This document shows, piece by piece, positions 1-64,000 of a stretch of 64,000 nt of DNA (position 1 is the stretch's first letter; each line of letters starts with the position of its first letter). Both the position numbers and the translations under genes were made by a program. The notes under the pieces are model-generated. The model searched no databases. It was given only the letters and a program-made list of their open reading frames with translations, and was not told the origin of the DNA. Source of the stretch: a virus; the IMG/VR virus record IMGVR_UViG_3300027733_000034, positions 62,001 through 126,000 of that record; one strand, written 5' to 3'.

Positions 1-552
1 AGACATAAGCTTGTAAGGTACTTGTAAAACTCACACCAGTGGTTCCAATCTTAGACCCGTCTATGAATAAAGACAACTGTCCAGAGGCATAAACAACTGC
101 TATGTGATGCCAATTAGTGTCTCCCATGGGTATAACAGAAGTCAATAATGGAGAGTGAAAGAAAAATCCAACACCCACTTTTATGGTAGAATCATAGTTT
201 CTAATCACATGCAATCCTTGATATTCTAAAGAAAATCCCGGATTCAATGGTGTAGCATATTTTTGATGAAAAAATGTATATCCATAATTAAAGGTGTCAA
301 AGGCTGCGCCACATTTTACAAAAAATTCTATAGTAAAATTATCTGAACCGAGTACTTCTTGTGTTACATAATCTAATCTACCAGTCTGTATATTGGCGGC
401 TTTGACACCATTTCCTTCTATATATTGAGTCACAGATCCGTTGAGTGTTACTTTGTGGTGTAAAGTTGATGTGTCTCTATACCAAAGTAAATTTTTATTA
501 CCAAATCCACCAGCTTTACTGGATCCAGCTGCAGATGTACACATTAATGGCA
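1..552 (-). CDS. LamG/concanavalin A-like lectin-domain protein (3' end outside window)
   Basis: An open frame starts at an ATG at 552 and runs off the left edge; 184 codons are visible. Translating by eye gives a jelly-roll pattern typical of laminin-G/pentraxin-like (LamG) domains: a DNFTIEFFVK strand early, then WHHIAVVYASGQLSLFIDG, the usual strand pair of this fold. Such domains bind sugars. It sits last in a run of fibre genes, 4 bases after the preceding gene, so a role in host recognition or fibre decoration is likely. A second in-frame ATG at 543 is an alternative start. The C-terminus cannot be judged. Confidence 0.7.
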
Positions 553-556
553 TATA

Positions 557-1102
557 TTAAAAAGATATATTATAATTAGGAGAAGAAAATTGGGTCTGAG
601 AAGCAAATATTTTAAAAACATTATTAGCAGTTTTAATTATTTGATACAAATATACATCAGAAGAATCTATATTACCAAAAGATGGAGGAGATTGTTGCCA
701 AAATATTTGATTAGTGTTTATACTGTCTATAGATACGGCAGAACAATATCGAGCTATAGTTCCTTGTGGTGCCATGTGCTCTATGGTAAATGAATCTCCA
801 GTTGATAGTAGAGAATTTAAAGAAGTGCTAACATTACCCCTAATATTTAATTTCCAATTTCCACTAGCGGAAACACTATGCATCAATATGCCTTGATTAA
901 TAGCATCAAAATTAATAGTTCCACTAGGAACTGTGTTGCTAATAGTAATTTGTTCTCTTAAAGACTTAATTGTTGCTAAGGTTGGTACTGTAATATTTGT
1001 TATACTACTTCCATCTCCGTAATAACTTTGAGCAGAAAGGTTACTTGTTACCGTAACCGTATTATTGAAAATTTGAGGCTGAGAATGAATTTGTATGCTC
1101 AT
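557..1102 (-). CDS. Short tail-fibre-like structural protein
   Basis: 181 aa. The N-terminal part reads TVTSNLSAQSYYGDGSSITN, a phrase common in phage tail-fibre proteins where short beta repeats precede a trimeric shaft. The rest is Ser/Thr/Asn-rich beta sequence with no enzyme motif. It lies between the 1404-aa fibre and the LamG protein in the same orientation and was probably transcribed with them. It may be a small fibre tip or an accessory fibre subunit; the exact role is not visible. Confidence 0.6.
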   Translation of the reverse strand: MSIQIHSQPQIFNNTVTVTSNLSAQSYYGDGSSITNITVPTLATIKSLREQITISNTVPSGTINFDAINQGILMHSVSASGNWKLNIRGNVSTSLNSLLSTGDSFTIEHMAPQGTIARYCSAVSIDSINTNQIFWQQSPPSFGNIDSSDVYLYQIIKTANNVFKIFASQTQFSSPNYNISF

Positions 1103-1113
1103 ATATAATATTA

Positions 1114-4100
1114 TTAACCTTCCCAGAGACGGATATATTTTTGGGCTCCATTAATTACTAAAGATATAAAGTCTCCTGTAGCAGTCATGGGTGTAGTTTT
1201 GGAAACTATATTTACAATATTTAAATTGCTGTTATAATTAGCAAATTTAAAATAATATACTCCAATACTAGCATTAAGAGGAGGAGTTGATGTAAAATTT
1301 AAAGAGCCACTATTTGCAACAGTTATAGTATAGTCTATTCCAGGTCTTTGAACCACACCCCCCAAAGATACCAGGTAATTGGTTGCAGAGGTACCACTAT
1401 AAGAAGAGCTAACACTAAATTGGTAAGCGGATCCATTGCCAACAAAACTTAAAAAGTCCGGAGAAGGTATTCCAAACGAACCATACAAATATTCATACAC
1501 CACAACACTTCCATCTAAACCTCCTATTTGAGGAGGAGGTGTGGTGAATTGAATAGTTCTGCCATTTGTATTGTTGATTGTAAAGTCTGTACCAGGTTTT
1601 TGTATAATACCATTTACAAACACAAAATAACGAGTGTTTTCTAGATTATAGGTACTGGCCAACATACTAAGATTGAAGGAAGAAACCACTCCATTACTAG
1701 AAAATATTTGGATATTGGGTCTTAAAGAATAATTTTCACTATAGTTATAAGCAAATATATCAACCTTTGAACTCAATGGAACTGTAGAGGTTGTTACCAA
1801 ACCATATACTTGATCTATTGTATAATTAACTGTTGGTTTTTGATGAATACCATCTATAAAAACGATATAATCATTGGCATATGTTCCTACAAAGGCATTT
1901 CCTGGAAGAGCAAAAGTTGTGGTGGAATTGTTAGAAACTGTATATGTAATAAAACTAGGTGCTTTATATGGATATAGAGTTGTAGAAAATCCTTGATCTA
2001 CGCTACCAGCTTTAAGAAATATGGCTCCGATATCCGTACCAGCACTTAATATTTGAGTACTAGCATTAATTACTGGAGAATTTATAGAATTGGTATTAAT
2101 AACATAGTTAGAATATATGGTCGGACTTATTAAATTAGAACGACTTGTTATGTTATTGCTAGTAAGATTATAATTAACAGTTATATAATCTATAGAGGCA
2201 CTCGGTGATTTAAATGCTGTAGAAGCATTTATAGTATTGCCTATTAAATTGTTGTTAACATATACATTTGAAAATTGTCCACTTGTAATAGTTACATTAG
2301 TAAGAGTTGCGCTGGGAGAAGAAAATTGAGTAGAAGCTAAAATGGTATTTCCATATATAGTATTATCTACACTTAAATTGTCGATGGAAGCACTAGTTGC
2401 TCTTAAAAGGGTACAAACTTTTAATGTATCATCAATAGTTGCACATATAATTGAAGCACTTGGGGACTTAAATACAGTAGAAGCACAAACTGTATTGCCG
2501 TGTAATACAGAGTCAATCGAGGCATTTCCTATAGAAGCACTAGCGGCTCTAAGGAGAGTACAAACCTTAAGGGTGTCGTCTATAACAGCACATACAATAG
2601 AAGCACTGGGAGACTTAAATACAGTAGAAGCACATACTGTGTTGCCATATAATGTATTATCCACAGTTGTATTGCCTATGGAAGCACTAGCTGCTCTAAG
2701 GAGAGTACAAACCTTTAATGTATCATCAATAGTTGCACAGACAATTGAAGCACTCGGAGACTTAAATACAGTAGAGGCACAAACATTATTGCCGTATAAA
2801 ACATTTTCTACAACCGTATCTGTGGTATAAGCACTAGGAGCGGATACAAAAGAGCTGATTCTCACCGCACTATTGGCGGTTATATTGGTTATAACGGCAC
2901 TCGGAGACTTAAATACAGTAGAGGCACAAACATTATTGCCGTATAAAACATTTTCTACAACCGTATCTGTGGTATAAGCACTAGGAGCAGATACAAAAGA
3001 GCTGATTCTCACCGCACTATTGGCGGTTATATTGGTTATAACTGCACTTGGAGATTTAAATACAGTAGAGGCACAAACATTATTGCCGTATAAAACATTT
3101 TCTACAACCGTATCTGTAAAATAACTGCTAGGAGCTGATACAAAAGAGCTGATTCTAACAGCACTATTAGCGGTTATATTGGTTATAACTGCACTCGGGG
3201 ATTTAAATACAGTAGAGGCACAAACATTATTGCCGTATAAAACATTTTCTACTACTGTGTCTATGGTATACGCACTAGGAGCTGATACAAAAGAACCAAT
3301 CCTTACAGCACTATTAGCAGTTATATTGGTTATAACGGCACTCGGAGACTTAAATACAGTAGAAGCGCAAACATTATTGCCGTATAAAACATTTTCTACA
3401 ACCGTATCTGTGGTATAAGCACTAGGGGCAGATACAAACGAGGCAATTCTCACCGCACTATTAGCGGTTATATTGGTTATAACTGCACTCGGAGAAGATA
3501 CCAAAGTTCTTCCACATACATTAAAACTAGTAACGTCTTGAATAGCAGATAAATTGTTGACGTATGTATAATTTGAACAAACTGCTATTATACCACTTCC
3601 TAAAATGTGAGAGTTGTCTACATTAATGGATGTATTATTTGACCCCCCAGCAATGAAAGAATTGTTTGATTTAAGGGTGTTATTTGAACCACCATTAATA
3701 GAAGAATTATCCGCAACAATTATATTATTATAACCACCATTAATAGAAGAATGTTTACTATTTAATATAGAGCCACTATAGCCGCCAAGAATAGAAGAAT
3801 AATCACTTTCAGACAATAAACCACTTGCACCTGCTACAATGGTGGAGTTGTTAGAAGAAAAAACAGAATTTTTAACACCTCCTACAACCGAAGATCCACT
3901 GGCACTGATTACATTGCTACATCCCCCGGCAATCAAAGAATAATCTCCACTTAATACAGAACTACTAAATCCACCGACGATGGAAGAAAAATTAGATTTT
4001 ACAATATTGCGTCCTCCACCAGCAATAAAATCATTGAGGCCGGAAATGTTGTTACAATAACCTCCTACAATAGAAGATCTCTCTCCACTAATTGTATTGC

Positions 4101-5328
4101 AAAATCCTCCATCTATAACGGTAAGAGTATTGCTAGAAAAATTACTTTGGCCTCCTCCTATAAATGATAAACAATTTGCAACACAATTGTTATATCCTCC
4201 AGCTATAATGGAGTGGTCATAAACTACTTTATTTAATTCTCCTCCAAGGATTGAAGCATAATTTCCAGATAAAGAATTAGTTTTACCTCCCACTATAGAA
4301 GCAAAATCACCACTAGCGACATTACATCCACCAGCACCCACAGAAGTAAACTCTCCAGAAACATTATTACAACATCCACCGGCAATAGAAGATCCACTAG
4401 CACTAATTACATTACTGTATCCCCCCAAGATAGAACTGATTTCTCCATTTACAAAATTATCTTCACCCCCAACTATAGAAGCACAATTTTGATTAGTGGT
4501 GTTATTTACTCCAGCACCTATAAAGTTATGATTTGCATTAGTTCTATTTAGGTTACCTCCAACAATTGACGCATAAGAGGAATTAACTATGTTATAAGAG
4601 CCTGCATTCACTGAAGAATGGGCTCCGTCTATTTGATTGCAAGTACCGGATCCTATAAAATTGTGATCTCCGCAAGCTATATTATTACTTCCGCCTACAA
4701 TAGTGGAGTATGGACTATCTACTATTCCACTATAGCCTCCTACAATGGAAGAATAATTAGATTTTACTAAATTACCTTCTCCTCCACCAATAAAACTTTT
4801 ACAAGCACCTATTCGGTTACCTTCTCCACCAACAATAGAAGATTTGGGTAAGGTAACTTTATTAAATGCACCAGCTCCAATGAAGTCGTATATGCCAGTA
4901 GAACAATTATAAGCACCGGCAACAATAGCCGATGCACAAGCATCTACAGAATTGTGTTCGCCACCCCCAACAACAGATAAATCATCCCCTACGTAATTAC
5001 AATTACCAGAACCGATAGTGGATCCACCACTGTCTCCAGCAGCATTAATATGATTACTCAAACCACTGGCTATATTAGAATATTTAGAAAGAGTGATGGT
5101 GTTGTTATAACTTTGGCCAACCAAGGGATTAGATGGTACAATATTACACTGATTATCTAGTCTGTATGCGGATCTGTCTGTTATATAGTTTAATACAACA
5201 CACGCAGAGACAGCTTGTGTGCTTGCTTGAGTGGAGAGATTAGTAGCAGCTAATAGTAAATCACTGTTAACTAAGTGATCTGCTCTACATAGGTCTGTGA
5301 TCCGAATGTCTTCGCATGTGATGGCCAT
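1114..5328 (-). CDS. Long repetitive tail fibre / adhesin with YadA-like head repeats
   Basis: 1404 aa. Residues about 80-570 are a run of roughly 15-residue repeats of the type SSIVGGxxNxxxG, like the head repeats of trimeric YadA-type adhesins. Residues about 610-1010 contain 49-residue repeats with a core LYGNNVCASTVFKSPSA; five are nearly identical and about three are diverged. Residues about 1130-1390 hold three copies of a fibre module with the signature F(V/I)(D/N)GI(H/I)QKPG. The composition (Ser, Asn, Gly, Thr) fits an extended trimeric beta structure. Unusually, cysteine recurs at fixed repeat positions. The likely function is long tail fibre/receptor binding, inferred from architecture and location. 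Confidence 0.8.
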   Translation of the reverse strand: MAITCEDIRITDLCRADHLVNSDLLLAATNLSTQASTQAVSACVVLNYITDRSAYRLDNQCNIVPSNPLVGQSYNNTITLSKYSNIASGLSNHINAAGDSGGSTIGSGNCNYVGDDLSVVGGGEHNSVDACASAIVAGAYNCSTGIYDFIGAGAFNKVTLPKSSIVGGEGNRIGACKSFIGGGEGNLVKSNYSSIVGGYSGIVDSPYSTIVGGSNNIACGDHNFIGSGTCNQIDGAHSSVNAGSYNIVNSSYASIVGGNLNRTNANHNFIGAGVNNTTNQNCASIVGGEDNFVNGEISSILGGYSNVISASGSSIAGGCCNNVSGEFTSVGAGGCNVASGDFASIVGGKTNSLSGNYASILGGELNKVVYDHSIIAGGYNNCVANCLSFIGGGQSNFSSNTLTVIDGGFCNTISGERSSIVGGYCNNISGLNDFIAGGGRNIVKSNFSSIVGGFSSSVLSGDYSLIAGGCSNVISASGSSVVGGVKNSVFSSNNSTIVAGASGLLSESDYSSILGGYSGSILNSKHSSINGGYNNIIVADNSSINGGSNNTLKSNNSFIAGGSNNTSINVDNSHILGSGIIAVCSNYTYVNNLSAIQDVTSFNVCGRTLVSSPSAVITNITANSAVRIASFVSAPSAYTTDTVVENVLYGNNVCASTVFKSPSAVITNITANSAVRIGSFVSAPSAYTIDTVVENVLYGNNVCASTVFKSPSAVITNITANSAVRISSFVSAPSSYFTDTVVENVLYGNNVCASTVFKSPSAVITNITANSAVRISSFVSAPSAYTTDTVVENVLYGNNVCASTVFKSPSAVITNITANSAVRISSFVSAPSAYTTDTVVENVLYGNNVCASTVFKSPSASIVCATIDDTLKVCTLLRAASASIGNTTVDNTLYGNTVCASTVFKSPSASIVCAVIDDTLKVCTLLRAASASIGNASIDSVLHGNTVCASTVFKSPSASIICATIDDTLKVCTLLRATSASIDNLSVDNTIYGNTILASTQFSSPSATLTNVTITSGQFSNVYVNNNLIGNTINASTAFKSPSASIDYITVNYNLTSNNITSRSNLISPTIYSNYVINTNSINSPVINASTQILSAGTDIGAIFLKAGSVDQGFSTTLYPYKAPSFITYTVSNNSTTTFALPGNAFVGTYANDYIVFIDGIHQKPTVNYTIDQVYGLVTTSTVPLSSKVDIFAYNYSENYSLRPNIQIFSSNGVVSSFNLSMLASTYNLENTRYFVFVNGIIQKPGTDFTINNTNGRTIQFTTPPPQIGGLDGSVVVYEYLYGSFGIPSPDFLSFVGNGSAYQFSVSSSYSGTSATNYLVSLGGVVQRPGIDYTITVANSGSLNFTSTPPLNASIGVYYFKFANYNSNLNIVNIVSKTTPMTATGDFISLVINGAQKYIRLWEG
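2300..3500 (-). repeat. 147-bp in-frame tandem repeats inside the fibre gene
   Basis: The string attggtt recurs at 2884, 3031, 3178, 3325 and 3472, exactly 147 bases apart, and the flanking sequence is almost identical between copies. Further diverged copies with the same 49-codon period continue down to about 2300. Every copy keeps the reading frame, so copy number can change by recombination without destroying the protein. Confidence 0.92.
3600..5090 (-). repeat. Short YadA-head-type coding repeats
   Basis: Dozens of degenerate units of about 45 bases encode the (S/A)(S/T)I(V/I)GG..N pattern. On the plus strand they show as recurring cctcc(t/a)ac(a/t)at(a/t)gaaga blocks. They are much more diverged from one another than the 147-bp repeats next to them, which suggests an older array held by structural selection. 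Confidence 0.75.
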
Positions 5329-5339
5329 CTTGTTTATAC

Positions 5340-6200
5340 TTATTCTATAACCAGCAAATATTTCTTAAAATCAGACGAGAGAACTTGTATAGCTTTGTCG
5401 TTTTTTGTAAATTGGGGGTCTACGGTAAGAATATGAATTGGATATATGAGTCCAGGAAAGAATGGCCTGGTGATGGTATTTTCCAGATCTACTTTAAAAA
5501 ATGGTATGTGACCGTTTACTTCTGTGATAACAAAATCATCATAATATTTTGAATCTCCGGATTTAAAATTAATACTAATTATACCAGTTTGTCTTGGTAT
5601 ATTTTTAATTAAAAAAGAAATATTAAAATGTTTTGTAGAAGAATTAAAAGTCAAACAAGGATCTTCTAAAGCATAATTGTAGGTACTCCAATCGGTGCCT
5701 GGTTCTTTTAATATAAGCACTAGTTGGTCCAATAAAACTGTTTTTGTATCATTGGTATTACAATCAAAAATTTTTACATGAATGTTGAGATAAAAACGAG
5801 AACTAAAATTAATATTAAGAGCTGATGGTGTTAAAATTACGTGATATATTAAGTTATTAACATCATCAAACCAGTACCCAGGTCGAGTGTTAAACGCAGC
5901 ATATCCAGGTACTTGGCCAGAGTGGGGAGTAAACTGGCTGTAACGATTAAAAGATTGTATAGAATTGTTTTCTATCACAATTTTTTCAAAAAAACAACCA
6001 CTTTCTGTTTCCACAAAAAGACAATCATAAAAAGTATCAAATCTCCTAATAGAATTAGAAGTTAATTCACTATAAAAAGAAGAATATTGAGAATATTTTA
6101 CATATACTCCAGATAATACATTATTTGCAGTGTCTTTGGCTCCGTTTGGAGATCTTAACCACAATTCTCCTGGAAGATTGGCTTGTTCTACAAAATTCAT
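5340..6200 (-). CDS. Unknown virion-associated protein
   Basis: 286 aa, no recognised family. The sequence is beta-rich with many aromatic residues and no signal peptide or coiled coil. It starts with an ATGA overlap on the end of the preceding 224-aa gene, so the two are probably translated together. Both lie between the RCC1 fibre and the 1404-aa fibre, in a region where T4-like phages carry baseplate and fibre genes. A structural role (fibre connector or adhesin) is inferred from position only. Confidence 0.6.
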   Translation of the reverse strand: MNFVEQANLPGELWLRSPNGAKDTANNVLSGVYVKYSQYSSFYSELTSNSIRRFDTFYDCLFVETESGCFFEKIVIENNSIQSFNRYSQFTPHSGQVPGYAAFNTRPGYWFDDVNNLIYHVILTPSALNINFSSRFYLNIHVKIFDCNTNDTKTVLLDQLVLILKEPGTDWSTYNYALEDPCLTFNSSTKHFNISFLIKNIPRQTGIISINFKSGDSKYYDDFVITEVNGHIPFFKVDLENTITRPFFPGLIYPIHILTVDPQFTKNDKAIQVLSSDFKKYLLVIE

Positions 6201-6871
6201 ACAATATTTACAGATTGATCTAAATTATTTTGTGTGTCAAAGGCTGGTATAACTTTAACAATTGATCTGGGAGTGGATATTAATTGTTGTCGAAGAGTTG
6301 GAATATTATTATTCTTCCATTTTACCAAAACCGGACTCAAATAAGATGGTTCAAATGTTTGAAAATTGTAAATAATTGAGTCATCTATTCCGAACATTTT
6401 AGTAGAGACTAAATGAACGTCTTCAAAAAATTTAGCACTTATTTCTGTTGGATTACTAGCTAAAATAGCTGTGTTTAAATTTAAAAATATATTATATATT
6501 TGAAAACTATCTTGTCTGAGTGCGGGGTCTTGAGTCCATACACATTTTACAGAAATGTTAATAGAAGTTTTATTACCATCTTTTATATTAAAAAGATGTT
6601 TTATAGGATAATTTCGAGGATCACCCAAATCTTCAGATATGGGTGCAGAAGAATCAGCAGTTTTTGTTGTAAAAAACATTTTTTGAATATGGGGTGGAGT
6701 TTCGTCACCAAAATCATATTCAATTCTGATTAATTTTTTACCACTATCACTATTTTTAGAAGAGTATAAAAGAGACGGGTCTATAGTAAGCATTAACGGA
6801 CTTACTCCTTCTATAGTTATACCACTAGAAGATAAAGATTCTAATAAAGTTACAGAAGATTCAAAAAACAT
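6197..6871 (-). CDS. Unknown virion-associated protein, possible PKD/Ig-like fold
   Basis: 224 aa. The segment RIEYDFGDETPPHIQ near residue 50 resembles the strand and turn of PKD-type Ig domains (the xYDFGDG phrase), and an Ig-like beta sandwich would fit the remaining alternating hydrophobic pattern. No enzyme motif is seen. It overlaps the downstream 286-aa gene by four bases. The likely role is a small structural or adhesin accessory protein. Confidence 0.55.
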   Translation of the reverse strand: MFFESSVTLLESLSSSGITIEGVSPLMLTIDPSLLYSSKNSDSGKKLIRIEYDFGDETPPHIQKMFFTTKTADSSAPISEDLGDPRNYPIKHLFNIKDGNKTSINISVKCVWTQDPALRQDSFQIYNIFLNLNTAILASNPTEISAKFFEDVHLVSTKMFGIDDSIIYNFQTFEPSYLSPVLVKWKNNNIPTLRQQLISTPRSIVKVIPAFDTQNNLDQSVNIV

Positions 6872-6880
6872 AAATTATTT

Positions 6881-9355
6881 TTAAACTAACCAACTAGTTA
6901 TATCTGCTGGGTGTCTTGTTTGTATGTTAACGGGACCAGACCAATAGCTACTAGGATAACTGCATATCATATAAACTTTATTATATTTGTCTTTGATTAA
7001 CCAACCTACAACATGATTAATACCAGTCACAGCCTGAGCATCTACCACGTTTGGTACAGGAACTCTTGCAAAATTTGTAACAGAATCTTTTGCTCCAGTC
7101 CATTGTTCTGTGGTTAAAGCGCGCCAGCCTGCCAAATATAAATAACCATCTGTTCCTATAAAAGCAGAATTTGTGGGATTACTATCTATGCCATATTTTA
7201 TTAATTTGGCTGGAGTAATGCCTGCTAAAGAAGTTACTACAGTTGGAGTATTTCTCCAGGTAGTGTCTCCTAGACCCAAAGGACCATAACCATTATATCC
7301 CCAGGTGTATACTGTACCATTAGAAGTATATGCAAGACAATGAGTATAACTACCAGTTCCATAAATTGCCATATCTACAATACCAGATGTAAATGTGGCT
7401 ATTTTCATGAAAAGATTTCTATTAGTATTATTACCCACACCCAATTGACCGTAATCATTTAGTCCAACAGCATATACAGAATTGTCTGCTGTATAAACAT
7501 ACAAAGATTCATAACAAGAGGTGCTCTTTCTAAAAATTTTAGTAATATTATTAAATGGTGTACCTGGTAAATTGCCATTATTATTTAAACTTTTCTGAGC
7601 CACTACAAGCGTATTAGTTGTTTGGGCTGGAGAACCCGTGCCATTGCTGAACTGACCGTAATAATTTCCACCAGATGACCACAAGGTTCCATCAGTTTTA
7701 AGTACATGTAAGCAGGTGCGAGTCATTACTACTTGTTTTACTCCACTTTCAAATCCAGTAGGAGTTTTAATATTTTGCCAGTAATCCCAAGTACCATGTC
7801 CTAATTCTCCGTAATAATTAGTACCCCATGTATATAATTTACCACTAGAGTCTATGGCGGCTGTATTTGGCCAATCATAACTACCATGACTAGATGTTTC
7901 AAAATCTACTATAAATGATGAAATGGCTATTTTTTGAAAATAATAATTCCAATTACCTAGAGCATCTACTCCTATAAACCACAAGGTACCATCATCAAAC
8001 AGCACCATAGAATGAGCTCTGGTAGTTATCATCTTTATAACTTTGGTATTTGCAGGAAGTGTAAAGTTATAAAATCCATCAAATGGAATTTGCATAGGGG
8101 GCCATATGCTAGCATTATCATCTTTAGAAAAGAATCGATTATTGCCCCACATTATTACTCGATTGTCAGAAGTTACTACATTGGCTGTCCAGTGACTAGT
8201 GTGATTTTCGCCAAAAAATGCAACAGTTTTGGGTATACTGCTATAAGAAGTAATTTTTGTACCGTCTGCAAAGGTTATTCCACTAAGAGCACTTAAATTA
8301 CTTGTAACAGTTAAAGATCCGCTAATAGTTTGTATAGAACTTTGTGGTTGATTGGTTTTTATTACATTAATTGCAGATAACTGGTTGCTGTTGTTGACTA
8401 CAATGGTTTCTCCGTCGACGTTTGCTGCAACTGTAGAGCCATTTAAACAAACTCCTTGGCTAAAATTATAACCTAAACTTATTTTGTTTAAATTATTAAG
8501 TTTTATGGATGTATTATCGATGTTTGGAGTTACAACTTTGTCTGTACTGACACTCATTCCAGTACCAAAAGTGGTTATAGAAGATATCTGACCATTTATA
8601 ATTTTAATGGTGTTATTGTCTACTGCAGCTGAAATTGAGGTATATCCGGAACTAATGGTAGAATTGATGGTAAGTCCAGCTGATGGAATAAATCTAAATC
8701 GGCTAGCGGATGTCAATTCTACTAAATTAGATACCGGATTTATTTGAATAGAATTGTTGTCTACATTTAAATTTACACCATAGCAGATTGTTTGTGTTCC
8801 ACTTGAGGGATCAAAACTAGTTGCTAAATAAGAAGATTGCAAACCAGAATTGGATGCAAAACAATAAGAGTTTCTGCTAAATGTTGGCGGGTGTCCTACC
8901 ATGGCACACAAAGCATCAGTAATGGTTGCCAAGTTGACAGACATTCTTCCGTCATTGGCTATGCTTATAGTATTTGGATCTGTATAAACTTTTACTACAG
9001 TTCCATTCACCTGTAGCCCATCTGTAAAAGTATAATTACCACCTCCACCACCTCCACCTACGCCAGCATTATTAATACTTCCAGATATAGTTAAATTGCC
9101 ATGGATACAAGTGTTACCGTATATATCAGCTCCAAGAACATTTCCGCACGCCACAATTCCGGTGTAATTGCTTTTAAAAAATCCAGCAGAAGCACTGAGA
9201 GGAGCAATTGCACTTAAAGTACCGTTCAAAACAAACGGTCCCTGGAAAGGAGCTTCTGGACTTGCTATTGGGTCGTGTCCAGCATCTGGATTATCACTGC
9301 TAGAGTAAGTGTGATGATTTTGGCGATGGTACTTAGAATGAAAACGGTTACTCAT
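6881..9355 (-). CDS. Tail fibre with C-terminal RCC1-like beta-propeller
   Basis: 824 aa. The N-terminus is His-rich (KYHRQNHHTYSS) followed by a DPIASP phrase, probably the attachment part. A glycine run lies near residue 100. Residues about 110-380 are repetitive fibre-type beta sequence. Residues about 390-800 contain repeated RCC1 signatures: VIMWGNN, LYTWGTNYYGELGHG, LWSSGGNYYGQ, VYAVGLNDYGQLGVG and VYTWGYNGYGPLG, each followed by a variable stretch, as in the seven-bladed RCC1 propeller. RCC1 propellers are protein- or ligand-binding modules. Here the domain is most likely the receptor-binding tip, by inference. Confidence 0.85.
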   Translation of the reverse strand: MSNRFHSKYHRQNHHTYSSSDNPDAGHDPIASPEAPFQGPFVLNGTLSAIAPLSASAGFFKSNYTGIVACGNVLGADIYGNTCIHGNLTISGSINNAGVGGGGGGGNYTFTDGLQVNGTVVKVYTDPNTISIANDGRMSVNLATITDALCAMVGHPPTFSRNSYCFASNSGLQSSYLATSFDPSSGTQTICYGVNLNVDNNSIQINPVSNLVELTSASRFRFIPSAGLTINSTISSGYTSISAAVDNNTIKIINGQISSITTFGTGMSVSTDKVVTPNIDNTSIKLNNLNKISLGYNFSQGVCLNGSTVAANVDGETIVVNNSNQLSAINVIKTNQPQSSIQTISGSLTVTSNLSALSGITFADGTKITSYSSIPKTVAFFGENHTSHWTANVVTSDNRVIMWGNNRFFSKDDNASIWPPMQIPFDGFYNFTLPANTKVIKMITTRAHSMVLFDDGTLWFIGVDALGNWNYYFQKIAISSFIVDFETSSHGSYDWPNTAAIDSSGKLYTWGTNYYGELGHGTWDYWQNIKTPTGFESGVKQVVMTRTCLHVLKTDGTLWSSGGNYYGQFSNGTGSPAQTTNTLVVAQKSLNNNGNLPGTPFNNITKIFRKSTSCYESLYVYTADNSVYAVGLNDYGQLGVGNNTNRNLFMKIATFTSGIVDMAIYGTGSYTHCLAYTSNGTVYTWGYNGYGPLGLGDTTWRNTPTVVTSLAGITPAKLIKYGIDSNPTNSAFIGTDGYLYLAGWRALTTEQWTGAKDSVTNFARVPVPNVVDAQAVTGINHVVGWLIKDKYNKVYMICSYPSSYWSGPVNIQTRHPADITSWLV

Positions 9356-9381
9356 AACAAATGTGGGATGTAATATTTACC

Positions 9382-12300
9382 TTATTCGTCCAAGGGATTA
9401 GGTGTGCTGTTACAGCAATCAGAACTAGCGTTGTTCCAGGTTTTAGTCCATCCTTCACTAGAATCATAATTTATAGGAAAAGAAGATTCCAATTCTCGAT
9501 AGGTGATGGGATTTACATTACATATTCTTATGGATGGTAGGGATAGATTGTAACAAGACATAGCATTCCAAGACCAACAAAATCCCTGTGGGCATATTAC
9601 AGATACACCAGCTCCTTCTACTTTAAAATCAGGTAAGAAAAGAGGTGAAATATCTAAAAATTGTTTGATAGATAATATAGAGTCGTAAATTTTGTCTATT
9701 TCTCTATTTAAAATTTGAGGAAGATGAAATTCATTTACACCCACAGAGACGGTGTCTTTCTCTACATCTTTGTGTAAGGATGGTTGTTCTGTAATTGATA
9801 CCGGTATCTGAGCATAATAGGTAACTATTCCAACGGAAAGTCTTTCTGTAACTTTAGAAAATTTTCCATTAAGATTATTTCTGAAAGTTTTTATATTCTG
9901 AGAAATTCTCTTCAAAGATTTATTGTAAGAAATATCTGAAGCAAAATCGTCTTTTTTTAATAATATTTGTTCTTCAGACCACATATTTGTCGGCAAACCT
10001 TGGCCAATACGAAACAAATCTACCACATCTTGAATTTTTACAATAGCTTGTGGAATAGCCATTAATAAATTACGGTAGGAAGATTTTTTAATGGTTAGGG
10101 GATTATATGTAAGAGGAGAAGTTCCTATATACACTCCAAGAGCACTATATTTAAACAATAAACCACCTCTACCATTAGAAGCAATGATGTATAAAAATTC
10201 ACCAGCTTCGTCCAAAGTCATTTTGGTTATAACTGCATTTGGATAATAGATACTAATTTCTGATAAAGATTTTACATATAACGGGGAAGGAGATGAAATA
10301 TCAAAAACATATAAATTATGGTTTTCAGAAATCGTATAACACATTCCGTCAAAATGAGTGGCTAGATATTCTGGTCTATCTGTTTCAAATTTTTCTGTAT
10401 AATAGGTGTGAATCCAATTTAGATCACTAGTAAATTCTTTGACACATTTATTATTATAATCCAAAACAAATACATTGTTTTCAGACAAAGATAAATCTGA
10501 TGGAGCAGAAAATCTACTAGAATCATTTCGTCCACCAAATCCTCCGACATTGATAGATATATTAATGGTTTGTGATTCTATGTCTATATTTAAACTATAA
10601 AGTTTATTAGATGGTGGGTCTAATATATACATTATTCCATTTTCATCCACTTCCATGTTAGTTGGTCTTACAAATTGATTTACAAAAGATGGAGTATTGG
10701 TGAATATTATTTCTTGTGGTTTATAGTTTTTATTTAAAAACATTCTAACATTAAAATAATCATCTAAAACATATAGATAATCTCCAGAAGAAGAAATATC
10801 TATTATGTTATTAAAGAACTGCACAGTACTATCTTTATAAACATTATTATTTATATAACTAAATGTAGTTGGAGACGCATAATATTTGCCACCAAAATAT
10901 TTGTTATGCCAGCGAATACCAAATCCTTTTTTTGTAGCATTGCATCCAAGCCATCCATAATAAACGGTTGGAAAATCACTATTGATGGATTGAGTGCTGT
11001 CTTGAAGTTTGGTTAAATTGTCACTTAATCTTTTTAAAGAAGTGTTAAAGATATCTGCTACTCCCCATTCATTGGGTTGGATGTGAGTTTGCTCTCGAGT
11101 CCATGGCAAATCTATAATCTCCTCATTAAGATCTCTTAAATGAGTTTGATTATATTCTGACCATTTGGATTTAATTATGATTGGTTCGGCTAAGGTGCCT
11201 ATTTTAGTAGCTCCATCTTGATAGACAGCTTCATAATCTATAAAATATGTCCCAGGCTGGGTGTATGTGTGTTCTGCTAATCCTCCTTTGTAGGAAATTA
11301 CACCATCTGTGGCGTTTTCACCAAAATATGTTCTATAAAAAAGAATATTATTATCATCTACTTCCGCTGGTGAGGTATATGCAACTGATATTGGAGCTCC
11401 GGTGATGGATATAAAATTTGAAACAAAAATAGAGGGAGATACTGCGGTGGCAAATGCTGTGAATGTTCTCCATCTATTATCCCCACTTAATGGATAAATT
11501 CTTTGACTAAATACTGGATTCCATAAATCACCTCCTTGTGGCCAAACTCCGGATGAATAATTACTGAAAGTAGAGCTTGGAATTGTGAATGGAATATTAG
11601 TACTGTATAAAGATATGCTCAATCTGTTGATTTGCTCTTCTGTTAGATAACCAGGTTCATAGGGATCTCCTATTTGTAAATTAATTGTTTGAGTTCCAGT
11701 GGTTGCTGGAACTGTTACTAAATAAGAATCTGGCCAAAGTGTACTTTTAAGAGCATAGGTAGCAGTTCCTCCACTAACTGGAATTACTGGTGAGGTAGAA
11801 TCCGCAGCACTTATAAATTGTGTCAAAGAAATATATCTCTTATAATCTAAATCTATCTTAGTTGAATCTAGAGTATAAGAAAAAAGAACACCTGTATTAA
11901 AGTTTACTAGTGTTGGATTTTTTTCAAAAGAATTTACACCAGTTGTGGATGGTAAAACAGAACTTGCAGTAAGGTTAAAATTATACATCCTTAATTCTCC
12001 ACCCACACTAGACGGTTTAACATACTGAAAAGGTGTAGTCTGCGGATACATCTGTCCATATGCTGTTAAAGATATAGTTAGACCGTCATTTGAGAGAAAC
12101 TCTGGAGTATACGGTAGAGATATTAGAGTTGCTGAAGGGGATTTTAGTGTGGATAAAAAGGTTTTTTGAGATCCAATACTATAGTCGTACTCTGTCATTA
12201 TCTTGTTGGCACTGACATAAAAATTTTGACTACTAGATTTCTTATTATTATATGCCGTAGGAGCATTTGCTAATGTATAATTGCTAGCACTTAGCAAAAC

Positions 12301-15198
12301 TGCCCTTGTTCCACTCCAACAATACTCTGGGTATGTAATAAATTTTAATGGAGTATAAAATTCAGATGAATTTGGGGTATAAATCGTAGCAGTTGTTGCT
12401 ATATTATGATATGCTGGAATTTTAAAATCTACATTTTCTATTAAATTGGGATCTTGCCATCCTACCGCATAGGCACTTAAGGCACATAATGTAACTATGG
12501 TAGTATTAATATTTGCAGAAGTAATTGCAAAATTTAAAGTGGGATGTTTGCCGTAAAGTGATGAAATTAATAGAGTGTGTCCAGTGTTGTCAGAAACACT
12601 CCATACATAAGTAGTGCTTAAAGATACGTCAGATGTGCTATAAGAAGACAGAGAAAATACATTTGTGTTGTCATTTGGTCTGGTCAGAATGTATTGATTT
12701 AAAGTGGTGTCTAATATGGTTGCAGATATAGAGTTATATCCGGTATATGATATAGTAAAATCTGAATTCAAAAGATCCCTGGACGGAAATTCATCTACAT
12801 AAAAACTATAATTGGTTTTGAATAAATTATTTTGAGAATGACACATTAAAACCATTTCCACTTCATTAACATCTGGTAATTGTGTTGAGTATCCCGGAGT
12901 CACCTCTACAAAAATAGAACTAAGTTGAGTTGCTGGTAGTATGGTTCCGTAACTATATGGAGTGAGAGAACCGCCGCTTCCGTAGTAATATACACTAATT
13001 GGTGTTAACTCTGGTTGTAATATGGATGCATATTTCCAAGACCAGGACAAAGAGGTGCCAGTCGGAAACTGATACACTTTGCCGTGATAAGGTACTAACG
13101 CAGATAAACCTATGGTTCTAATTTTATTTAAATTGTTAAAAATTTTATTAGGTCCTATAAGAAATCTTTTTTCATCAAACGGATTTTGAATGGCAGAGTT
13201 GGATTGTAAGGTGGTTACTTCATTATACTTCTGAGAAGATAGTTGAATGGTAATGGTATTCAATCCAAAGTCACTAAATCTTACATAAGATGTTTGCGCA
13301 GAAAATAAAATTGGTACATTAGCAGATAAGGATTTAATAATGTTTCCACTGAGGTCTAAAGAACTTAATGTAGCACCTAAACCAGATGGTGAATAACTCC
13401 AAGTAATATAAGAATTTCTTAAATCTCTAGTAGGCCATTGAGGTGCTGCTGTCAACATATTACAAGATACCTCAAAAGTGGCGCCAGTTTGATTGATTGG
13501 ATTTAAAAATATAGGAGATCCGGTATAACTTTGAGTTTGGTTTTTTGCTATAGTTATTACTGTAGGCAATTTAGAAGTAATCCAACCACCAGCAGAACTT
13601 AATGTAGATCTCAATACTAAAGTAGCCTCTCCATAGGGAGTGTGTGGATAATCTATGGTTAAGTCTACTCCAGATAATACCGGAACCCATGGAGAAAATT
13701 TTAAATTATATGGGTCTTTGTTTGGTCCGTAATATACATTAATAGCACTTAGGTCTAATAAAAAAGAATCAGATAATAATTCATATTTTATATATTCTTT
13801 TACATTATTATTTTTAAGATCATATTTTAGCAATCCGTAATCTGAACTTATAAAAGAAGATAAAACAACGGTTTGAGAATTTGCAGAAACTGCTGATGTA
13901 ATTAAGCTAAAAGTTAAATAACATGAATCTGTTAAATTATTAAATCCAAGTTTTGGAGCTGATAAAGATAACTGATAAGAATAGTAATGAGGAGGATACT
14001 TAGTAATTGTTTGTATACTCTTGTTAGCAACTGTCGGTGAAATTGGAACATTTAAATCATAACCAAGAGAATTAATATAAAAGGCACTAAGAGTAGAATT
14101 TACAGTTTCTAAAGAATATAATAAAATTGGACTATCGGATATAAAATCTAATCCAAGGAAAGATCCGGGTCTTCCGGTTACATCACTATATATTGTTTTA
14201 TTAACATAATGATACCGGCTATAATAATTAACTGTAGAGGAAGACAGATCTACTACTGCACTTAATATGCAATTGCTTGCATCTCCAAGATTAGAGATAG
14301 TGTCACCCAAGGCTCTAAATTGTAGTAATTGAAATGCCTGACGATTGCTAGATAAACTTTGATTATTAAGAATATAAGAACTTTTAAAAGAATGAGGAAG
14401 TTCAGGGTGGGTATCTATACGATCTTGGCCAAGAGTCAAAACACCGTCATACGCAGAATATGTTACAGAATATGTTACACACGGAGAATCTGGTCTTATC
14501 TTCGACTTAATAGTGGTATCTTCCAAAGCCCGAACAGAATTATACGGGTTGTTGATAGGTGAAAAAATAATGACGGGATAGTTAATTCGTTGTCTGCAAG
14601 AACTTAAGCTAAAAACATAAGAAGTATCGGATGTAGTTGGAAGAGGACTGAATGTGGGTCCGTTGTTTAAAAAATCATAATGTTGGCTATATGCCAATGC
14701 CTCTGAAGCAGAGGATTTAAAAAAATAGGTAGTGTGATCTGTTACTACTGCAGAAGTGGTTAGGGTCCAAGAACTAATATTTTTAACTAAAGAAACTGGT
14801 TTGAGAAATAATCTAGAAGGATAAAGAGAATAGGCATATTCTCTTTTAAAAGCAGCTTCTGCTCCCGGGTTAATATTTACGTAAAAATAATTAAACTGAT
14901 GACCTATATTATATTTTGTGCGGTGACTAGATAAATCCCATACAAAGGATGCTCCTGTGTCTGTATTAATTATATATTGACTAGTTTGATTGGAAAAAAA
15001 GTAAGATGCTTTGTCGTAATAAACTGTATTAACATTTTCTACTTCGTTGATAGGCACGTTGCTGAGCCTGAGTAAATTTTCAGCTGGAAGTTCTCCAAGT
15101 CGTGGTTCTATAAGTTGAGAACTAGGAGAAATTCTGTAGGTTTCTGTGGGCCAGGTACCTAATTTTTCAATTAAAAAAGCGGAGTCAGCAGCTGCCAT
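9382..15198 (-). CDS. Giant baseplate/fibre-associated protein with NHL-like propeller
   Basis: 1938 aa, the largest gene in the window. Residues about 1-1350 are beta-rich, Ser/Thr/Tyr-rich and look like consecutive Ig-like domains. One near residue 1310 has the PKD-like phrase HTYTQPGTYFIDYEAVY. Residues about 1460-1680 carry NHL-type repeats such as YLYVLDDYFNVRMF, IMYILDPPSNKLYSL and VFVLDYNNKCVKEF, a beta-propeller signature. The last 150 residues are different, with several Cys and Trp (ICPQGFCWSWN). It lies downstream of gp6 and the 1091-aa protein, where T4 has genes 7-10, so it may be a peripheral baseplate or fibre-anchor protein. No T4 orthologue is recognised. Confidence 0.75.
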   Translation of the reverse strand: MAAADSAFLIEKLGTWPTETYRISPSSQLIEPRLGELPAENLLRLSNVPINEVENVNTVYYDKASYFFSNQTSQYIINTDTGASFVWDLSSHRTKYNIGHQFNYFYVNINPGAEAAFKREYAYSLYPSRLFLKPVSLVKNISSWTLTTSAVVTDHTTYFFKSSASEALAYSQHYDFLNNGPTFSPLPTTSDTSYVFSLSSCRQRINYPVIIFSPINNPYNSVRALEDTTIKSKIRPDSPCVTYSVTYSAYDGVLTLGQDRIDTHPELPHSFKSSYILNNQSLSSNRQAFQLLQFRALGDTISNLGDASNCILSAVVDLSSSTVNYYSRYHYVNKTIYSDVTGRPGSFLGLDFISDSPILLYSLETVNSTLSAFYINSLGYDLNVPISPTVANKSIQTITKYPPHYYSYQLSLSAPKLGFNNLTDSCYLTFSLITSAVSANSQTVVLSSFISSDYGLLKYDLKNNNVKEYIKYELLSDSFLLDLSAINVYYGPNKDPYNLKFSPWVPVLSGVDLTIDYPHTPYGEATLVLRSTLSSAGGWITSKLPTVITIAKNQTQSYTGSPIFLNPINQTGATFEVSCNMLTAAPQWPTRDLRNSYITWSYSPSGLGATLSSLDLSGNIIKSLSANVPILFSAQTSYVRFSDFGLNTITIQLSSQKYNEVTTLQSNSAIQNPFDEKRFLIGPNKIFNNLNKIRTIGLSALVPYHGKVYQFPTGTSLSWSWKYASILQPELTPISVYYYGSGGSLTPYSYGTILPATQLSSIFVEVTPGYSTQLPDVNEVEMVLMCHSQNNLFKTNYSFYVDEFPSRDLLNSDFTISYTGYNSISATILDTTLNQYILTRPNDNTNVFSLSSYSTSDVSLSTTYVWSVSDNTGHTLLISSLYGKHPTLNFAITSANINTTIVTLCALSAYAVGWQDPNLIENVDFKIPAYHNIATTATIYTPNSSEFYTPLKFITYPEYCWSGTRAVLLSASNYTLANAPTAYNNKKSSSQNFYVSANKIMTEYDYSIGSQKTFLSTLKSPSATLISLPYTPEFLSNDGLTISLTAYGQMYPQTTPFQYVKPSSVGGELRMYNFNLTASSVLPSTTGVNSFEKNPTLVNFNTGVLFSYTLDSTKIDLDYKRYISLTQFISAADSTSPVIPVSGGTATYALKSTLWPDSYLVTVPATTGTQTINLQIGDPYEPGYLTEEQINRLSISLYSTNIPFTIPSSTFSNYSSGVWPQGGDLWNPVFSQRIYPLSGDNRWRTFTAFATAVSPSIFVSNFISITGAPISVAYTSPAEVDDNNILFYRTYFGENATDGVISYKGGLAEHTYTQPGTYFIDYEAVYQDGATKIGTLAEPIIIKSKWSEYNQTHLRDLNEEIIDLPWTREQTHIQPNEWGVADIFNTSLKRLSDNLTKLQDSTQSINSDFPTVYYGWLGCNATKKGFGIRWHNKYFGGKYYASPTTFSYINNNVYKDSTVQFFNNIIDISSSGDYLYVLDDYFNVRMFLNKNYKPQEIIFTNTPSFVNQFVRPTNMEVDENGIMYILDPPSNKLYSLNIDIESQTINISINVGGFGGRNDSSRFSAPSDLSLSENNVFVLDYNNKCVKEFTSDLNWIHTYYTEKFETDRPEYLATHFDGMCYTISENHNLYVFDISSPSPLYVKSLSEISIYYPNAVITKMTLDEAGEFLYIIASNGRGGLLFKYSALGVYIGTSPLTYNPLTIKKSSYRNLLMAIPQAIVKIQDVVDLFRIGQGLPTNMWSEEQILLKKDDFASDISYNKSLKRISQNIKTFRNNLNGKFSKVTERLSVGIVTYYAQIPVSITEQPSLHKDVEKDTVSVGVNEFHLPQILNREIDKIYDSILSIKQFLDISPLFLPDFKVEGAGVSVICPQGFCWSWNAMSCYNLSLPSIRICNVNPITYRELESSFPINYDSSEGWTKTWNNASSDCCNSTPNPLDE

Positions 15199-15221
15199 GG
15201 CAATAATACTTAGAATGAAAT

Positions 15222-18200
15222 TTAATAGTTCAACAAATTTAATCCCTTGTATAATTCATAGGTTAATAGAGTCTCGTATATTCCCTCATTACCCTGCCAT
15301 TCTTCCTTGGAAGAAGTGTTGTAATTAATGGTGGTAAATGGATTTTCCCAATCTATTATTCCCTCAAGAGTTTTTCCTTCACTTAAGGTAATATATTTGT
15401 AAAATTCATAATATTCAGTCCAATTTTGCGGCAAATTAAGATATGATGCTAACATATTGGTTGAATAAAGTGTAAAATTATTAATATTTCCAGTATAAAT
15501 GAGTTGGTATTCATCTATACTTTTATTTTTTAATATAACAGGTTCACCGGCAGAAATTCCCATAGAAGAGGTGTATATTGGACCTTTGTTGAACGCTTCT
15601 ATTTGCTGCCCAGGAATACTTTTGAAAAAATACTTTCTCGAATCTTTAGCACCTCGAAGTCTACTTTGATTAATGCTAATTAAATTCATTAATCTTTTTA
15701 TAGACTCAGGATAGGTAAACAAAAAATCATCTGTGTTTAAATCTACCATTTGAGATAAACTATATAGCTGATCTATATTGCAAGTATCTATGTCTACATT
15801 ATTACTGGTAAAATTGGCAATTTTTTCATATATGTCCGTGCCCAAATCACCGGCTTTATTTCCTAAAATACTAGCAAAAAAATCATCAAATAAAACAGGG
15901 CTGTCCTGTAAAATTGGCATAAAGGCTAATTTTTTCATATAAGAAGCCATATCAAAGTCTTCATTTATCTTGGCTAATCCATAGGCATAAGAATTATCTG
16001 CATAAAAATCTAATGGTCTAGATATTCCCGAAACGGAAAAATATTTTGTAGATTTTTCTATAGAAGAAAGATACTTTAACCCAAATTTGTTCGTCCATCT
16101 AAATCCAGACCAATCTCCATTAGCCTGTAAAGATTTATTACCTCTGCCATATGCTAATGCATTTTTATTATTTGCATCTAAATAATGTACAAAACCTTGA
16201 GGATTGATGACAAAGCTATCCACAATAGACACACTGTCGTTGTCTAAAAGATATACGCAATTTTCTATAGAATTAATAACATAAATTTTTCCAGCCAAAT
16301 CTGAACATATGCCCTCTAATACATGGGTTTCTGCGTTTAAATATGAATTAGCTGTAAACAATTCAACAGTTTGAGTCGAATATAATTCGTTACCGGATAT
16401 ATCATTTGTTACTGTTATCTTGGATACAGATCGATAATCATGAGTAAACCATAGGTTTTGGTTATTGTCTATAGTTAAATTATTAATGTTTTGATAAGGT
16501 CCGAATCGAGAAAGTCCGCCAGGGGCACTAGACAATAGGGTTAAAGTAGAATTACGCCTTTCTATATAACCTAAATTGTCGCCTTGATTAAACGGTAAAG
16601 ATATCCAAACATTTCGATTGTTATCACAAACAATCTCTGAAGGAGTGGATAAAGCTGGTAAAGATATAGCATATAATATAGAAAAATCATCTGCTTTATA
16701 TTGAACAATAAAACTGCTCAAAGGATTTGAATAGCAAATAAAAATATTGTCATTTATATCAATATCTAAAAATGTCGGTTCTATGAATATTTCATCAGTC
16801 AAAAAACTGGTTAATGTTGGAAAGTAACTTTCTGCACACAACCATGGAACAAAACTGCTTAAACTGCTGGAAGAAGAAAAAACAAATGAAGATGGGTTTA
16901 TGGCTGTTAAGAAATTACCATAACTATCTAGTTTTATAGATGTCACTGAGTCACTTAACGTTAACCATATATTTTGTTGGCTATCTAAACTCATTGCTAT
17001 AGGATATGTGGTTGTTCCGGTTATTCCTAAATTTGTGGTAACTAAATCATTTATATCTATAGCACTTAATATATCTCCTTTAGAATCTATTCTATATAAA
17101 TAACTAAGTTCAGAGTCTAACATCCAAGCTTGGTAGTATGGATATGGTAACGCAGCAATGCTGTATATTCCATGAAAACCACTCAGTCCATTAGTTACCA
17201 CTGGCATTTCAAAGGATTGTTGAACAATCGGAGGTACTATCAAGGATGATAATAAATTGACTCTACTGTATTGAGCGACAGTTACAGAGCCGTTTTCTGG
17301 GTTAGAAAGCCATAATAGAGGATTAAAAAAGTTTGCAGTCAATGGTGGCATTGCTGCGGATAAATGAGCTGTAATGCAAACACCTAAAGTATTAACGTTT
17401 TCTGCATCAAATTGTCCTTTATAATATCCAGGAGTTTTATAGTTAGAGTAATCTGTCCAGTTAAAATACGGTTCTGGGTCAAATGTAGCACTCAAACCAA
17501 TCAGACCCACTTCTATAGGAAAATTGTCTTCGTTTTTTAATGGAAAACTATGAACAAAATAAGAAGAATCTGAAGGAAATTTAAAATTATTTTCTGATAA
17601 CCACGGATCGTCTAAAGTTATCGGAGAATATGTAGCATTGACTATGATAGGTACCTTGGATGTAGACCAACGAGGATTTGCATGTTCTCTGATTCCGTTT
17701 TCGGTTATTTTTAAAATATCTGGAGTTTTCCAAGTCTGAACATACGGGCAAACCGCAACAGCTTTGCTATTAGCATAGCTAGGTAAAAAATTTAAAGATT
17801 CTGTTTGTAGTGTATAATCTTTAGAATTGTCTGTTAACAATGTAGCCAGTATGGTTGTATAATCTGAAGAAGAAGATGCAACATCCATATTATACAAATC
17901 ATCTGAGAAATAAAACTCAGCATATCCACTGACTCCAGCGACATAAGATCCGGTAGGATTTAATTTACCCGCAGAATTAGAGTGTAATATGGTATCTATA
18001 GTTTTTATAGTTTGGATTTGATTACCATTTAAATCATAAAAACGAGTCTCGGGTCTGAGAAAATTCCATTTAGTACCAGAACCTGGATTACTAGAGCGAG
18101 AAAATAAAGTTGATAATTGTATAAAATGATCTTTAGTGTCGGGAGAAGTAATAACCAATTTAAACGGATAAGCATTTAAAAATCCTGCGTGAGTGGGCGG

Positions 18201-18497
18201 CGGTACTCTTTCAAAATATATAGATTCATTTAGAGAGAGGGTAATCGTAATAGTTTGAATACTTTGAGATTCTACAGCATCACCACTAGGACCATATGCT
18301 ACTAATTTAACCTGAAAAGAGCCAGCAGAAGAATATGTATGGGTTGGATATAATAAAGAACTGGAAGATCCGTCTCCAAAATACCAAGTAACCTTTGTAT
18401 CTTTGGTAATCGGATATATGGTAGGAAAAAAAGAAATTGGAGTTATTCCTACATACCCGGTAGAAGAACTTACAGAAAAATTTACGAAAGATATCAT
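15222..18497 (-). CDS. Baseplate-adjacent protein with PKD domain and beta-propeller (gp7 position)
   Basis: 1091 aa. Residues about 15-80 form a PKD domain (VTWYFGDGSSSS, then HTYSSAGSFQVKLVAY). Residues about 440-760 have propeller repeats with Asp-Asn-Asn-type turns: NIWLTLSDSV, NIFICYSNPL, NVWISLPFNQ, NLWFTHDYRS. This resembles NHL or virginiamycin-lyase-like propellers but has no lyase residues that I can identify. The C-terminal 230 residues are helical/mixed and include a conserved-looking KYFFKSIPGQQIE stretch. It follows gp6 by two bases, the position of T4 gp7, so a wedge role is plausible; sequence similarity to gp7 was not recognised. Confidence 0.75.
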   Translation of the reverse strand: MISFVNFSVSSSTGYVGITPISFFPTIYPITKDTKVTWYFGDGSSSSLLYPTHTYSSAGSFQVKLVAYGPSGDAVESQSIQTITITLSLNESIYFERVPPPTHAGFLNAYPFKLVITSPDTKDHFIQLSTLFSRSSNPGSGTKWNFLRPETRFYDLNGNQIQTIKTIDTILHSNSAGKLNPTGSYVAGVSGYAEFYFSDDLYNMDVASSSSDYTTILATLLTDNSKDYTLQTESLNFLPSYANSKAVAVCPYVQTWKTPDILKITENGIREHANPRWSTSKVPIIVNATYSPITLDDPWLSENNFKFPSDSSYFVHSFPLKNEDNFPIEVGLIGLSATFDPEPYFNWTDYSNYKTPGYYKGQFDAENVNTLGVCITAHLSAAMPPLTANFFNPLLWLSNPENGSVTVAQYSRVNLLSSLIVPPIVQQSFEMPVVTNGLSGFHGIYSIAALPYPYYQAWMLDSELSYLYRIDSKGDILSAIDINDLVTTNLGITGTTTYPIAMSLDSQQNIWLTLSDSVTSIKLDSYGNFLTAINPSSFVFSSSSSLSSFVPWLCAESYFPTLTSFLTDEIFIEPTFLDIDINDNIFICYSNPLSSFIVQYKADDFSILYAISLPALSTPSEIVCDNNRNVWISLPFNQGDNLGYIERRNSTLTLLSSAPGGLSRFGPYQNINNLTIDNNQNLWFTHDYRSVSKITVTNDISGNELYSTQTVELFTANSYLNAETHVLEGICSDLAGKIYVINSIENCVYLLDNDSVSIVDSFVINPQGFVHYLDANNKNALAYGRGNKSLQANGDWSGFRWTNKFGLKYLSSIEKSTKYFSVSGISRPLDFYADNSYAYGLAKINEDFDMASYMKKLAFMPILQDSPVLFDDFFASILGNKAGDLGTDIYEKIANFTSNNVDIDTCNIDQLYSLSQMVDLNTDDFLFTYPESIKRLMNLISINQSRLRGAKDSRKYFFKSIPGQQIEAFNKGPIYTSSMGISAGEPVILKNKSIDEYQLIYTGNINNFTLYSTNMLASYLNLPQNWTEYYEFYKYITLSEGKTLEGIIDWENPFTTINYNTSSKEEWQGNEGIYETLLTYELYKGLNLLNY

Positions 18498-18499
18498 AA

Positions 18500-20269
18500 T
18501 TAAAAGTCTGCTATTTTTACAGAATAAGAAAGATCCACTACTTCAATGCGATCGGCTAAATAAGCAACATTATTGAGCAATGGATATTTAAAATCATCTA
18601 AATATATTGTTTGAGTATAAACATTTATATCATTTGTAGGATATTTGGAATTCCATACTAAAAATGATAATTGTCTGGAAACTGTGTCGGTATCTTTACG
18701 ATAACTATCTATATAGTCTACTCCATCTATTCCAATAATATACGTAGTCAATTGATGAGTATTAATATCATATCCGAGAACTGCTGCGGCAAAATAGTTT
18801 TTAATTAAATTAACCACATCAAATTTAATAGAAGCACTAGACCTACGTGTATTTGGATTTTTGTGTATTCTTAAAGTTGTCTGAAGAATATCTGTAGTAG
18901 TAACTGGTTTGTATAAATCTTTTAAATAAAAATCAAACAACATATATTCAGGATCCGTAGGAACAATTTGGATTCCAAGACCTTTGTATCTATTAACTTC
19001 TTTTAAAATTATTTCTTTTTGAGCAGATAATAAATATTTTTGAGAATTTTTTGGAATACTGTATATGTAAACATTGTTAAAATTGCACGAATTGGCAAAT
19101 TTAACTTGATTCAACAAAATTTGGGTTTCTAATTGAGGTTTGCTTAAACCTATAGAATATAAATATTTTAAATGAGTATTTAAATAGGTGTCATTATCAA
19201 TAGCTTTTGAATCTTTAATAATATTAGAAAAATTATTATTAACAAAATAATTGTAATCATCTGTTGTTATTAATCTTTGTTGACTTCTAAAAGATTTTGG
19301 GGCCTTTTTTCTTATAGATTCAACTGATTCTTCATCACTATATTGAGAGGAAGGAAATAAATTGTCTAAAGACAGGAAATTAAGTTTATCAAAAGTAAAA
19401 TAGGTGCCAAAAATAGATTTAGTTTGATTAAAAATTGTACTAAATTGTCTAGAGTTGAATGGAACAAAAGTATTATTTCTTAAAGCATGTGGTCCAATGG
19501 TGTTACTACCTGGGTTTATTTTTAAAAAATAAATAGCCACTTGATCTCCAGCATCTAATTTTTGACCGTTAATATCATCACCAAATAAAATTTCATACCT
19601 TTTATTAGCATTATATCTTACTTCATACACTTTAGCAGTGGCAGAATATTGAGTTAAATTTTCCACTCTGGTCCATTTTTTCCAAGTTTGAGTGTCTTTT
19701 AATACATAAACATCTATGGTAAGGTGATCAATAAAAACATCATCTCCCGTTGCTATATACACCACTTCATTTTCAATTCCCAAAGCAGAATGGATATCAT
19801 ATTCTTGTATAGAACCTTCTCTCAGCATATAAGTGTGATTTACGTCTGCAATGGTTTCTGTTCCAGCTGTTTGTTTTGTAAAACCTATATCTTGAGTCAA
19901 GGTAAAAATAGTACCACCAACTGATGTGTAACTATAGCGGGGTATTATATAAGAATTTGCAGAGAGATCACTAGAAGCGGTGATAGTAAAGGGAACTGAT
20001 TGAGAAGTTTTGCCTATCGGATTGTAGTTTAAAATTTTAACAATTCGATTCATGTTTTCATATATTTGAGCTTCGGAAAACATACTCTCAGAAGAGGTTT
20101 TGCTGTTGTAAAATTGTAAACTACCAAAAGCCATACTGATAATATCAATTATGGCAGAAATATTAGATCCTTGAAAATTTTGATCAGTAAAAACTTGACT
20201 ATTGTTGAGTTTATCAACAATTTTATTGCGCAATTCTAATGCATCAAAAGCTAAAAATTGATTATCCAT
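18500..20269 (-). CDS. 6: Baseplate wedge subunit gp6
   Basis: 589 aa. In T4, gp6 dimers join neighbouring baseplate wedges into a ring and contact gp25, gp53 and gp7. The N-terminus (LRNKIVDKLNN, then FQGSNISAIIDIIS and INEN-like YENMNRIVKILNYNPIG) and the middle baseplate-J-like beta domain (YEILFGDDINGQKLDAGD) match the gp6/J family. The C-terminal part has the TTTDILQTTLRIHK region seen in this family. T4 gp6 is 660 aa, so the size fits. It overlaps the end of the gp25-like gene by 8 bases, keeping the T4 order 25-6. Confidence 0.85.
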   Translation of the reverse strand: MDNQFLAFDALELRNKIVDKLNNSQVFTDQNFQGSNISAIIDIISMAFGSLQFYNSKTSSESMFSEAQIYENMNRIVKILNYNPIGKTSQSVPFTITASSDLSANSYIIPRYSYTSVGGTIFTLTQDIGFTKQTAGTETIADVNHTYMLREGSIQEYDIHSALGIENEVVYIATGDDVFIDHLTIDVYVLKDTQTWKKWTRVENLTQYSATAKVYEVRYNANKRYEILFGDDINGQKLDAGDQVAIYFLKINPGSNTIGPHALRNNTFVPFNSRQFSTIFNQTKSIFGTYFTFDKLNFLSLDNLFPSSQYSDEESVESIRKKAPKSFRSQQRLITTDDYNYFVNNNFSNIIKDSKAIDNDTYLNTHLKYLYSIGLSKPQLETQILLNQVKFANSCNFNNVYIYSIPKNSQKYLLSAQKEIILKEVNRYKGLGIQIVPTDPEYMLFDFYLKDLYKPVTTTDILQTTLRIHKNPNTRRSSASIKFDVVNLIKNYFAAAVLGYDINTHQLTTYIIGIDGVDYIDSYRKDTDTVSRQLSFLVWNSKYPTNDINVYTQTIYLDDFKYPLLNNVAYLADRIEVVDLSYSVKIADF

Positions 20270-20792
20270 ATACTGTAATATTGTTTACCCCTGAATAGTG
20301 TTGTGTATTAAATCTAAACTCTAATTTATCTAACAAACCAGATTGTTTGACTCTGTAATTAATAGATATTTCGTAACTATATTCCTCTTTATTGGGTTTA
20401 ATGTATAATTTAAGCAATTCTATGCGAGGTTCAAATGTACCTATAGAACGTACTATATCATTGCCTATAATGTTGGCATTAGATTCTGTTACTGCTTCAA
20501 ATAAAAATCTGTCAAGAGATCCGAAAAAATTGGGTGATAAAACTTTCCAACCTTGCTTACAGGAAAAAATGTTGTAAATAGAATTTGAAATAGCTTTTTT
20601 ATCATGGTCTACTTCAAAATCTGCAGAAAAAACTGGATTTAAACCGTTTCCTATGTTCTGGGATATTTTTAAATCTAGGTGCAAATCTGTATAAGTATAA
20701 CTAGAGGCAGATTTGTTGTATTGGTCTGTGGGAGCAGAACCACTATTAGTAATCTTGGGTTTAACTATATTATCTAAATAAATAGCGGCCAT
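20262..20792 (-). CDS. 25: Baseplate wedge subunit gp25 (lysozyme-like fold)
   Basis: 176 aa. The conserved core of the gp25/GpW family is present: FSADFEVDHDKKAISNSIYN, then SPNFFGSLDRFLFE, and GTFEPRIELLKLYI, where EPR is the family hallmark. In T4, gp25 sits in the inner baseplate and nucleates sheath assembly. T4 gp25 is 132 aa, so this copy has about 40 extra residues, mainly at the N-terminus. A NATAAATA late motif ends 9 bases before its ATG. Confidence 0.85.
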   Translation of the reverse strand: MAAIYLDNIVKPKITNSGSAPTDQYNKSASSYTYTDLHLDLKISQNIGNGLNPVFSADFEVDHDKKAISNSIYNIFSCKQGWKVLSPNFFGSLDRFLFEAVTESNANIIGNDIVRSIGTFEPRIELLKLYIKPNKEEYSYEISINYRVKQSGLLDKLEFRFNTQHYSGVNNITVYG

Positions 20793-20796
20793 GGTG

Positions 20797-20809
20797 ATAA
20801 ATATTTATG
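20797..20809. promoter_or_regulatory. Bidirectional late promoter motif (palindromic ATAAATATTTAT)
   Basis: The 12-base palindrome ATAAATATTTAT at 20797-20808 gives CATAAATA facing the gp25 gene on the minus strand and GATAAATA facing the divergent 192-aa gene on the plus strand. Both match the T4 late -10 element TATAAATA at 7 of 8 positions. It is the only space between the two genes, so one site may serve both directions. Confidence 0.6.
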
Positions 20810-20828
20810 CCTAAAATCTCTATAATGT

Positions 20829-21407
20829 ATGAATAACAAATTTAACAAATTTCAAAATTTATTTGAAACAGCATTTTCTCACTTTTCCAATGGAGGATTT
20901 AGAGAGGGCACTCCTATTGTGTTAAAACCTAGTTTTTTGAAGTGTGATTATTATAAAAAACATTATAGTGGCCATGAGGCTTTCTCTAATTTTTTGAAAG
21001 AACTTATTAATAATGAAGTTATGTTCTTTATTAAAAGAGTTGTTAGTCGTGGATCCATGCAAAATGTGAAGGATGCTAACGATAACGAAGGAGCTGGTGA
21101 TGTATATCTTAGCTTGCACACAGACCCTCGCACAGTTCAGTGGCCTACTGAATATAATGAGTTTACTATTCCAGGAGATTTTGATTTATTAGACATTAAA
21201 GATTATGGAATTAATCTCCCTCCAGTACAAGGAGTTCCTAATAGGTATGAATTGCCTTTGAATGGAGATATCAAAGTGTTCAAAATGGAAACAAAGGTAG
21301 ATAATCGTTCTGAAGATGATTTCTTGCCAGTAAAAAATACAACTTTGGCACACACAAGTAAACCAGGTGCACCAAAGTTGGTTAAAATTACCTCTAAAAA
21401 GAAGTAA
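20829..21407 (+). CDS. Unknown protein, candidate internal head protein
   Basis: 192 aa, no recognised family. It is one of the few plus-strand genes in the left half and diverges from gp25 across a palindromic late motif. The N-terminus (FNKFQNLFETAFSHF) contains an L-x-E site in an aromatic context like T4 capsid-targeting sequences cut by gp21. The C-terminus is basic and ends in TSKKK. Late expression and head packaging are inferred; enzymatic motifs are not visible. It ends one base before the convergent gp44 gene. Confidence 0.65.
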   Translation: MNNKFNKFQNLFETAFSHFSNGGFREGTPIVLKPSFLKCDYYKKHYSGHEAFSNFLKELINNEVMFFIKRVVSRGSMQNVKDANDNEGAGDVYLSLHTDPRTVQWPTEYNEFTIPGDFDLLDIKDYGINLPPVQGVPNRYELPLNGDIKVFKMETKVDNRSEDDFLPVKNTTLAHTSKPGAPKLVKITSKKK

Positions 21408-21408
21408 T

Positions 21409-22341
21409 TTATTTTAAATCATTTTCCAGAGCAATTATACAACAAAAGAAATTAATTTCTTTGTCTAAAACTGTTGCATCTCTATACATATATTCTCCGA
21501 GATTTAACATTAAAGATTTTTTGACATTGTCTTTAAAATCTGAGCGATAAATGTATTCAAATAATTCTTTCATCAAACTTTGAAAGTCACCATTAAAAGA
21601 TTTTTCTGCTTCAATAATCTTCTTACGAATTTCTAAGCTAGAAGTCTTTGCTGTCAAATCTTTAAATATAGAAGACGCAAAATTTGATATTTGATTATCT
21701 TCTTTAATGATTAATTGACCAGAGACCGAATATTTTTGTAAATCATTAATGATTCGACGAATGTCAGGACTGTTCTTTTCTATAAGACTTAACAATGCTG
21801 ACTTTTGATCATCTGCTACAGAAACTCCTTCACCTCTAAGGATATCTATGCTTCGCTGTACAATACCTTTAAGATTAGGTTGAAGCTTAAATAAGATGCA
21901 TCTTGAACGAATGGGTTCAATAATCTTGTTGATGTAATTTGCTGTAAGGAGAAAGCGTGTGGTGTCTGTAAATTCATCCATTACATTCCGTAGAATACGC
22001 AAAGAATCTCCAGTCAATCCGTCTGCTTCGTCTAGAATCACTACTTTTTTCTTTCCGTCTAAAGATCGAGTTTGAGCAAATGAAATAACTTTGTTACGAA
22101 TGGTGTCAATACCATTTTCATCACTAGCATTAATATAAAGATACTGACACTTTAATACATGTTTGACTAGAATCTTAACTGAGGTGGTTTTACCGATACC
22201 AGCACTACCGTGAAACAAAAGATGAGGAGTATCTTCATTGATAGACAACAAATGATTTTTAATTTCTTGTTCTAAAACAAGATCTTCAAATTTTTGTGGT
22301 CTATATTTTTCACACCATAAATTTTTATAATGATTGTTCAT
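21409..22341 (-). CDS. 44: Sliding clamp loader large subunit gp44
   Basis: 310 aa AAA+ ATPase of the RFC small-subunit type. Visible motifs: WCEKYRPQKFEDL at residues 9-21 (RFC box), Walker A GSAGIGKTT at 45-53, Walker B VVILDEAD at 100-107 and the arginine-finger SRC motif RSRC at 145-148. With gp62 it loads the gp45 clamp onto primer-template junctions for gp43. In most T4-like phages it sits next to genes 45, 62 and 43; here it is isolated beside dUTPase. T4 gp44 is 319 aa, so the length is normal. Confidence 0.95.
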   Translation of the reverse strand: MNNHYKNLWCEKYRPQKFEDLVLEQEIKNHLLSINEDTPHLLFHGSAGIGKTTSVKILVKHVLKCQYLYINASDENGIDTIRNKVISFAQTRSLDGKKKVVILDEADGLTGDSLRILRNVMDEFTDTTRFLLTANYINKIIEPIRSRCILFKLQPNLKGIVQRSIDILRGEGVSVADDQKSALLSLIEKNSPDIRRIINDLQKYSVSGQLIIKEDNQISNFASSIFKDLTAKTSSLEIRKKIIEAEKSFNGDFQSLMKELFEYIYRSDFKDNVKKSLMLNLGEYMYRDATVLDKEINFFCCIIALENDLK

Positions 22342-22343
22342 AA

Positions 22344-22790
22344 TTATTTTCCTGATTGACCGAAGCCGTTAGCTCCTCGATCGGTTTCTTCTACTTCTTC
22401 TGACCACTGCGGTTCAAGAGATATCAACGGAAAGTAAGCTATTTGAGCTACTCTATCTCCCTTTAACACCTTATGATCTGTATTAGAAAAATTATATAAT
22501 TTAACTCCCAGATCTCCGCGATAACCATTGTCAATCACTCCAAGATGAGGTTGTATACCATGTTTAAAGCCCATACCAGATCGCGGAAGAATTAAATACC
22601 AAATATTTTCTGGTACTTTTGCTACTTGTATTCCAGTTGGGACAACTCCATCTCCCTTGGAAGGAATAGTAACATCCTCTACAGCAAATAGATCATAACC
22701 TGTATCATTAGAATTATTTCTACGCGGAAGAAGAGCCTCGGGATGAGTTTTCTTAAAGTGAATTTCAGATAGAAAAGGATAATTAGTCAT
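22344..22790 (-). CDS. dut: dUTPase (deoxyuridine 5'-triphosphate nucleotidohydrolase)
   Basis: 148 aa trimeric-type dUTPase that hydrolyses dUTP to dUMP, keeping uracil out of DNA and feeding dTMP synthesis. All five motifs are present: DTGYDL at 29-34, PRSG at 69-72, GVIDNGYRGDLGV at 84-96, KGDRVAQI at 110-117 and the C-terminal RGANGFGQSG at 138-147. I chose the ATG at 22790 rather than the upstream frame to 22862, because the family starts near here and a TTGAAT-N17-TATAAT promoter ends 6 bases before it. It lies two bases upstream of gp44 and is probably co-transcribed with it. Confidence 0.95.
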   Translation of the reverse strand: MTNYPFLSEIHFKKTHPEALLPRRNNSNDTGYDLFAVEDVTIPSKGDGVVPTGIQVAKVPENIWYLILPRSGMGFKHGIQPHLGVIDNGYRGDLGVKLYNFSNTDHKVLKGDRVAQIAYFPLISLEPQWSEEVEETDRGANGFGQSGK

Positions 22791-22796
22791 ATAAGT

Positions 22797-22825
22797 ATTA
22801 TAGCTCTGGATTAAAAAATATTCAA
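22797..22825 (-). promoter_or_regulatory. Sigma70-like promoter upstream of dUTPase
   Basis: On the minus strand TTGAAT (22820-22825) and TATAAT (22797-22802) are separated by exactly 17 bases. The predicted start of transcription falls at about 22790, on the dUTPase ATG itself. The -35 box runs up to the start codon of the divergent gp16 gene at 22827, so the two transcripts share this boundary. Confidence 0.5.
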
Positions 22826-22826
22826 C

Positions 22827-23294
22827 ATGGAATGCCGTAACGAAATTGATAGTATTATACAAGACCTTAGAGCAGATAGTATTACGTCTGCTTTATTAAT
22901 TCCTTCCAATCCTGTAGAAAAGGTGGATGATGAAAATGTTAATGAGTATGTATATAAAAAAACCTCAGAGGTGATTCAAGCTGGTTTAGAGGCTATTACT
23001 AGTCTTAAAAATTCTATTGCTATGGGAGCTGATTCTAAAGAAATTGCTGCTATGGCTCAGTTGATAGGAGCCACAACCAAGGCTATTGATTCGATGAATA
23101 AAATTAATCTACAACAAAAACAAGCCACTGTAGATGTAAAACTTAAAGAGATGGATATTGCTGGAAAGAAAGATATTGTTTCCAGACTTCCAGCTTCTAA
23201 TAATATTCTTATAGCCACTAGAGATGAGGTAATTTCTCAAATGATTGGTAGTAAATCTTCAAAAACCAGAGGAGATATGTTGCTAGACAGCTAA
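22827..23294 (+). CDS. 16: Small terminase subunit gp16
   Basis: 155 aa (T4 gp16: 164 aa). The central 60 residues are a helical hairpin with TSEVIQAGLEAITSLKNSI and MAQLIGATTKAIDSMNKINL, which lines up with the T4 gp16 coiled-coil core ending in a similar MGQMTTTNREILKLHKDM region. The C-terminal NNILIATRDEVISQMIG aligns with the T4 phrase around a hydrophobic strand and ELMDEIGD. Gp16 recognises DNA and regulates the gp17 packaging motor. The identification rests on recalled sequence pattern, not a search. It stands alone on the plus strand, away from gene 17. Confidence 0.7.
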   Translation: MECRNEIDSIIQDLRADSITSALLIPSNPVEKVDDENVNEYVYKKTSEVIQAGLEAITSLKNSIAMGADSKEIAAMAQLIGATTKAIDSMNKINLQQKQATVDVKLKEMDIAGKKDIVSRLPASNNILIATRDEVISQMIGSKSSKTRGDMLLDS

Positions 23295-23768
23295 AGATTT
23301 CTTATCTTCTGGTAACTTAATACCTCTTTCTTGTCCTACTTCTTTCATCTTGGCTAAATATTGGCTCATAGTAACTGGTCTTTTTCCTTTGTGTTGAAAA
23401 TTGTTACTTCTATGGATCAAATCATTGTATACATTCCAAAAAACGTCTTCTGGAACATCGTGTAAATCTATATCTTTGTCTTCTGCTGTAAATTCAAGTT
23501 TGTGATTATCTAAAAAATCTAAAAAATCTTCAAATTTTTGAACACTTTCCATTGAAGTATTTTTATAACCTAATTTAGTCATTGAAGTCCAATTGGTTAT
23601 TCGACCAAAATTTTCCTGAGAAGGATTATTAAATAAACATTTTTTAACATGTTCTATTTTTTGGTCCACATCTTTAATATCTTTAGCTTCTACTCTAGCT
23701 ATTTGCCAAAGAGTATTAAACTTATTAATTTTATTATTTGCTTCAGTATAAAAATTTAAAAAATTCAT
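23283..23768 (-). CDS. Unknown protein with capsid-targeting-like N-terminus
   Basis: 161 aa, no family recognised. It begins MNFLNFYTEANNK, close in form to the T4 internal-protein leader in which FI(A/T)EA is cut by the gp21 protease. The rest is charged and helical, with WQIARVEAK and VPEDVFWNVYNDLIH. It overlaps the convergent gp16 end by 12 bases. A candidate internal head protein by inference. Confidence 0.6.
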   Translation of the reverse strand: MNFLNFYTEANNKINKFNTLWQIARVEAKDIKDVDQKIEHVKKCLFNNPSQENFGRITNWTSMTKLGYKNTSMESVQKFEDFLDFLDNHKLEFTAEDKDIDLHDVPEDVFWNVYNDLIHRSNNFQHKGKRPVTMSQYLAKMKEVGQERGIKLPEDKKSLAV

Positions 23769-23781
23769 ATAAGATTACTTA

Positions 23782-24309
23782 TTAAACAAAGAAGTAAGGC
23801 ACATCTCTTTTAGTCCAAGAAGCTTTTACCATTTTTTTTCCAAATTTAAACTCTCTCTTGGCTTTGTTGTAATAATTCTGATAACCCAGGACTGGATTAC
23901 CTGGTACAATACATTCCGGAAATGAAACTGCAAAACATTGTGGATGCTCTGTAAGGCTAGAAGAAGACAGCTCCGGGGGATTATTTTTACTCCATTCTAT
24001 AAACTCCCAGGTAAAATGTGGTTTGCCAAATCGATATAATCTTTCTTGATATAAACCACTCAAATGGTCTAAGGTCCAAGTAAAATTATTCATATTTTGC
24101 CTCACCCATTTGGTCATTGGATGATTATAATGTCCATGTTTACGTGGTTGGCCTTTTTGAGTGCGAGGACAATCTGCTTCTGCTAATCGTTCTAGAGAAT
24201 ATGCAGCTGCTAACAACTGAGAACCTTCTATAATAATCTTGTTAATATGAAGATCTTGATAATATTGAGCTGCTTTTTGTGGATCTAGATCAAGAATGAA
24301 TAAGTTCAT
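23782..24309 (-). CDS. Conserved phage protein of unknown function (HNHP/DLDPxxAA family)
   Basis: 175 aa. The sequence opens MNLFILDLDPQKAAQYYQDL and continues with HGHYNHPMTKWVRQN and LYQERLYRFGKPH. I recall this N-terminal Asp-rich phrase plus H..HP..KW block from uncharacterised proteins of many T4-like phages. The conserved Asp and His residues could form a metal or nucleotide site, but no activity can be assigned. It overlaps the upstream P-loop kinase gene by 20 bases, so the two are translationally coupled. Confidence 0.7.
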   Translation of the reverse strand: MNLFILDLDPQKAAQYYQDLHINKIIIEGSQLLAAAYSLERLAEADCPRTQKGQPRKHGHYNHPMTKWVRQNMNNFTWTLDHLSGLYQERLYRFGKPHFTWEFIEWSKNNPPELSSSSLTEHPQCFAVSFPECIVPGNPVLGYQNYYNKAKREFKFGKKMVKASWTKRDVPYFFV

Positions 24310-24841
24310 GAAGGTATTTTAGTACAATATTCTTTCTTTCGTCACGACTTCCTTTAACTATTGTTACATTTTTATATTTTAACAATTCCTCTGACATATA
24401 ATGATCTATTTCTCTCTGATATTCTGTATCAACCTTACGGATTCCGTCATTTTCCATCTCAAATTCAATAGGAACATAGAAGATCTGTGTATATAAAGGA
24501 ACGAAGAACTCCATCATGCAACTTACAGAATGCCAACATTCTGAATCAACCTGATTTTTAAGTCTTGCTGCAATCATATAAGCCCATCCATCTACCACAC
24601 ATCGGTCCGCAAACCAATTTTCTTCTGCAAATCGACTAACATGACTGGCTTGTACTACATATTGTACAAAATTTCCGCCTTTGTCATTTAATTCTTCGCC
24701 CAATTTGAATAATTTACGAGCATTACTAGTATTAAAAATAGGTTTAAGACCGTAAACATCTAAAAGATCATCAGCTATATCTTTTAAAACAGTGGTTTTA
24801 CCGGTTCCGTGAGCTCCACAAAAAGCAAATCTTAAATTCAT
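24290..24841 (-). CDS. P-loop nucleotide/nucleoside kinase-like ATPase (AAA_28 type)
   Basis: 183 aa from the ATG at 24841 (an upstream TTG at 24859 is less likely). Walker A GAHGTGKTT is at residues 8-16. A later WFADRCVVDGWAYM segment carries the DR...D phrase typical of the NadR/AAA_28 and dNMP-kinase-like P-loop group. The substrate is unknown; nucleotide precursor metabolism is the usual guess for this family. The gene is first in a short operon with the 175-aa unknown protein and lies behind the gp23 terminator. Confidence 0.7.
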   Translation of the reverse strand: MNLRFAFCGAHGTGKTTVLKDIADDLLDVYGLKPIFNTSNARKLFKLGEELNDKGGNFVQYVVQASHVSRFAEENWFADRCVVDGWAYMIAARLKNQVDSECWHSVSCMMEFFVPLYTQIFYVPIEFEMENDGIRKVDTEYQREIDHYMSEELLKYKNVTIVKGSRDERKNIVLKYLHELIHS

Positions 24842-24878
24842 ATGTCTATAATAAGACAAAAATATGGGAAATCAAAGC

Positions 24879-24915
24879 AAAAAAAACACTCCCACCTTTT
24901 GAGTGGGAGTGTTTT
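24879..24915 (-). terminator. Strong intrinsic terminator after gp23
   Basis: A perfect 13-bp stem (24883-24895 with 24903-24915) encloses a 7-base loop and is followed, on the minus strand, by a run of eight T. It lies just downstream of the gp23 stop and closes the head operon. Complementary A and T runs on both sides mean it may also work weakly in the plus direction. Confidence 0.93.
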
Positions 24916-24932
24916 AAGAACTATCCTAAGGC

Positions 24933-26384
24933 TTACATGTAGATTCTGGCATTACCGGCTACATTGTCTGTGCTAAGACCCTTAACGATGATTACATGGT
25001 AGTACAAAGAAGCACCGAAGATGTAATCTACAACTCCGTAACGGGTCATTAACCCTACGCGAGGTGCGAAATCTGTCGGTCCAACTGTACGTTGAATCAT
25101 CACAGGGATGTACGGACAATAGACGATACCTGTATCGTAATACTCGGTACCTTTGTAACCTAATAAAGCATATTCAATACCTGTTCCTGCTGCATTACGG
25201 CTACCTAGGTTCTGAGCTTCGGTACGTGTGTCGCGGTAGATTGTAAAGCGGCCACCAACTGTACCAACTTTGGCAATGCCTGTTGGTTGTGTGTTGACGT
25301 TTCCGTTTACTGGCATCCACTGAAACTCAGGGAGCATCTCCAAAATCGCACAAACACGTGGTGTTGCAACAATGAAGTTTGCGGAACCACGGCGGTTACG
25401 AATGGCGATACGATTAGCTTCAACGATGACCTTGGCGTAGAAGTCACGATTACGTTCTCCCATCCAACGAGCATCAGCAGAAGCTGCATACCAGAAGCTA
25501 TACCCAGTACCTTTACCTGCATTAAGAGACAACTGAATCATGCGAACAATCATTTCACGGTCGATTTCGGCCTGAATTTCATACGACATAGCGTTTGTCA
25601 ATTCAGAATCGATATCCAATCCGTTCATGTTCTTCAAATCCTGTTCCAATTCAACGGACCAGCGAGCTGCGAGGCGGCGTGTACCGGCTTCAACTGCGAT
25701 CTTGCTGAATTCAACAGTTACTTGAGGAATGTTCCCAGTTAATTCAAACTGACTCAAGATAGCGGCTACACCCTGATCTTCTGCATTCCATGACCAATCG
25801 GAGGTAACTCCGGAAAGACCAGCGGAAGAAGTGCCAGTGAAACGTGTATCCAAATATTGATAACCAATTTCATTCGGTCCGGCAACGCGAGGAATTCCAT
25901 TGGAACCCACACCTGTACCAGCACCGGGAGAATTGACACCATCAATACCGTTTGTACCTAGAGCAGCATTTTCATATCTATAACGCATTGCAAATGCCAT
26001 ACCAACCGGACCATTCATAGGTTGAACTCCAACGATTTCGTTGGTGATCAACTCAGGGAAAGTACGGCGGACCATAGGAATCAATACTTTAGGCATACGG
26101 GCATCACCACTAGCGTACCAATCAGACCCAGCGGGTCCTACTTGGCCACCGTAGTTGCCTGTTGCATTACCACCGAAAACACCACCGGAGGCGGTATTTC
26201 CAGTTTCATTTAAACACCACTTCTCTTGGTTTTCCATCAAGATGGCAGTAGCCAAACGGCTATGATCATTCTCAATTGGAGCTACCTTTGCGCTAGAGAA
26301 ATCAAGCACTGGGGCCCATTTTTCTAGCAACTGAGTTGCGCGGTTACGATCGATATATCCTGGAGCGGAGCTAACATTACTCAT
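24933..26384 (-). CDS. 23: Major capsid protein gp23
   Basis: 483 aa HK97-fold capsid protein. The RMPKVLIPMVRRTFPELI and IVGVQPMNGPVGMAFAMRYR segments at about residues 100-140 are gp23 hallmarks. A gp21-type cleavage site (LNE, residues 58-60) precedes TGNTASGG, close to the T4 processing site after residue 65, so the mature protein probably starts at 61. Codon use is visibly richer in G and C than in its neighbours, as expected for the most highly expressed late gene. No Shine-Dalgarno is present; the leader reads TTAATTAAAATAT before ATG. A strong terminator follows. Confidence 0.97.
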   Translation of the reverse strand: MSNVSSAPGYIDRNRATQLLEKWAPVLDFSSAKVAPIENDHSRLATAILMENQEKWCLNETGNTASGGVFGGNATGNYGGQVGPAGSDWYASGDARMPKVLIPMVRRTFPELITNEIVGVQPMNGPVGMAFAMRYRYENAALGTNGIDGVNSPGAGTGVGSNGIPRVAGPNEIGYQYLDTRFTGTSSAGLSGVTSDWSWNAEDQGVAAILSQFELTGNIPQVTVEFSKIAVEAGTRRLAARWSVELEQDLKNMNGLDIDSELTNAMSYEIQAEIDREMIVRMIQLSLNAGKGTGYSFWYAASADARWMGERNRDFYAKVIVEANRIAIRNRRGSANFIVATPRVCAILEMLPEFQWMPVNGNVNTQPTGIAKVGTVGGRFTIYRDTRTEAQNLGSRNAAGTGIEYALLGYKGTEYYDTGIVYCPYIPVMIQRTVGPTDFAPRVGLMTRYGVVDYIFGASLYYHVIIVKGLSTDNVAGNARIYM

Positions 26385-26402
26385 ATATTTTAATTAACTT
26401 TC

Positions 26403-26410
26403 TATTTACT
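26403..26410 (-). promoter_or_regulatory. Possible late promoter of gp23 (weak match)
   Basis: On the minus strand AGTAAATA matches the late consensus TATAAATA at 6 of 8 positions, 18 bases before the gp23 ATG. It is the best candidate in the 70-base gap upstream of a gene that must be strongly expressed late. Confidence 0.35.
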
Positions 26411-26454
26411 GTGATATAATTTCGAGAAAAACGTCATGTAATTCTCCAACTAAA

Positions 26455-27348
26455 TTATTTACCGAAGGACTTCAAGCCCTCCATGTAAAGGTTTACTGCA
26501 GGGTCAGCAGGTTGAGCTGATTCTACAAGAGTTTGTACAGGTCTAACAACCTTAGCATCTTTGGTAATTGCAGACTTTGTTGCAACTGTGGCTAGATTGT
26601 TAGCTGCAGAGCGATCATTTCTTTCAAACATATCAACAACATAATTGAAGTTTTCATTGATATATTCTGGAGACTTATCACTCAAAATTTTGGTAAGAAA
26701 TTCTTTCTTTGCGGAAGACATTCCTTTAGATTTCTGTTCAATAAACAAAGAAGCTTTTGTTTGTTTAACGGTTTCATTTAACTCAATGTTTTCTTTATAA
26801 GACTCATTGAGTTTTGCTTGAAGCTCATCAATTTTAGATTTACCATTGATAACAACTTTTTTGAAATCTTCATTTAAAGAAGAAGGATCAAAGGAAATAA
26901 TTTTCTTAATTTGTTCTAATTGATTACGAGCTGAGGTATTAGCAACAGCTTCACTCAATTGTTCCTTAGGAATCAATTTATCCAAATACAAATCTAAATA
27001 ATTGCTCATTTCACTTACAATCTTATTGCTGAAAGTTTGAGCCTTTTCATTTACAGCCTTGGTGTAGTAATTAACTACTTTTTTGAGTTTTTCTGTGTGA
27101 TTGATGTTGATCGCTTCAACCACTTCTTGGAGCTTAGAGGAATGATCTTTATCAATAGCCTCTATTAATGTTTTTAATTTAGCGGCGTGGTCAGTGTCCT
27201 GTTCATTTAAGGCTTTTTCCACTTCAAGTCCAATGCGAGTAGAAACTTTCTCATTAACGGCAGCTTCAAATGCTTCTGCAATGGCTGTTGCTGCTTCCTC
27301 GTTAAGAGTATTTCCTTCAATGTTTTCTAGAATAGCTGATATATTCAT
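26455..27348 (-). CDS. 22: Prohead core scaffolding protein gp22
   Basis: 297 aa (T4 gp22: 269 aa). Almost entirely charged helix: repeated KLKTLIEAIDKDH and KLQEVVEAININH units at residues about 55-95, a long coiled coil, and a conserved C-terminal half with SSAKKEFLTKILSDKSPEYI and NYVVDMFERND, which match gp22 proteins of T4-like phages. It forms the prohead core and is degraded by gp21. Several (I/L)xE sites are visible, including AILE at residues 5-8. The gene lies between the small core-like protein and gp23, as in T4. Confidence 0.92.
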   Translation of the reverse strand: MNISAILENIEGNTLNEEAATAIAEAFEAAVNEKVSTRIGLEVEKALNEQDTDHAAKLKTLIEAIDKDHSSKLQEVVEAININHTEKLKKVVNYYTKAVNEKAQTFSNKIVSEMSNYLDLYLDKLIPKEQLSEAVANTSARNQLEQIKKIISFDPSSLNEDFKKVVINGKSKIDELQAKLNESYKENIELNETVKQTKASLFIEQKSKGMSSAKKEFLTKILSDKSPEYINENFNYVVDMFERNDRSAANNLATVATKSAITKDAKVVRPVQTLVESAQPADPAVNLYMEGLKSFGK

Positions 27349-27363
27349 ATTACAGGTATAAAT

Positions 27364-27603
27364 TTACTTATTCTTTTGGTATGCCCCTTTAGTAGCTTTT
27401 TTGCCCTTCATTTTAGCAAAAAATTCAGAAGCTTTATCTTTTTTGGATTTTTTTTCTGTTTTACCAGACATTTTATCGGCTTCTTTTTTAATTTTACCTT
27501 TGAGCTTGGCCTCTACAATAGTAGCTAGTGTAGAATTTGCAAAAGCAAATTGCTTTTCACAAAGCTGAGCTATGAATTTAGAAATAAGTTGTTTTTCTGT
27601 CAT
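27364..27603 (-). CDS. Small Lys-rich prohead core-like protein (gp67 analogue?)
   Basis: 79 aa from the ATG at 27603; an upstream extension to 27654 would run into gp21. The C-terminal half is very Lys-rich (KKSKKDKASEFF, KMKGKKATKG). A TIVEA site in the middle fits gp21 cleavage. T4 has small core proteins gp67 (80 aa) and gp68 near gp21. Size and location suggest an analogue, although T4 places them before rather than after gene 21. Confidence 0.6.
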   Translation of the reverse strand: MTEKQLISKFIAQLCEKQFAFANSTLATIVEAKLKGKIKKEADKMSGKTEKKSKKDKASEFFAKMKGKKATKGAYQKNK

Positions 27604-27616
27604 AATTTGAATATAT

Positions 27617-28306
27617 TTATCTTGAATGGTTTTTAATTGCATTAATAAAAGCAATTACATGTTCTTTGAGAAATTGATTTTTATTTTTAGTAGGCAAAGA
27701 ACTAATGCTCTTTTCAAATTGTTCATAATAAGGAGAAAATTCTCCGTTGTTACCAATAGTCCATTGCTTAGATTCTAAAATGCCATTCACGAAGGCAGTG
27801 GGAACCGATGGGTCCGCGACCACATCTACAGCAACTAGTCTAAAGTCGGCTACTCTATTCATTCCATTTTTCTCACTTACGAGTCTGCCTAAAGATCTAC
27901 TAGAAACTCCTAATTTTACTCCTTGCAGAATTAAACCCTTCACCAAATTTCCTAATGGCATCCCTTCACCGTGAAGAATTTTGCTCTTGCCTTCAAAAAT
28001 ATTACCATTTTGTTTGAGGTCTGTTACTATATGACAAACTCTTTCTAAATTAATTTCTGGGGATTGAGGATGGTTAAGTTCTCCAGTGGATCTGTTGTTA
28101 TCAATCATTTCAACTCTGTAACGATCCACTTCTTTTACCATTTCTTCTAATGGATAAATTCTTTTATTTTTATTAGCTTCATTTGCCATCAAAAATGGTC
28201 CCTTAATAAACATATTAGAGGGAGAATTCTTGTTTTGTTCTTCCAACAAATAATTTACTTCATAAGTTGGTTCTTCTACTAGCAAACGGTAAACGTTATT
28301 ACTCAT
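27617..28306 (-). CDS. 21: Prohead core protease gp21
   Basis: 229 aa from the ATG at 28306. The catalytic His lies in STGELNHPQ (His79) and the nucleophile Ser in LGVSSRSLG (about residues 132-140), both diagnostic of the U9/S78-type T4 prohead protease. An additional VVADPSVPTAF block also fits. It cleaves gp23, gp22 and internal proteins after (I/L)xE and then itself. A perfect TATAAATA late element lies 17 bases upstream of the ATG. Confidence 0.95.
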   Translation of the reverse strand: MSNNVYRLLVEEPTYEVNYLLEEQNKNSPSNMFIKGPFLMANEANKNKRIYPLEEMVKEVDRYRVEMIDNNRSTGELNHPQSPEINLERVCHIVTDLKQNGNIFEGKSKILHGEGMPLGNLVKGLILQGVKLGVSSRSLGRLVSEKNGMNRVADFRLVAVDVVADPSVPTAFVNGILESKQWTIGNNGEFSPYYEQFEKSISSLPTKNKNQFLKEHVIAFINAIKNHSR

Positions 28307-28323
28307 ATAAAAATTATAATTAA

Positions 28324-28331
28324 TATTTATA
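28324..28331 (-). promoter_or_regulatory. Late promoter TATAAATA upstream of gp21
   Basis: The plus strand reads TATTTATA, giving the exact T4 late -10 element on the minus strand. It ends 17 bases before the gp21 ATG, leaving a predicted leader of about 11 bases. It is the only perfect match noted in front of a gene in the window. Confidence 0.75.
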
Positions 28332-28359
28332 CCAAGTGACGGCTTATTCAAAAACTAGT

Positions 28360-28824
28360 TTAAGATCTATTTAGATCTTTCTCAGTCATCACTATAAAAA
28401 TATATCCATGTCTATCACACCATTTACGAGCTGCCGCCCATTTAGCAGTATTTGTAACATATTGAGTGTGTTCAAATAAAATAGTTTTTTTGCTTTTTTT
28501 GGCAGTTATTTTAGGAGCTTCACAAAATTTTTCTGGTTTAATTTCTATTAATAATTTTTTAATAGAATTATCAGCTTGTTTAAGAGCTACAACTAGATCA
28601 ACAAAATACCTGTGCATTTTATTATCTAGAGGAGACATGTAAGGTATTATTACGGATTCAGACCCCCAGGAAATAACTTTTTCATTATTATCCATCCATC
28701 GATAGGCTTTTAATTCCAGACTAGATCTAAAATAAATGGGATAAGATCCTCTATATTTTTCTGGTTTAGTTGGTATAAATTTACCTTGATTAAATTCAGA
28801 ATTTTTATTGAGAGATTTTCTCAT
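28360..28824 (-). CDS. 4: Head completion protein gp4 (TnsA/endonuclease-like fold)
   Basis: 154 aa, matching T4 gp4 (150 aa). Visible family blocks: YRSSLELKAYRWMD-like FRSSLELKAYRW at about residue 32, VISWGSESVIIPYMSPLD, and HRYFVDLVV followed by LLIEIKPEK. The D...EIK arrangement is that of a PD-(D/E)XK nuclease fold. In T4, gp4 acts after packaging to finish the head-neck junction. It lies between gp13 and gp21. Confidence 0.85.
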   Translation of the reverse strand: MRKSLNKNSEFNQGKFIPTKPEKYRGSYPIYFRSSLELKAYRWMDNNEKVISWGSESVIIPYMSPLDNKMHRYFVDLVVALKQADNSIKKLLIEIKPEKFCEAPKITAKKSKKTILFEHTQYVTNTAKWAAARKWCDRHGYIFIVMTEKDLNRS

Positions 28825-28827
28825 ATA

Positions 28828-29985
28828 TTACCCAATAAAGAATGGAATGGGTTCTCTGTCAATTAAGTCTGATGTTATCTCAACTTCTAATTTATCTCTT
28901 TCTGCTATACCCTGACTCATCAGGTCTGTATAATTTATAGTTTGTCCTCCAAACAGAGCCGCTCCTGTATATTTTCCTCTAGCATGAGCAACTGCCATTT
29001 TAGTTAGAGCCATCACGTATTTGTAAACCCATAATTGACTGACTATATGTTTAATTGGCTTTTGAAGTTTACATTTAACTAATCCATAATATACAGAGTT
29101 CTGTGTTGGTTCTGGAATAATTTTCAATATTTGATCTTCTGGATAAAATCTTAAATATGGAGTCAAAGCTAATGTTTTTTCTCTAAGATCTATCCAACCC
29201 TTCAAAGCTTGCCATGTTACTAAGTCATAACCAACATTACCTAATAAATGTCCAAAGTAAGCTTGTTGAGCTATGGCATGTTCTATAGTGAACAGAGTGT
29301 TTATGCCGGTGTTGCTACCTTCTATAAAAGAAGAAACATCAACAACTCTGCGATAGTTATTAAAATCAAAATCCCAACCAGTAAATCCACTATAACCATT
29401 CGGCACAGAGGTTAAAGATACTGTATTAGAAACTTCTGCTGCAGTTTTGCCATTTAATATTACTACTTTATATTTTCCAACAGTAGGAACAAAAGAAAAA
29501 GAAATACGAACACTGTTTGTATCTATCGGTGTCACTGGAGCTATTACCAATCGATTGTTAGATGTATCATACACCGCTGGTATAACTGTGTCAGAATTTA
29601 AATTATGTGTAATAACAAATGTGTTATTTATACCATCTCCAACTACACAGTCATACTCAGTTGCTCCACCAGTAGTTACTTGTGTAGGATCTTCATATGC
29701 TGTGGATAAATCTGGTGAAATATTAATCAATCTTCCGATAGGAAGTCCAACTCCAGTAATATAAAGATCAGATCTGAATATTAAAAATTCTTCAGTCATT
29801 CCAGCAAATTTAGTAAAATATTCACTAGCAACATTTATTATTTCATAGAGTTGCTCATCGGCTATCTCTATTTGAACCAATGGATATCCCAACATACGTT
29901 TAACCCTAAGGGCAAGCATGTCATAACTTGAGATATTATTATTAAAAGTGGTACTTCCTCTAAAGTTGTCTGGTAAAACACCCAT
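28828..29985 (-). CDS. 13: Neck protein gp13-like, with an inserted beta domain
   Basis: 385 aa (T4 gp13: 309 aa). The N-terminal MLALRVKRMLGYPLVQIEIA and DEQLYEIINVASEYF block resembles the opening of gp13 from T4-like cyanophages, and the C-terminal part (YKYVMALTKMAVAHARGKY, LMSQGIAERDKLEVEI) is the helical gp13 end. Between them, residues about 105-165 read TFVITHNLNSDTVIPAVYD, the signature of a beta module common in phage fibres. Gp13 helps close the filled head and attach the tail. Assignment rests on pattern and on the position next to gp20 and gp4. Confidence 0.7.
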   Translation of the reverse strand: MGVLPDNFRGSTTFNNNISSYDMLALRVKRMLGYPLVQIEIADEQLYEIINVASEYFTKFAGMTEEFLIFRSDLYITGVGLPIGRLINISPDLSTAYEDPTQVTTGGATEYDCVVGDGINNTFVITHNLNSDTVIPAVYDTSNNRLVIAPVTPIDTNSVRISFSFVPTVGKYKVVILNGKTAAEVSNTVSLTSVPNGYSGFTGWDFDFNNYRRVVDVSSFIEGSNTGINTLFTIEHAIAQQAYFGHLLGNVGYDLVTWQALKGWIDLREKTLALTPYLRFYPEDQILKIIPEPTQNSVYYGLVKCKLQKPIKHIVSQLWVYKYVMALTKMAVAHARGKYTGAALFGGQTINYTDLMSQGIAERDKLEVEITSDLIDREPIPFFIG

Positions 29986-29993
29986 GTCTCTAC

Positions 29994-31853
29994 TTATCCC
30001 GCAGGTGTAGTAGGTACTTCAGTAGTTGTAGGAGTTGCTCCTAGTTCTGGTGCAGCGCCTTCACCTGCTGCTGGAATTGTAGGAGTAGTTTCTGGTGTAC
30101 TTCCTCCAAATTCTGGAATATTAGAACCTCCTATTCCTGATTCACCCCCGCTGCCGCTTCCAGCAGGAACTCCACCACTAGCGGCTTGTTGAGCCATTTC
30201 TATCTGTTCTCTCCAATTTGGACCAGCATTAGCAATCTGAGAAAGCTCCCATTTAAAAGCGGCTTCTTTGCGTAGCCATTCCATATTTTCACTAATCTTA
30301 GCATCACTATATTGTAGATAATGTCGCTGAGCAAATATATCAGAAATTCCTTCACTTTGAGCCATACTACCATAATTTTTCTGCTTGAGTTCAAATAATT
30401 GCTGTTCTCTGATAGCAAAATAATTTGAAGGGGCATTAAAATTTAAATTTATATAAGATTCGTGTAATTTATAATCTTTCCACCAACCTTTAATTTTAAG
30501 ATGAGATATAAAGGCGTCTTTAAATCCAGAAGCAAACTGATTTTGCAAACGTATGATAAATTTTGCGAATTTTAATTCTTCGCGTAAAATTTCAGAACCA
30601 TCTTTATAAGATTCATTAGGATTCAGTCGAGAAAGAGGCACTTTTAAACTCTTATAAAGTTTATTTACAAAATAAACTAAATCATCTAATTTTCCAAGAT
30701 TATCTCCACCGGGCAATACTGATACATCGGACCCAGTTTCTCCAGTACGTTTAGCAAACCAATAACTATCTAACATGGATTGAGGATTGTAGGAATTTGC
30801 TATACCTCCTTTACTTCCATCAAACACTTGTTTAGACCAATATTGTTGTTTAAGTTGTTCTAAATAAGCGGTAGCTTTAGCTGGAGGCATATTTCCAACA
30901 TCAATAACAAATTTAAGCCTTTCCGGAGCTCTGACCAGGCGATAAATAATAATTGCATCTTCTAGTAAAGAAAGAAGTTTGTAGGCTCTTCTACAATTTT
31001 CTATAAATGGCATTTTAACAGTCAGATCTTCGTTCCAAATGCCAGAATTAATATAGGTAATTTGATTACCTTGTAGAGTCAAAATTTGATTCTGCAAATT
31101 ATTTGCAGAAGAAATATTACTTTGACCTTGTGAAAGAGCTGATGCTGGATTTTTCTGTAAACTAATTGGTTTTTGAAATATAAAATTTTCAATAACATTG
31201 TTTTGTACATTATCATATACTGGATTGATAATCTCTGATGGAATGGCCAATGCTCCAATAATTCCGTAGCTTGTATCTTCTTTATAGATAATATTTTCAA
31301 AGAAAATTTCTCCTTCTATAAGAAAATGTCTGCAGTACCCCCATCCTTTATGTTCTAAATCATAAATGTTAATGAATTTTTCAAATTCTTTTTGTATTTC
31401 AGTTTTTTCTTCAGAACTAAGATCTGCAAATGGAGAAAAATTTAAATGTACTATTTTTTCATTCTCGTCTTTGACTATAAACTCATCACATATTTCATCT
31501 AGACAATCAGACACTTCTGAAAAAGAAGCCATACGACGATATTCAGATATTCTGCGAATTTTATCTGTATCTACATGAGCATATATGTAATTGTGATAAG
31601 GATTCTGAGAACCAAATGTATTTCCTCTATTAGAATCACCATACACAGAGGTCATTGCCGGACCAGTAATGACAGACTGCTTTAAGAGTCTCATTTCTGT
31701 CTTCTTAGAAAGTCTGTCAAATAATTCGTATTTGGTATTACCTTGATTGACATCTAATCCGGCAGAGATATAAGGAAGTCTCTGCAAAACATTAGCTATA
31801 AAATTATTAGAGGCACCTGAACCTCGAGGAGAATTGGAGAGAACATCTGGCAT
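29994..31853 (-). CDS. 20: Portal vertex protein gp20
   Basis: 619 aa. Dodecameric portal through which DNA is packaged. Typical gp20 segments: MRLLKQSVITGPAMTSVYGD near residue 55, YRRMASFSEVSDCLDEICDE near 105, VRAPERLKFVIDVGNMPPAK near 305, and LPGGDNLGKLDDLVYFVNKL near 380. T4 gp20 is 524 aa. The extra length is largely a C-terminal tail of Gly, Ser, Pro and Thr (about residues 555-619) of low complexity that probably is disordered. It follows gp15 in the same direction. Confidence 0.96.
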   Translation of the reverse strand: MPDVLSNSPRGSGASNNFIANVLQRLPYISAGLDVNQGNTKYELFDRLSKKTEMRLLKQSVITGPAMTSVYGDSNRGNTFGSQNPYHNYIYAHVDTDKIRRISEYRRMASFSEVSDCLDEICDEFIVKDENEKIVHLNFSPFADLSSEEKTEIQKEFEKFINIYDLEHKGWGYCRHFLIEGEIFFENIIYKEDTSYGIIGALAIPSEIINPVYDNVQNNVIENFIFQKPISLQKNPASALSQGQSNISSANNLQNQILTLQGNQITYINSGIWNEDLTVKMPFIENCRRAYKLLSLLEDAIIIYRLVRAPERLKFVIDVGNMPPAKATAYLEQLKQQYWSKQVFDGSKGGIANSYNPQSMLDSYWFAKRTGETGSDVSVLPGGDNLGKLDDLVYFVNKLYKSLKVPLSRLNPNESYKDGSEILREELKFAKFIIRLQNQFASGFKDAFISHLKIKGWWKDYKLHESYINLNFNAPSNYFAIREQQLFELKQKNYGSMAQSEGISDIFAQRHYLQYSDAKISENMEWLRKEAAFKWELSQIANAGPNWREQIEMAQQAASGGVPAGSGSGGESGIGGSNIPEFGGSTPETTPTIPAAGEGAAPELGATPTTTEVPTTPAG

Positions 31854-31862
31854 ATGATTTTA

Positions 31863-31870
31863 TATTTAGG
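31863..31870 (-). promoter_or_regulatory. Possible late promoter of gp20 (weak match)
   Basis: CCTAAATA on the minus strand, 6 of 8 to TATAAATA, ends 9 bases before the gp20 ATG. The spacing is like that of the better motifs at 20802 and 41622. Confidence 0.35.
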
Positions 31871-31902
31871 TAAAATTGTAACTTAACACTACATTATTTC
31901 TA

Positions 31903-32985
31903 TTAAGTAACATGTAATTTATAGGAATTTAATTTTCCATATCCGGCTTCATTTTCTACAATGATATCAACAAATCCGGGAAGAGCTGGAATTTCCGGAA
32001 AACTAAATTCTATATGTTGATCATCTATTGCATTGAAAGTAGTAGATACCGCTTTGAAAGGAGTATATACAGATGATAATTTTGTAGAACTAATGAATGG
32101 TGAAAATGTGGTAATGTTATTAAACATTAATAGGTTCGAGGCACTTAAATATACATTAAGAGGTTGAATGAGATATTTTCCGTATATATCAAATGTTGTG
32201 GATGATACATTTGGTGTAAAAATTTCTTGAGGAAATACTGCTTTAATAAATGGACAAGCAGAAATGGAAAAATATTCTGTTTCTGGGTATTTAAGTAAAG
32301 TATCTCCATCTCGTAGGTGTGAGGTGGCACTATAATCACTATCTATATAAAATATCTTCTTGTAAGGTTCATCAAATTTCTTAAACATCCAACCCTTTAT
32401 AGTAAAAGAGGTATCTGCTGTAACCATGAAATTTTGGGAGGCATTTAATTCTTTAGGATATGAAGTGTTTACAATTCCACTCCAAAGTACTTCTGATCTA
32501 ATTTCAAATTGAGTACTAGAATTTTCTAGTCCGGGAAATTTCCAAGAAATAACTATATAAGGATCACAATATGGTACAAAATTACTGATAATTTGATCCA
32601 TATGTTCCTGATATTTTGTAACTATTGACATATTGACAGTTACATCAACTGGTATGGGTTGAGGAATTCTCTTTAAAAATACTTCAGACTTGGGTTGATC
32701 CACTGGAAGTATAAATCCGTTATTTTTATTAAAAACTCTACTCTTATCTCTGGAAATAGTTCCAAAACTTACAGCTATGACCGGAAGTTGCATTGCACCT
32801 GGACCCGGTGCAACCAAAGAGGCATATACTCGTTGTTTGGGAGAATATACAAAATTAACATTTTTTTCACTACCAGGTATATAAGTGTTCTTGTTATCGT
32901 ATCCTTTAATAATGATATCATTGAAAGCAGCAACAAATTGCTCCATCATGGTTTTTAATTCAAAGTTAAAAGTATAATTTCTCAT
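31903..32985 (-). CDS. 15: Tail sheath stabiliser gp15-like, with C-terminal IPT/TIG-like domain
   Basis: 360 aa (T4 gp15: 272 aa). Residues about 105-215 line up with T4 gp15: VNMSIVTKYQEHMDQIISNF, PYCDPYIVISW, and SFTIKGWMFK correspond to its SIFTRYEDDMFQIVEQILPY and FEVNGWMY segments. Gp15 forms a hexamer at the top of the tail and binds the neck. Residues about 245-360 are additional and look like an IPT/TIG Ig-like domain (IKAVFPQEIF, FDIYGKYL, VDIIVENEAGYG). The gene precedes gp20, within the virion block. Confidence 0.75.
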   Translation of the reverse strand: MRNYTFNFELKTMMEQFVAAFNDIIIKGYDNKNTYIPGSEKNVNFVYSPKQRVYASLVAPGPGAMQLPVIAVSFGTISRDKSRVFNKNNGFILPVDQPKSEVFLKRIPQPIPVDVTVNMSIVTKYQEHMDQIISNFVPYCDPYIVISWKFPGLENSSTQFEIRSEVLWSGIVNTSYPKELNASQNFMVTADTSFTIKGWMFKKFDEPYKKIFYIDSDYSATSHLRDGDTLLKYPETEYFSISACPFIKAVFPQEIFTPNVSSTTFDIYGKYLIQPLNVYLSASNLLMFNNITTFSPFISSTKLSSVYTPFKAVSTTFNAIDDQHIEFSFPEIPALPGFVDIIVENEAGYGKLNSYKLHVT

Positions 32986-33013
32986 TATTAAAGGATACTT
33001 AGTTCCGGAAACA

Positions 33014-34678
33014 TTACATGAAACGTTCTAAGAAGTATTTTGGTAAATGTTTTTTATTACTTGTTACCGCCTTAACTGCCGCGCCGTCTAAAATATAGGT
33101 TACTGAATGATCTTTAATTGACCTCGTGCATCGACCACTCATTTGAATCAGTGTATCTAACATCTTCATACCATAATATTGAGGATTTTTATCGAATTGT
33201 TTCTTAATTCTTTTAGAACCTAACGGCAAATACGGAGCCTTTATAATGATTTGAAATCTACCAAGATCATCATCCAGGCTTACTCCTGTGTCTAATGAAG
33301 GGCTAACCAAAATAGTATCTTCATCTACTCGAGACTTGTGCTCTTTGATAATATCTTCATTAGAAACTCCGGTATCTCTAAATAAAAATCTATTGTTTTT
33401 ATTAAATTTTCGTTTAACCTGCTCAGTAATGGCTGTGGTATGGGTGTGTATCAATCCTTTCTCTCCTTTATGTGATTCACATATCTTAGAAACCATCTCT
33501 AACACCTTAGGAAGATTGACTTCTAGGGTCTTAAATGATAGGCTATACTTCGAAGAACAATAGATAGGAGATTTTGATGCTTCGAAAACTGAATCGGTAT
33601 CAATAAACTCATAGTCTTTCTCTGAAATACCTATACTTTTAGCATATTCTTGTACATTGCTGATGGTTGCAGACATTAAAAGCACATGATCTGCCATTTC
33701 AAACAATTCTTTTGCTAAAGGTTTGATGTCAAAAGGTACAAATGTAACTTCTTTAGCATCTTTACTTTCTACTAGATATTGACAAGATTGCCAATTCAAA
33801 ACTACATCCATAACTGCATTATAAAGACTGGTCAATTTACCCAGTCTTTGTTGTTGTTTAAACAACAAACTTTCAAATCCATTTTTATTTGACATTAAAG
33901 ATACTTTTTGTTTTACATCTGCCACCAGATCTTTTAATTGCAAATATATATCATGAACCCATAGTCCGGCTTCTTCACTATCATCTGAAATTACCTTCTT
34001 GAATACAATTTCTTCTGCTGCTAATTGAGCATAATTTAATGTCACGGAGTATTGACCCACTAATTCACTTTCAATTTTATCTGCTTCATCAAATATAACA
34101 AACTGTCTACGTTGTAAAAATTTAGGCATATTAAAATATGCTCTATAATTCAATATAGGATCATTTGAAATTAAAGCATTTTTTCGAACCTTGTAATAAG
34201 GACATCTATCTTCTTCAAAACATTCTTGTTTTAATTTAGAGCTAAACAAACAAGGAGCAAAATCTACTGTTACATTGGGATCTACTGCACAATTATAATT
34301 ATTTTTACCCTTCGCAGCAATGGCTTCTGGAAATAATTCTAGGTATTGATTCTGTAAAGATCTAGTTACGGTTAATATTGCTGATCCATAAGATGATCCA
34401 GACAAGAAGGTTTCCTTGTGAAGATATTCACCGTTTTGATCTCTTTTGAATGCTTTATAACTATCTAAAAGAGATCGCCTGGTTTCATCTATTTTATTAG
34501 AGGACCTTGCTATCGCCGTGGCTATATGAGATTTTCCTGATCCCGTAGGTAGTCTAGCTATAACAAATTTTTTACCAGATGAAAATTTCTTATAAATTTT
34601 CTCTAAGGCATCAATTTGCTGTGGTCTGGGTGTTGGGCCCGGAAAGTTGTTCAAAAAGTTTGATATATTTGTTTTCAA
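33014..34678 (-). CDS. DinG/XPD-family superfamily 2 DNA helicase
   Basis: 554 aa. Walker A LPTGSGKS at residues 43-50, DEAD box at 197-200, motif III-like LLMSATIS, and C-terminal motifs with LVSPSLDTGVSLDDD and IQMSGRCTRS. Four cysteines at 130, 143, 153 and 159 lie between Walker A and DEAD, as in the Fe-S cluster of XPD/DinG helicases. It would unwind DNA 5' to 3' with ATP, perhaps in repair or recombination. Its start lies 68 bases inside the preceding zinc-finger gene. T4 itself has no DinG; its helicases are gp41, Dda and UvsW. Confidence 0.88.
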   Translation of the reverse strand: MKTNISNFLNNFPGPTPRPQQIDALEKIYKKFSSGKKFVIARLPTGSGKSHIATAIARSSNKIDETRRSLLDSYKAFKRDQNGEYLHKETFLSGSSYGSAILTVTRSLQNQYLELFPEAIAAKGKNNYNCAVDPNVTVDFAPCLFSSKLKQECFEEDRCPYYKVRKNALISNDPILNYRAYFNMPKFLQRRQFVIFDEADKIESELVGQYSVTLNYAQLAAEEIVFKKVISDDSEEAGLWVHDIYLQLKDLVADVKQKVSLMSNKNGFESLLFKQQQRLGKLTSLYNAVMDVVLNWQSCQYLVESKDAKEVTFVPFDIKPLAKELFEMADHVLLMSATISNVQEYAKSIGISEKDYEFIDTDSVFEASKSPIYCSSKYSLSFKTLEVNLPKVLEMVSKICESHKGEKGLIHTHTTAITEQVKRKFNKNNRFLFRDTGVSNEDIIKEHKSRVDEDTILVSPSLDTGVSLDDDLGRFQIIIKAPYLPLGSKRIKKQFDKNPQYYGMKMLDTLIQMSGRCTRSIKDHSVTYILDGAAVKAVTSNKKHLPKYFLERFM

Positions 34679-34907
34679 TTTCTTTTAATATATCTAAATT
34701 TAAATTTTTTTGCACGCAGGAACATGGAGTATGTGTAAAATTTTCTGTTTGTATTCCTCTAAATCCTCTCCCGTAACATTTATTACAATTTTTACTAGAA
34801 TTTTTTTTAAGAGGCAAGTATCCGAGTCCTATATTTTTGAGATCTTCTTCTAAAAGATTACAAAAAGTACCAGAAAATACATTAAAACAAATGTGGATGT
34901 TATTCAT
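34611..34907 (-). CDS. Small zinc-finger protein (DnaJ-like CxxCxGxG motif)
   Basis: 98 aa. Residues about 41-64 read CNKCYGRGFRG and then CSC, close to the Cys-rich zinc module of DnaJ (CxxCxGxG), but only one half of the usual four-repeat unit is seen. It overlaps the start of the helicase gene by 68 bases and the end of the next gene by 8, so it is part of this tightly packed operon. Function unknown; a nucleic-acid or protein-binding accessory of the helicase is possible. Confidence 0.65.
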   Translation of the reverse strand: MNNIHICFNVFSGTFCNLLEEDLKNIGLGYLPLKKNSSKNCNKCYGRGFRGIQTENFTHTPCSCVQKNLNLDILKEIENKYIKLFEQLSGPNTQTTAN

Positions 34908-35259
34908 GACAGGTTATGGTTAAAATATTATCCCAGTATTTGTTTTTAACACCTACTGAGGGATATACTTTTAAATAATTTTCTACTTCCGGTGCTAATT
35001 TTGATAGAGTCTTAATTCTATAATCAAAATACACTAAATTATCCTCTGAATGAGTTTCTATAGCAAACGGAATGGGAATTTCTATCTTATCTTTATCTCT
35101 TTTCAATGTATTAATGATAAAAATAAGATAAAAATTTTTCTGATAAAAAAGAATTAACTGGCCCTGTTTAAAAGTTTTATTATTTAACTCAAAAGAAACC
35201 TGTCTCTGTAGTAGAGATTTACAAGTTTCTTCTAGTGAGGGGTTTTCTGCTATTATCAT
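34900..35259 (-). CDS. Unknown protein
   Basis: 119 aa with no recognised motif. It has a hydrophobic strand-rich middle (GQLILFYQKNFYLIFIIN) that reads more like buried beta strands than a membrane helix, because charged residues flank it closely. It overlaps both neighbours by a few bases and is probably co-translated. Confidence 0.6.
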   Translation of the reverse strand: MIIAENPSLEETCKSLLQRQVSFELNNKTFKQGQLILFYQKNFYLIFIINTLKRDKDKIEIPIPFAIETHSEDNLVYFDYRIKTLSKLAPEVENYLKVYPSVGVKNKYWDNILTITCHE

Positions 35260-35645
35260 AAATTCATAAATGCAGCTTTTTGAGAAGCTGACATAGTCAC
35301 TAGATTCTCTTTAAAGTACTCCCAAAACAATTCTGGAGGTGAAGATGGAATAACTTTAATCAATTCTATTCCCTCTGATGGAATTGCTCTCCAATTTTGC
35401 ATAAAAAGATCAAACACAATGATTAATCCTTTGGATGCTGGATTGTAAGGAGCACCTTGACCAGGTGGTTTAAAATTAAAAACAGAACGTCCGATATCTG
35501 AATCTAGAATATTTGGATCTAGTGTCGCTAACATTCTACGAGTAGTTGGAGAATCTGGCTTGGGATTGCGTCTGTTAAATTTAAATTCTGCTACATTAGA
35601 AGTTAATAAAGAAGCTAAGCCGGAACCGGAAATGACAGAAGACAT
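35256..35645 (-). CDS. Unknown protein
   Basis: 129 aa. The N-terminus is Ser-rich, followed by FKFNRRNPKPDSP and a FNFKPPGQGAPYNP stretch. The middle VFDLFMQNWRAI and the C-terminal ELFWEYFKENLV are amphipathic. No family recognised. It ends with an ATGA-type overlap onto the next gene and starts two bases after the GroES-like gene. Confidence 0.6.
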   Translation of the reverse strand: MSSVISGSGLASLLTSNVAEFKFNRRNPKPDSPTTRRMLATLDPNILDSDIGRSVFNFKPPGQGAPYNPASKGLIIVFDLFMQNWRAIPSEGIELIKVIPSSPPELFWEYFKENLVTMSASQKAAFMNL

Positions 35646-35647
35646 AT

Positions 35648-36031
35648 TTATTCAGTTAAAGTACAAACTCCAAAAATGCGATCTTCATTTAAGAAAGCAA
35701 TATTTCTTAAACCATTTAGGTTATTAACCTTTAGTCCTCGATCATTTGGAAAGATGACAAAATCTCCTACCTTAACAGTTTCACACTTAGGTCCTGCTAG
35801 TATTACTCGAGCAACTCGCCAGGTATATTCTACAGCATTAATAGGAATCCATAAATTCCCTCTCTTAATCTCTGTACCTTCATCATTAATGTCTGCGAAT
35901 TGAACCATTAAGATGTTATCTAACACTTGGGTTAGTTGCCATCCTTCTAATTCAAAACTTTTACCAGCATAGTGTTCAATTTGAACTTTTCCTCCAATGC
36001 GATCTTCTAAGTCTACGGGTCTATCAATCAT
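35648..36031 (-). CDS. GroES-like co-chaperonin (gp31 analogue)
   Basis: 127 aa. The middle and end follow the GroES fold: a DNILMVQ strand, GNLWIP, then RVILAGPKCETVKVGDFVIF with the VK.GD.V phrase and NEDRIFGV near the end, typical of the closing strands of Cpn10. T4 gp31 replaces host GroES so that GroEL can fold gp23. The N-terminal 30 residues differ. Assignment is by pattern; an alternative is another small beta-barrel protein. Confidence 0.6.
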   Translation of the reverse strand: MIDRPVDLEDRIGGKVQIEHYAGKSFELEGWQLTQVLDNILMVQFADINDEGTEIKRGNLWIPINAVEYTWRVARVILAGPKCETVKVGDFVIFPNDRGLKVNNLNGLRNIAFLNEDRIFGVCTLTE

Positions 36032-36033
36032 AA

Positions 36034-36426
36034 TTATTTTTTGTTTAAGTGTTCCAACGCTGAATTGTATATATGCAATTCTCTTACCGAGATCTCCATA
36101 TTATTAGCCAATGTTTCTATATTATCAACCTCATCTACTTTATTTGTTTGAGTAGTTTTTTTAATATAATTTATTTTTTTACTAATACGGGGCAATAATG
36201 TTCTATAAATTTTACCAGCTAACAGTCCTTCTTTGGCTATTAATGTTTTATATGTCCAACGATTAAAAGTGACATTTACTATTTGAGCCAATGAAGGATC
36301 TATCATTGATAACCATCTATTGGTTATAAAAATAGATGGAATATCATTTTCATCTGGTTGTACTGAATTCTTCTTAAGAATCCAATTTAAAAAAGGAAAT
36401 AAATTGTCTTTGTAATTGGGTTTCAT
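36034..36426 (-). CDS. Possible clamp loader small subunit gp62-like
   Basis: 130 aa from the ATG at 36426, which overlaps the previous stop as TAATG. The N-terminal NLFPFLNWILKKNS and the IFITNRWLSMIDPS segment, followed by an N...N and a basic INYIKKT, resemble the order of conserved positions I recall for gp62-type proteins (F..N.I, NR.LS, Y, IKK). It is shorter than T4 gp62 (187 aa) and not beside gp44, so this remains a tentative suggestion. The alternative is an unknown helical protein. Confidence 0.4.
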   Translation of the reverse strand: MKPNYKDNLFPFLNWILKKNSVQPDENDIPSIFITNRWLSMIDPSLAQIVNVTFNRWTYKTLIAKEGLLAGKIYRTLLPRISKKINYIKKTTQTNKVDEVDNIETLANNMEISVRELHIYNSALEHLNKK

Positions 36427-37016
36427 TAAATAACTTTTGTAGTAGCAATGAAGCAATCATTTAATATCTGATCAAAAATATTTGCTACATCAAACACCAA
36501 TTCTTCAACAAATTCTTCTGTCAAAAATAAAGAAAATGCAAAACTTGGAGCTTTAGACCCTGCTGAAATATTAAGTCCTAAATGACCTAATGCAACACTA
36601 TCTGTAACCTTAGTAATACTCACACTGGCTTTACCAAATTCTTCTGCATTGTTTTCACCCATGCCTTTCTTACGAAGCATTAGATCATCACCCTTAACTT
36701 CTACATCAAACAAACCATACTTGTCTGTACGAAATAGATTAGCAATTTCCTGAACAAACAAACGCTGAAAGAATACCGCTCCAATAGCATTCATATTTGG
36801 AATCTCCCAACAAAAACTCAAAGCATCATCTGAATAAATGAAATCTTCTGAAAGTTTGTCTTCTAAATCAATTAGATTGGCTTTGACATCCATGTTACCT
36901 CTGGTGGTATAAAGAACTCCAAGAGGAGAATATTGTTTGCGATATACTTTATATCCAAAACGGCTGTGAATAAAGGAGCCGTCATAATCTGCATCTGCGT
37001 ATACTATTGATCTCAT
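36426..37016 (-). CDS. DUF366 family protein
   Basis: 196 aa. Blocks matching the archaeal/bacterial DUF366 family, as I recall it: YDGSFIHSRFGYKV at the start, GNMDVKANLIDLED near residue 41, QRLFVQEIANLF near 85, VKGDDLMLRKKG near 107 and HLGLNISAG near 146. The function of DUF366 is unknown to me. In this window it is the fourth gene of a QueC, amidotransferase, glycosyltransferase, DUF366 run, which hints at base modification or a linked pathway. It ends with a TAATG coupling to the next gene. Confidence 0.75.
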   Translation of the reverse strand: MRSIVYADADYDGSFIHSRFGYKVYRKQYSPLGVLYTTRGNMDVKANLIDLEDKLSEDFIYSDDALSFCWEIPNMNAIGAVFFQRLFVQEIANLFRTDKYGLFDVEVKGDDLMLRKKGMGENNAEEFGKASVSITKVTDSVALGHLGLNISAGSKAPSFAFSLFLTEEFVEELVFDVANIFDQILNDCFIATTKVI

Positions 37017-37032
37017 AGGTTAAATTTAACTG

Positions 37033-37722
37033 TTAATTGTTTTTAATCCCGTATTTTTGAATAAATCTTTGAGCACTGGTATTCCATTCTGGTGTATTCA
37101 TACTATCACCCAGTCCGTGATGTACTACTCTAATAGGCAACACTCCACATTTTACTTTTTTAGAATTACAATCTAGACAAAATGTGATATCATAATGATG
37201 GAATGTAAAATCCTCATCAAATTTGGCTCCTTTAGAAGTTGTTGCTTCTACATCTACAGCCAAAAATAATCCATCCATTACCAAGGCTCTTGAATTGGTG
37301 GGACCAAAAGAAGTTGTCCATACTCGATTTTCTGAAGTATGTGCCACTTCACCTACATGAGTAGACCAATCTGACATTAAATGCCATGCTGGTGGTTTGC
37401 TCAAATCTACAGTTGTTGCTCCAGCAAGTCCGGTAACATCATATGGAGAATTTAGAAGTTTTTCTACTAAAAAAACATCTTCTAATTCCACATCATCATG
37501 CACAAACAACAAAATATCATTTTTATGTTTGTCGTTGTATAAAAACTCATTATAAAGTTCAGGAAGACCTCTTTTGTTGTCTTTTACAACATAAAAATCA
37601 AATTCTTTGGTGCTTCTTAATATGTTTTGTTTTTCTAAGGATTTAAAAATAGGTTTTTGTTGCCATTCTTCTAATGTTTTTGCCTCCGTGGCAGAAACTA
37701 CATATACTCTTTTGTTCTTCAT
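37033..37722 (-). CDS. GT-A glycosyltransferase-like protein (Glyco_tranf_2_5 type)
   Basis: 229 aa. ILLFVHDDVELED near residue 70 supplies the DDV equivalent of the DxD metal site, VMDGLFLAVDVE near 148 and FTFHHYDITFCLD near 170 complete the pattern of the StrF/Glyco_tranf_2_5 group, including the acidic residue that usually acts as base. The acceptor is unknown. It overlaps the amidotransferase gene by ATGA, so it is translationally coupled to the deazaguanine genes, unlike the larger glycosyltransferase island at 49.6-59.6 kb. Confidence 0.75.
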   Translation of the reverse strand: MKNKRVYVVSATEAKTLEEWQQKPIFKSLEKQNILRSTKEFDFYVVKDNKRGLPELYNEFLYNDKHKNDILLFVHDDVELEDVFLVEKLLNSPYDVTGLAGATTVDLSKPPAWHLMSDWSTHVGEVAHTSENRVWTTSFGPTNSRALVMDGLFLAVDVEATTSKGAKFDEDFTFHHYDITFCLDCNSKKVKCGVLPIRVVHHGLGDSMNTPEWNTSAQRFIQKYGIKNN

Positions 37723-38357
37723 ATAAAATACGGGTTTGTGTAATTAAAATTGTTTATTTTTTTAAATTGATTACCTTTAAATTCAAAAATAATACCATCT
37801 TCTTCTACGTGATGAGAATCTTTAAATTGCGTAGAAGAAAAAGAATCTGAATTCATCCACAAAGAACTTCCAGCTTTAACAAGATATATGGTTTGATCCC
37901 AAACTATCCAACTAGTAAGTAATCCTTGATAGTTGGAATACGTTTCTACTATATTATAGGTCCTTATTAAATCATAAGGTATTAATTGAGTGTCTACCTC
38001 AAATCCTAAATTTTTATTAAGTTCTTCAAAATTTGTTATAATGCCATTATGAGCTACATAACAATTATCTTCTTTAAAGGGATGGGAAGTGTTTGCAGAC
38101 CAGTTAGTTTCTGTGCTATTGGTAGGAGCTCGTGAATGAAAAAGAAAATAATTGAACTCATTACGGCTTTGATTTTTTTTCCAAATTAAAGAATCTCTGT
38201 CTTTCTCTGTAAAAGGATTTTTTTGTTTGTATATAAAATTTGATCCTGTATTGGTATTTAATGCCAATAAACTAGATGAATAACTACCTCTAGGTAAATT
38301 AAGTTTGTAAAGATTAAAGGCTTTTTCTAGGTCTGAAGATCCTGCTATTCCACACAT
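37719..38357 (-). CDS. Class II glutamine amidotransferase (Gat-type)
   Basis: 212 aa Ntn-type amidotransferase. The catalytic Cys is residue 2 (MCGIAGSS) after Met removal. Other class II positions: HSRAPTNS at 74-81, SHPF at 91-94, VAHNGIITNFEEL at 101-113 and VDTQ at 121-124. It releases ammonia from glutamine but lacks a synthetase domain. The gene follows QueC by one base. Gat-QueC fusions are known from archaea and from phages that carry archaeosine in DNA, so here the two halves appear as adjacent genes. The product, amidated deazaguanine, is inferred. Confidence 0.8.
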   Translation of the reverse strand: MCGIAGSSDLEKAFNLYKLNLPRGSYSSSLLALNTNTGSNFIYKQKNPFTEKDRDSLIWKKNQSRNEFNYFLFHSRAPTNSTETNWSANTSHPFKEDNCYVAHNGIITNFEELNKNLGFEVDTQLIPYDLIRTYNIVETYSNYQGLLTSWIVWDQTIYLVKAGSSLWMNSDSFSSTQFKDSHHVEEDGIIFEFKGNQFKKINNFNYTNPYFI

Positions 38358-38358
38358 T

Positions 38359-39096
38359 TTATTTAATTTCTACACAATTATACTTCACCCAATCAATTTT
38401 TCTACTGTAATTAATTGGATCTATTAATTTTGCTTGAATAAATCCTGCTAAACGAGCTGAACAACTAGGACATTCACCACATGCTTGTAAGTGTTCTGTA
38501 TAACAGGTGCGAGTTTTAGTAAAGTCTACTCCCAATTCTACTCCGTATTCTATAATTTCTTTCTTGGTCTTTTCTATCAAAGGAGCTTCTATTTTAATTT
38601 GATTTCTCCTATTTAAAGACAAAATGGTATTTAATCTATTACGAAAACCCGGAGTACAATCCCAAAAACCCGATGTGTCATCTGCCTTCGCCGCTCCATA
38701 TAAAACTGTATCTGCATTACAACTCTCTGCCATTCCAACTGCTAATGATAAAAATATCATATTGCGATTAGGTACATAAGCATCATTTTGAGGATCTCCA
38801 ATCACCTCTTTCATTTTAGGGACCGCTATATCTGTCTGTGTCAAGGCTGATTTAAATCCAATACTTTTGAGAGGAACTTCTATTTTCTGGAATCCGATAG
38901 ATTTTTGTTCTTTATCAAAAAGAGAAACAATAGTATTTGAAGCAACCGCTATTTCTGTAGCATTACGTTGACCGTAATCTATTAAAAGAGCTGTTATTTT
39001 ATCATAATTTCTCATTGCATGATACAAAACCACGGTACTATCCATACCACCACTAAATAAAACTACACAAGATTTAGGAGAATTTGAAGTATCCAT
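38359..39096 (-). CDS. queC: 7-cyano-7-deazaguanine synthase QueC
   Basis: 245 aa from the ATG at 39096. ATP-dependent conversion of 7-carboxy-7-deazaguanine to preQ0. Visible: PP-loop FSGGMDST at 14-21, IDYGQRN at 39-45, VPNRNMIF at 108-115, and the zinc site Cys198, Cys206, Cys209, Cys212 (CGECPSC). All family positions I know are intact. First gene of a minus-strand operon with the amidotransferase, glycosyltransferase and DUF366, and divergent from a late-type gene. Together with QueE at 61.4 kb it supplies a deazaguanine for tRNA or, more likely in a phage, DNA. Confidence 0.95.
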   Translation of the reverse strand: MDTSNSPKSCVVLFSGGMDSTVVLYHAMRNYDKITALLIDYGQRNATEIAVASNTIVSLFDKEQKSIGFQKIEVPLKSIGFKSALTQTDIAVPKMKEVIGDPQNDAYVPNRNMIFLSLAVGMAESCNADTVLYGAAKADDTSGFWDCTPGFRNRLNTILSLNRRNQIKIEAPLIEKTKKEIIEYGVELGVDFTKTRTCYTEHLQACGECPSCSARLAGFIQAKLIDPINYSRKIDWVKYNCVEIK

Positions 39097-39098
39097 GT

Positions 39099-39106
39099 GA
39101 TAAATA
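39099..39106 (+). promoter_or_regulatory. Late promoter motif GATAAATA
   Basis: GATAAATA matches the late element TATAAATA at 7 of 8 positions and ends 8 bases before the ATG at 39115. It occupies the 18-base gap between the divergent queC gene and the plus-strand gene. Confidence 0.55.
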
Positions 39107-39114
39107 ATATTATA

Positions 39115-39693
39115 ATGAAAAAATCTGGTAAGACAACAATAAAAAAGAAAAACTCCGCTTCCAAGCAAAGAATTGGTGGAGAAGTCAAACGTATTCTTAA
39201 AGCCAATATTAAAGGAGAAGAATGTGGATGTGAAGAAGGATATATTCCATTTGCCAAAAGTTTTATTACATTTTTAGTCAAAGAAGCTGATGAAGCTCCT
39301 GTGGGAGATGCAAAAACTCCGGAACAATTCACTCCGGATCAAAATCAAAAAGATTTTGAAGGTTCATTGGAGCAGGGAACTGATGCTGGTAAATTTGATA
39401 CACAAGGAACAGATCCAGCTATTACTGCAAATGCTATTACTGCAGTTAAAGAATGGAGTGAAAAGTTGGCAGAATTTGCTAGTTTCATGAATAATCCAGA
39501 TAGCCAATCTTTGCACAAAATCCTAGCTGCAGAAGACAGACCCGGTTCCCTCCTGCGTGGAGTAACTCGCAAAGCATCTGATAGTATTACGCGTATTGCT
39601 GGAGAAATTGAAAAGTTAAAAGAAGTTCTTAACGGATTTATTATTATGGCTCCAAAGAAAGAACGAGATGCAGAACAGCTTAAAATGGGTTAG
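39115..39693 (+). CDS. Unknown protein, candidate internal virion protein
   Basis: 192 aa. The first 20 residues are Lys-rich (KKSGKTTIKKK). A FITFLVKEADEAPVGD stretch near residue 50 resembles a gp21 cleavage context. The middle is acidic and Gln/Thr-rich, and the C-terminal half is helical. The region ECGCEEGYIPF has two close cysteines. It is a lone plus-strand gene with a late motif in a minus-strand region, like the genes at 20829 and 22827. Function unknown. Confidence 0.6.
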   Translation: MKKSGKTTIKKKNSASKQRIGGEVKRILKANIKGEECGCEEGYIPFAKSFITFLVKEADEAPVGDAKTPEQFTPDQNQKDFEGSLEQGTDAGKFDTQGTDPAITANAITAVKEWSEKLAEFASFMNNPDSQSLHKILAAEDRPGSLLRGVTRKASDSITRIAGEIEKLKEVLNGFIIMAPKKERDAEQLKMG

Positions 39694-40658
39694 ATTTGAA
39701 ACAACGAATTTAAAATTAAATCATAAGGTATTTCGTCGATTCCTTCTTTTACAGCCCATTCATTGAAATCTTTAAATGGACTATCGGAAGGCCAGCGGAA
39801 TACCTTTTGTTTTTGCATTAATAGCCTATGTATCTTCTCCTTGGCTGCTTGATCTTTTTTAGGGTTATCCAATACCCAGATCTTTTCATGAAATGCAAAT
39901 TCACTGAGTTGTTTTTCTTGAGTATTTGTAAGATCCAATCCAGCCAAACATACCCCATTTTTAACAAACATGGAGTCTATAGGCCCTTCAAATATGAATA
40001 TATACTCTAAATTGGTATCTATTCGATCTATGCCAAAAACTGTTTTTTCATAACCAACTTTATTAAGGTATCGAGGATCAGAACCATCTAAAGCTCTTGT
40101 TTGATAAAACGGTATCTTTCCGTTTCTGTCATAAAACGGAATACAAAGTCTATTTTTATGAAAAAAATCTGTAAAACTAATATAAAAATTTTTACATTTA
40201 TTAATAGCAGTATTAATTCGTCTCTGTTCAATATATTCTAAAACTTTTATAAAATCTGAATTGCTTTTATAATAATCTTGCTGTTGTTTATCATTTAAAT
40301 TTATAGAATCAAATGGCAATGCGGGTTTTTCTTTACGCGTAACAGAAGCACTTCTGTTTACATCCAATTCAATTGAATTATCTCCGGTTTGAGCCTCTTG
40401 TTCAATTTCTTCCCTAGTAAGCCCGGAAGATAATTGTATGTAAGTGAAAGCATTCCAACTTTTACCATCTCCACAATGAAAACAATAAAAAGAGTTGGTT
40501 GAAGGATAGAAAAATAATCTTCTTTTCTTCAACCAACTCTTTCCTTCCCTACAAATATTGCAGGAAGCATTATAATTTCCGTCAAACTTTCTAAATGTAG
40601 GTTCCCCGGCGTATGTGTAAAATTTACTTAAAACATAATGTCCAGGTAACTGCTTCAT
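39690..40658 (-). CDS. 61: DNA primase gp61-like
   Basis: 322 aa (T4 gp61: 342 aa). N-terminal zinc site with Cys33, Cys36, Cys59 and Cys62 (CNIC and CFHC) and a TOPRIM-like part with YIFIFEGPIDSMFV near residue 215 and IWVLDNPKKD near 255. It makes RNA primers for lagging-strand synthesis with the gp41 helicase. It overlaps the convergent plus-strand gene by four bases at its 3' end. Confidence 0.88.
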   Translation of the reverse strand: MKQLPGHYVLSKFYTYAGEPTFRKFDGNYNASCNICREGKSWLKKRRLFFYPSTNSFYCFHCGDGKSWNAFTYIQLSSGLTREEIEQEAQTGDNSIELDVNRSASVTRKEKPALPFDSINLNDKQQQDYYKSNSDFIKVLEYIEQRRINTAINKCKNFYISFTDFFHKNRLCIPFYDRNGKIPFYQTRALDGSDPRYLNKVGYEKTVFGIDRIDTNLEYIFIFEGPIDSMFVKNGVCLAGLDLTNTQEKQLSEFAFHEKIWVLDNPKKDQAAKEKIHRLLMQKQKVFRWPSDSPFKDFNEWAVKEGIDEIPYDLILNSLFQI

Positions 40659-40685
40659 TTAAGAAGTATATCTGATATTTAAAAA

Positions 40686-41615
40686 TTACTCACGACTGTT
40701 TGATTTAAAAATATCTGAATAAGCTTTCATCATATCAAAATTCTCATATTGAGAACCGAATTCTGGTCGTTCTCCCCATTCTGAAGCGTATTTATTGATG
40801 GTATCTTCTGCTCCGTAGTCTCTTTCGTCACCTTCTCTGTCAAAGGTATCTACTTCTCCAGAACCTTCTCCTTCTTCTTGTTCTGGTTCTTTTTCTTCCA
40901 CAGCGACATAACCGTCTCCTTCTTTCTTCAATAATCCCTTAGAAGTTAATTCTTTTAATTTTGAAGTTATAAAACGTTCATCTTCTGCCTTATCGTCCTG
41001 TACAGCGGCTGCTCTGCCAGCTATATATTTGACAATTTCTTCTTCTGTGGACGGAGTTTCTCCACCATCTTTTACATACTCAAAGACTTTCTTGGTCCAA
41101 TAATCAGATAGAGGATCTTCTGGAATGTCCATTGAAGGTTTTGAAGATTTTTCTGGTTCCTCAGAAGGTTCTTCCAGTACTTCTTCATCCCCAGAAGATT
41201 CTTCATCAGGAACAATTTCAGGAACTTCATCAGATTCAAATTCTTCTGGTTGTTCACCTTTGCCATCAGTAATTTCAGATGGTTTCTCTGGTTGGTAACC
41301 AAAGTCATAAATGGCCTGACCCAAGGTGCGGGTCCAGTATTTGGCTGCTGTGCCACCAAATCCCTTACGCTTCAAAAAGGTGTCTAATAATCTTTGTATT
41401 TCAGAATAATCTAAAGTTCTATCTCCATTATCAGTAAGAAATTCCCCCAAAAATGTCAACATTTCTGCTCCGGTATATTTTCCGGCTTGGGTGACTTTTG
41501 CCCTCCCCACGAATGATGGAGTTTTGATAGGAGACTTAGGAATACCAACTGTACCTCTTTTAGGTGCAGCCATTTCTTCTAGATAATTTTCACAAAATGT
41601 ATTAAACAAACTCAT
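40686..41615 (-). CDS. Unknown acidic protein with capsid-targeting-like start
   Basis: 309 aa. Starts MSLFNTFCENYLEEMAAPKR, with an L-E-E site in the context of a gp21 cut, then KRGTVGIPKSPIKTP. Residues about 45-110 are compact and helical (EIQRLLDTFLKRKGFGG). Residues about 115-175 and 255-275 are strongly acidic. RFITSKLKELTSKGLLKKEG looks like a winged-helix fragment. A CATAAATA motif lies 6 bases before the start, implying late expression. A head-internal or DNA-binding role is inferred. Confidence 0.65.
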   Translation of the reverse strand: MSLFNTFCENYLEEMAAPKRGTVGIPKSPIKTPSFVGRAKVTQAGKYTGAEMLTFLGEFLTDNGDRTLDYSEIQRLLDTFLKRKGFGGTAAKYWTRTLGQAIYDFGYQPEKPSEITDGKGEQPEEFESDEVPEIVPDEESSGDEEVLEEPSEEPEKSSKPSMDIPEDPLSDYWTKKVFEYVKDGGETPSTEEEIVKYIAGRAAAVQDDKAEDERFITSKLKELTSKGLLKKEGDGYVAVEEKEPEQEEGEGSGEVDTFDREGDERDYGAEDTINKYASEWGERPEFGSQYENFDMMKAYSDIFKSNSRE

Positions 41616-41621
41616 ATATTT

Positions 41622-41629
41622 TATTTATG
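41622..41629 (-). promoter_or_regulatory. Late promoter motif CATAAATA
   Basis: CATAAATA on the minus strand ends 6 bases before the ATG at 41615. If transcription begins 5-7 bases after the motif as in T4, the mRNA starts at or next to the start codon. The motif overlaps the 3' end of the upstream kinase gene. Confidence 0.6.
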
Positions 41630-42263
41630 GTGTCCAGAGGTCTGAAATAAGACTTTCTTCTTCGCCATATATAGTTCCTTTTTCTGTAATATACATAGAT
41701 GTCAAGGCAATTCTCTGTTCTGGGCTACCATAAATTTCAATAAGAGCTGCTGAATCTCCTTTTGGAAAAATCCTGCCATCTCCTTGATGATAAGATTGTT
41801 GAAACACTTTAAAAATATTGTCAATTTCCTCTCTGTACACCGGATCTGTGTCTCGTACACCATCTTCTACAATTTTTACCGGGGATGTCTTAGAAATCGG
41901 TAAGAAAAAAACAATATCAAATAGCCTAAGAGTTTCTCTTACTAAAATTCTACTATTATCTAAAAATTTTTCAGATACCATTTCATTAAGATGTAACCAA
42001 GAAGAGTATGCAAGGTTGTCTAGAACACATCTATCAAATATAACATTATCAGATTTAGAATATTGAGTTGCTTGGTCAACTAAAAAATCTAAGATAAGTT
42101 GTTGTGATTCTTCTGTACCAAATTTATTAATTGAAATATTCTTTTCCTTGACCAGGTCTCTATATGTTTTTTCTGGAGAAGAAAACATAGGCCATTTAAC
42201 TAAAAAGTCCTTAATATAAGTGCTTTTACCAATACATTGAGTTCCTATTACAGCTATTTTCAT
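41625..42263 (-). CDS. P-loop kinase-like ATPase (AAA_28/NadR type)
   Basis: 212 aa. Walker A GTQCIGKST at residues 7-15, a DRCVLDNLAYSSWL segment near 97 typical of AAA_28/NadR-like kinases, and a RDTDPVYREEID lid-like stretch near 170. It resembles the 183-aa P-loop protein at 24290 in general plan, so the phage carries two members of this group. Substrate unknown. It lies one base downstream of the 87-aa unknown gene. Confidence 0.7.
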   Translation of the reverse strand: MKIAVIGTQCIGKSTYIKDFLVKWPMFSSPEKTYRDLVKEKNISINKFGTEESQQLILDFLVDQATQYSKSDNVIFDRCVLDNLAYSSWLHLNEMVSEKFLDNSRILVRETLRLFDIVFFLPISKTSPVKIVEDGVRDTDPVYREEIDNIFKVFQQSYHQGDGRIFPKGDSAALIEIYGSPEQRIALTSMYITEKGTIYGEEESLISDLWTP

Positions 42264-42527
42264 TTAATTAGTTTTTAAGATTTCTGGAAAAAATTTAATT
42301 ACCTCTGAAGTGGATTCTTCCCATTGTTTTTTAGTGTCTTCAAAAACAAAAATATTTTTTAAATAAACACTTTGATTTTGGTGTCTCAGAGAAAATGCTA
42401 ATCCTATCATTTTTTTCATATCTTCAGCATATCCTTCATGATTAGCATCAACACAACTAGTAAACAGTAAAGCTTCTAAAATTAACTGCAACTCTTCTTC
42501 CGTGACATTTATGGTTTTTTGAGACAT
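42264..42527 (-). CDS. Unknown small protein
   Basis: 87 aa, helical, with INVTEEELQLILEALLF at the N-terminus and acidic character. No family recognised. It sits directly before the P-loop kinase gene in the same direction. Confidence 0.55.
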   Translation of the reverse strand: MSQKTINVTEEELQLILEALLFTSCVDANHEGYAEDMKKMIGLAFSLRHQNQSVYLKNIFVFEDTKKQWEESTSEVIKFFPEILKTN

Positions 42528-42559
42528 GTCACATCATACCTTCTATAAATTAAAAATCA

Positions 42560-43291
42560 CTAAGAAATATCCACGGATAAGTCTCCGGTAGAATTTACTG
42601 CTATCATATCTGATAGTTCATCTTGAATCTTCCTAGCAGAATCTAACGCTAAAGTTAAATTACCTTCTTGACTTAAATCTAAATTAGTTAAATTATTTAA
42701 CTCTTCTGGAATTTTTTTCATTTTATCTCCGATAAATGGATCAAGTTTGGTGATATCCGCTGCTGGAGTCAGTAATGCTTTAACTATTAATTGTATTAAT
42801 AGGGGTCTAGAAGCAAAATTTAATTTACCAGTTAAGTCTTCTAGATTTACCTCTATATTAGACTTGTTACCTATTTTAACTAAAGAGGAAACTAGAGGAA
42901 TTATTTTTCGGCAATCCTCTTCGCTGGGCATTTCATCCTTATATCTGGATATTTCTGCAATTTTGTGGGAAATATCTTGAACTAACCCTGAATCTCCCTT
43001 TTCTTCTGCGCTGTCTTTAAAAGCTTCAACATCAACAAAAAAAGCCGCCACCGCTAACCTAGTCAATTCTATGGTAATATGTGCATCTTCTGGTGGAAGG
43101 GCTGAAGGAGTTGTTGTTTGTTGAGCTACTTGAGGAGGCACCTCGTTAACATCAGTTGGAGCTGGAGAAGTTGCTAGATCTTCACCAATAATTTGTTTTA
43201 ATAAATCATTGAATGAAGATTTCTTTAAAGAATTTTTTGATAAAAATAAATTCTCTTGTATTAATGATTCTAAAAATTTTTGGGAACGCAT
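42560..43291 (-). CDS. Unknown protein, candidate internal head protein
   Basis: 243 aa. N-terminus RSQKFLESLIQENLFLSKN contains an I-x-E gp21-type site, followed by Lys/Ser-rich sequence and a Pro/Thr/Gln linker (residues about 40-65). The rest is predicted all-helical, with repeated acidic patches. No enzyme motif. The 3' neighbour is the 87-aa gene after a 32-base gap. Confidence 0.58.
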   Translation of the reverse strand: MRSQKFLESLIQENLFLSKNSLKKSSFNDLLKQIIGEDLATSPAPTDVNEVPPQVAQQTTTPSALPPEDAHITIELTRLAVAAFFVDVEAFKDSAEEKGDSGLVQDISHKIAEISRYKDEMPSEEDCRKIIPLVSSLVKIGNKSNIEVNLEDLTGKLNFASRPLLIQLIVKALLTPAADITKLDPFIGDKMKKIPEELNNLTNLDLSQEGNLTLALDSARKIQDELSDMIAVNSTGDLSVDIS

Positions 43292-43299
43292 ACAATTAC

Positions 43300-43566
43300 T
43301 TATTGTACTTTAAGTTTTTCCATATAATGTTGACCATTTTCTTTCATCACTTCAAAAATTTTGTATACTTTTTCTACAAAATCTGGTTGAGCTTCATCAT
43401 CTATGTTAGACACATATCTATCTAGTATCAAATACATTAAAGCTGCAACCCAGACTGGATCAAAATCATGAGCATTTGTATCTTTAATGGCTGGAAGCCA
43501 TTCTTGATCTTTTTCAGAAAAAATGCGTATTACTTGGAATAAAACTTCTTGGTTATTTTCAATCAT
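43300..43566 (-). CDS. Unknown small protein
   Basis: 88 aa, acidic and helical (VWVAALMYLILDRYVSNIDD). It overlaps the end of the GT9-like gene by 8 bases. No function can be assigned. Confidence 0.55.
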   Translation of the reverse strand: MIENNQEVLFQVIRIFSEKDQEWLPAIKDTNAHDFDPVWVAALMYLILDRYVSNIDDEAQPDFVEKVYKIFEVMKENGQHYMEKLKVQ

Positions 43567-44449
43567 TGGAAAGGTAATTTAAAAATTCTTGTCTATCAAA
43601 AAGGTTATCCAGATCATCATATGGACATTCATATAATCTTCTGCCCACCCAATCATAATCTTCAAAGTATGAGTCCACCATATGCCTAAAAGAAGGTTTA
43701 GAGGATGGTTTAATATTAACATGACACAAATGTCCAAAGACATTTGGTGAATTTGCTATCCATCCTACAGCAGCTTTCTTATTAAAAGCAGCAGCTGCGT
43801 GTTGAATGACAGAATCAATCAATATTAATTTATCTGCTAAAAATGTGTAACAAAATAAATTGCGTAAATTGTCTGTTACTTGTGTAACATTTTCTAATTT
43901 GGGTTGATTCTCTCTGCGTACATGTAAAATTTTATTAAATTTGTCTTTAGAAGAATTAACTATATCTTGAGCTACAGAAATTGGTAAATCTCTAGCCCAA
44001 GAATAATCATAATCTTGATTATCACCCCCGCCATTAGATTGTATAAGCATAACTGGTCCCTGTTTATTAATTATCTTTGCCGCATTATACAATTCTCTCT
44101 GAGTCAAAAATATTTTTGGAATAAGAGTTACACTAGGAATATTAAAAGTATCACACCAAATGTCTATCAAATGTTTGGATTTATTGATAAAATCACCAGA
44201 ATTATAAGGATCATGTTTTAAAATAATAGAATCTTTATCTTTTACAAAATCATCATAAAAATATGCATACAAACCACTTTTATACACTCTGTAAATAGAA
44301 GTATTGTGTAAAAATACTTCTGGATATGGTGTAACTACTATTATTTTTCTATCAGGGTAAAAGTTTTTGATAGATTCAACCACAGCTGTAGCAAGTACAC
44401 TTTTACCAGCTCCACCATCTATATGAAAAATTACGTACTTGTTACTCAT
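43559..44449 (-). CDS. GT9-like glycosyltransferase (heptosyltransferase fold)
   Basis: 296 aa. The plan is GT-B: an N-terminal HIDGGAGKSVLATAVVESIK with a Gly-rich turn, an internal linker, and a C-terminal LILIDSVIQHAAAAFNKKAA near residue 210, the donor-side signature of the ADP-heptose:LPS heptosyltransferase (GT9) family. Donor and acceptor are unknown. It stands apart from the larger glycosyltransferase island and lies in a minus-strand operon of small unknown genes. Confidence 0.75.
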   Translation of the reverse strand: MSNKYVIFHIDGGAGKSVLATAVVESIKNFYPDRKIIVVTPYPEVFLHNTSIYRVYKSGLYAYFYDDFVKDKDSIILKHDPYNSGDFINKSKHLIDIWCDTFNIPSVTLIPKIFLTQRELYNAAKIINKQGPVMLIQSNGGGDNQDYDYSWARDLPISVAQDIVNSSKDKFNKILHVRRENQPKLENVTQVTDNLRNLFCYTFLADKLILIDSVIQHAAAAFNKKAAVGWIANSPNVFGHLCHVNIKPSSKPSFRHMVDSYFEDYDWVGRRLYECPYDDLDNLFDRQEFLNYLSND

Positions 44450-44927
44450 TTTGTGTTATTTTAAGAAGTTTAATGACAAATTCAACTTCTTCACCGGTAG
44501 AATTTGAACAATGTAAATTTTTATACATAATATTAGAAGTATTAAAATTTAAATCATCTGATATTTTGTGAAAATATTTTTTTCCCATTAATTTTAAAAA
44601 AATTTTATTTATATGTTTGATTAAAATATCTTTATCTTCTATAAGGTTTAATAAATTACTATCTATTATAAAATCTTTTTGTAAGGTAAAAATTTTTATG
44701 TTTAACTGTTTAAAAATAATTGTAATATCATTAATAATAGAAGAAATTTCTTTTTCAACAAAATATTTAAAATATTTTTCCTTTCCAGTAATTTTTTTAT
44801 TCTTTAAAAGATCCCATTCTTGTAAATTTTTAAATATTTTAAATAAAAATTCATTACCAAATTTGTAAAAAGGAAAAATTATAACTCTTTGTGGAAGAAA
44901 GACTATTAATGATTCCTTTACCGTCAT
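44442..44927 (-). CDS. Unknown AT-rich, Lys/Ile-rich protein
   Basis: 161 aa, no recognised family. Strongly biased to Lys, Ile, Phe and Asn, as expected from its very AT-rich DNA. Helical with LIEDKDILIKHINKIFLKL. It overlaps the GT9-like start by 8 bases and shares a base with the next upstream stop. Confidence 0.55.
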   Translation of the reverse strand: MTVKESLIVFLPQRVIIFPFYKFGNEFLFKIFKNLQEWDLLKNKKITGKEKYFKYFVEKEISSIINDITIIFKQLNIKIFTLQKDFIIDSNLLNLIEDKDILIKHINKIFLKLMGKKYFHKISDDLNFNTSNIMYKNLHCSNSTGEEVEFVIKLLKITQNE

Positions 44928-45457
44928 TACTCTATTATAGCGTCAATTATAGCTTCCTCAACCATTTCTGGGGGTAAAATTAAAGAAGCTTCTTTTATAA
45001 GGTCTTCTACCTGTTCTAGTTTAACTTGTAAATTTTTCTTAAAATTATAAGATTCTAAGAAATTTTCTTTTGTTTTTTCTTTTATATTAGAAGATTCTTG
45101 TAAAATTAAAGTTTCTAACAAGGGTTCGCAGCTATGTGATATGATTCCCACTAATCTTTTGTAAAATCTATCTAACGGAGATTTATAACCTTCTTTTGTA
45201 GTCGGTTCTTTAATTTTGCTTATTAAATAATTTAACAACACAGTACTTTCTGCCTGGGTGCTGGTTTTATTTAAAAATTCCGGACCTCTTACATGTATTG
45301 ATCCGTATGGATTATAAATACATCCACCTCCTAAAGATGTATTTCCGCAGTACATACATCCAGTAGGGGTCATATGTACGTGAGTATGTGTAGGTGAATA
45401 CAAGCAACCCAAACCAAAATATTCTGATTCACAGTAAATGCAATGAGATTTATACAT
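44927..45457 (-). CDS. Protein with two tandem Cys/His metal-binding modules
   Basis: 176 aa. Residues 6-28 (CIYCESEYFGLGCLYSP, then HTHVH) and 34-56 (CMYCGNTSLGGGCIYNP, then IHVRG) are duplicated units of the form CxYC-x(5-8)-GC(L/I)Y(S/N)P-x(5)-H. Each could bind one zinc ion. The C-terminal 110 residues are helical and acidic. I recall similar Cys/His units in uncharacterised T4-like phage proteins but no function. It overlaps the GIY-YIG gene by 8 bases. Confidence 0.7.
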   Translation of the reverse strand: MYKSHCIYCESEYFGLGCLYSPTHTHVHMTPTGCMYCGNTSLGGGCIYNPYGSIHVRGPEFLNKTSTQAESTVLLNYLISKIKEPTTKEGYKSPLDRFYKRLVGIISHSCEPLLETLILQESSNIKEKTKENFLESYNFKKNLQVKLEQVEDLIKEASLILPPEMVEEAIIDAIIE

Positions 45458-45887
45458 AATTATAATTAACTTCTTCTTTTATTAAATTTTTAGGAGCTTT
45501 TCCTATACGTACATTGATTATCCCATTATAATAATCTTCTCTAAACATAGCCCCTCTTAATATCTGAGTTTCTATCTCATAATAGGCCATTTCCCACTTA
45601 CAGGTACAGGTTTTTAAAATAAGAAAATTAAAATTTTCTTTACCCAAACGTTCTATATCTGCATTTAATTTTTCAGAAGAACTTGTATAGGTTTTCCAGT
45701 CAGATTCTTTAATAGTTAATCTTTTGCGAAGTTTGCCTTTAAGAGGTTTAAGTCTTCGTTTAGACATACATTGTTTTTTACCAACATATATTTTATTTTC
45801 TATTTTGTTGGTTATTTCATATATAAACCCAAAAGTTTCTTCTGTTAAAATAACTCCGGGTACTACACTCCAATGACCAGTATCCAT
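45450..45887 (-). CDS. GIY-YIG nuclease-like protein
   Basis: 145 aa. GFIYEITNKIENKIYVGKK at residues 20-38 gives the GIY and YIG (here FIY and YVG) strands, WKTYTSS near 64 and a Glu-containing YYEIETQ near 102 complete the fold, and YNGIINVRIG at 120-129 supplies the conserved Asn and Arg of the group. Such domains are found in homing endonucleases and in T4 EndoII. No DNA-binding tail typical of Seg homing enzymes is visible. Its role (homing, host DNA degradation or processing) is open. Confidence 0.75.
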   Translation of the reverse strand: MDTGHWSVVPGVILTEETFGFIYEITNKIENKIYVGKKQCMSKRRLKPLKGKLRKRLTIKESDWKTYTSSSEKLNADIERLGKENFNFLILKTCTCKWEMAYYEIETQILRGAMFREDYYNGIINVRIGKAPKNLIKEEVNYNYV

Positions 45888-46099
45888 TATAAACCTCCAG
45901 TTTTGGGAAAATTTCTTTTAAAAACCTTAGGTAATTTTTTCTTCTTAGAACGTTTTACACCCCCTCCAGTTATAGCCATAGCCGTTTTAACATCTGGATC
46001 TGTCATTAAATTTCCAGTATTACCAAAAGCTCCAGGAGTACCAGCAACATTCATATCTTCTAATATTTTTGTAACCAATGGTTGAAAATTTAAATTCAT
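45887..46099 (-). CDS. Small basic protein with capsid-targeting-like start
   Basis: 70 aa. Begins MNLNFQPLVTKILEDMNVAG with an I-L-E site, then a Gly-rich GTPGAFGNTGN and a basic tail (KRSKKKKLPKVFKRNFPK). Late motifs stand 13 and 17 bases upstream of the ATG at 46099. Its single-base overlap with the GIY-YIG gene, the promoter and the composition make it a real gene; a packaged or DNA-binding role is inferred. Confidence 0.65.
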   Translation of the reverse strand: MNLNFQPLVTKILEDMNVAGTPGAFGNTGNLMTDPDVKTAMAITGGGVKRSKKKKLPKVFKRNFPKTGGL

Positions 46100-46112
46100 A
46101 ATAGATAATACT

Positions 46113-46124
46113 TATTTATTTATG
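46113..46124 (-). promoter_or_regulatory. Late promoter motifs (overlapping CATAAATA/AATAAATA)
   Basis: The minus strand reads CATAAATAAATA, two overlapping copies of the ATAAATA core, ending 13 bases before the ATG at 46099. The site abuts the start codon of the divergent uvsY gene, marking the switch from the minus-strand late half to the plus-strand replication half. Confidence 0.55.
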
Positions 46125-46523
46125 TGGGATCTAGACAAATACAATACCGAATTAAAAGAAGATACCCGTATTGATGAAATCAATCTTCTTCAAAAACAAT
46201 TAATGCTTCCTGGTATTAAACACAAATGGGTAGCTCGTTTAATATTTGCCAAGAGACATCTAAATTCTTTGAATAAAAAGAAAAAATTAACTTATGTAGC
46301 AGTTTTAGCTTCTCTTGAAAGTCAAAATGCAATTCCTCCAGGACTTTCTAAAACTACTTTAGAGAAAAAAATAGAATCTTCAGATTCAGTTCAAAATATT
46401 ATTCAAGATATTGAAGACACAGAGTTGATTATAGAATATCTAGAAAAGGTAGAAACCATCCTTAGATCTATGACCTATGATATGCGCAATATTACAGAAA
46501 TAACTAAACTAGAAACTACCTAA
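46122..46523 (+). CDS. uvsY: Recombination mediator UvsY-like
   Basis: 133 aa (T4 UvsY: 137 aa). The N-terminal DLDKYNTELKEDTRIDEINL, a HKWVARLIFAK segment, and an acidic helical C-terminus match the layout of UvsY, which loads UvsX on gp32-covered single strands. The overlap (TAATG) with UvsW directly downstream, as in T4 where uvsY and uvsW are neighbours, supports it. Sequence similarity is modest. Confidence 0.75.
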   Translation: MWDLDKYNTELKEDTRIDEINLLQKQLMLPGIKHKWVARLIFAKRHLNSLNKKKKLTYVAVLASLESQNAIPPGLSKTTLEKKIESSDSVQNIIQDIEDTELIIEYLEKVETILRSMTYDMRNITEITKLETT

Positions 46524-47962
46524 TGAACACAGTGGAGTTAATTTTATCTGTCAATGGCAAGGGAGCTCAAATTAAAGGAGATATTTCCTATATTAATTTA
46601 ATCAGAGAATATTTTTCAGTACCCAATCCATCTTATAAAAGAGCTCCATATGCTTCTTCAAGAATATATAGTATAACTCCTCAGGGTAAATTTAAAATTG
46701 GTTTGGTGGGTTTAATATTGAAGTATTGTTATTCCAATCATATTAAGTGTGAAGTTCAAAAGGAATTATTAATCAAATATAATCCTCTTATAGATTCACC
46801 GGAAGTAGTTTGTCTCAACAAGACATATAGGGATTATCAAGAGAAGTCTATCTTTAGGGCTTTACAACACGGCAGAGGTGTTGTTGTTATTCCAACCGCT
46901 GGTGGAAAAACACTAATCATGGCTGGTTTGATTAAAAGTTTTATTCAAAAAGAAAAAAATATTAATAAAATCCTAGTAATAGTACCCTCTATCCAATTAG
47001 TAGAGCAAACTGCAGAAGATTTTATTTCTTACGGACTGACTGGAGTACATAAGTGGTGTGGTGGATCTCCATATAACCCTGAAGCTCTTATTACAGTGGC
47101 TGGGTCTCAGATATTAATGTCAGAGAAGTCAGATCTTTCTGTATTAGCAGATGTGGAATTATTGTTGATGGATGAGGTACATCAAACCAAAAGGGGTAAT
47201 TGTATCAATGATATATTAAAATTTGTAAACACTAATCATCGTTTTGGATTTACAGGAACTCTTCCTTCTACTAAAATTGATGAATGGAATATTATAGGTG
47301 AATTTGGACCCATCGTATACGAAGAGAAGACACATTCTTTAAAAGAACAGTCATATGTATCTAATTTTAAAATTATTATTTTAAATATTAAACATACCAA
47401 CCCTCCAATTTTTGATATAGATATACAAGAACCAGCCGAGGCCTATCGTCAAGAAATGGAATTTTTATTTTCTAATTTTAGACGCAATGAAATTATTGTA
47501 AATTTAGCAATGAGGTTGCAAGAAAATACCTTAATAATGGTGGATCGTATTGAACATGGAGAAACTCTATACAGACTTCTAGACCAAATGTACATTTTGA
47601 GAGAAATACCTAGGAGACCTGTATATTTTATTCAAGGTTCTACTGAAATGGAAGAGAGAGAAAAGATTCGCTCTTTGATGGAAGACAGGCGTGATGTGAT
47701 TGTAGTAGCCATCTCTAAAATTTTCAGCACTGGAATCAACATTCCCAATCTTCATAATATAATTTTTGCTTCCATAGGAAAAGCTAAAATTAAAATTATG
47801 CAATCTATTGGTCGAGTATTACGATTACATCCGACCAAGACTCTTGCTTCTATATTTGATATAGCAGATAATACTAGATATGGTAAAAAACACCTAGAAG
47901 CAAGAAAAAAAATGTACACTTTAGAAAAATATGAATACTCCGAAAAAGAAATCTCCGCGTAA
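46523..47962 (+). CDS. uvsW: Recombination DNA/RNA helicase UvsW
   Basis: 479 aa (T4 UvsW: 502 aa). Superfamily 2: an N-terminal DNA-binding part, RDYQEKSIFRAL Q-like motif, Walker A PTAGGKT at residues 124-130, DEVH at 217-220, FTGTLPS motif III, and IQSIGRVLR-like MQSIGRVLRLH motif VI near the end. In T4 it unwinds R-loops and Holliday-type junctions and shuts off origin replication late. It is followed by gp55 with a 32-base overlap. Confidence 0.95.
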   Translation: MNTVELILSVNGKGAQIKGDISYINLIREYFSVPNPSYKRAPYASSRIYSITPQGKFKIGLVGLILKYCYSNHIKCEVQKELLIKYNPLIDSPEVVCLNKTYRDYQEKSIFRALQHGRGVVVIPTAGGKTLIMAGLIKSFIQKEKNINKILVIVPSIQLVEQTAEDFISYGLTGVHKWCGGSPYNPEALITVAGSQILMSEKSDLSVLADVELLLMDEVHQTKRGNCINDILKFVNTNHRFGFTGTLPSTKIDEWNIIGEFGPIVYEEKTHSLKEQSYVSNFKIIILNIKHTNPPIFDIDIQEPAEAYRQEMEFLFSNFRRNEIIVNLAMRLQENTLIMVDRIEHGETLYRLLDQMYILREIPRRPVYFIQGSTEMEEREKIRSLMEDRRDVIVVAISKIFSTGINIPNLHNIIFASIGKAKIKIMQSIGRVLRLHPTKTLASIFDIADNTRYGKKHLEARKKMYTLEKYEYSEKEISA

Positions 47963-48569
47963 AAGAAAAGAAGATGATTTTGAAAATATCATCTATACAG
48001 AAGAAGAAGCAGAAATGTTAGGATTTTCTTCAACAAATCCAAAAGCAGAAAATGATGATGAAGAAGATAAAGATTTGTTTGAAATTAAAGATGAAGAAGA
48101 TGAAGAAGAAGAGGAAATTGAAGTCAAACCTACATACACCAAGAAAAAAGCAGATAAAGAAAAATTTTATGTAAATCCTCAAGAATTTGATGAAGAAATA
48201 GCAGTTTATTATAAAACCGGTAACATGTCAGATAATTTGGCTTTAATGGTTAGTAAAATTGCAAATAAATTAAGTTATGCCCCTAACTTTATCAATTATA
48301 CATTTAGAGAAGAAATGGTAGGTGATGGTATCATTAGAATGTTTAAGGCATTAACTTCTCAAAAATATGATAGAGAGAAAGGATCTAATCCGTTTTCATA
48401 TTTTACCAGAGTTGCATTCAATGCTTTTCGTAATCGAATTAAAAAAGAAAAACACTTAAGAGATACACACGAAAAATACCAAGAAAATCTTTTGCTTTTC
48501 TCGGAAAATTATAATACTATTGTAAAGAATAATCAATTACGTATTCAGAAAGATCGCGATGTCTATTAG
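47931..48569 (+). CDS. 55: Late-transcription sigma factor gp55
   Basis: 212 aa (T4 gp55: 185 aa). The sigma-2-like core is at about residues 80-180: NLALMVSKIANKLSYAPNF, YTFREEMVGDGIIRMFKAL, and GSNPFSYFTRVAFNAFRNRI, matching gp55. It directs host RNA polymerase to TATAAATA-type late promoters. The first 75 residues are extra: basic up to residue 14, then heavily acidic (EEDKDLFEIKDEEDEEEEE). The extreme C-terminus (RIQKDRDVY) does not show the hydrophobic clamp-binding tail known in T4. Its start lies inside the uvsW end and its stop inside gp47. Confidence 0.9.
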   Translation: MNTPKKKSPRKRKEDDFENIIYTEEEAEMLGFSSTNPKAENDDEEDKDLFEIKDEEDEEEEEIEVKPTYTKKKADKEKFYVNPQEFDEEIAVYYKTGNMSDNLALMVSKIANKLSYAPNFINYTFREEMVGDGIIRMFKALTSQKYDREKGSNPFSYFTRVAFNAFRNRIKKEKHLRDTHEKYQENLLLFSENYNTIVKNNQLRIQKDRDVY

Positions 48570-49623
48570 AAAAAAAATTAAATCAAGAAATATAGGTTTC
48601 TTCTCTGATATCCATATGGGTCTGGGGAGAGATAGTGTTATCTGGCAGGAAAATATTTTAAAATTTGCTGAATGGGCTAAAAGTATCTATGAAAAAAGAG
48701 ATATTACAGAAATTATAATTCCAGGTGACATCTTTCACAATAGAAGTGAAATTTCAGTTAACACATTAGCAACTGCTGCAGCTTTTTTTCAAATTTTTAA
48801 AGATTTTAATTTATATATTTCCACTGGAAATCATGATTGCCATTTTAAAAATTCATCGGATATAAATTCCATTTCAATTCTTAAGGGATGGACCAACATT
48901 ACTTTGGTTGATGAGGAACCTGTAGTATTTGACACTCCAGTAAATAAAACTTTATCCTTAATACCTTGGGGAATAAATGTAGAAGATATACCAGAAACAG
49001 ATATTTGTGTTGGACACTTTGAAATTAATTCATTTAAAATGAATGTTCAAAAAATTTGTGATCACGGGGTAAATTCTTCAGATCTCTTAGACAGATCTCC
49101 ATATATTATATCTGGCCATTTTCATCACAAAGATCATCGAAAATATGAAAGAGGTAATGTATTGTATCTTGGCAGTCCTTACCAACAAAATTTTGCCGAC
49201 TCTGGGTCTGAAAGAGGAATTTATATTTTCGATTTAAAAACCAATGAATTTGAATTTATAGTTAATAATATCTCACCACAACATTGGAAAGTTTCTTTAC
49301 AAAAAATCTTGGACAAAACTTTAACCAGTCAACATTTAAAAAATATTATTCCTAATAATATGATTAGTTTGGTAATTGATACCAAACATGCTTCTGAGAA
49401 AATTTCTTTATTAGCATCTAAATTACAAAGTCTCAAACCTAAATTTTTTAGAATTGATTATCAAACTGTGGACAATAATTTATCTTCCACAGAAGGTGAA
49501 CAAAATTATAATAGTATAGATATTCCGAAAAGTTTACAAGATTTTGTAAACACTTTAGAAATCTCAAATAAAGAAGACACTATTAGTTATCTTTCTGATC
49601 TTTACACCAAATTAACAGCATGA
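48559..49623 (+). CDS. 47: Recombination nuclease subunit gp47 (Mre11/SbcD-like)
   Basis: 354 aa (T4 gp47: 339 aa). Metallophosphoesterase motifs: SDIHMG with Asp17 and His19, PGDIFHNR at 55-62, GNHDCHF at 90-96, GHFE, and GHFHHKDH near 180-190. With gp46 it resects DNA ends for recombination-dependent replication. In T4 gene 46 lies next to gene 47; here the partner lies 10 kb downstream, after a glycosylation island. The first island gene overlaps its stop by four bases. Confidence 0.95.
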   Translation: MSIRKKIKSRNIGFFSDIHMGLGRDSVIWQENILKFAEWAKSIYEKRDITEIIIPGDIFHNRSEISVNTLATAAAFFQIFKDFNLYISTGNHDCHFKNSSDINSISILKGWTNITLVDEEPVVFDTPVNKTLSLIPWGINVEDIPETDICVGHFEINSFKMNVQKICDHGVNSSDLLDRSPYIISGHFHHKDHRKYERGNVLYLGSPYQQNFADSGSERGIYIFDLKTNEFEFIVNNISPQHWKVSLQKILDKTLTSQHLKNIIPNNMISLVIDTKHASEKISLLASKLQSLKPKFFRIDYQTVDNNLSSTEGEQNYNSIDIPKSLQDFVNTLEISNKEDTISYLSDLYTKLTA

Positions 49624-50375
49624 ACGAAAAAATTTCAATTGGAATTATTGACATATATTCCCAAGAAACTCTCAATAAATGTCTAGAAGCAATTCCCAAT
49701 TCTTTAAAAGAAAATATTGTAGTTATTTCCAATACAGATAATAAAATTCCTAATAGTATTAAAAGTATTAAATTTGGTAGAGCCGTTTCCCTGGCTTCTA
49801 TGAGAAATATTTTTCTTACATCAGAAAGGAGTAAAGGTGGTAAAAATTATTTTTTTATTATCAATTCAAATTTAATTTGTATTAAAGAAGATTTTTTTGA
49901 ACATGTAATTAAAACTGCTTCAGTCTTTGGTACCTGGGTTATGTTTGGTCCTAACAAGAAAGTTATATCGTTGGAGGAAGACAATCATAAAATTTCTTTA
50001 GATCTTGGTTATACAATGAATCCAGATTTTATTTTTCTACATTCCGGAATCATTAAAAATGTAGGATTTTTTAATGAACAAATACCTAGTAATGAATCTT
50101 TAGATGTTTTAGATTATATTATCAGATGTCATAAACTTGGAGTATGTACCCCAATGCCACACGCCCCAAGTGTTAATTATGGTTTATATGTTATGGAAGA
50201 AGAGGTTTTAAAAATTAAATTTTCAGATGAACAAAAAATAACCAATATGAGTTATGGAATGTTTTATCATTTACATAAATTTATTCCAGATCCTAAGGAA
50301 TTTCCTATTAAGAGCCAAGATGAACTTTTTAGTATTGTAGAAACTCTTCAACAAAAATATTCAAAACCTTTATAA
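49620..50375 (+). CDS. GT-A glycosyltransferase-like protein (degenerate DxD)
   Basis: 251 aa. ISIGIIDIYSQETLNKCLEA and NYFFIINSNLICIKEDFFEH occupy the positions of the nucleotide-binding strand and the DxD site of family 2 enzymes, but the DxD is NSN here. HSGIIKNVGFFNEQ and LDVLDYIIRCHKLGV match the later GT2 acceptor-side pattern. It may be inactive or use a non-standard site. First gene of the island, overlapping the gp47 stop by ATGA. Confidence 0.6.
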   Translation: MNEKISIGIIDIYSQETLNKCLEAIPNSLKENIVVISNTDNKIPNSIKSIKFGRAVSLASMRNIFLTSERSKGGKNYFFIINSNLICIKEDFFEHVIKTASVFGTWVMFGPNKKVISLEEDNHKISLDLGYTMNPDFIFLHSGIIKNVGFFNEQIPSNESLDVLDYIIRCHKLGVCTPMPHAPSVNYGLYVMEEEVLKIKFSDEQKITNMSYGMFYHLHKFIPDPKEFPIKSQDELFSIVETLQQKYSKPL

Positions 50376-51166
50376 TGAAAAAAATTGGATTAGGTATAAC
50401 AACTTATAAAAGACCAGATTATTTTTTAAAAGTAATTAATAGTATACCTTTAAAAGATTCTGGTATAGAGGTGGTAGTGGTAAATGATGGTACTCCATAT
50501 GAGGACATTCATCATGTTTTTAATCATATTCAACATCCAGTTAACAAAGGTGTGGGTATATCAAAAAATAGTGCCTTAAAATTCTTATTAGAACAAAAAT
50601 GTGATTACTTCTTTTTGATGGAAGATGATATAATCATTAAAGATCCTGCAGTATTTGAACAGTATATCAAAATGCATGTAGATACCGGTATACATCATTT
50701 TAATTATAGTCAGCATGGTTTAATGAACAAGTATCCAGGTTCCGATACCCCTTCACCAAAAACAGTTATTCAATATAAAAATAGTAAAGTAGCTCTGTAT
50801 CCTCACTGTGTAGGAGCTTTTAGTTTTTATACTAAAGAGTGTTTGGAAAAAGTAGGATTAATGGACGAAAAATTTTACAACGCCACAGAACATTTAGAGC
50901 ATACCTACAGAATCATTCAAAATAAAATGCATCCTTCATTCTGGTGGTTTGCAGACCTACCAAATGCTAATGATTTTCTGACGGACATACCGTGGACTCA
51001 AGAATCTAGTACTATATCATCTCATTATAATCATCATAACACTGTGATAAAATCTCTTCAATATTTTTATGAAAAACATAAAGTAGATTTATTACAAATT
51101 CCACAAAGTAATCTAGAAGAAATTAAATTAAATCTCAAAGAAATTTATAAATTATGGAAAATCTAA
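50375..51166 (+). CDS. Family 2 glycosyltransferase (GT-A)
   Basis: 263 aa. Clear GT2 signature: GLGITTYKRPDYFLKVINS, VVVVNDGTPYED (nucleotide-binding NDGT), FFLMEDDIIIKDP (DxD as EDD), and a later GAFSFYTKECLEKVGLMDE with the ED-type base. Starts one base before the end of the previous gene, and its end overlaps the next by 13 bases. Confidence 0.85.
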   Translation: MKKIGLGITTYKRPDYFLKVINSIPLKDSGIEVVVVNDGTPYEDIHHVFNHIQHPVNKGVGISKNSALKFLLEQKCDYFFLMEDDIIIKDPAVFEQYIKMHVDTGIHHFNYSQHGLMNKYPGSDTPSPKTVIQYKNSKVALYPHCVGAFSFYTKECLEKVGLMDEKFYNATEHLEHTYRIIQNKMHPSFWWFADLPNANDFLTDIPWTQESSTISSHYNHHNTVIKSLQYFYEKHKVDLLQIPQSNLEEIKLNLKEIYKLWKI

Positions 51167-51885
51167 CCCTAGCATCATGTTCTTATAACACTCCAGAAGT
51201 AACATTAACAATGTTGCGATCTTTTTTTAAACATCACAATGTTACAAATGTTTTAATATGTGAAAATTCTACTAATAACGAAACAGTCGATTTTTTAGTC
51301 AAAGAAAATGTTCCATTTATTAGAAATCAAAAAGGATTACATTCTCCTTCTGTAGATATTCTTTTAAATATGTGTACTACAGACTATATGTTGCTTGTGG
51401 ATACTGATATTGTCTTTCTTAAAAACCATCAAGACATATTTGATCAATTTGTTAATATGGACTTAACTCTTTTTGGTGAAGTGTGTGGAAGTCGCGGAGG
51501 TAAGTCCTTATACAACAGAGTACATCCATGGCATTGTTTGATTAATGTTAAACACATTAATCAACACAATATTAAATTTCATGACCATATTAGGCTTTCA
51601 GACAGAACCTCACCAAAGATTTATGATGTAGGGGCTAGTTTCTTTGAAGATATCAGAAAGGCTGGTTTAAAGGTGGGTAATGCTAAATTAGAAGACATTT
51701 ATTTTAAACATTATGAAGGAATGTCTTGGAGAACTAAAAAATTTGGAAATTTAGATGGAAATATTGACATTGATCCAACAGCCACTCACAACAATTCAGA
51801 AATGTTAAAATACGGTCAATTTATAGAACGTATATACCAGGCGGAAATTCCAAGTTATAAAGATATTAAAATAAATGCAAGATAA
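51154..51885 (+). CDS. Family 2 glycosyltransferase (GT-A)
   Basis: 243 aa. LASCSYNTPEVTLTMLRS, ICENSTNNET and MLLVDTDIVFLKNH (DxD as DTD) fit a GT2 fold with a short second domain. It starts 13 bases inside the end of the previous gene and overlaps the next. Acceptor unknown. Confidence 0.8.
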   Translation: MENLTLASCSYNTPEVTLTMLRSFFKHHNVTNVLICENSTNNETVDFLVKENVPFIRNQKGLHSPSVDILLNMCTTDYMLLVDTDIVFLKNHQDIFDQFVNMDLTLFGEVCGSRGGKSLYNRVHPWHCLINVKHINQHNIKFHDHIRLSDRTSPKIYDVGASFFEDIRKAGLKVGNAKLEDIYFKHYEGMSWRTKKFGNLDGNIDIDPTATHNNSEMLKYGQFIERIYQAEIPSYKDIKINAR

Positions 51886-52621
51886 TATTATTTTTGCTAT
51901 AGTTGTTCATAGTAAACAAATTATAGAGTTATTTGAATCTTCACAGAGATACAAAGATCTTAAAAATTATGTTTATATTTTAGTAGGCATACATAATGAA
52001 GATTATACTTCAGATAAAATTATCCAATGTGATCGTTTAATGGATAATATAGAAGATAATAAAAATTATTTAGCATATACTGGATGGTATGCAGTTGCCA
52101 ACAATTTAAATTTAATTGGAAAACAATTTAAATACATTTATTTTCTCGAATATGATACCAACATTACAGAACCATCAGATTTAAAAACCATGATCTTTAA
52201 TATATTTGAAGGAGATAAAAAGGTATATGGATTTCATGCGTTTGAATTACATTCTTGTTTCCTAGATAATAGCATATTTAATAGTTTAATGGTTTCTTTT
52301 CTAAAAGAAAAGGGTTATCGTTCAGTTAGAGGCAACAATAACAATTGGATGGCTACTAATAATATGGTTTTTGAAAGAAATTTTTTAGTAGATTTTTTCA
52401 ATGATGAAATGACAATTGATTTTTTAAAATACTTAAAAAATGATAAAATGTCCGGACACAATTTAGAGAGATATTTAAGTGTATATTGTTTTTTAAAAAA
52501 TGTTCAATTTGATTTTGTAAATCCTAATTGTTTTAAACACGAAGCAATGGATAGTCATAACACACAGGGAAGAAATAATGTATATGAAGGATTTAAAACT
52601 GTTAATAAAATTTCCGACTAG
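51875..52621 (+). CDS. GT-A-like glycosyltransferase
   Basis: 248 aa. An IIFAIVVHSKQIIELF strand opens the sequence, YIYFLEYDTNITEPS near residue 90 supplies a D-T-N in the position of DxD, and CFKHEAMDSHNTQGR near the end supplies conserved His and Asp. No close family named; the overall GT-A plan is inferred from strand order and location within the island. Confidence 0.6.
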   Translation: MQDNIIFAIVVHSKQIIELFESSQRYKDLKNYVYILVGIHNEDYTSDKIIQCDRLMDNIEDNKNYLAYTGWYAVANNLNLIGKQFKYIYFLEYDTNITEPSDLKTMIFNIFEGDKKVYGFHAFELHSCFLDNSIFNSLMVSFLKEKGYRSVRGNNNNWMATNNMVFERNFLVDFFNDEMTIDFLKYLKNDKMSGHNLERYLSVYCFLKNVQFDFVNPNCFKHEAMDSHNTQGRNNVYEGFKTVNKISD

Positions 52622-53249
52622 AAGTAGACCATCAAAATTTTTTAATATTTTAGACAAATATTATCTTTTATTAAAAAATCTTAATGTTGAATTTGTTATA
52701 TCTTGTGACACAGATGATATAACAATGAACAATGAAGAAGTTATTGATAAATTAAATTCTTATCCCTATTTAAGATATTATTTTGAAAATAACAAATCAA
52801 AAATAGAAGCCATAAACAATAATCTAAAAGATAAAAATTTTGATATTTTGTTATTGGCTTCAGATGATATGTTGCCAGTACAAAAGGGTTATGATGAAGT
52901 TATTCGAGCCAAAATGATGGAAACGTTCCCAGATACGGACGGAGTATTATGGTTTGATGATGATTTTCAAGGATCCAATCTAAACACTTTATGTATTCTT
53001 GGTAAAAAATACTATGACAGATTTGGTTACATTTATCATCCAGATTATAAATCATTATATAGTGACACAGAATTTACTTTAGTAAGTCAGCAATTGAATA
53101 AAGTAAAATATTTTAATCAAATTTTAATAAAACATATTCAATATTCTATAGTTAAAGAATCTCCAGATGAATTATATAAGAAAAATGATAGTTTAGAACA
53201 AGAAGATAGAATGGTTTTTGAAAAACGCAGATTAAACAATTTTAAATGA
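52578..53249 (+). CDS. GT-A glycosyltransferase-like protein
   Basis: 223 aa; ATGs at 52578 and 52584 are both possible. LLIKFPTRSRPSKFFNILDK, FVISCDTDDITMNNEEV, and DILLLASDDMLPVQKG (DxD as SDD) followed by GVLWFDDDFQGS match a family 2-like enzyme. It overlaps the previous gene by 44 bases and the next by four. Confidence 0.7.
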   Translation: MYMKDLKLLIKFPTRSRPSKFFNILDKYYLLLKNLNVEFVISCDTDDITMNNEEVIDKLNSYPYLRYYFENNKSKIEAINNNLKDKNFDILLLASDDMLPVQKGYDEVIRAKMMETFPDTDGVLWFDDDFQGSNLNTLCILGKKYYDRFGYIYHPDYKSLYSDTEFTLVSQQLNKVKYFNQILIKHIQYSIVKESPDELYKKNDSLEQEDRMVFEKRRLNNFK

Positions 53250-53971
53250 AAACAATACTAATATCTTTTGCCAATAATGAAAAATGGTATAGATCTCAAA
53301 ATGTTCTTAATCAAAGTGCTGTAAAATTTGGAATTAAACATTATATTTCTTATAATTCATCAAATTTGGATAAAGAATTTTCTGAAAAATACTCCCATTT
53401 ATTAACACCAACCACTAGAGGATATGGATACTGGATGTGGAAATCAGCCATTTTGGAACAAACTTTTAACATAGCAAATGACAACGACATTATTTTGTAC
53501 ATTGATAGTGGCAATCAAATTGTTAGCAATTTGGATTATATTATATCCGTATGTAATCAAAAAGAGGTAGTATTATTTGATAATAGAGATGGTAATCCCC
53601 ATGGAATACCACATATAAATCAAGATTGGACTAAGAGAGATTGTTTTACTCTAATGGATTGTGATGAAGAAAAATATTACAAAGCACCACAAATTGATGC
53701 TTCTTATCTTTTCTTTAAAAAAACACTTTTTACACAGTCTTTAATAAAAGAATTTAAAACATTTTCTGAAAATGAAAATATTATTTCAGATTTACCCAAT
53801 ATTACAAAACCAAATTTGTCCACTTTTAGTGATCATAGACACGACCAATCTATTATGTCCTTACTAGCTGTAAAACATAATATAGAATTATTACCGGAAC
53901 CGTCTGAGTGGGGTAATCATCTCAAGAGACCATATCCCCAGTTGTTCTGGCATCATAGAGGAGTGTTTTAA
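53246..53971 (+). CDS. GT-A-like glycosyltransferase (GYWxWK type)
   Basis: 241 aa. ILISFANNEKWYRSQ opens the protein, TRGYGYWMWKSAILEQ near residue 55 and IILYIDSGNQIVSN near 87 are the diagnostic pair of a group of glycosyltransferases that I recall from capsule and phage gene clusters. The DSG occupies the DxD position. RHDQSIMSLLAVKHNIEL near the end is also typical. Donor and acceptor unknown. Confidence 0.7.
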   Translation: MKTILISFANNEKWYRSQNVLNQSAVKFGIKHYISYNSSNLDKEFSEKYSHLLTPTTRGYGYWMWKSAILEQTFNIANDNDIILYIDSGNQIVSNLDYIISVCNQKEVVLFDNRDGNPHGIPHINQDWTKRDCFTLMDCDEEKYYKAPQIDASYLFFKKTLFTQSLIKEFKTFSENENIISDLPNITKPNLSTFSDHRHDQSIMSLLAVKHNIELLPEPSEWGNHLKRPYPQLFWHHRGVF

Positions 53972-54813
53972 TGAAATTTTTAATTATACAGGAAAACGGT
54001 CGGCATGAAATTAGTAAACATTTAAGAGAATGCAACAGCATGCAAAGAGCTCTTGTTTACAATGGAGCAGAATGTGATGTATGGGGATTGGGTCATGAAA
54101 ATTTTAACATTACCCCATCTTATGAAAAATATGATGCAATCATTAACTTAGAAAATTATGATACCGGATGGATGCCTAATTTATCACATGTTAAATCTCC
54201 TTTAAAATTTCTCTGGGCTATAGATAGTCACTGTAGAGGACAGGATTATTATGACATGGTTTTTAATGAAGGAAAATATAACTATATTTTACAAGCCACA
54301 AAATATTTTTGTAAAGATAAAAGTCTGTGGTTTCCAAATTGCTATGATGATGATTTTTTGTTTCCTACAGAGAATGAAAAGAAACATTTGATAGGTTTTT
54401 GTGGCAATGTAGTTAATAGAGGATCTTTATTGCAACACCTAGCCTCTATTATGCCTTTTAAAATAGACATAGATGTCCGCGGAGAAGAGATGATTAATGT
54501 TATAAAATCATACAAGATTCATTTTAATAAAAATATTAGTGTGGATGTAAATTATAGAAATTTTGAAACCATGGGATGTGGAACATTATTACTGACGGAT
54601 CACAATGAACAATATTCAGAACTTGGATTTAAACCCGAAACTAATGTATTTGTTTATAAAAATATAGAAGAAGCAGTTGAAATTATTAACTATTTAAAAG
54701 ATAAAGAAGATGTTATTTCAGAAGTGGCGACAAAGGGTCAAGAATTTGTTAAATCTAAACACACTTTTAGGAATAGAGCAAAACATTTAATTAAATTTAT
54801 TAATTCTCTGTAA
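53971..54813 (+). CDS. GT-B glycosyltransferase, CgeB/Glyco_trans_1_2 type
   Basis: 280 aa. The C-terminal half reads KSYKIHFNKNISVDVNYRNF, then MGCGTLLLTDHNEQYSELGF and EEAVEIINYLKDKED, the standard glycogen-phosphorylase-type donor site with its Glu/Gly turns as in CgeB-like proteins. The N-terminal half is a Rossmann-like acceptor domain with LKFLWAIDSHCRGQDYY. It starts at the stop of the previous gene. Confidence 0.8.
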   Translation: MKFLIIQENGRHEISKHLRECNSMQRALVYNGAECDVWGLGHENFNITPSYEKYDAIINLENYDTGWMPNLSHVKSPLKFLWAIDSHCRGQDYYDMVFNEGKYNYILQATKYFCKDKSLWFPNCYDDDFLFPTENEKKHLIGFCGNVVNRGSLLQHLASIMPFKIDIDVRGEEMINVIKSYKIHFNKNISVDVNYRNFETMGCGTLLLTDHNEQYSELGFKPETNVFVYKNIEEAVEIINYLKDKEDVISEVATKGQEFVKSKHTFRNRAKHLIKFINSL

Positions 54814-54814
54814 T

Positions 54815-55591
54815 ATGGAAATTAACATCAACTTTTTTGTTATTGCTTATGATTTATTGTTAGACAAAGTTGTGCAACAATTATCAGAAGATGAACTTAA
54901 TAAGTTAACCAGTTATACTGTACAAAAACGGATTCCAAAGCAAATAAGTGCAAAGATAAATAATAGAATTAATGAATGGGAATTGCCGTGGAATGATTAC
55001 TTTTATCAAACTAATCAGTGTTATGAGTATGGAGCTATGGTTCATTTATTTAAAAACAAAGAATTAATAGAAAATTTGACACATATAGGAATGCTTCACT
55101 ATGATGTTATTTTTAATAAAAACTCAATTAATAATATTCTTTTAGAATTGACAAAAAATCCAGATACTATTTTTTATCAAATGATAAGACCGAGAGAACA
55201 ACTTTCTTTATCAAAATATGAGGTGTTTAAGTTGTGTGAATTTATGGAAGAAAGAATGGATATAATGATAGACGGGTCCATTGCGTGGAATGATGGATGG
55301 ATAAGTGAAGCACTGAGTTTAACACCTAAATATATTTTTGAAAAATTTGCTCTTTTCCTGTATAAACATCATTTAGAAATTAAAGACATCTTAAAAACTA
55401 ATAGATGGAATATCATGGATCATTGTCCACATCGCATGTGTGGAATTTTGGAAAGAATGTGGGGTTTTTATCTGGTATCACGTGACTTACCACTAAGGCA
55501 ACTAGATATTATACATGACTGGGATTCTTACCAACATAAACACATGGAAACTAATGGTTCCGGAGCTTCTACTTTATGTCATTTCATATAA
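54815..55591 (+). CDS. DUF4422-like glycosyltransferase
   Basis: 258 aa. NQCYEYGAMVHLFKNKELIE near residue 72, HIGMLHYDVIFNKNS near 95 and MCGILERMWGFYLVSRDLPL near 220 follow the order seen in DUF4422-type enzymes (acceptor-side aromatic, H-Y-D, then E..wlf). The match is by eye and could be a related but distinct group. Its end overlaps the next gene by 16 bases. Confidence 0.55.
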   Translation: MEININFFVIAYDLLLDKVVQQLSEDELNKLTSYTVQKRIPKQISAKINNRINEWELPWNDYFYQTNQCYEYGAMVHLFKNKELIENLTHIGMLHYDVIFNKNSINNILLELTKNPDTIFYQMIRPREQLSLSKYEVFKLCEFMEERMDIMIDGSIAWNDGWISEALSLTPKYIFEKFALFLYKHHLEIKDILKTNRWNIMDHCPHRMCGILERMWGFYLVSRDLPLRQLDIIHDWDSYQHKHMETNGSGASTLCHFI

Positions 55592-56364
55592 ACAATATTT
55601 TAAATGCAGCTAATTATGAAGATATTTGTGATTATTCTATTGTGCCACCTTATGGAAAATATTTTAACCCAGAAATCTTAACAAGAGATGCTACTATTTT
55701 TTGTAAAACAGATTTTATAGGATATCTTTTTAATAACATTAAAGACTCTAAACAAAAATACAATTTAATTACTCATCACAGTGACTATCCCATTGATGAA
55801 TCTCGTTGGAATTTAAAACCTTCTTGTATTAAGAAATGGTTTGCTATAAATCCAACAGTAGAACATTCAGATCTCATTGCCATACCATTAGGTCTTAAAA
55901 CTCATAAAGGAGATTATCTAGAATCTAAATATATGACGTGTTGGTTTGCAGAAAACTTTAGGCCCTTAAAGGAAAATTTTAAATCAAATACAGTATACTG
56001 CAATTGGAATATAACCAATATAAATCGCAAAGAAATCTTAAATGTACTTAAAATCAATAAAATTAATTACATACAAGATGCCAATTTACCTTTTAATGAA
56101 TACATTAAAAGAATGTCACAAAGCAAATTTGTAATTTCTCCTCCCGGAAACGGAATAGACTGTCACCGAACTTGGGAAGCTTTATATGTTGGTTGTATTC
56201 CAATTGTGTTAAAAAATCATATCTATAAAGATTGGAATTTACCTATCTTACAGGTTAATGATTTTGGTGAAATAACTCAAGAGTTGCTCTCAGAATATCA
56301 GAGTCTAGAATTTGACAACAAAATGCTGATTATAGATTACTGGAAACAATTGATAAAAAGTTGA
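55576..56364 (+). CDS. Exostosin-like glycosyltransferase (GT47-type C-terminal domain)
   Basis: 262 aa. The SKFVISPPGNGIDCHRTWEA block near residue 195 and VGCIPIVLKNHIYKD after it are the donor-binding signature of exostosin/GT47-like proteins (P.G.G.D..R..E....G.IPV). The N-terminal part is an unassigned acceptor domain. It starts inside the end of the previous gene. Confidence 0.75.
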   Translation: MSFHINNILNAANYEDICDYSIVPPYGKYFNPEILTRDATIFCKTDFIGYLFNNIKDSKQKYNLITHHSDYPIDESRWNLKPSCIKKWFAINPTVEHSDLIAIPLGLKTHKGDYLESKYMTCWFAENFRPLKENFKSNTVYCNWNITNINRKEILNVLKINKINYIQDANLPFNEYIKRMSQSKFVISPPGNGIDCHRTWEALYVGCIPIVLKNHIYKDWNLPILQVNDFGEITQELLSEYQSLEFDNKMLIIDYWKQLIKS

Positions 56365-56396
56365 ATAATATTTTTATAACTATAAAATAATAAATT

Positions 56397-56999
56397 ATGT
56401 ATAATATTGACGAAGATGTATTAAATAAGTTGCTTTCTTTTTGTGATTTGAAAGGATTTGCCCCCGGAGCCTTTTTATACAATTCTAATGATAATAGTAA
56501 AAATCAACAATTAAAGTGTATAGCAGATATTTTTGATAAAATAAAACCAAAATATGTACTTGAAACCGGCACAGAGTCTGCCATGTTTTGCTATTTTGTT
56601 AAATGTTTAGTACCAGATATAAAAGTCGTAACATTTGGCATGAATGACGGGCATAATCCTACTGGAGATCATCGTTCTCAGAAGTGTACAACCTATTTGA
56701 ATCAAATTTTTAATAATTATATCGAGTATATAGAAGGTGATAGTGCTCTAACCTTAACTGCATTTAATACCAAAGAACAAATTGATTTTGCTTGGATTGA
56801 TGGATGTCATGATTATAATTTTGTAATGTCAGATCTAACAAACTGTCTTCGGTTGGGTATTAAACATATTTGTCTTGATGATTATTCGATGTTTTCAGAT
56901 GTGCGTAGTGCGGTGAATGAATTTGTTAACACAAATTCTTACAGAATTCAATGTGTAACAGATGAAGAACGTGGTATTTGTTATATAACAAATGAATAG
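56397..56999 (+). CDS. Class I SAM-dependent methyltransferase-like protein
   Basis: 200 aa. YVLETGTESAMFCYFVKCL near residue 58 is the SAM-binding motif I loop, IDFAWIDGCHDYNFVMSDL near 122 and HICLDDYSMFSDVRSAV near 158 match the Methyltransf_24 plan. The substrate is unknown; in a glycosylation cluster O-methylation of a sugar is likely. Its ATG follows a 32-base AT-rich gap, the largest break in the island. Confidence 0.7.
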   Translation: MYNIDEDVLNKLLSFCDLKGFAPGAFLYNSNDNSKNQQLKCIADIFDKIKPKYVLETGTESAMFCYFVKCLVPDIKVVTFGMNDGHNPTGDHRSQKCTTYLNQIFNNYIEYIEGDSALTLTAFNTKEQIDFAWIDGCHDYNFVMSDLTNCLRLGIKHICLDDYSMFSDVRSAVNEFVNTNSYRIQCVTDEERGICYITNE

Positions 57000-58092
57000 C
57001 CGTTTAAAAATTTGTATTGTAGGAAGTTGTAATTTACAACAATTTCCTTTAATTGATTATGGAGGCATAGAATCTTCTGTAGAACATCTATGTTCTGGTT
57101 TACATTCCCATTTTAAAGATGAAATAAATTTTAATGTTATAGTACCTAAAATAGAAAAAAATCAAGAATTGACTTCTCGGTACAATTTTAAAATTATTGA
57201 AACAAATTATATAGGATGCAGCAACTCTGGAATACATCCTATTAATTTTGCTCTGGAAGCTAGAGAAATAATTCAATCTTCTTCCTCTAAGCCAGATATA
57301 ATTTGGTCTCAAGGGGATTGGTCTGCAAAAGGTCTTTATGATTTAGGTATACCTATAATTTCAACTATTCAAGATAGTGGTCCGTGGGTTGAGGGAAAGT
57401 ACATTTTTCATAAAAATGTTTATTATAGATTTGTATCAAAATTTTTATATGATTTGGTTTTAGAAGACTCTGAAAAAAGAGAAGATGTAAGAAATATTAA
57501 ATCAAAAAGTTTCTGGGCTCATACTGGATTGGATGATTCCGAATTTATCTTTGAACCTTGCAAAGAAAATTACATACTCTGGGTAGCTGGTTTACATTGG
57601 GGAATTGAAGGAAAGGGATTAGATGTCTTTATAGAATTGGCAAAGCAATTACCAGAAGAAAATTTTATAGCCTATGGAACGGGTAATGAAGATGTTGCTA
57701 ATTACCTGAAAAAAGTAGCCACAGAATTACCAAATTTAGAATTTAGAGGCAAATTAATGAGAGGAGAAGAGCATAAAAATGCATTTAAGAATGCAAAATT
57801 TTTTGTAATGTTCACCAGGATTCCAGAAGCTTTCGGAAGAACCAATATAGAAGCTCTTTCCAAAGGTACACCAGTTTTGGGATCTTTGTATGGTTCAGTA
57901 CCAGAATTAATATCTGATAAAAATGCTGGAATTAGTTCAAATAGCTTAGAAGATTTGATTAAAGTTATTAAAGACAATAAAATAGATCATAAAAAATGTT
58001 ATGATTATGCTCTGAAAAATTTTCATGTTAATCAAGAAATAGAATTCTTGATTAAAAAATCCAAACAAATATTAAACTATGAGAGTATTTAA
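56992..58092 (+). CDS. Family 4 glycosyltransferase (GT-B)
   Basis: 366 aa. DYGGIESSVEHLCSGLHS gives the N-terminal GG-E loop, and FTRIPEAFGRTNIEALSKG near residue 275 is the E-x7-E donor motif of GT4 enzymes, followed by PVLGSLYGSVPEL. It starts inside the end of the methyltransferase gene and its end overlaps the next methyltransferase by 14 bases. Confidence 0.9.
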   Translation: MNSRLKICIVGSCNLQQFPLIDYGGIESSVEHLCSGLHSHFKDEINFNVIVPKIEKNQELTSRYNFKIIETNYIGCSNSGIHPINFALEAREIIQSSSSKPDIIWSQGDWSAKGLYDLGIPIISTIQDSGPWVEGKYIFHKNVYYRFVSKFLYDLVLEDSEKREDVRNIKSKSFWAHTGLDDSEFIFEPCKENYILWVAGLHWGIEGKGLDVFIELAKQLPEENFIAYGTGNEDVANYLKKVATELPNLEFRGKLMRGEEHKNAFKNAKFFVMFTRIPEAFGRTNIEALSKGTPVLGSLYGSVPELISDKNAGISSNSLEDLIKVIKDNKIDHKKCYDYALKNFHVNQEIEFLIKKSKQILNYESI

Positions 58093-58618
58093 AACTAGAA
58101 ATGATTTATTAGATAAACTTCCTAAAAATTTAAAAATAGCCGAATTAGGAGTTTTTAAGGGAGAATTTGCTCAAGAAATTTATAGAAGAATGATTCCTAG
58201 GGAATTAAATTTAGTGGATATCTGGTTGGGAGAATTTGGTTCTGGTGATAAAGACGGAAATAATCACACAGTTGTTAGTAACATGGAGGAGGTGTTTTTT
58301 AATCTTAGAGACACTTATAAATTTTTTAGCAATGTAAATGTAATACGAAGTGATACAGAAAATTTTTTAAATTCATGTGCGGATAATTCTTATGATATGA
58401 TTTATGTGGATGCGGATCATTCCTATGAAGCAGTCTCTAGAGATTTAGAACTATCATTCTTGAAAATTAAAAATTCTGGAATTTTATCAGGACACGATTA
58501 TATTAAGAACACTCAAATAGAGGCTGCTGTTAATAATTTCTGTCATCAATATAAACAAGATATTGTAGCAATAACCGAAGATGGTTGTCCTACTTTTGTT
58601 ATACAAGTAACTAAATAA
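58079..58618 (+). CDS. Class I SAM-dependent methyltransferase-like protein
   Basis: 179 aa. IAELGVFKGEFAQEIYRRM near residue 20 is motif I, YDMIYVDADHSYEAVSRDL near 105 the Methyltransf_24 core and GHDYIKNTQIEAAVNNF near 140 the following acidic loop. The second methyltransferase in the island. Substrate unknown. Confidence 0.75.
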   Translation: MRVFKTRNDLLDKLPKNLKIAELGVFKGEFAQEIYRRMIPRELNLVDIWLGEFGSGDKDGNNHTVVSNMEEVFFNLRDTYKFFSNVNVIRSDTENFLNSCADNSYDMIYVDADHSYEAVSRDLELSFLKIKNSGILSGHDYIKNTQIEAAVNNFCHQYKQDIVAITEDGCPTFVIQVTK

Positions 58619-59566
58619 ATGAAAAATATTTTATTCCATTCCAATCAACTTTGTATCAGAGGTACAGAAGTGGCTATGTATGACTATGCTCATTATAATG
58701 AAACATTGTTAAATAATAAATCCTATATTGTTTCCAGAAAAGACAGTGACTTAGGAGCTCTTAAAAAATTTGAAGATAGATTTGAAGTATTTTTATATAA
58801 TGACTTTGAAGAAATAGAAGATATTATTAAAGACAAAAAAATAGATTATACCTATTTAACAAAAGCTGGAGATATAGATGGCAGAGTCTCTAAAAGTTCT
58901 AAAAATTTAATACATGCAGTATTTCAGCATTATAATCCACACGGAGACAAATATGTTTACATATCAAAATGGCTATCTCAAAAAATGGCCAATGATCCTA
59001 ATAACTATATTCCTTATATAGTAACATTACCCGAACCTCAAAAAAATGATCTGCGTAAAAAATTAAACATACCCGAAGAAGCCACTATTATTGGAAGACA
59101 TGGAGGATTTGAAGAATTTAACATAGGATTGGCTATACAGGCTGTATATGACGTAGTAAATAAAAGAGAAGACATTTATTTTGTTTTTATGAATACTCGA
59201 GAATTTTGTAAACATAAACAAATTTTTTTTATTAACCCCACTTACAATCTTCAAAACAAATCCAATTATATTAACATGTGTGATGGTATGATTCATGCTA
59301 GACAATTTGGTGAATCTTTTGGATTGGCTATTGCAGAATTTTTATTTTTAAACAAACCAGTAATAAGCTGTAGACAAGGAATAGACTCTGCACATTTAGA
59401 TATGTTAGGAGATAAGGGTTTATGGTACTCTACCCATCAAGAGTGTTTTGATATTTTATTAAATTTTGACAGACAATATCATAAAGCTATAAATTACAAA
59501 GAATTAGTTTTAGAATTTACTCCTGAAAATGTAATGAAACGATTTAATAATTTGTTCTTATCGTAG
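58619..59566 (+). CDS. GT-B glycosyltransferase (family 4-like)
   Basis: 315 aa. CIRGTEVAMYDYAHYNET opens with the GxE-type loop of GT4, TIIGRHGGFEEFNIGLAIQA marks the inter-domain start of the donor domain and RQFGESFGLAIAEFLFLNKP near residue 225 is its E-x7-E motif. Last gene of the island before gp46; it starts immediately after the previous stop. Confidence 0.82.
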   Translation: MKNILFHSNQLCIRGTEVAMYDYAHYNETLLNNKSYIVSRKDSDLGALKKFEDRFEVFLYNDFEEIEDIIKDKKIDYTYLTKAGDIDGRVSKSSKNLIHAVFQHYNPHGDKYVYISKWLSQKMANDPNNYIPYIVTLPEPQKNDLRKKLNIPEEATIIGRHGGFEEFNIGLAIQAVYDVVNKREDIYFVFMNTREFCKHKQIFFINPTYNLQNKSNYINMCDGMIHARQFGESFGLAIAEFLFLNKPVISCRQGIDSAHLDMLGDKGLWYSTHQECFDILLNFDRQYHKAINYKELVLEFTPENVMKRFNNLFLS

Positions 59567-59576
59567 TTTATCTTTC

Positions 59577-59606
59577 TTGATATTTTTAAATTGTCTAGGA
59601 TACTAT
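59577..59606 (+). promoter_or_regulatory. Candidate sigma70-like promoter before gp46
   Basis: TTGATA (59577-59582) and TACTAT (59601-59606) are 18 bases apart in the gap before the GTG of gp46, so transcription would begin near the start codon. The -10 box is only 4 of 6 to consensus. It would let gp46 be expressed independently of the island. Confidence 0.3.
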
Positions 59607-59610
59607 ACTA

Positions 59611-61428
59611 GTGAAGCGAGTAATTTTTAAATCTGTAAAAATACAAAATTTTCTCTCTGTAGGAGAAACACCTCTAACATTAAATTTTCAAAGTGGTATC
59701 TCTATTATAACTGGAGAAAATAGAGACAAAGGAGGGAGGAATGGTGTAGGTAAAAGCACTATTGTAGAATCTTTATATTGGTGTCTGTTTGGTAACACCA
59801 TGAGAGAAATTAAAAGAGAGAGAATAGTTCATAGACAGTCAGATGGCAATTGTTGTGTAGTGTTAGAATTTGATGTAGTCTCATCGAATAAAGTAAATGC
59901 ATACACTTTAATAAGGACCATCTCTCCAAATTCTGTAAAATTGTATTGCAATGAAGAGGATATTACCCTCTCCTCAATGCCTAAAACGGATGAAAAGGTT
60001 AAAGAACTCATAGGAGCCAATGAAGAAGTGTTTCGTAACGCAGTCATTATGGCTGCTAATAACACCTTGCCTTTCATGGCTCAAAAGAAAGTAGATAAGA
60101 GAAAATTTGTAGAAGGCATATTACAGTTAGGTATTTTTAGTGAAATGCTTTTACAGATCCGGCTGGATCATAATGATTTAAAAAAAGAAAATGATCTTTG
60201 TAGTACAAAATTTATAGAAAAACAGAAAAATTTAGAAATTTACAATAAACAATTTCAAAAAACAGAAAATGTTAAAATTGAAAAAATAGATAATTTAAAA
60301 ACCAAAATATCTATAAATAAAGAAAAAATAGAAACTGAATCTAAATTAGATTTAAATGCTTTGGAACAAGAAAAAAATGACTTGTTAAATTCAATTTCTA
60401 AAAAAGAACAAAAAATTAAAAAATTAGAAGAATTATCTTTAGATTGTTCTGGATCATCAGACTTTCTGAAAAAACAAGAAAATTTGTCTTCATTTAAAAT
60501 TGCTCAATTAAAAAAAGAATTAGAGGCATTAAAAGAAAAAACTCAAACATGTCCTACCTGTAAGAGATCTTATGAAGACCATGATAAAAAACACATAGAA
60601 GAATTGTGTAATGATATTGATGTAAAAATTAAAACAGAAGAAGAATCTAAAAAATTATTAACAGCAGATATTAAGCAAAAAAATAAAGATTGCAAAGATA
60701 TAGTAGAAGCAATCAAAACATTAAACACACAAATTAAAAAAGATTCAGACAGTATACATAATTTTTCTATAATTTCTAAAGAAATCAAACACTTAACAGA
60801 CATAAACAATTCTCTTCAAAAAGAAATTGAAGAAATTCAAAATTCTAAAAATGAATTTGAAAGTTTAATATCAAATATTAAAGAAGAAATTGCTGAAGAA
60901 GAAACTAAATTGGAAGATTTACAAAAAAGAATTTCAGTTCTAGAGGTGGCAAAGTATGTAGTATCAGAAGAAGGGGTGAAGACCTACATTATCAAGAAAA
61001 TGTTAGTCATTCTCAATTCTAGATTAAATCATTATTTGCAAATTTTAGAAGCTCCGTGTAAATGTGAATTCAATGAAGTGTTTGAAGAAACCATTCATGA
61101 TGAGTATGGAAAAGAAAGCTCTTATTTTAACTATAGTGCCGGAGAACAAAAACGAATAGATCTAGCTATTCTTTTTATGTTTCAAGATTTGTTAAGACAG
61201 CAAACAGGTACATCCTTTTCCTTGAGTATGTATGATGAATTATTTGATTCTGCTATAGACGAGAAAGGTGTAGATAAAATTTTAGACATTTTAAAAGATA
61301 GAGTTGAAAAATTTCAAGAAAACATTTATATTATCTCACACAACACTCATACCTCTAAATCAGGTGTGGATCAGATTATTCTTTTAGAAAAACACAACGG
61401 AGAAACAAAATTAATTGAACAAATTTAA
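59611..61428 (+). CDS. 46: Recombination nuclease subunit gp46 (Rad50/SbcC-like)
   Basis: 605 aa (T4 gp46: 560 aa). Walker A GRNGVGKST near residue 43, a long coiled coil, the zinc hook CPTC at residues 314-317, the ABC signature SAGEQKR near 510 and Walker B SMYDELFDSAID near 540. It partners with gp47. The start is a GTG at 59611, preceded by AGGA ten bases upstream, one of the few Shine-Dalgarno-like sequences in the window. Confidence 0.95.
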   Translation: MKRVIFKSVKIQNFLSVGETPLTLNFQSGISIITGENRDKGGRNGVGKSTIVESLYWCLFGNTMREIKRERIVHRQSDGNCCVVLEFDVVSSNKVNAYTLIRTISPNSVKLYCNEEDITLSSMPKTDEKVKELIGANEEVFRNAVIMAANNTLPFMAQKKVDKRKFVEGILQLGIFSEMLLQIRLDHNDLKKENDLCSTKFIEKQKNLEIYNKQFQKTENVKIEKIDNLKTKISINKEKIETESKLDLNALEQEKNDLLNSISKKEQKIKKLEELSLDCSGSSDFLKKQENLSSFKIAQLKKELEALKEKTQTCPTCKRSYEDHDKKHIEELCNDIDVKIKTEEESKKLLTADIKQKNKDCKDIVEAIKTLNTQIKKDSDSIHNFSIISKEIKHLTDINNSLQKEIEEIQNSKNEFESLISNIKEEIAEEETKLEDLQKRISVLEVAKYVVSEEGVKTYIIKKMLVILNSRLNHYLQILEAPCKCEFNEVFEETIHDEYGKESSYFNYSAGEQKRIDLAILFMFQDLLRQQTGTSFSLSMYDELFDSAIDEKGVDKILDILKDRVEKFQENIYIISHNTHTSKSGVDQIILLEKHNGETKLIEQI

Positions 61429-61432
61429 TATT

Positions 61433-62185
61433 ATGACAGAAAACAATTATCTATTGATTAGTGATGATGGTCCAGGATTTCACACCATTGAAGGAGAAGG
61501 CCGATTAATCGGAAAACCCAGTATCTTCTTACGTTTATTTGGATGCAATTTGACATGTAAAGGATGGGCTACTCCTGATTCTCCCTGGGGTTGTGATTCC
61601 TTTATCTCATGGTCCAAGAAAAACAAATGGACATTTGAAGATATCTTTAAATTTTATGAAGAAAATGGTCTTGTTGAGAAGCTTTTAAGAGGAGATATCT
61701 GGAAATTGACTGGCGGAGAACCTTTCTTACGCCAAGAACCACTATTAGATTTTGTAGAAGAATTTGTCAGTCGTTATAAACAAATTCCAACTATTGATTT
61801 TGAAACCAATGGCACCATTAAACCTAATGATACTTGGTATGATACCTACGAAGCATCCTTTACAGTATCACCGAAGTTATCTAGTAATGGAGATCCAAAA
61901 GAAAGAAGGTATCAACCAGAAGTTTTAGATTGGCATGCTAAACACAATTCTTGTTTTAAGTTTGTAGTTAATTCTAAAGAAGACATGGATGAATTGTTTG
62001 AAAATTACATTAATTCTAAAGAATTTTATATTAATCCAAGCAATGTATGGCTTATGGTATGTGCAGGTTCCCGAAAAGAACATGTAGAGAGAGCAGCATA
62101 TGTAGCAGAGTTAGCCAAGGAACATGGTTTTAATTTTTCACCAAGACTTCAGTTAGTAATTTGGGATAAAGCTCTTCGTGTATAA
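61433..62185 (+). CDS. queE: 7-carboxy-7-deazaguanine synthase QueE (radical SAM)
   Basis: 250 aa from the ATG at 61433. Converts 6-carboxytetrahydropterin to 7-carboxy-7-deazaguanine. The N-terminal substrate loop HTIEGEGRLIGKPSIFLRL is typical of QueE, as are TGGEP at 93-97, ETNGT at 124-128 and SPKLS at 146-150. The cluster cysteines are 38, 42 and 54 (CX3CX11C), where standard radical SAM enzymes have CX3CX2C; similar insertions exist in some QueE proteins. Product feeds QueC at 38.4 kb. It starts just after the gp46 stop. Confidence 0.88.
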   Translation: MTENNYLLISDDGPGFHTIEGEGRLIGKPSIFLRLFGCNLTCKGWATPDSPWGCDSFISWSKKNKWTFEDIFKFYEENGLVEKLLRGDIWKLTGGEPFLRQEPLLDFVEEFVSRYKQIPTIDFETNGTIKPNDTWYDTYEASFTVSPKLSSNGDPKERRYQPEVLDWHAKHNSCFKFVVNSKEDMDELFENYINSKEFYINPSNVWLMVCAGSRKEHVERAAYVAELAKEHGFNFSPRLQLVIWDKALRV

Positions 62186-62217
62186 GTGATTTTTTATTAT
62201 CTTAACTATATATTTCA

Positions 62218-63528
62218 ATGGCCTTAAAAATTAAAAATCAAACAGATGTAATATCTAAAGATTCTATCATTTATCAGTACAATGTAATCTTAGGAGGCAT
62301 ACCCAATTTGCCAGTAGGTGTTCCTAAACAATTTTTACCAGTTTATCGTTATATACTATTGACCCCTATTCATGTTCCAGCAGCTCCGGCAGTAGAAATG
62401 CCGGAAGCATCTACTCCAAGAGCATTAAATTATTATGCAGATTACGGTGGTTGTGGATTCTGGAGAATGGTTTGGCCAGAAGTTGCTTTAAATGCTTATC
62501 AAAAAGCTAGTATTTCTGGTTTAACTAGCATGGTTTTAGATATAAGGTTTTATCAAGGTATTAAATCTATTAGATTCCAACGCCAAGCAACACCAATTCA
62601 AGAACAATTCATTGTCGAATTGAAAAAATCTCAAAAAGATATGGGCTACCGCATGCTGTATGAGGTAGATGATATTGTTTTTAGGAATGATATTCCTGAT
62701 TACAATAGATGCAAAGAAGCCTTTGCCTCCAAAGAAACCGAAGACACTATCCTGCGTATATTAAGTCACATGGATGAAATGACCGTTACTTGTCAATTCA
62801 TGAAAGATTATTATATGGAGAAGACTGGACTCAAAAATATTACAGTCATTCCCAATTATGCCCCGAAGTCTTGGTTAGGTAGGCTTTACAATCCAGAAAG
62901 AATTGCTAGATTATATGATCAACATAAAAAGAGACCTCGTATTTTGTATTCTGGGTCTGGAACTCATGTAGATATGATCAACAAAACTGGTTTCAAGGAT
63001 GATTTTGAACATGTGGTTCAGGAAATTATTAAAGCTCGTAAAAAGTTTAAATTTGTTTGGAAGGGTACCTATCCGTTAGCAGTCAAACCCTTTATCGATA
63101 ATGGAGAAATGGAATTTTTAGGATGGACTCCTCTTTTTGATTTGCCTCAAGCTCAATATGATGCTGGTTGTAATGCTACTTTTGCTCCTTTACAGGATAA
63201 TATCTTTAATAAATCTAAGAGTAATATTAAAATGATTGAATCTGGTGCTCTTGGTATGCCAGGAGTCTTCCAAGACCTGTGTACCTACGGGGATGCAGAG
63301 GTAAAATTCAAATCTGGCACAGATCTTATCAATCAATTAGAATATATTACGTCTGATTTTGATAGATATATGAAATTGTCTTCTAATCTTTATCAGTTTA
63401 CAGATAAATTATGGCTAGAAGATCATTTAGACTGCTATGAAGCTATATATTTTACACCCTGGGGCAGCAAAGAGCGCCAACTCAAGTCTCCAGAGCTCAT
63501 TAGATTGAATCCAGATCAAAAATTGTAG
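62218..63528 (+). CDS. GT-B glycosyltransferase
   Basis: 436 aa. The C-terminal half has PRILYSGSGTHVDM near residue 240, FLGWTPLFDLPQAQY near 300 and KSNIKMIESGALGMPGVF near 335, the donor domain of GT-B enzymes with its Glu-Gly loop. The N-terminal half includes MGYRMLYEVDDIVFRNDIP, which resembles O-antigen-type glycosyltransferases I recall from T4-like phages near gene 43. It lies between QueE and gp43, outside the main island. No Shine-Dalgarno. Confidence 0.75.
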   Translation: MALKIKNQTDVISKDSIIYQYNVILGGIPNLPVGVPKQFLPVYRYILLTPIHVPAAPAVEMPEASTPRALNYYADYGGCGFWRMVWPEVALNAYQKASISGLTSMVLDIRFYQGIKSIRFQRQATPIQEQFIVELKKSQKDMGYRMLYEVDDIVFRNDIPDYNRCKEAFASKETEDTILRILSHMDEMTVTCQFMKDYYMEKTGLKNITVIPNYAPKSWLGRLYNPERIARLYDQHKKRPRILYSGSGTHVDMINKTGFKDDFEHVVQEIIKARKKFKFVWKGTYPLAVKPFIDNGEMEFLGWTPLFDLPQAQYDAGCNATFAPLQDNIFNKSKSNIKMIESGALGMPGVFQDLCTYGDAEVKFKSGTDLINQLEYITSDFDRYMKLSSNLYQFTDKLWLEDHLDCYEAIYFTPWGSKERQLKSPELIRLNPDQKL

Positions 63529-63571
63529 AAATTAACTTGATTTCCTCACTAAAAACTGAGAAAATATAAGC

Positions 63572-64000
63572 ATGTATCGAAATGTCTTTTATGATTCTGC
63601 TAGACAAGCTGTCCATTTATGGACTTGGGATGAAAATGGTAAGAGAATTAAGATAGAATCTAGCTATGAACCATATCTTTATGTAGAATCTATGACAGGA
63701 GTAGACGCTATTTCTATTTTTAATACACCTTTAAAGAAAATTAAGTTCAAAAATCAGTTTGATCGCAACCGTTTCGTTAATGAAACACCAATTAAGCGCC
63801 TATTTCATAACCTAAGTTGTGAACAAGACTTTCTTTTAACCACATTTAAGGATGAATTACACAAACCAGAGGCATTACATCGCTCTCTGAAGGTCTTTTG
63901 GCTGGATATTGAGACGTATAGTCCAGATAGAATGCCGGATCCACACAATCCAGAGGACCCAATCAATCTAATCACCCTATGTGATTCACTTTCCAACCAT
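63572..64000 (+). CDS. 43: DNA polymerase gp43, N-terminal part (cut by window end)
   Basis: 143 codons visible from the ATG at 63572. The sequence starts MYRNVFYDSARQAVHLW, with a SSYEPYLYVE stretch typical of the gp43 N-terminal domain, and reaches VFWLDIETYSPD near residue 110, exonuclease motif I with its Asp and Glu metal ligands. Family B replicative polymerase. The polymerase domain lies to the right of the window. Confidence 0.95.
   Translation, partial: MYRNVFYDSARQAVHLWTWDENGKRIKIESSYEPYLYVESMTGVDAISIFNTPLKKIKFKNQFDRNRFVNETPIKRLFHNLSCEQDFLLTTFKDELHKPEALHRSLKVFWLDIETYSPDRMPDPHNPEDPINLITLCDSLSNH

Follow-up and report, generated by a model that had tools for sequence, protein, structure and literature searches.

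A variable glycosyltransferase island between genes 47 and 46 of T4-superfamily phages: a candidate docking site for exchangeable glycan-assembly cassettes

Bacterial O-antigen and capsule loci occupy a fixed chromosomal site, at which conserved ends enclose an exchangeable centre of glycosyltransferase (GT) genes. Among T4-superfamily phages of aquatic bacteria, pelagi- and cyanomyophages carry a hypervariable island with several GTs, the host-recognition cluster (HRC), situated among tail-fibre genes in the VrlC–gp14 interval (PMC7029224). Related glycan genes form clusters in the cultivated cyanophages S-SKS1 and S-SCSM1 (PMC9602691). Virus-encoded, clade-specific glycogene clusters are also known from giant viruses and chloroviruses, whose glycans combine a constant core with variable outer sugars, are often methylated, and are displayed on capsid or fibrils (PMC9614988, PMC7826918). 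Mycobacteriophage GTs, including some of the GT2 kind, have been linked to a glycosylated capsid and tail tube (Freeman 2023, as cited in PMC12619734).

The island described here occupies another position. The window, i.e. the whole stretch of DNA analysed, covers 64,000 nt of the virus record IMGVR_UViG_3300027733_000034 (131.5 kb in total, possibly incomplete). In it, gp47 (SbcD-like; 48559..49623; PHROG_100 (SbcD), 1e-63) and gp46 (SbcC-like; 59611..61428; PHROG_77 (SbcC), 4e-98) are 9,987 bp apart. The same interval measures 0 to ~0.6 kb in cultivated T4-like phages (seven examined). In T4 itself the two genes, which the initial annotation took to be adjacent, are not strictly so, 46.1 and 46.2 (443 bp) lying between them. 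In the window, the interval (site I) is filled by 13 ORFs (49620–59566), all on the plus strand like gp47 and gp46. At 11 of its 12 internal junctions, neighbouring ORFs overlap or are ≤1 bp apart, which bears out the description of a co-directional, mostly overlapping island splitting gp47 from gp46. It counts as a phage GT island of T4-superfamily phages, a variable interval in which several GT genes are grouped.

It resembles the HRC in being a hypervariable island with several GTs in T4-superfamily phages of aquatic bacteria (PMC7029224) but contains almost only glycan genes, starts with a constant gene and lacks fibre genes; filing it as an HRC was rejected because of its location, gp47–gp46 instead of VrlC–gp14. 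The giant-virus and chlorovirus clusters are likewise virus-encoded and clade-specific (PMC9614988, PMC7826918), but they belong to eukaryotic viruses and their glycan is proven, whereas here it is predicted. With the mycobacteriophages the present phages share phage-encoded GTs, the nearest kind to island gene 2 in cultivated phages being the GT2 of mycobacteriophage virion glycosylation; an exchangeable multi-gene cassette, in contrast, is a feature of the present phages, and the account in PMC12619734 describes none. A fixed site, conserved ends and an exchangeable GT centre are shared with O-antigen and capsule loci. However, hydropathy alone, applied to 353 island proteins from this and related phages, indicated no clear membrane-spanning protein (one borderline value) and hence no sign of a flippase, polymerase or ligase, nor of Wzx, Wzy, an ABC transporter or an initiating phosphotransferase; a Wzx/Wzy-type locus was therefore rejected.

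Two island genes encode Methyltransf_24 proteins (PF13578), as had been proposed: gene 10 (56397..56999; 1e-7), an accessory gene preceded by the only sizeable spacer of the island (32 bp), and gene 12 (58079..58618; 1.9e-12). The other 11 had all been called GT-like; profile or fold evidence supports nine of them. Besides genes 1 and 2, these are gene 3 (GT2-like but weak, 51154..51885; PF00535, E 0.003, below cut-off; 73% identical homologue in the G029 cassette), gene 5 (52578..53249; GT profile PHROG_14945, 1e-16; homologues in eight related islands), gene 6 (53246..53971), gene 7 (CgeB-like, 53971..54813; PF13524, 1.3e-21), gene 9 (exostosin/GT47-like, 55576..56364; RXYLT1_C, 8.5e-7; GT47, 8e-8), gene 11 (GT4, 56992..58092; PF00534, 7e-13) and gene 13 (GT4-like but weak, 58619..59566; PF00534, 0.0014, below cut-off). 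A Pfam search found no family for gene 6, and its AlphaFold2 (AF2) model (pLDDT 89.7) has a GT-A fold of GT8/GT6-like type, with Foldseek matches to xyloside xylosyltransferase, LARGE1 and BoGT6a. Genes 4 (51875..52621) and 8 (54815..55591) are cassette members without a profile match: gene 4 matched nothing in Pfam, PHROG or NCBIfam, and direct search retrieved only the near twin, its other homologues being seen through their equivalent place in other cassettes; gene 8 matched no family, DUF4422 included, and has a 77% identical homologue in the G033 cassette. Thus, the GT2-like, CgeB-like, exostosin-like and GT4 kinds named in the initial annotation were recovered by profile, whereas a DUF4422-like gene was found nowhere in the record.

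The gp47-proximal end of the island is constant. Gene 1 (family 1; 49620..50375; PHROG GT family) overlaps gp47 by 4 bp, and gp47 lies directly upstream in 80 of 80 viral loci carrying family 1, which makes the gene a marker for finding such phages. Its AF2 model (pLDDT 91.6) adopts a GT-A fold, with a Foldseek probability of 1.00 to GT27, GT2 and GT13 structures (query TM about 0.45–0.6). It has no DXD-type metal-binding motif; in its place stands [N/H]-S-N, and the family alignment shows S83 in 58/58, N84 in 56/58 and D165 in 57/58 sequences. Gene 2 (family 0; 50375..51166), a paralogue of gene 1 (hhalign P 99.2), is a GT2 (PF00535, 1.5e-5, over cut-off; PHROG_2456, 2e-27) whose E83 D84 D85 motif is invariant in 25 sequences; it is near-constant across islands, being missing from one (L059). 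No family-1 protein occurred among 50,697 phage records, none of 57 pattern matches in bacterial and archaeal genomes proved to be a relative (hence no hint at a host), and the gene 1 profile matched no PDB sequence. The two genes form a defined protein pair for asking how glycosylation begins.

Behind this start, the contents of site I turn over. Among 26 related records with both gp47 and gp46, 25 carry an island of 3.9–16.7 kb and one (L073) is empty. Conservation decays from 5′ to 3′ (0.96, 0.86, 0.69, 0.35, 0.24 and 0.13 for island positions 1–6), same-site relatives have just 2–5 genes in common with the island of the window, and the 353 island proteins (5–22 genes per island) fall into 121 families. 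Even the near twins, the phage of the window and L051, differ by one island gene, gene 10, which is absent from L051. All ORFs are intact and co-directional, bar one ORF in a partial interval. Sugar-nucleotide enzymes (GDP-mannose 4,6-dehydratase and epimerases) are absent from the island of the window but encoded in islands of its relatives; sister islands further encode fucosyltransferases (GT10 with FucT_N, GT11), GT25, GT47, FkbM and C-methyltransferases. The proposal of a replacement hotspot therefore holds, and comparison of the intervals found no gene order shared by all relatives; the locus is not uniformly variable, however, the gp47-proximal gene being constant and the distal part varying.

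A sister lineage, in which gp47–gp46 is closed, carries most of window genes 2–13 in largely the same order at a different location next to head genes (site II). This recurrence supports the proposed assembly of a defined oligosaccharide. Site II is flanked by g112 (36426..37016, minus strand), before whose homologue the cassette ends by 20–33 bp (G029, G030, G033) or 7 bp (G040), and by the thymidylate-kinase-like g119 (41625..42263, minus strand; PHROG_2107, 2e-20), which flanks the cassette in the same four genomes; in the phage of the window it holds a single GT (Glyco_tranf_2_5; 37033..37722, minus strand; PF13712, 3.9e-8) that is kept in same-site relatives. The sister cassette shares its direction with a run of genes for a GroES-like protein, a helicase, gp15, the portal and head proteins, and lies close upstream of it. 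Cassette and core congruence was judged through direct identity comparisons: the sister lineage is more similar to the phage of the window in the cassette (median 64%) than in the core (41%), and same-site relatives show the reciprocal pattern, sharing few cassette genes. This combination indicates that cassettes move as units, and the comparison shows them exchanged both from one phage lineage to another and from one genomic site to the other. Gene 1 is absent from site-II cassettes and is thus not required wherever a cassette works.

As read from the sequences, site I presents a constant DXD-less, predicted GT-A protein behind gp47, a near-constant GT2 paralogue, and then variable, predicted soluble GTs and methyltransferases; most likely, these genes form an operon whose soluble products assemble an oligosaccharide, the first steps being constant and the outer ones exchangeable. 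We give about even chances to the reading that exchangeable glycan-assembly cassettes dock in this interval, with a virion protein as the most likely acceptor. Genes 1 and 2 would act together, either as a pseudo-enzyme/enzyme pair or as a metal-independent transferase plus a GT2, and begin the chain, in the cytoplasm, on an acceptor that does not vary. Each subsequent GT would add one sugar, drawn from nucleotide sugars of the host or the phage, and the methyltransferases would cap or decorate the chain. If the acceptor is a virion protein synthesized in the infected cell, different cassettes may produce differently coated particles. The comparison indicates that this phage group reserves a place between two recombination genes for entire sugar-chain pathways and swaps them between lineages faster than core genes change; were the glycans on virions, phages would have a surface chemistry that is modular and exchanged horizontally. 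A bolder version, which we hold only tentatively and consider rather unlikely, sees a bacteriophage "glycan serotype" locus: the gp47-locked DXD-less pseudo-transferase and the GT2 would start every chain on an acceptor encoded by the phage, and lineage-specific virion coats would be built by imported cassettes, which other lineages also hold, beside head genes, in parallel to chloroviruses and mimiviruses.

As to the target, a virion protein is favoured on present evidence, the host envelope appears to be the main rival, and DNA seems disfavoured. A less probable but substantial possibility is that, in the infected cell, the cassette alters the LPS core or O chain of the host envelope, e.g. 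so that competing phages can no longer adsorb or progeny are not lost to debris. Peripheral LPS-core GTs are also soluble, and the lack of membrane helices is therefore compatible with such a role. LPS outer chains typically involve GT25, GT10 and GT11 families and synthesis of the GDP-fucose type, and the GT genes of pelagimyophages (PMC7029224) and of cyanophage S-SCSM1 (PMC9602691) were read in this way by their authors. However, hydropathy gave no sign of lipid-carrier functions, any more than of a flippase, polymerase or ligase; the constant first gene would be easier to reconcile with an acceptor encoded by the phage than with host LPS cores, which vary; and the sister-lineage cassette abuts the head-gene run.

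Glycosylation of the phage DNA, like that by T4 agt/bgt or by diverse 5hmC glycosyltransferases, is improbable. T4 a-gt does lie near gene 47, and viral GTs adding several sugars to DNA are reported to exist (Pyle 2024, as cited in PMC12619734). Yet the record, which may be incomplete, contains no thymidylate-synthase-superfamily protein (PF00303), which would include a dCMP/dUMP hydroxymethylase (controls were positive in 9 of 14 genomes), and gave no hit to T4 gp42, bgt or agt (phmmer for agt/bgt), on which grounds T4-type glucosylation was rejected. It encodes instead QueC, a glutamine amidotransferase and QueE, i.e. a different base-modification route, and islands of 5–22 genes seem larger than a base would call for. 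A search for a TGT/DpdA-type enzyme for 7-deazaguanine insertion found none. Least probable, by a little, is a passive pile-up of GT genes where recombination is tolerated, serving neither a defined pathway nor a single product; this reading suits the great turnover of families and the gene 10 difference between near twins, but not the intact, co-directional ORFs, the order kept across lineages and two sites, or the constant 5′ end.

Judging by T4, site I appears to lie among early/middle-type rather than late genes, which would count against the favoured reading, as do the two unassigned genes, the lack of gene 2 in L059 and the lack of gene 1 at site II. The T4-type late promoter TATAAATA occurs 9 times in the window vs 16.6 expected and 0 times in the island, but structural genes have no clear motif upstream either, and the scan says nothing about timing. 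Sigma-70 promoter and terminator scans were near chance. Repeats at the island ends are just AT-rich chance matches, an attachment site was not found, the window contains no tRNA, and the GC content of the island (0.283) is not usefully different from that of the surrounding DNA.

Among cultivated phages, S-SKS1 may serve as a model with related genes. Its cluster (about 33–48 kb) is not at gp47–gp46, where it has two small ORFs, and it has no family-1 protein. The cluster encodes GDP-mannose dehydratase, GDP-fucose synthase, a fucosyltransferase and an epimerase; gene 13 of the window has a 40% identical homologue in this phage, and 16 different island proteins of the present clade match S-SKS1 along one run.

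The window spans positions 62001-126000 of a 131,532-base viral record. In it, the genes for gp47 (SbcD-like) and gp46 (SbcC-like), whose identities are certain from PHROG profiles, enclose 13 ORFs (window 49620-59566), all on the plus strand and, at 11 of 12 internal junctions, overlapping or at most 1 bp apart; the sole sizeable spacer (32 bp) lies 5′ of gene 10. Of the 11 glycosyltransferase (GT)-like genes and two methyltransferases counted in the initial annotation, the latter were recovered as Methyltransf_24 proteins (genes 10 and 12), and nine of the former were supported, either by Pfam/PHROG (genes 2, 5, 7, 9, and 11, with weaker matches for 3 and 13) or by fold (genes 1 and 6, gene 1 additionally by PHROG at 4e-6). 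Genes 4 and 8 had no such support, and the DUF4422-like member also claimed was searched for and is absent. When gp46 was used for scanning, 43 viral loci were retrieved (best segments 45-100% identity). Both gp47 and gp46 were visible in 26 records, of which 25 carried islands of 3,948-16,670 bp (∼21 islands with near-identical records set aside); in the remaining one, L073, the interval was 44 bp. The relatives' island ORFs were co-directional except for one, in a partial interval. Among individually examined cultivated T4-superfamily phages (T4, Melnitz, Mosig, phiM12, ACG-2014j, ACG-2014f, and S-SKS1), the interval was closed or held one or two small genes, for example, 46.1 and 46.2 in T4, a single oxygenase gene in Mosig, and none in Melnitz.

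The islands share a constant start and vary thereafter. Their 353 proteins fell into 121 families (strict threshold). Across 20 non-redundant islands, the genes at positions 1-6 had homologues in, on average, 0.96, 0.86, 0.69, 0.35, 0.24, and 0.13 of the other islands, respectively. Family 1 (gene 1) occurred in all 20, as first gene in 19. Searching viral contigs for it yielded 80 loci, each with gp47 directly upstream (78 at ≤56 bp, the other two at 932 bp); it was found neither in 50,697 phage records nor in the bacterial/archaeal genome collection. The confident structural model of gene 1 (pLDDT 91.6) matched GT-A enzymes, best ppGalNAc-transferases, TarP, and others (query TM-scores ∼0.45-0.6). 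Profile comparison aligned gene 1 over its full length with gene 2 (family 0), marking the two as paralogues (probability 99.2, E 6e-20). The invariant E-D-D of gene 2 is replaced in gene 1 by [N/H]-S-N (Ser in 58/58 sequences, Asn in 56/58), whereas 57/58 retain an Asp near what we assigned, using the alignment, as the GT2 catalytic-base position. Gene 1 would be either a non-catalytic partner protein or a metal-independent enzyme.

The near twin L051 (DNA 95-97% identical) shares this island apart from gene 10 and the end of gene 9, where the two part at an abrupt junction. Searches with genes 6 and 8 revealed phages in which most of genes 2-9 and 11-13 have homologues, with their order mostly conserved. 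In G029, G030, G033, and G040, this cassette lies not between gp47 and gp46 (which overlap in G030 and adjoin in G033) but between homologues of g119 and g112 (window 41625-42263 and 36426-37016, both minus strand), in the same orientation as the g112 homologue and 7-33 bp upstream of it; beyond this homologue come a GroES-like cochaperonin, a DNA helicase, gp15, portal, and further head genes. Relatives with the island at the same site as the window (G002, G003, G005, G009, G018, and G019) have there a single GT, an amidotransferase, and QueC instead, one with an extra epimerase-like gene. Between the window and G029, median identity was 64% for the cassette vs 41% for the core (Mann-Whitney p 0.001); G033 (54/42), G040 (56/42), and G030 (45/40) behaved likewise (p 0.005-0.013), whereas the difference for G031 (48/46) was not significant. 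Conversely, same-site G002, G003, and G005 had core identities of 63-66% but only two to three island genes in common, at ∼40%. Given this dissociation, most of the window phage's cassette seems to have been acquired from a lineage carrying it elsewhere, a direction of transfer that we infer. The gp46 of G033 is split (L199 6019-9338), its first ∼50 residues lying ∼1 kb from the rest, possibly by an intron or mobile insertion; the region had no Rfam match. In G009, the gp47-gp46 island has a GC content of 0.37 (0.25-0.30 in other islands), and beside the g119-g112 interval, two adjacent 261-aa ORFs amid fibre-like ORFs resemble copies of each other (L222 11497-13287). A GroES-like cochaperonin near the window's head genes (35648-36031, minus; PHROG_3188, 5e-5) is perhaps a gp31 counterpart.

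No nucleotide-sugar enzyme was recognised in the window's island; the host or other parts of the genome would therefore have to supply the donors. In sister islands, we found GDP-mannose 4,6-dehydratase and epimerases, fucosyltransferases from families GT10 (with FucT_N) and GT11, as well as GT25, GT47, GT61, the GT sugar-binding DXD family, FkbM, and C-methyltransferases, and hydropathy revealed no clearly membrane-spanning protein among the 353, which together suggest methylated, sometimes fucosylated oligosaccharides of cytoplasmic make. A 436-aa protein between QueE and DNA polymerase (62218-63528, plus) matches a PHROG glycosyltransferase family (7e-19) and is kept in relatives of both arrangements.

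As the target of the glycan, we give a virion protein an even chance; the invariable first gene, the absence of visible export machinery, and the head-gene neighbourhood of the cassette in the sister lineage all lean this way. The host envelope is the main, less likely alternative; similar genes have been read in the literature as host-LPS-directed (PMC7029224; PMC9602691). DNA is disfavoured, as the record lacks a thymidylate-synthase-type hydroxymethylase, agt/bgt were not found, and QueC with a class II glutamine amidotransferase (37719-39168, minus) and QueE (61415-62185, plus) indicate another base modification, probably of the 7-deazaguanine (preQ0/archaeosine) type; a TGT/DpdA-type inserter was not found with PF01702.

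GT islands are known from aquatic T4-like phages (PMC7029224; PMC9602691), and four core GTs were reported for another large aquatic phage lineage (PMC12619734). Neither the gp47-gp46 docking site, nor a DXD-less gene locked to gp47, nor two-site cassette exchange was found in the literature searched. In cultivated cyanophage S-SKS1, a gene cluster has matches along its run to 16 different proteins from the islands of this clade. Viral gene clusters of chloroviruses make glycans with a constant core and variable periphery, and mimiviruses have clade-specific glycogene clusters (PMC9614988, PMC7826918). Elsewhere in the window, an 824-aa protein with RCC1-like repeats (6881-9355, minus), possibly an adhesin, lies amid large tail-region genes, and a small protein with a weak match to the Seg GIY-YIG homing endonucleases of T4 (45450-45887, minus) adjoins UvsW and is kept in relatives.
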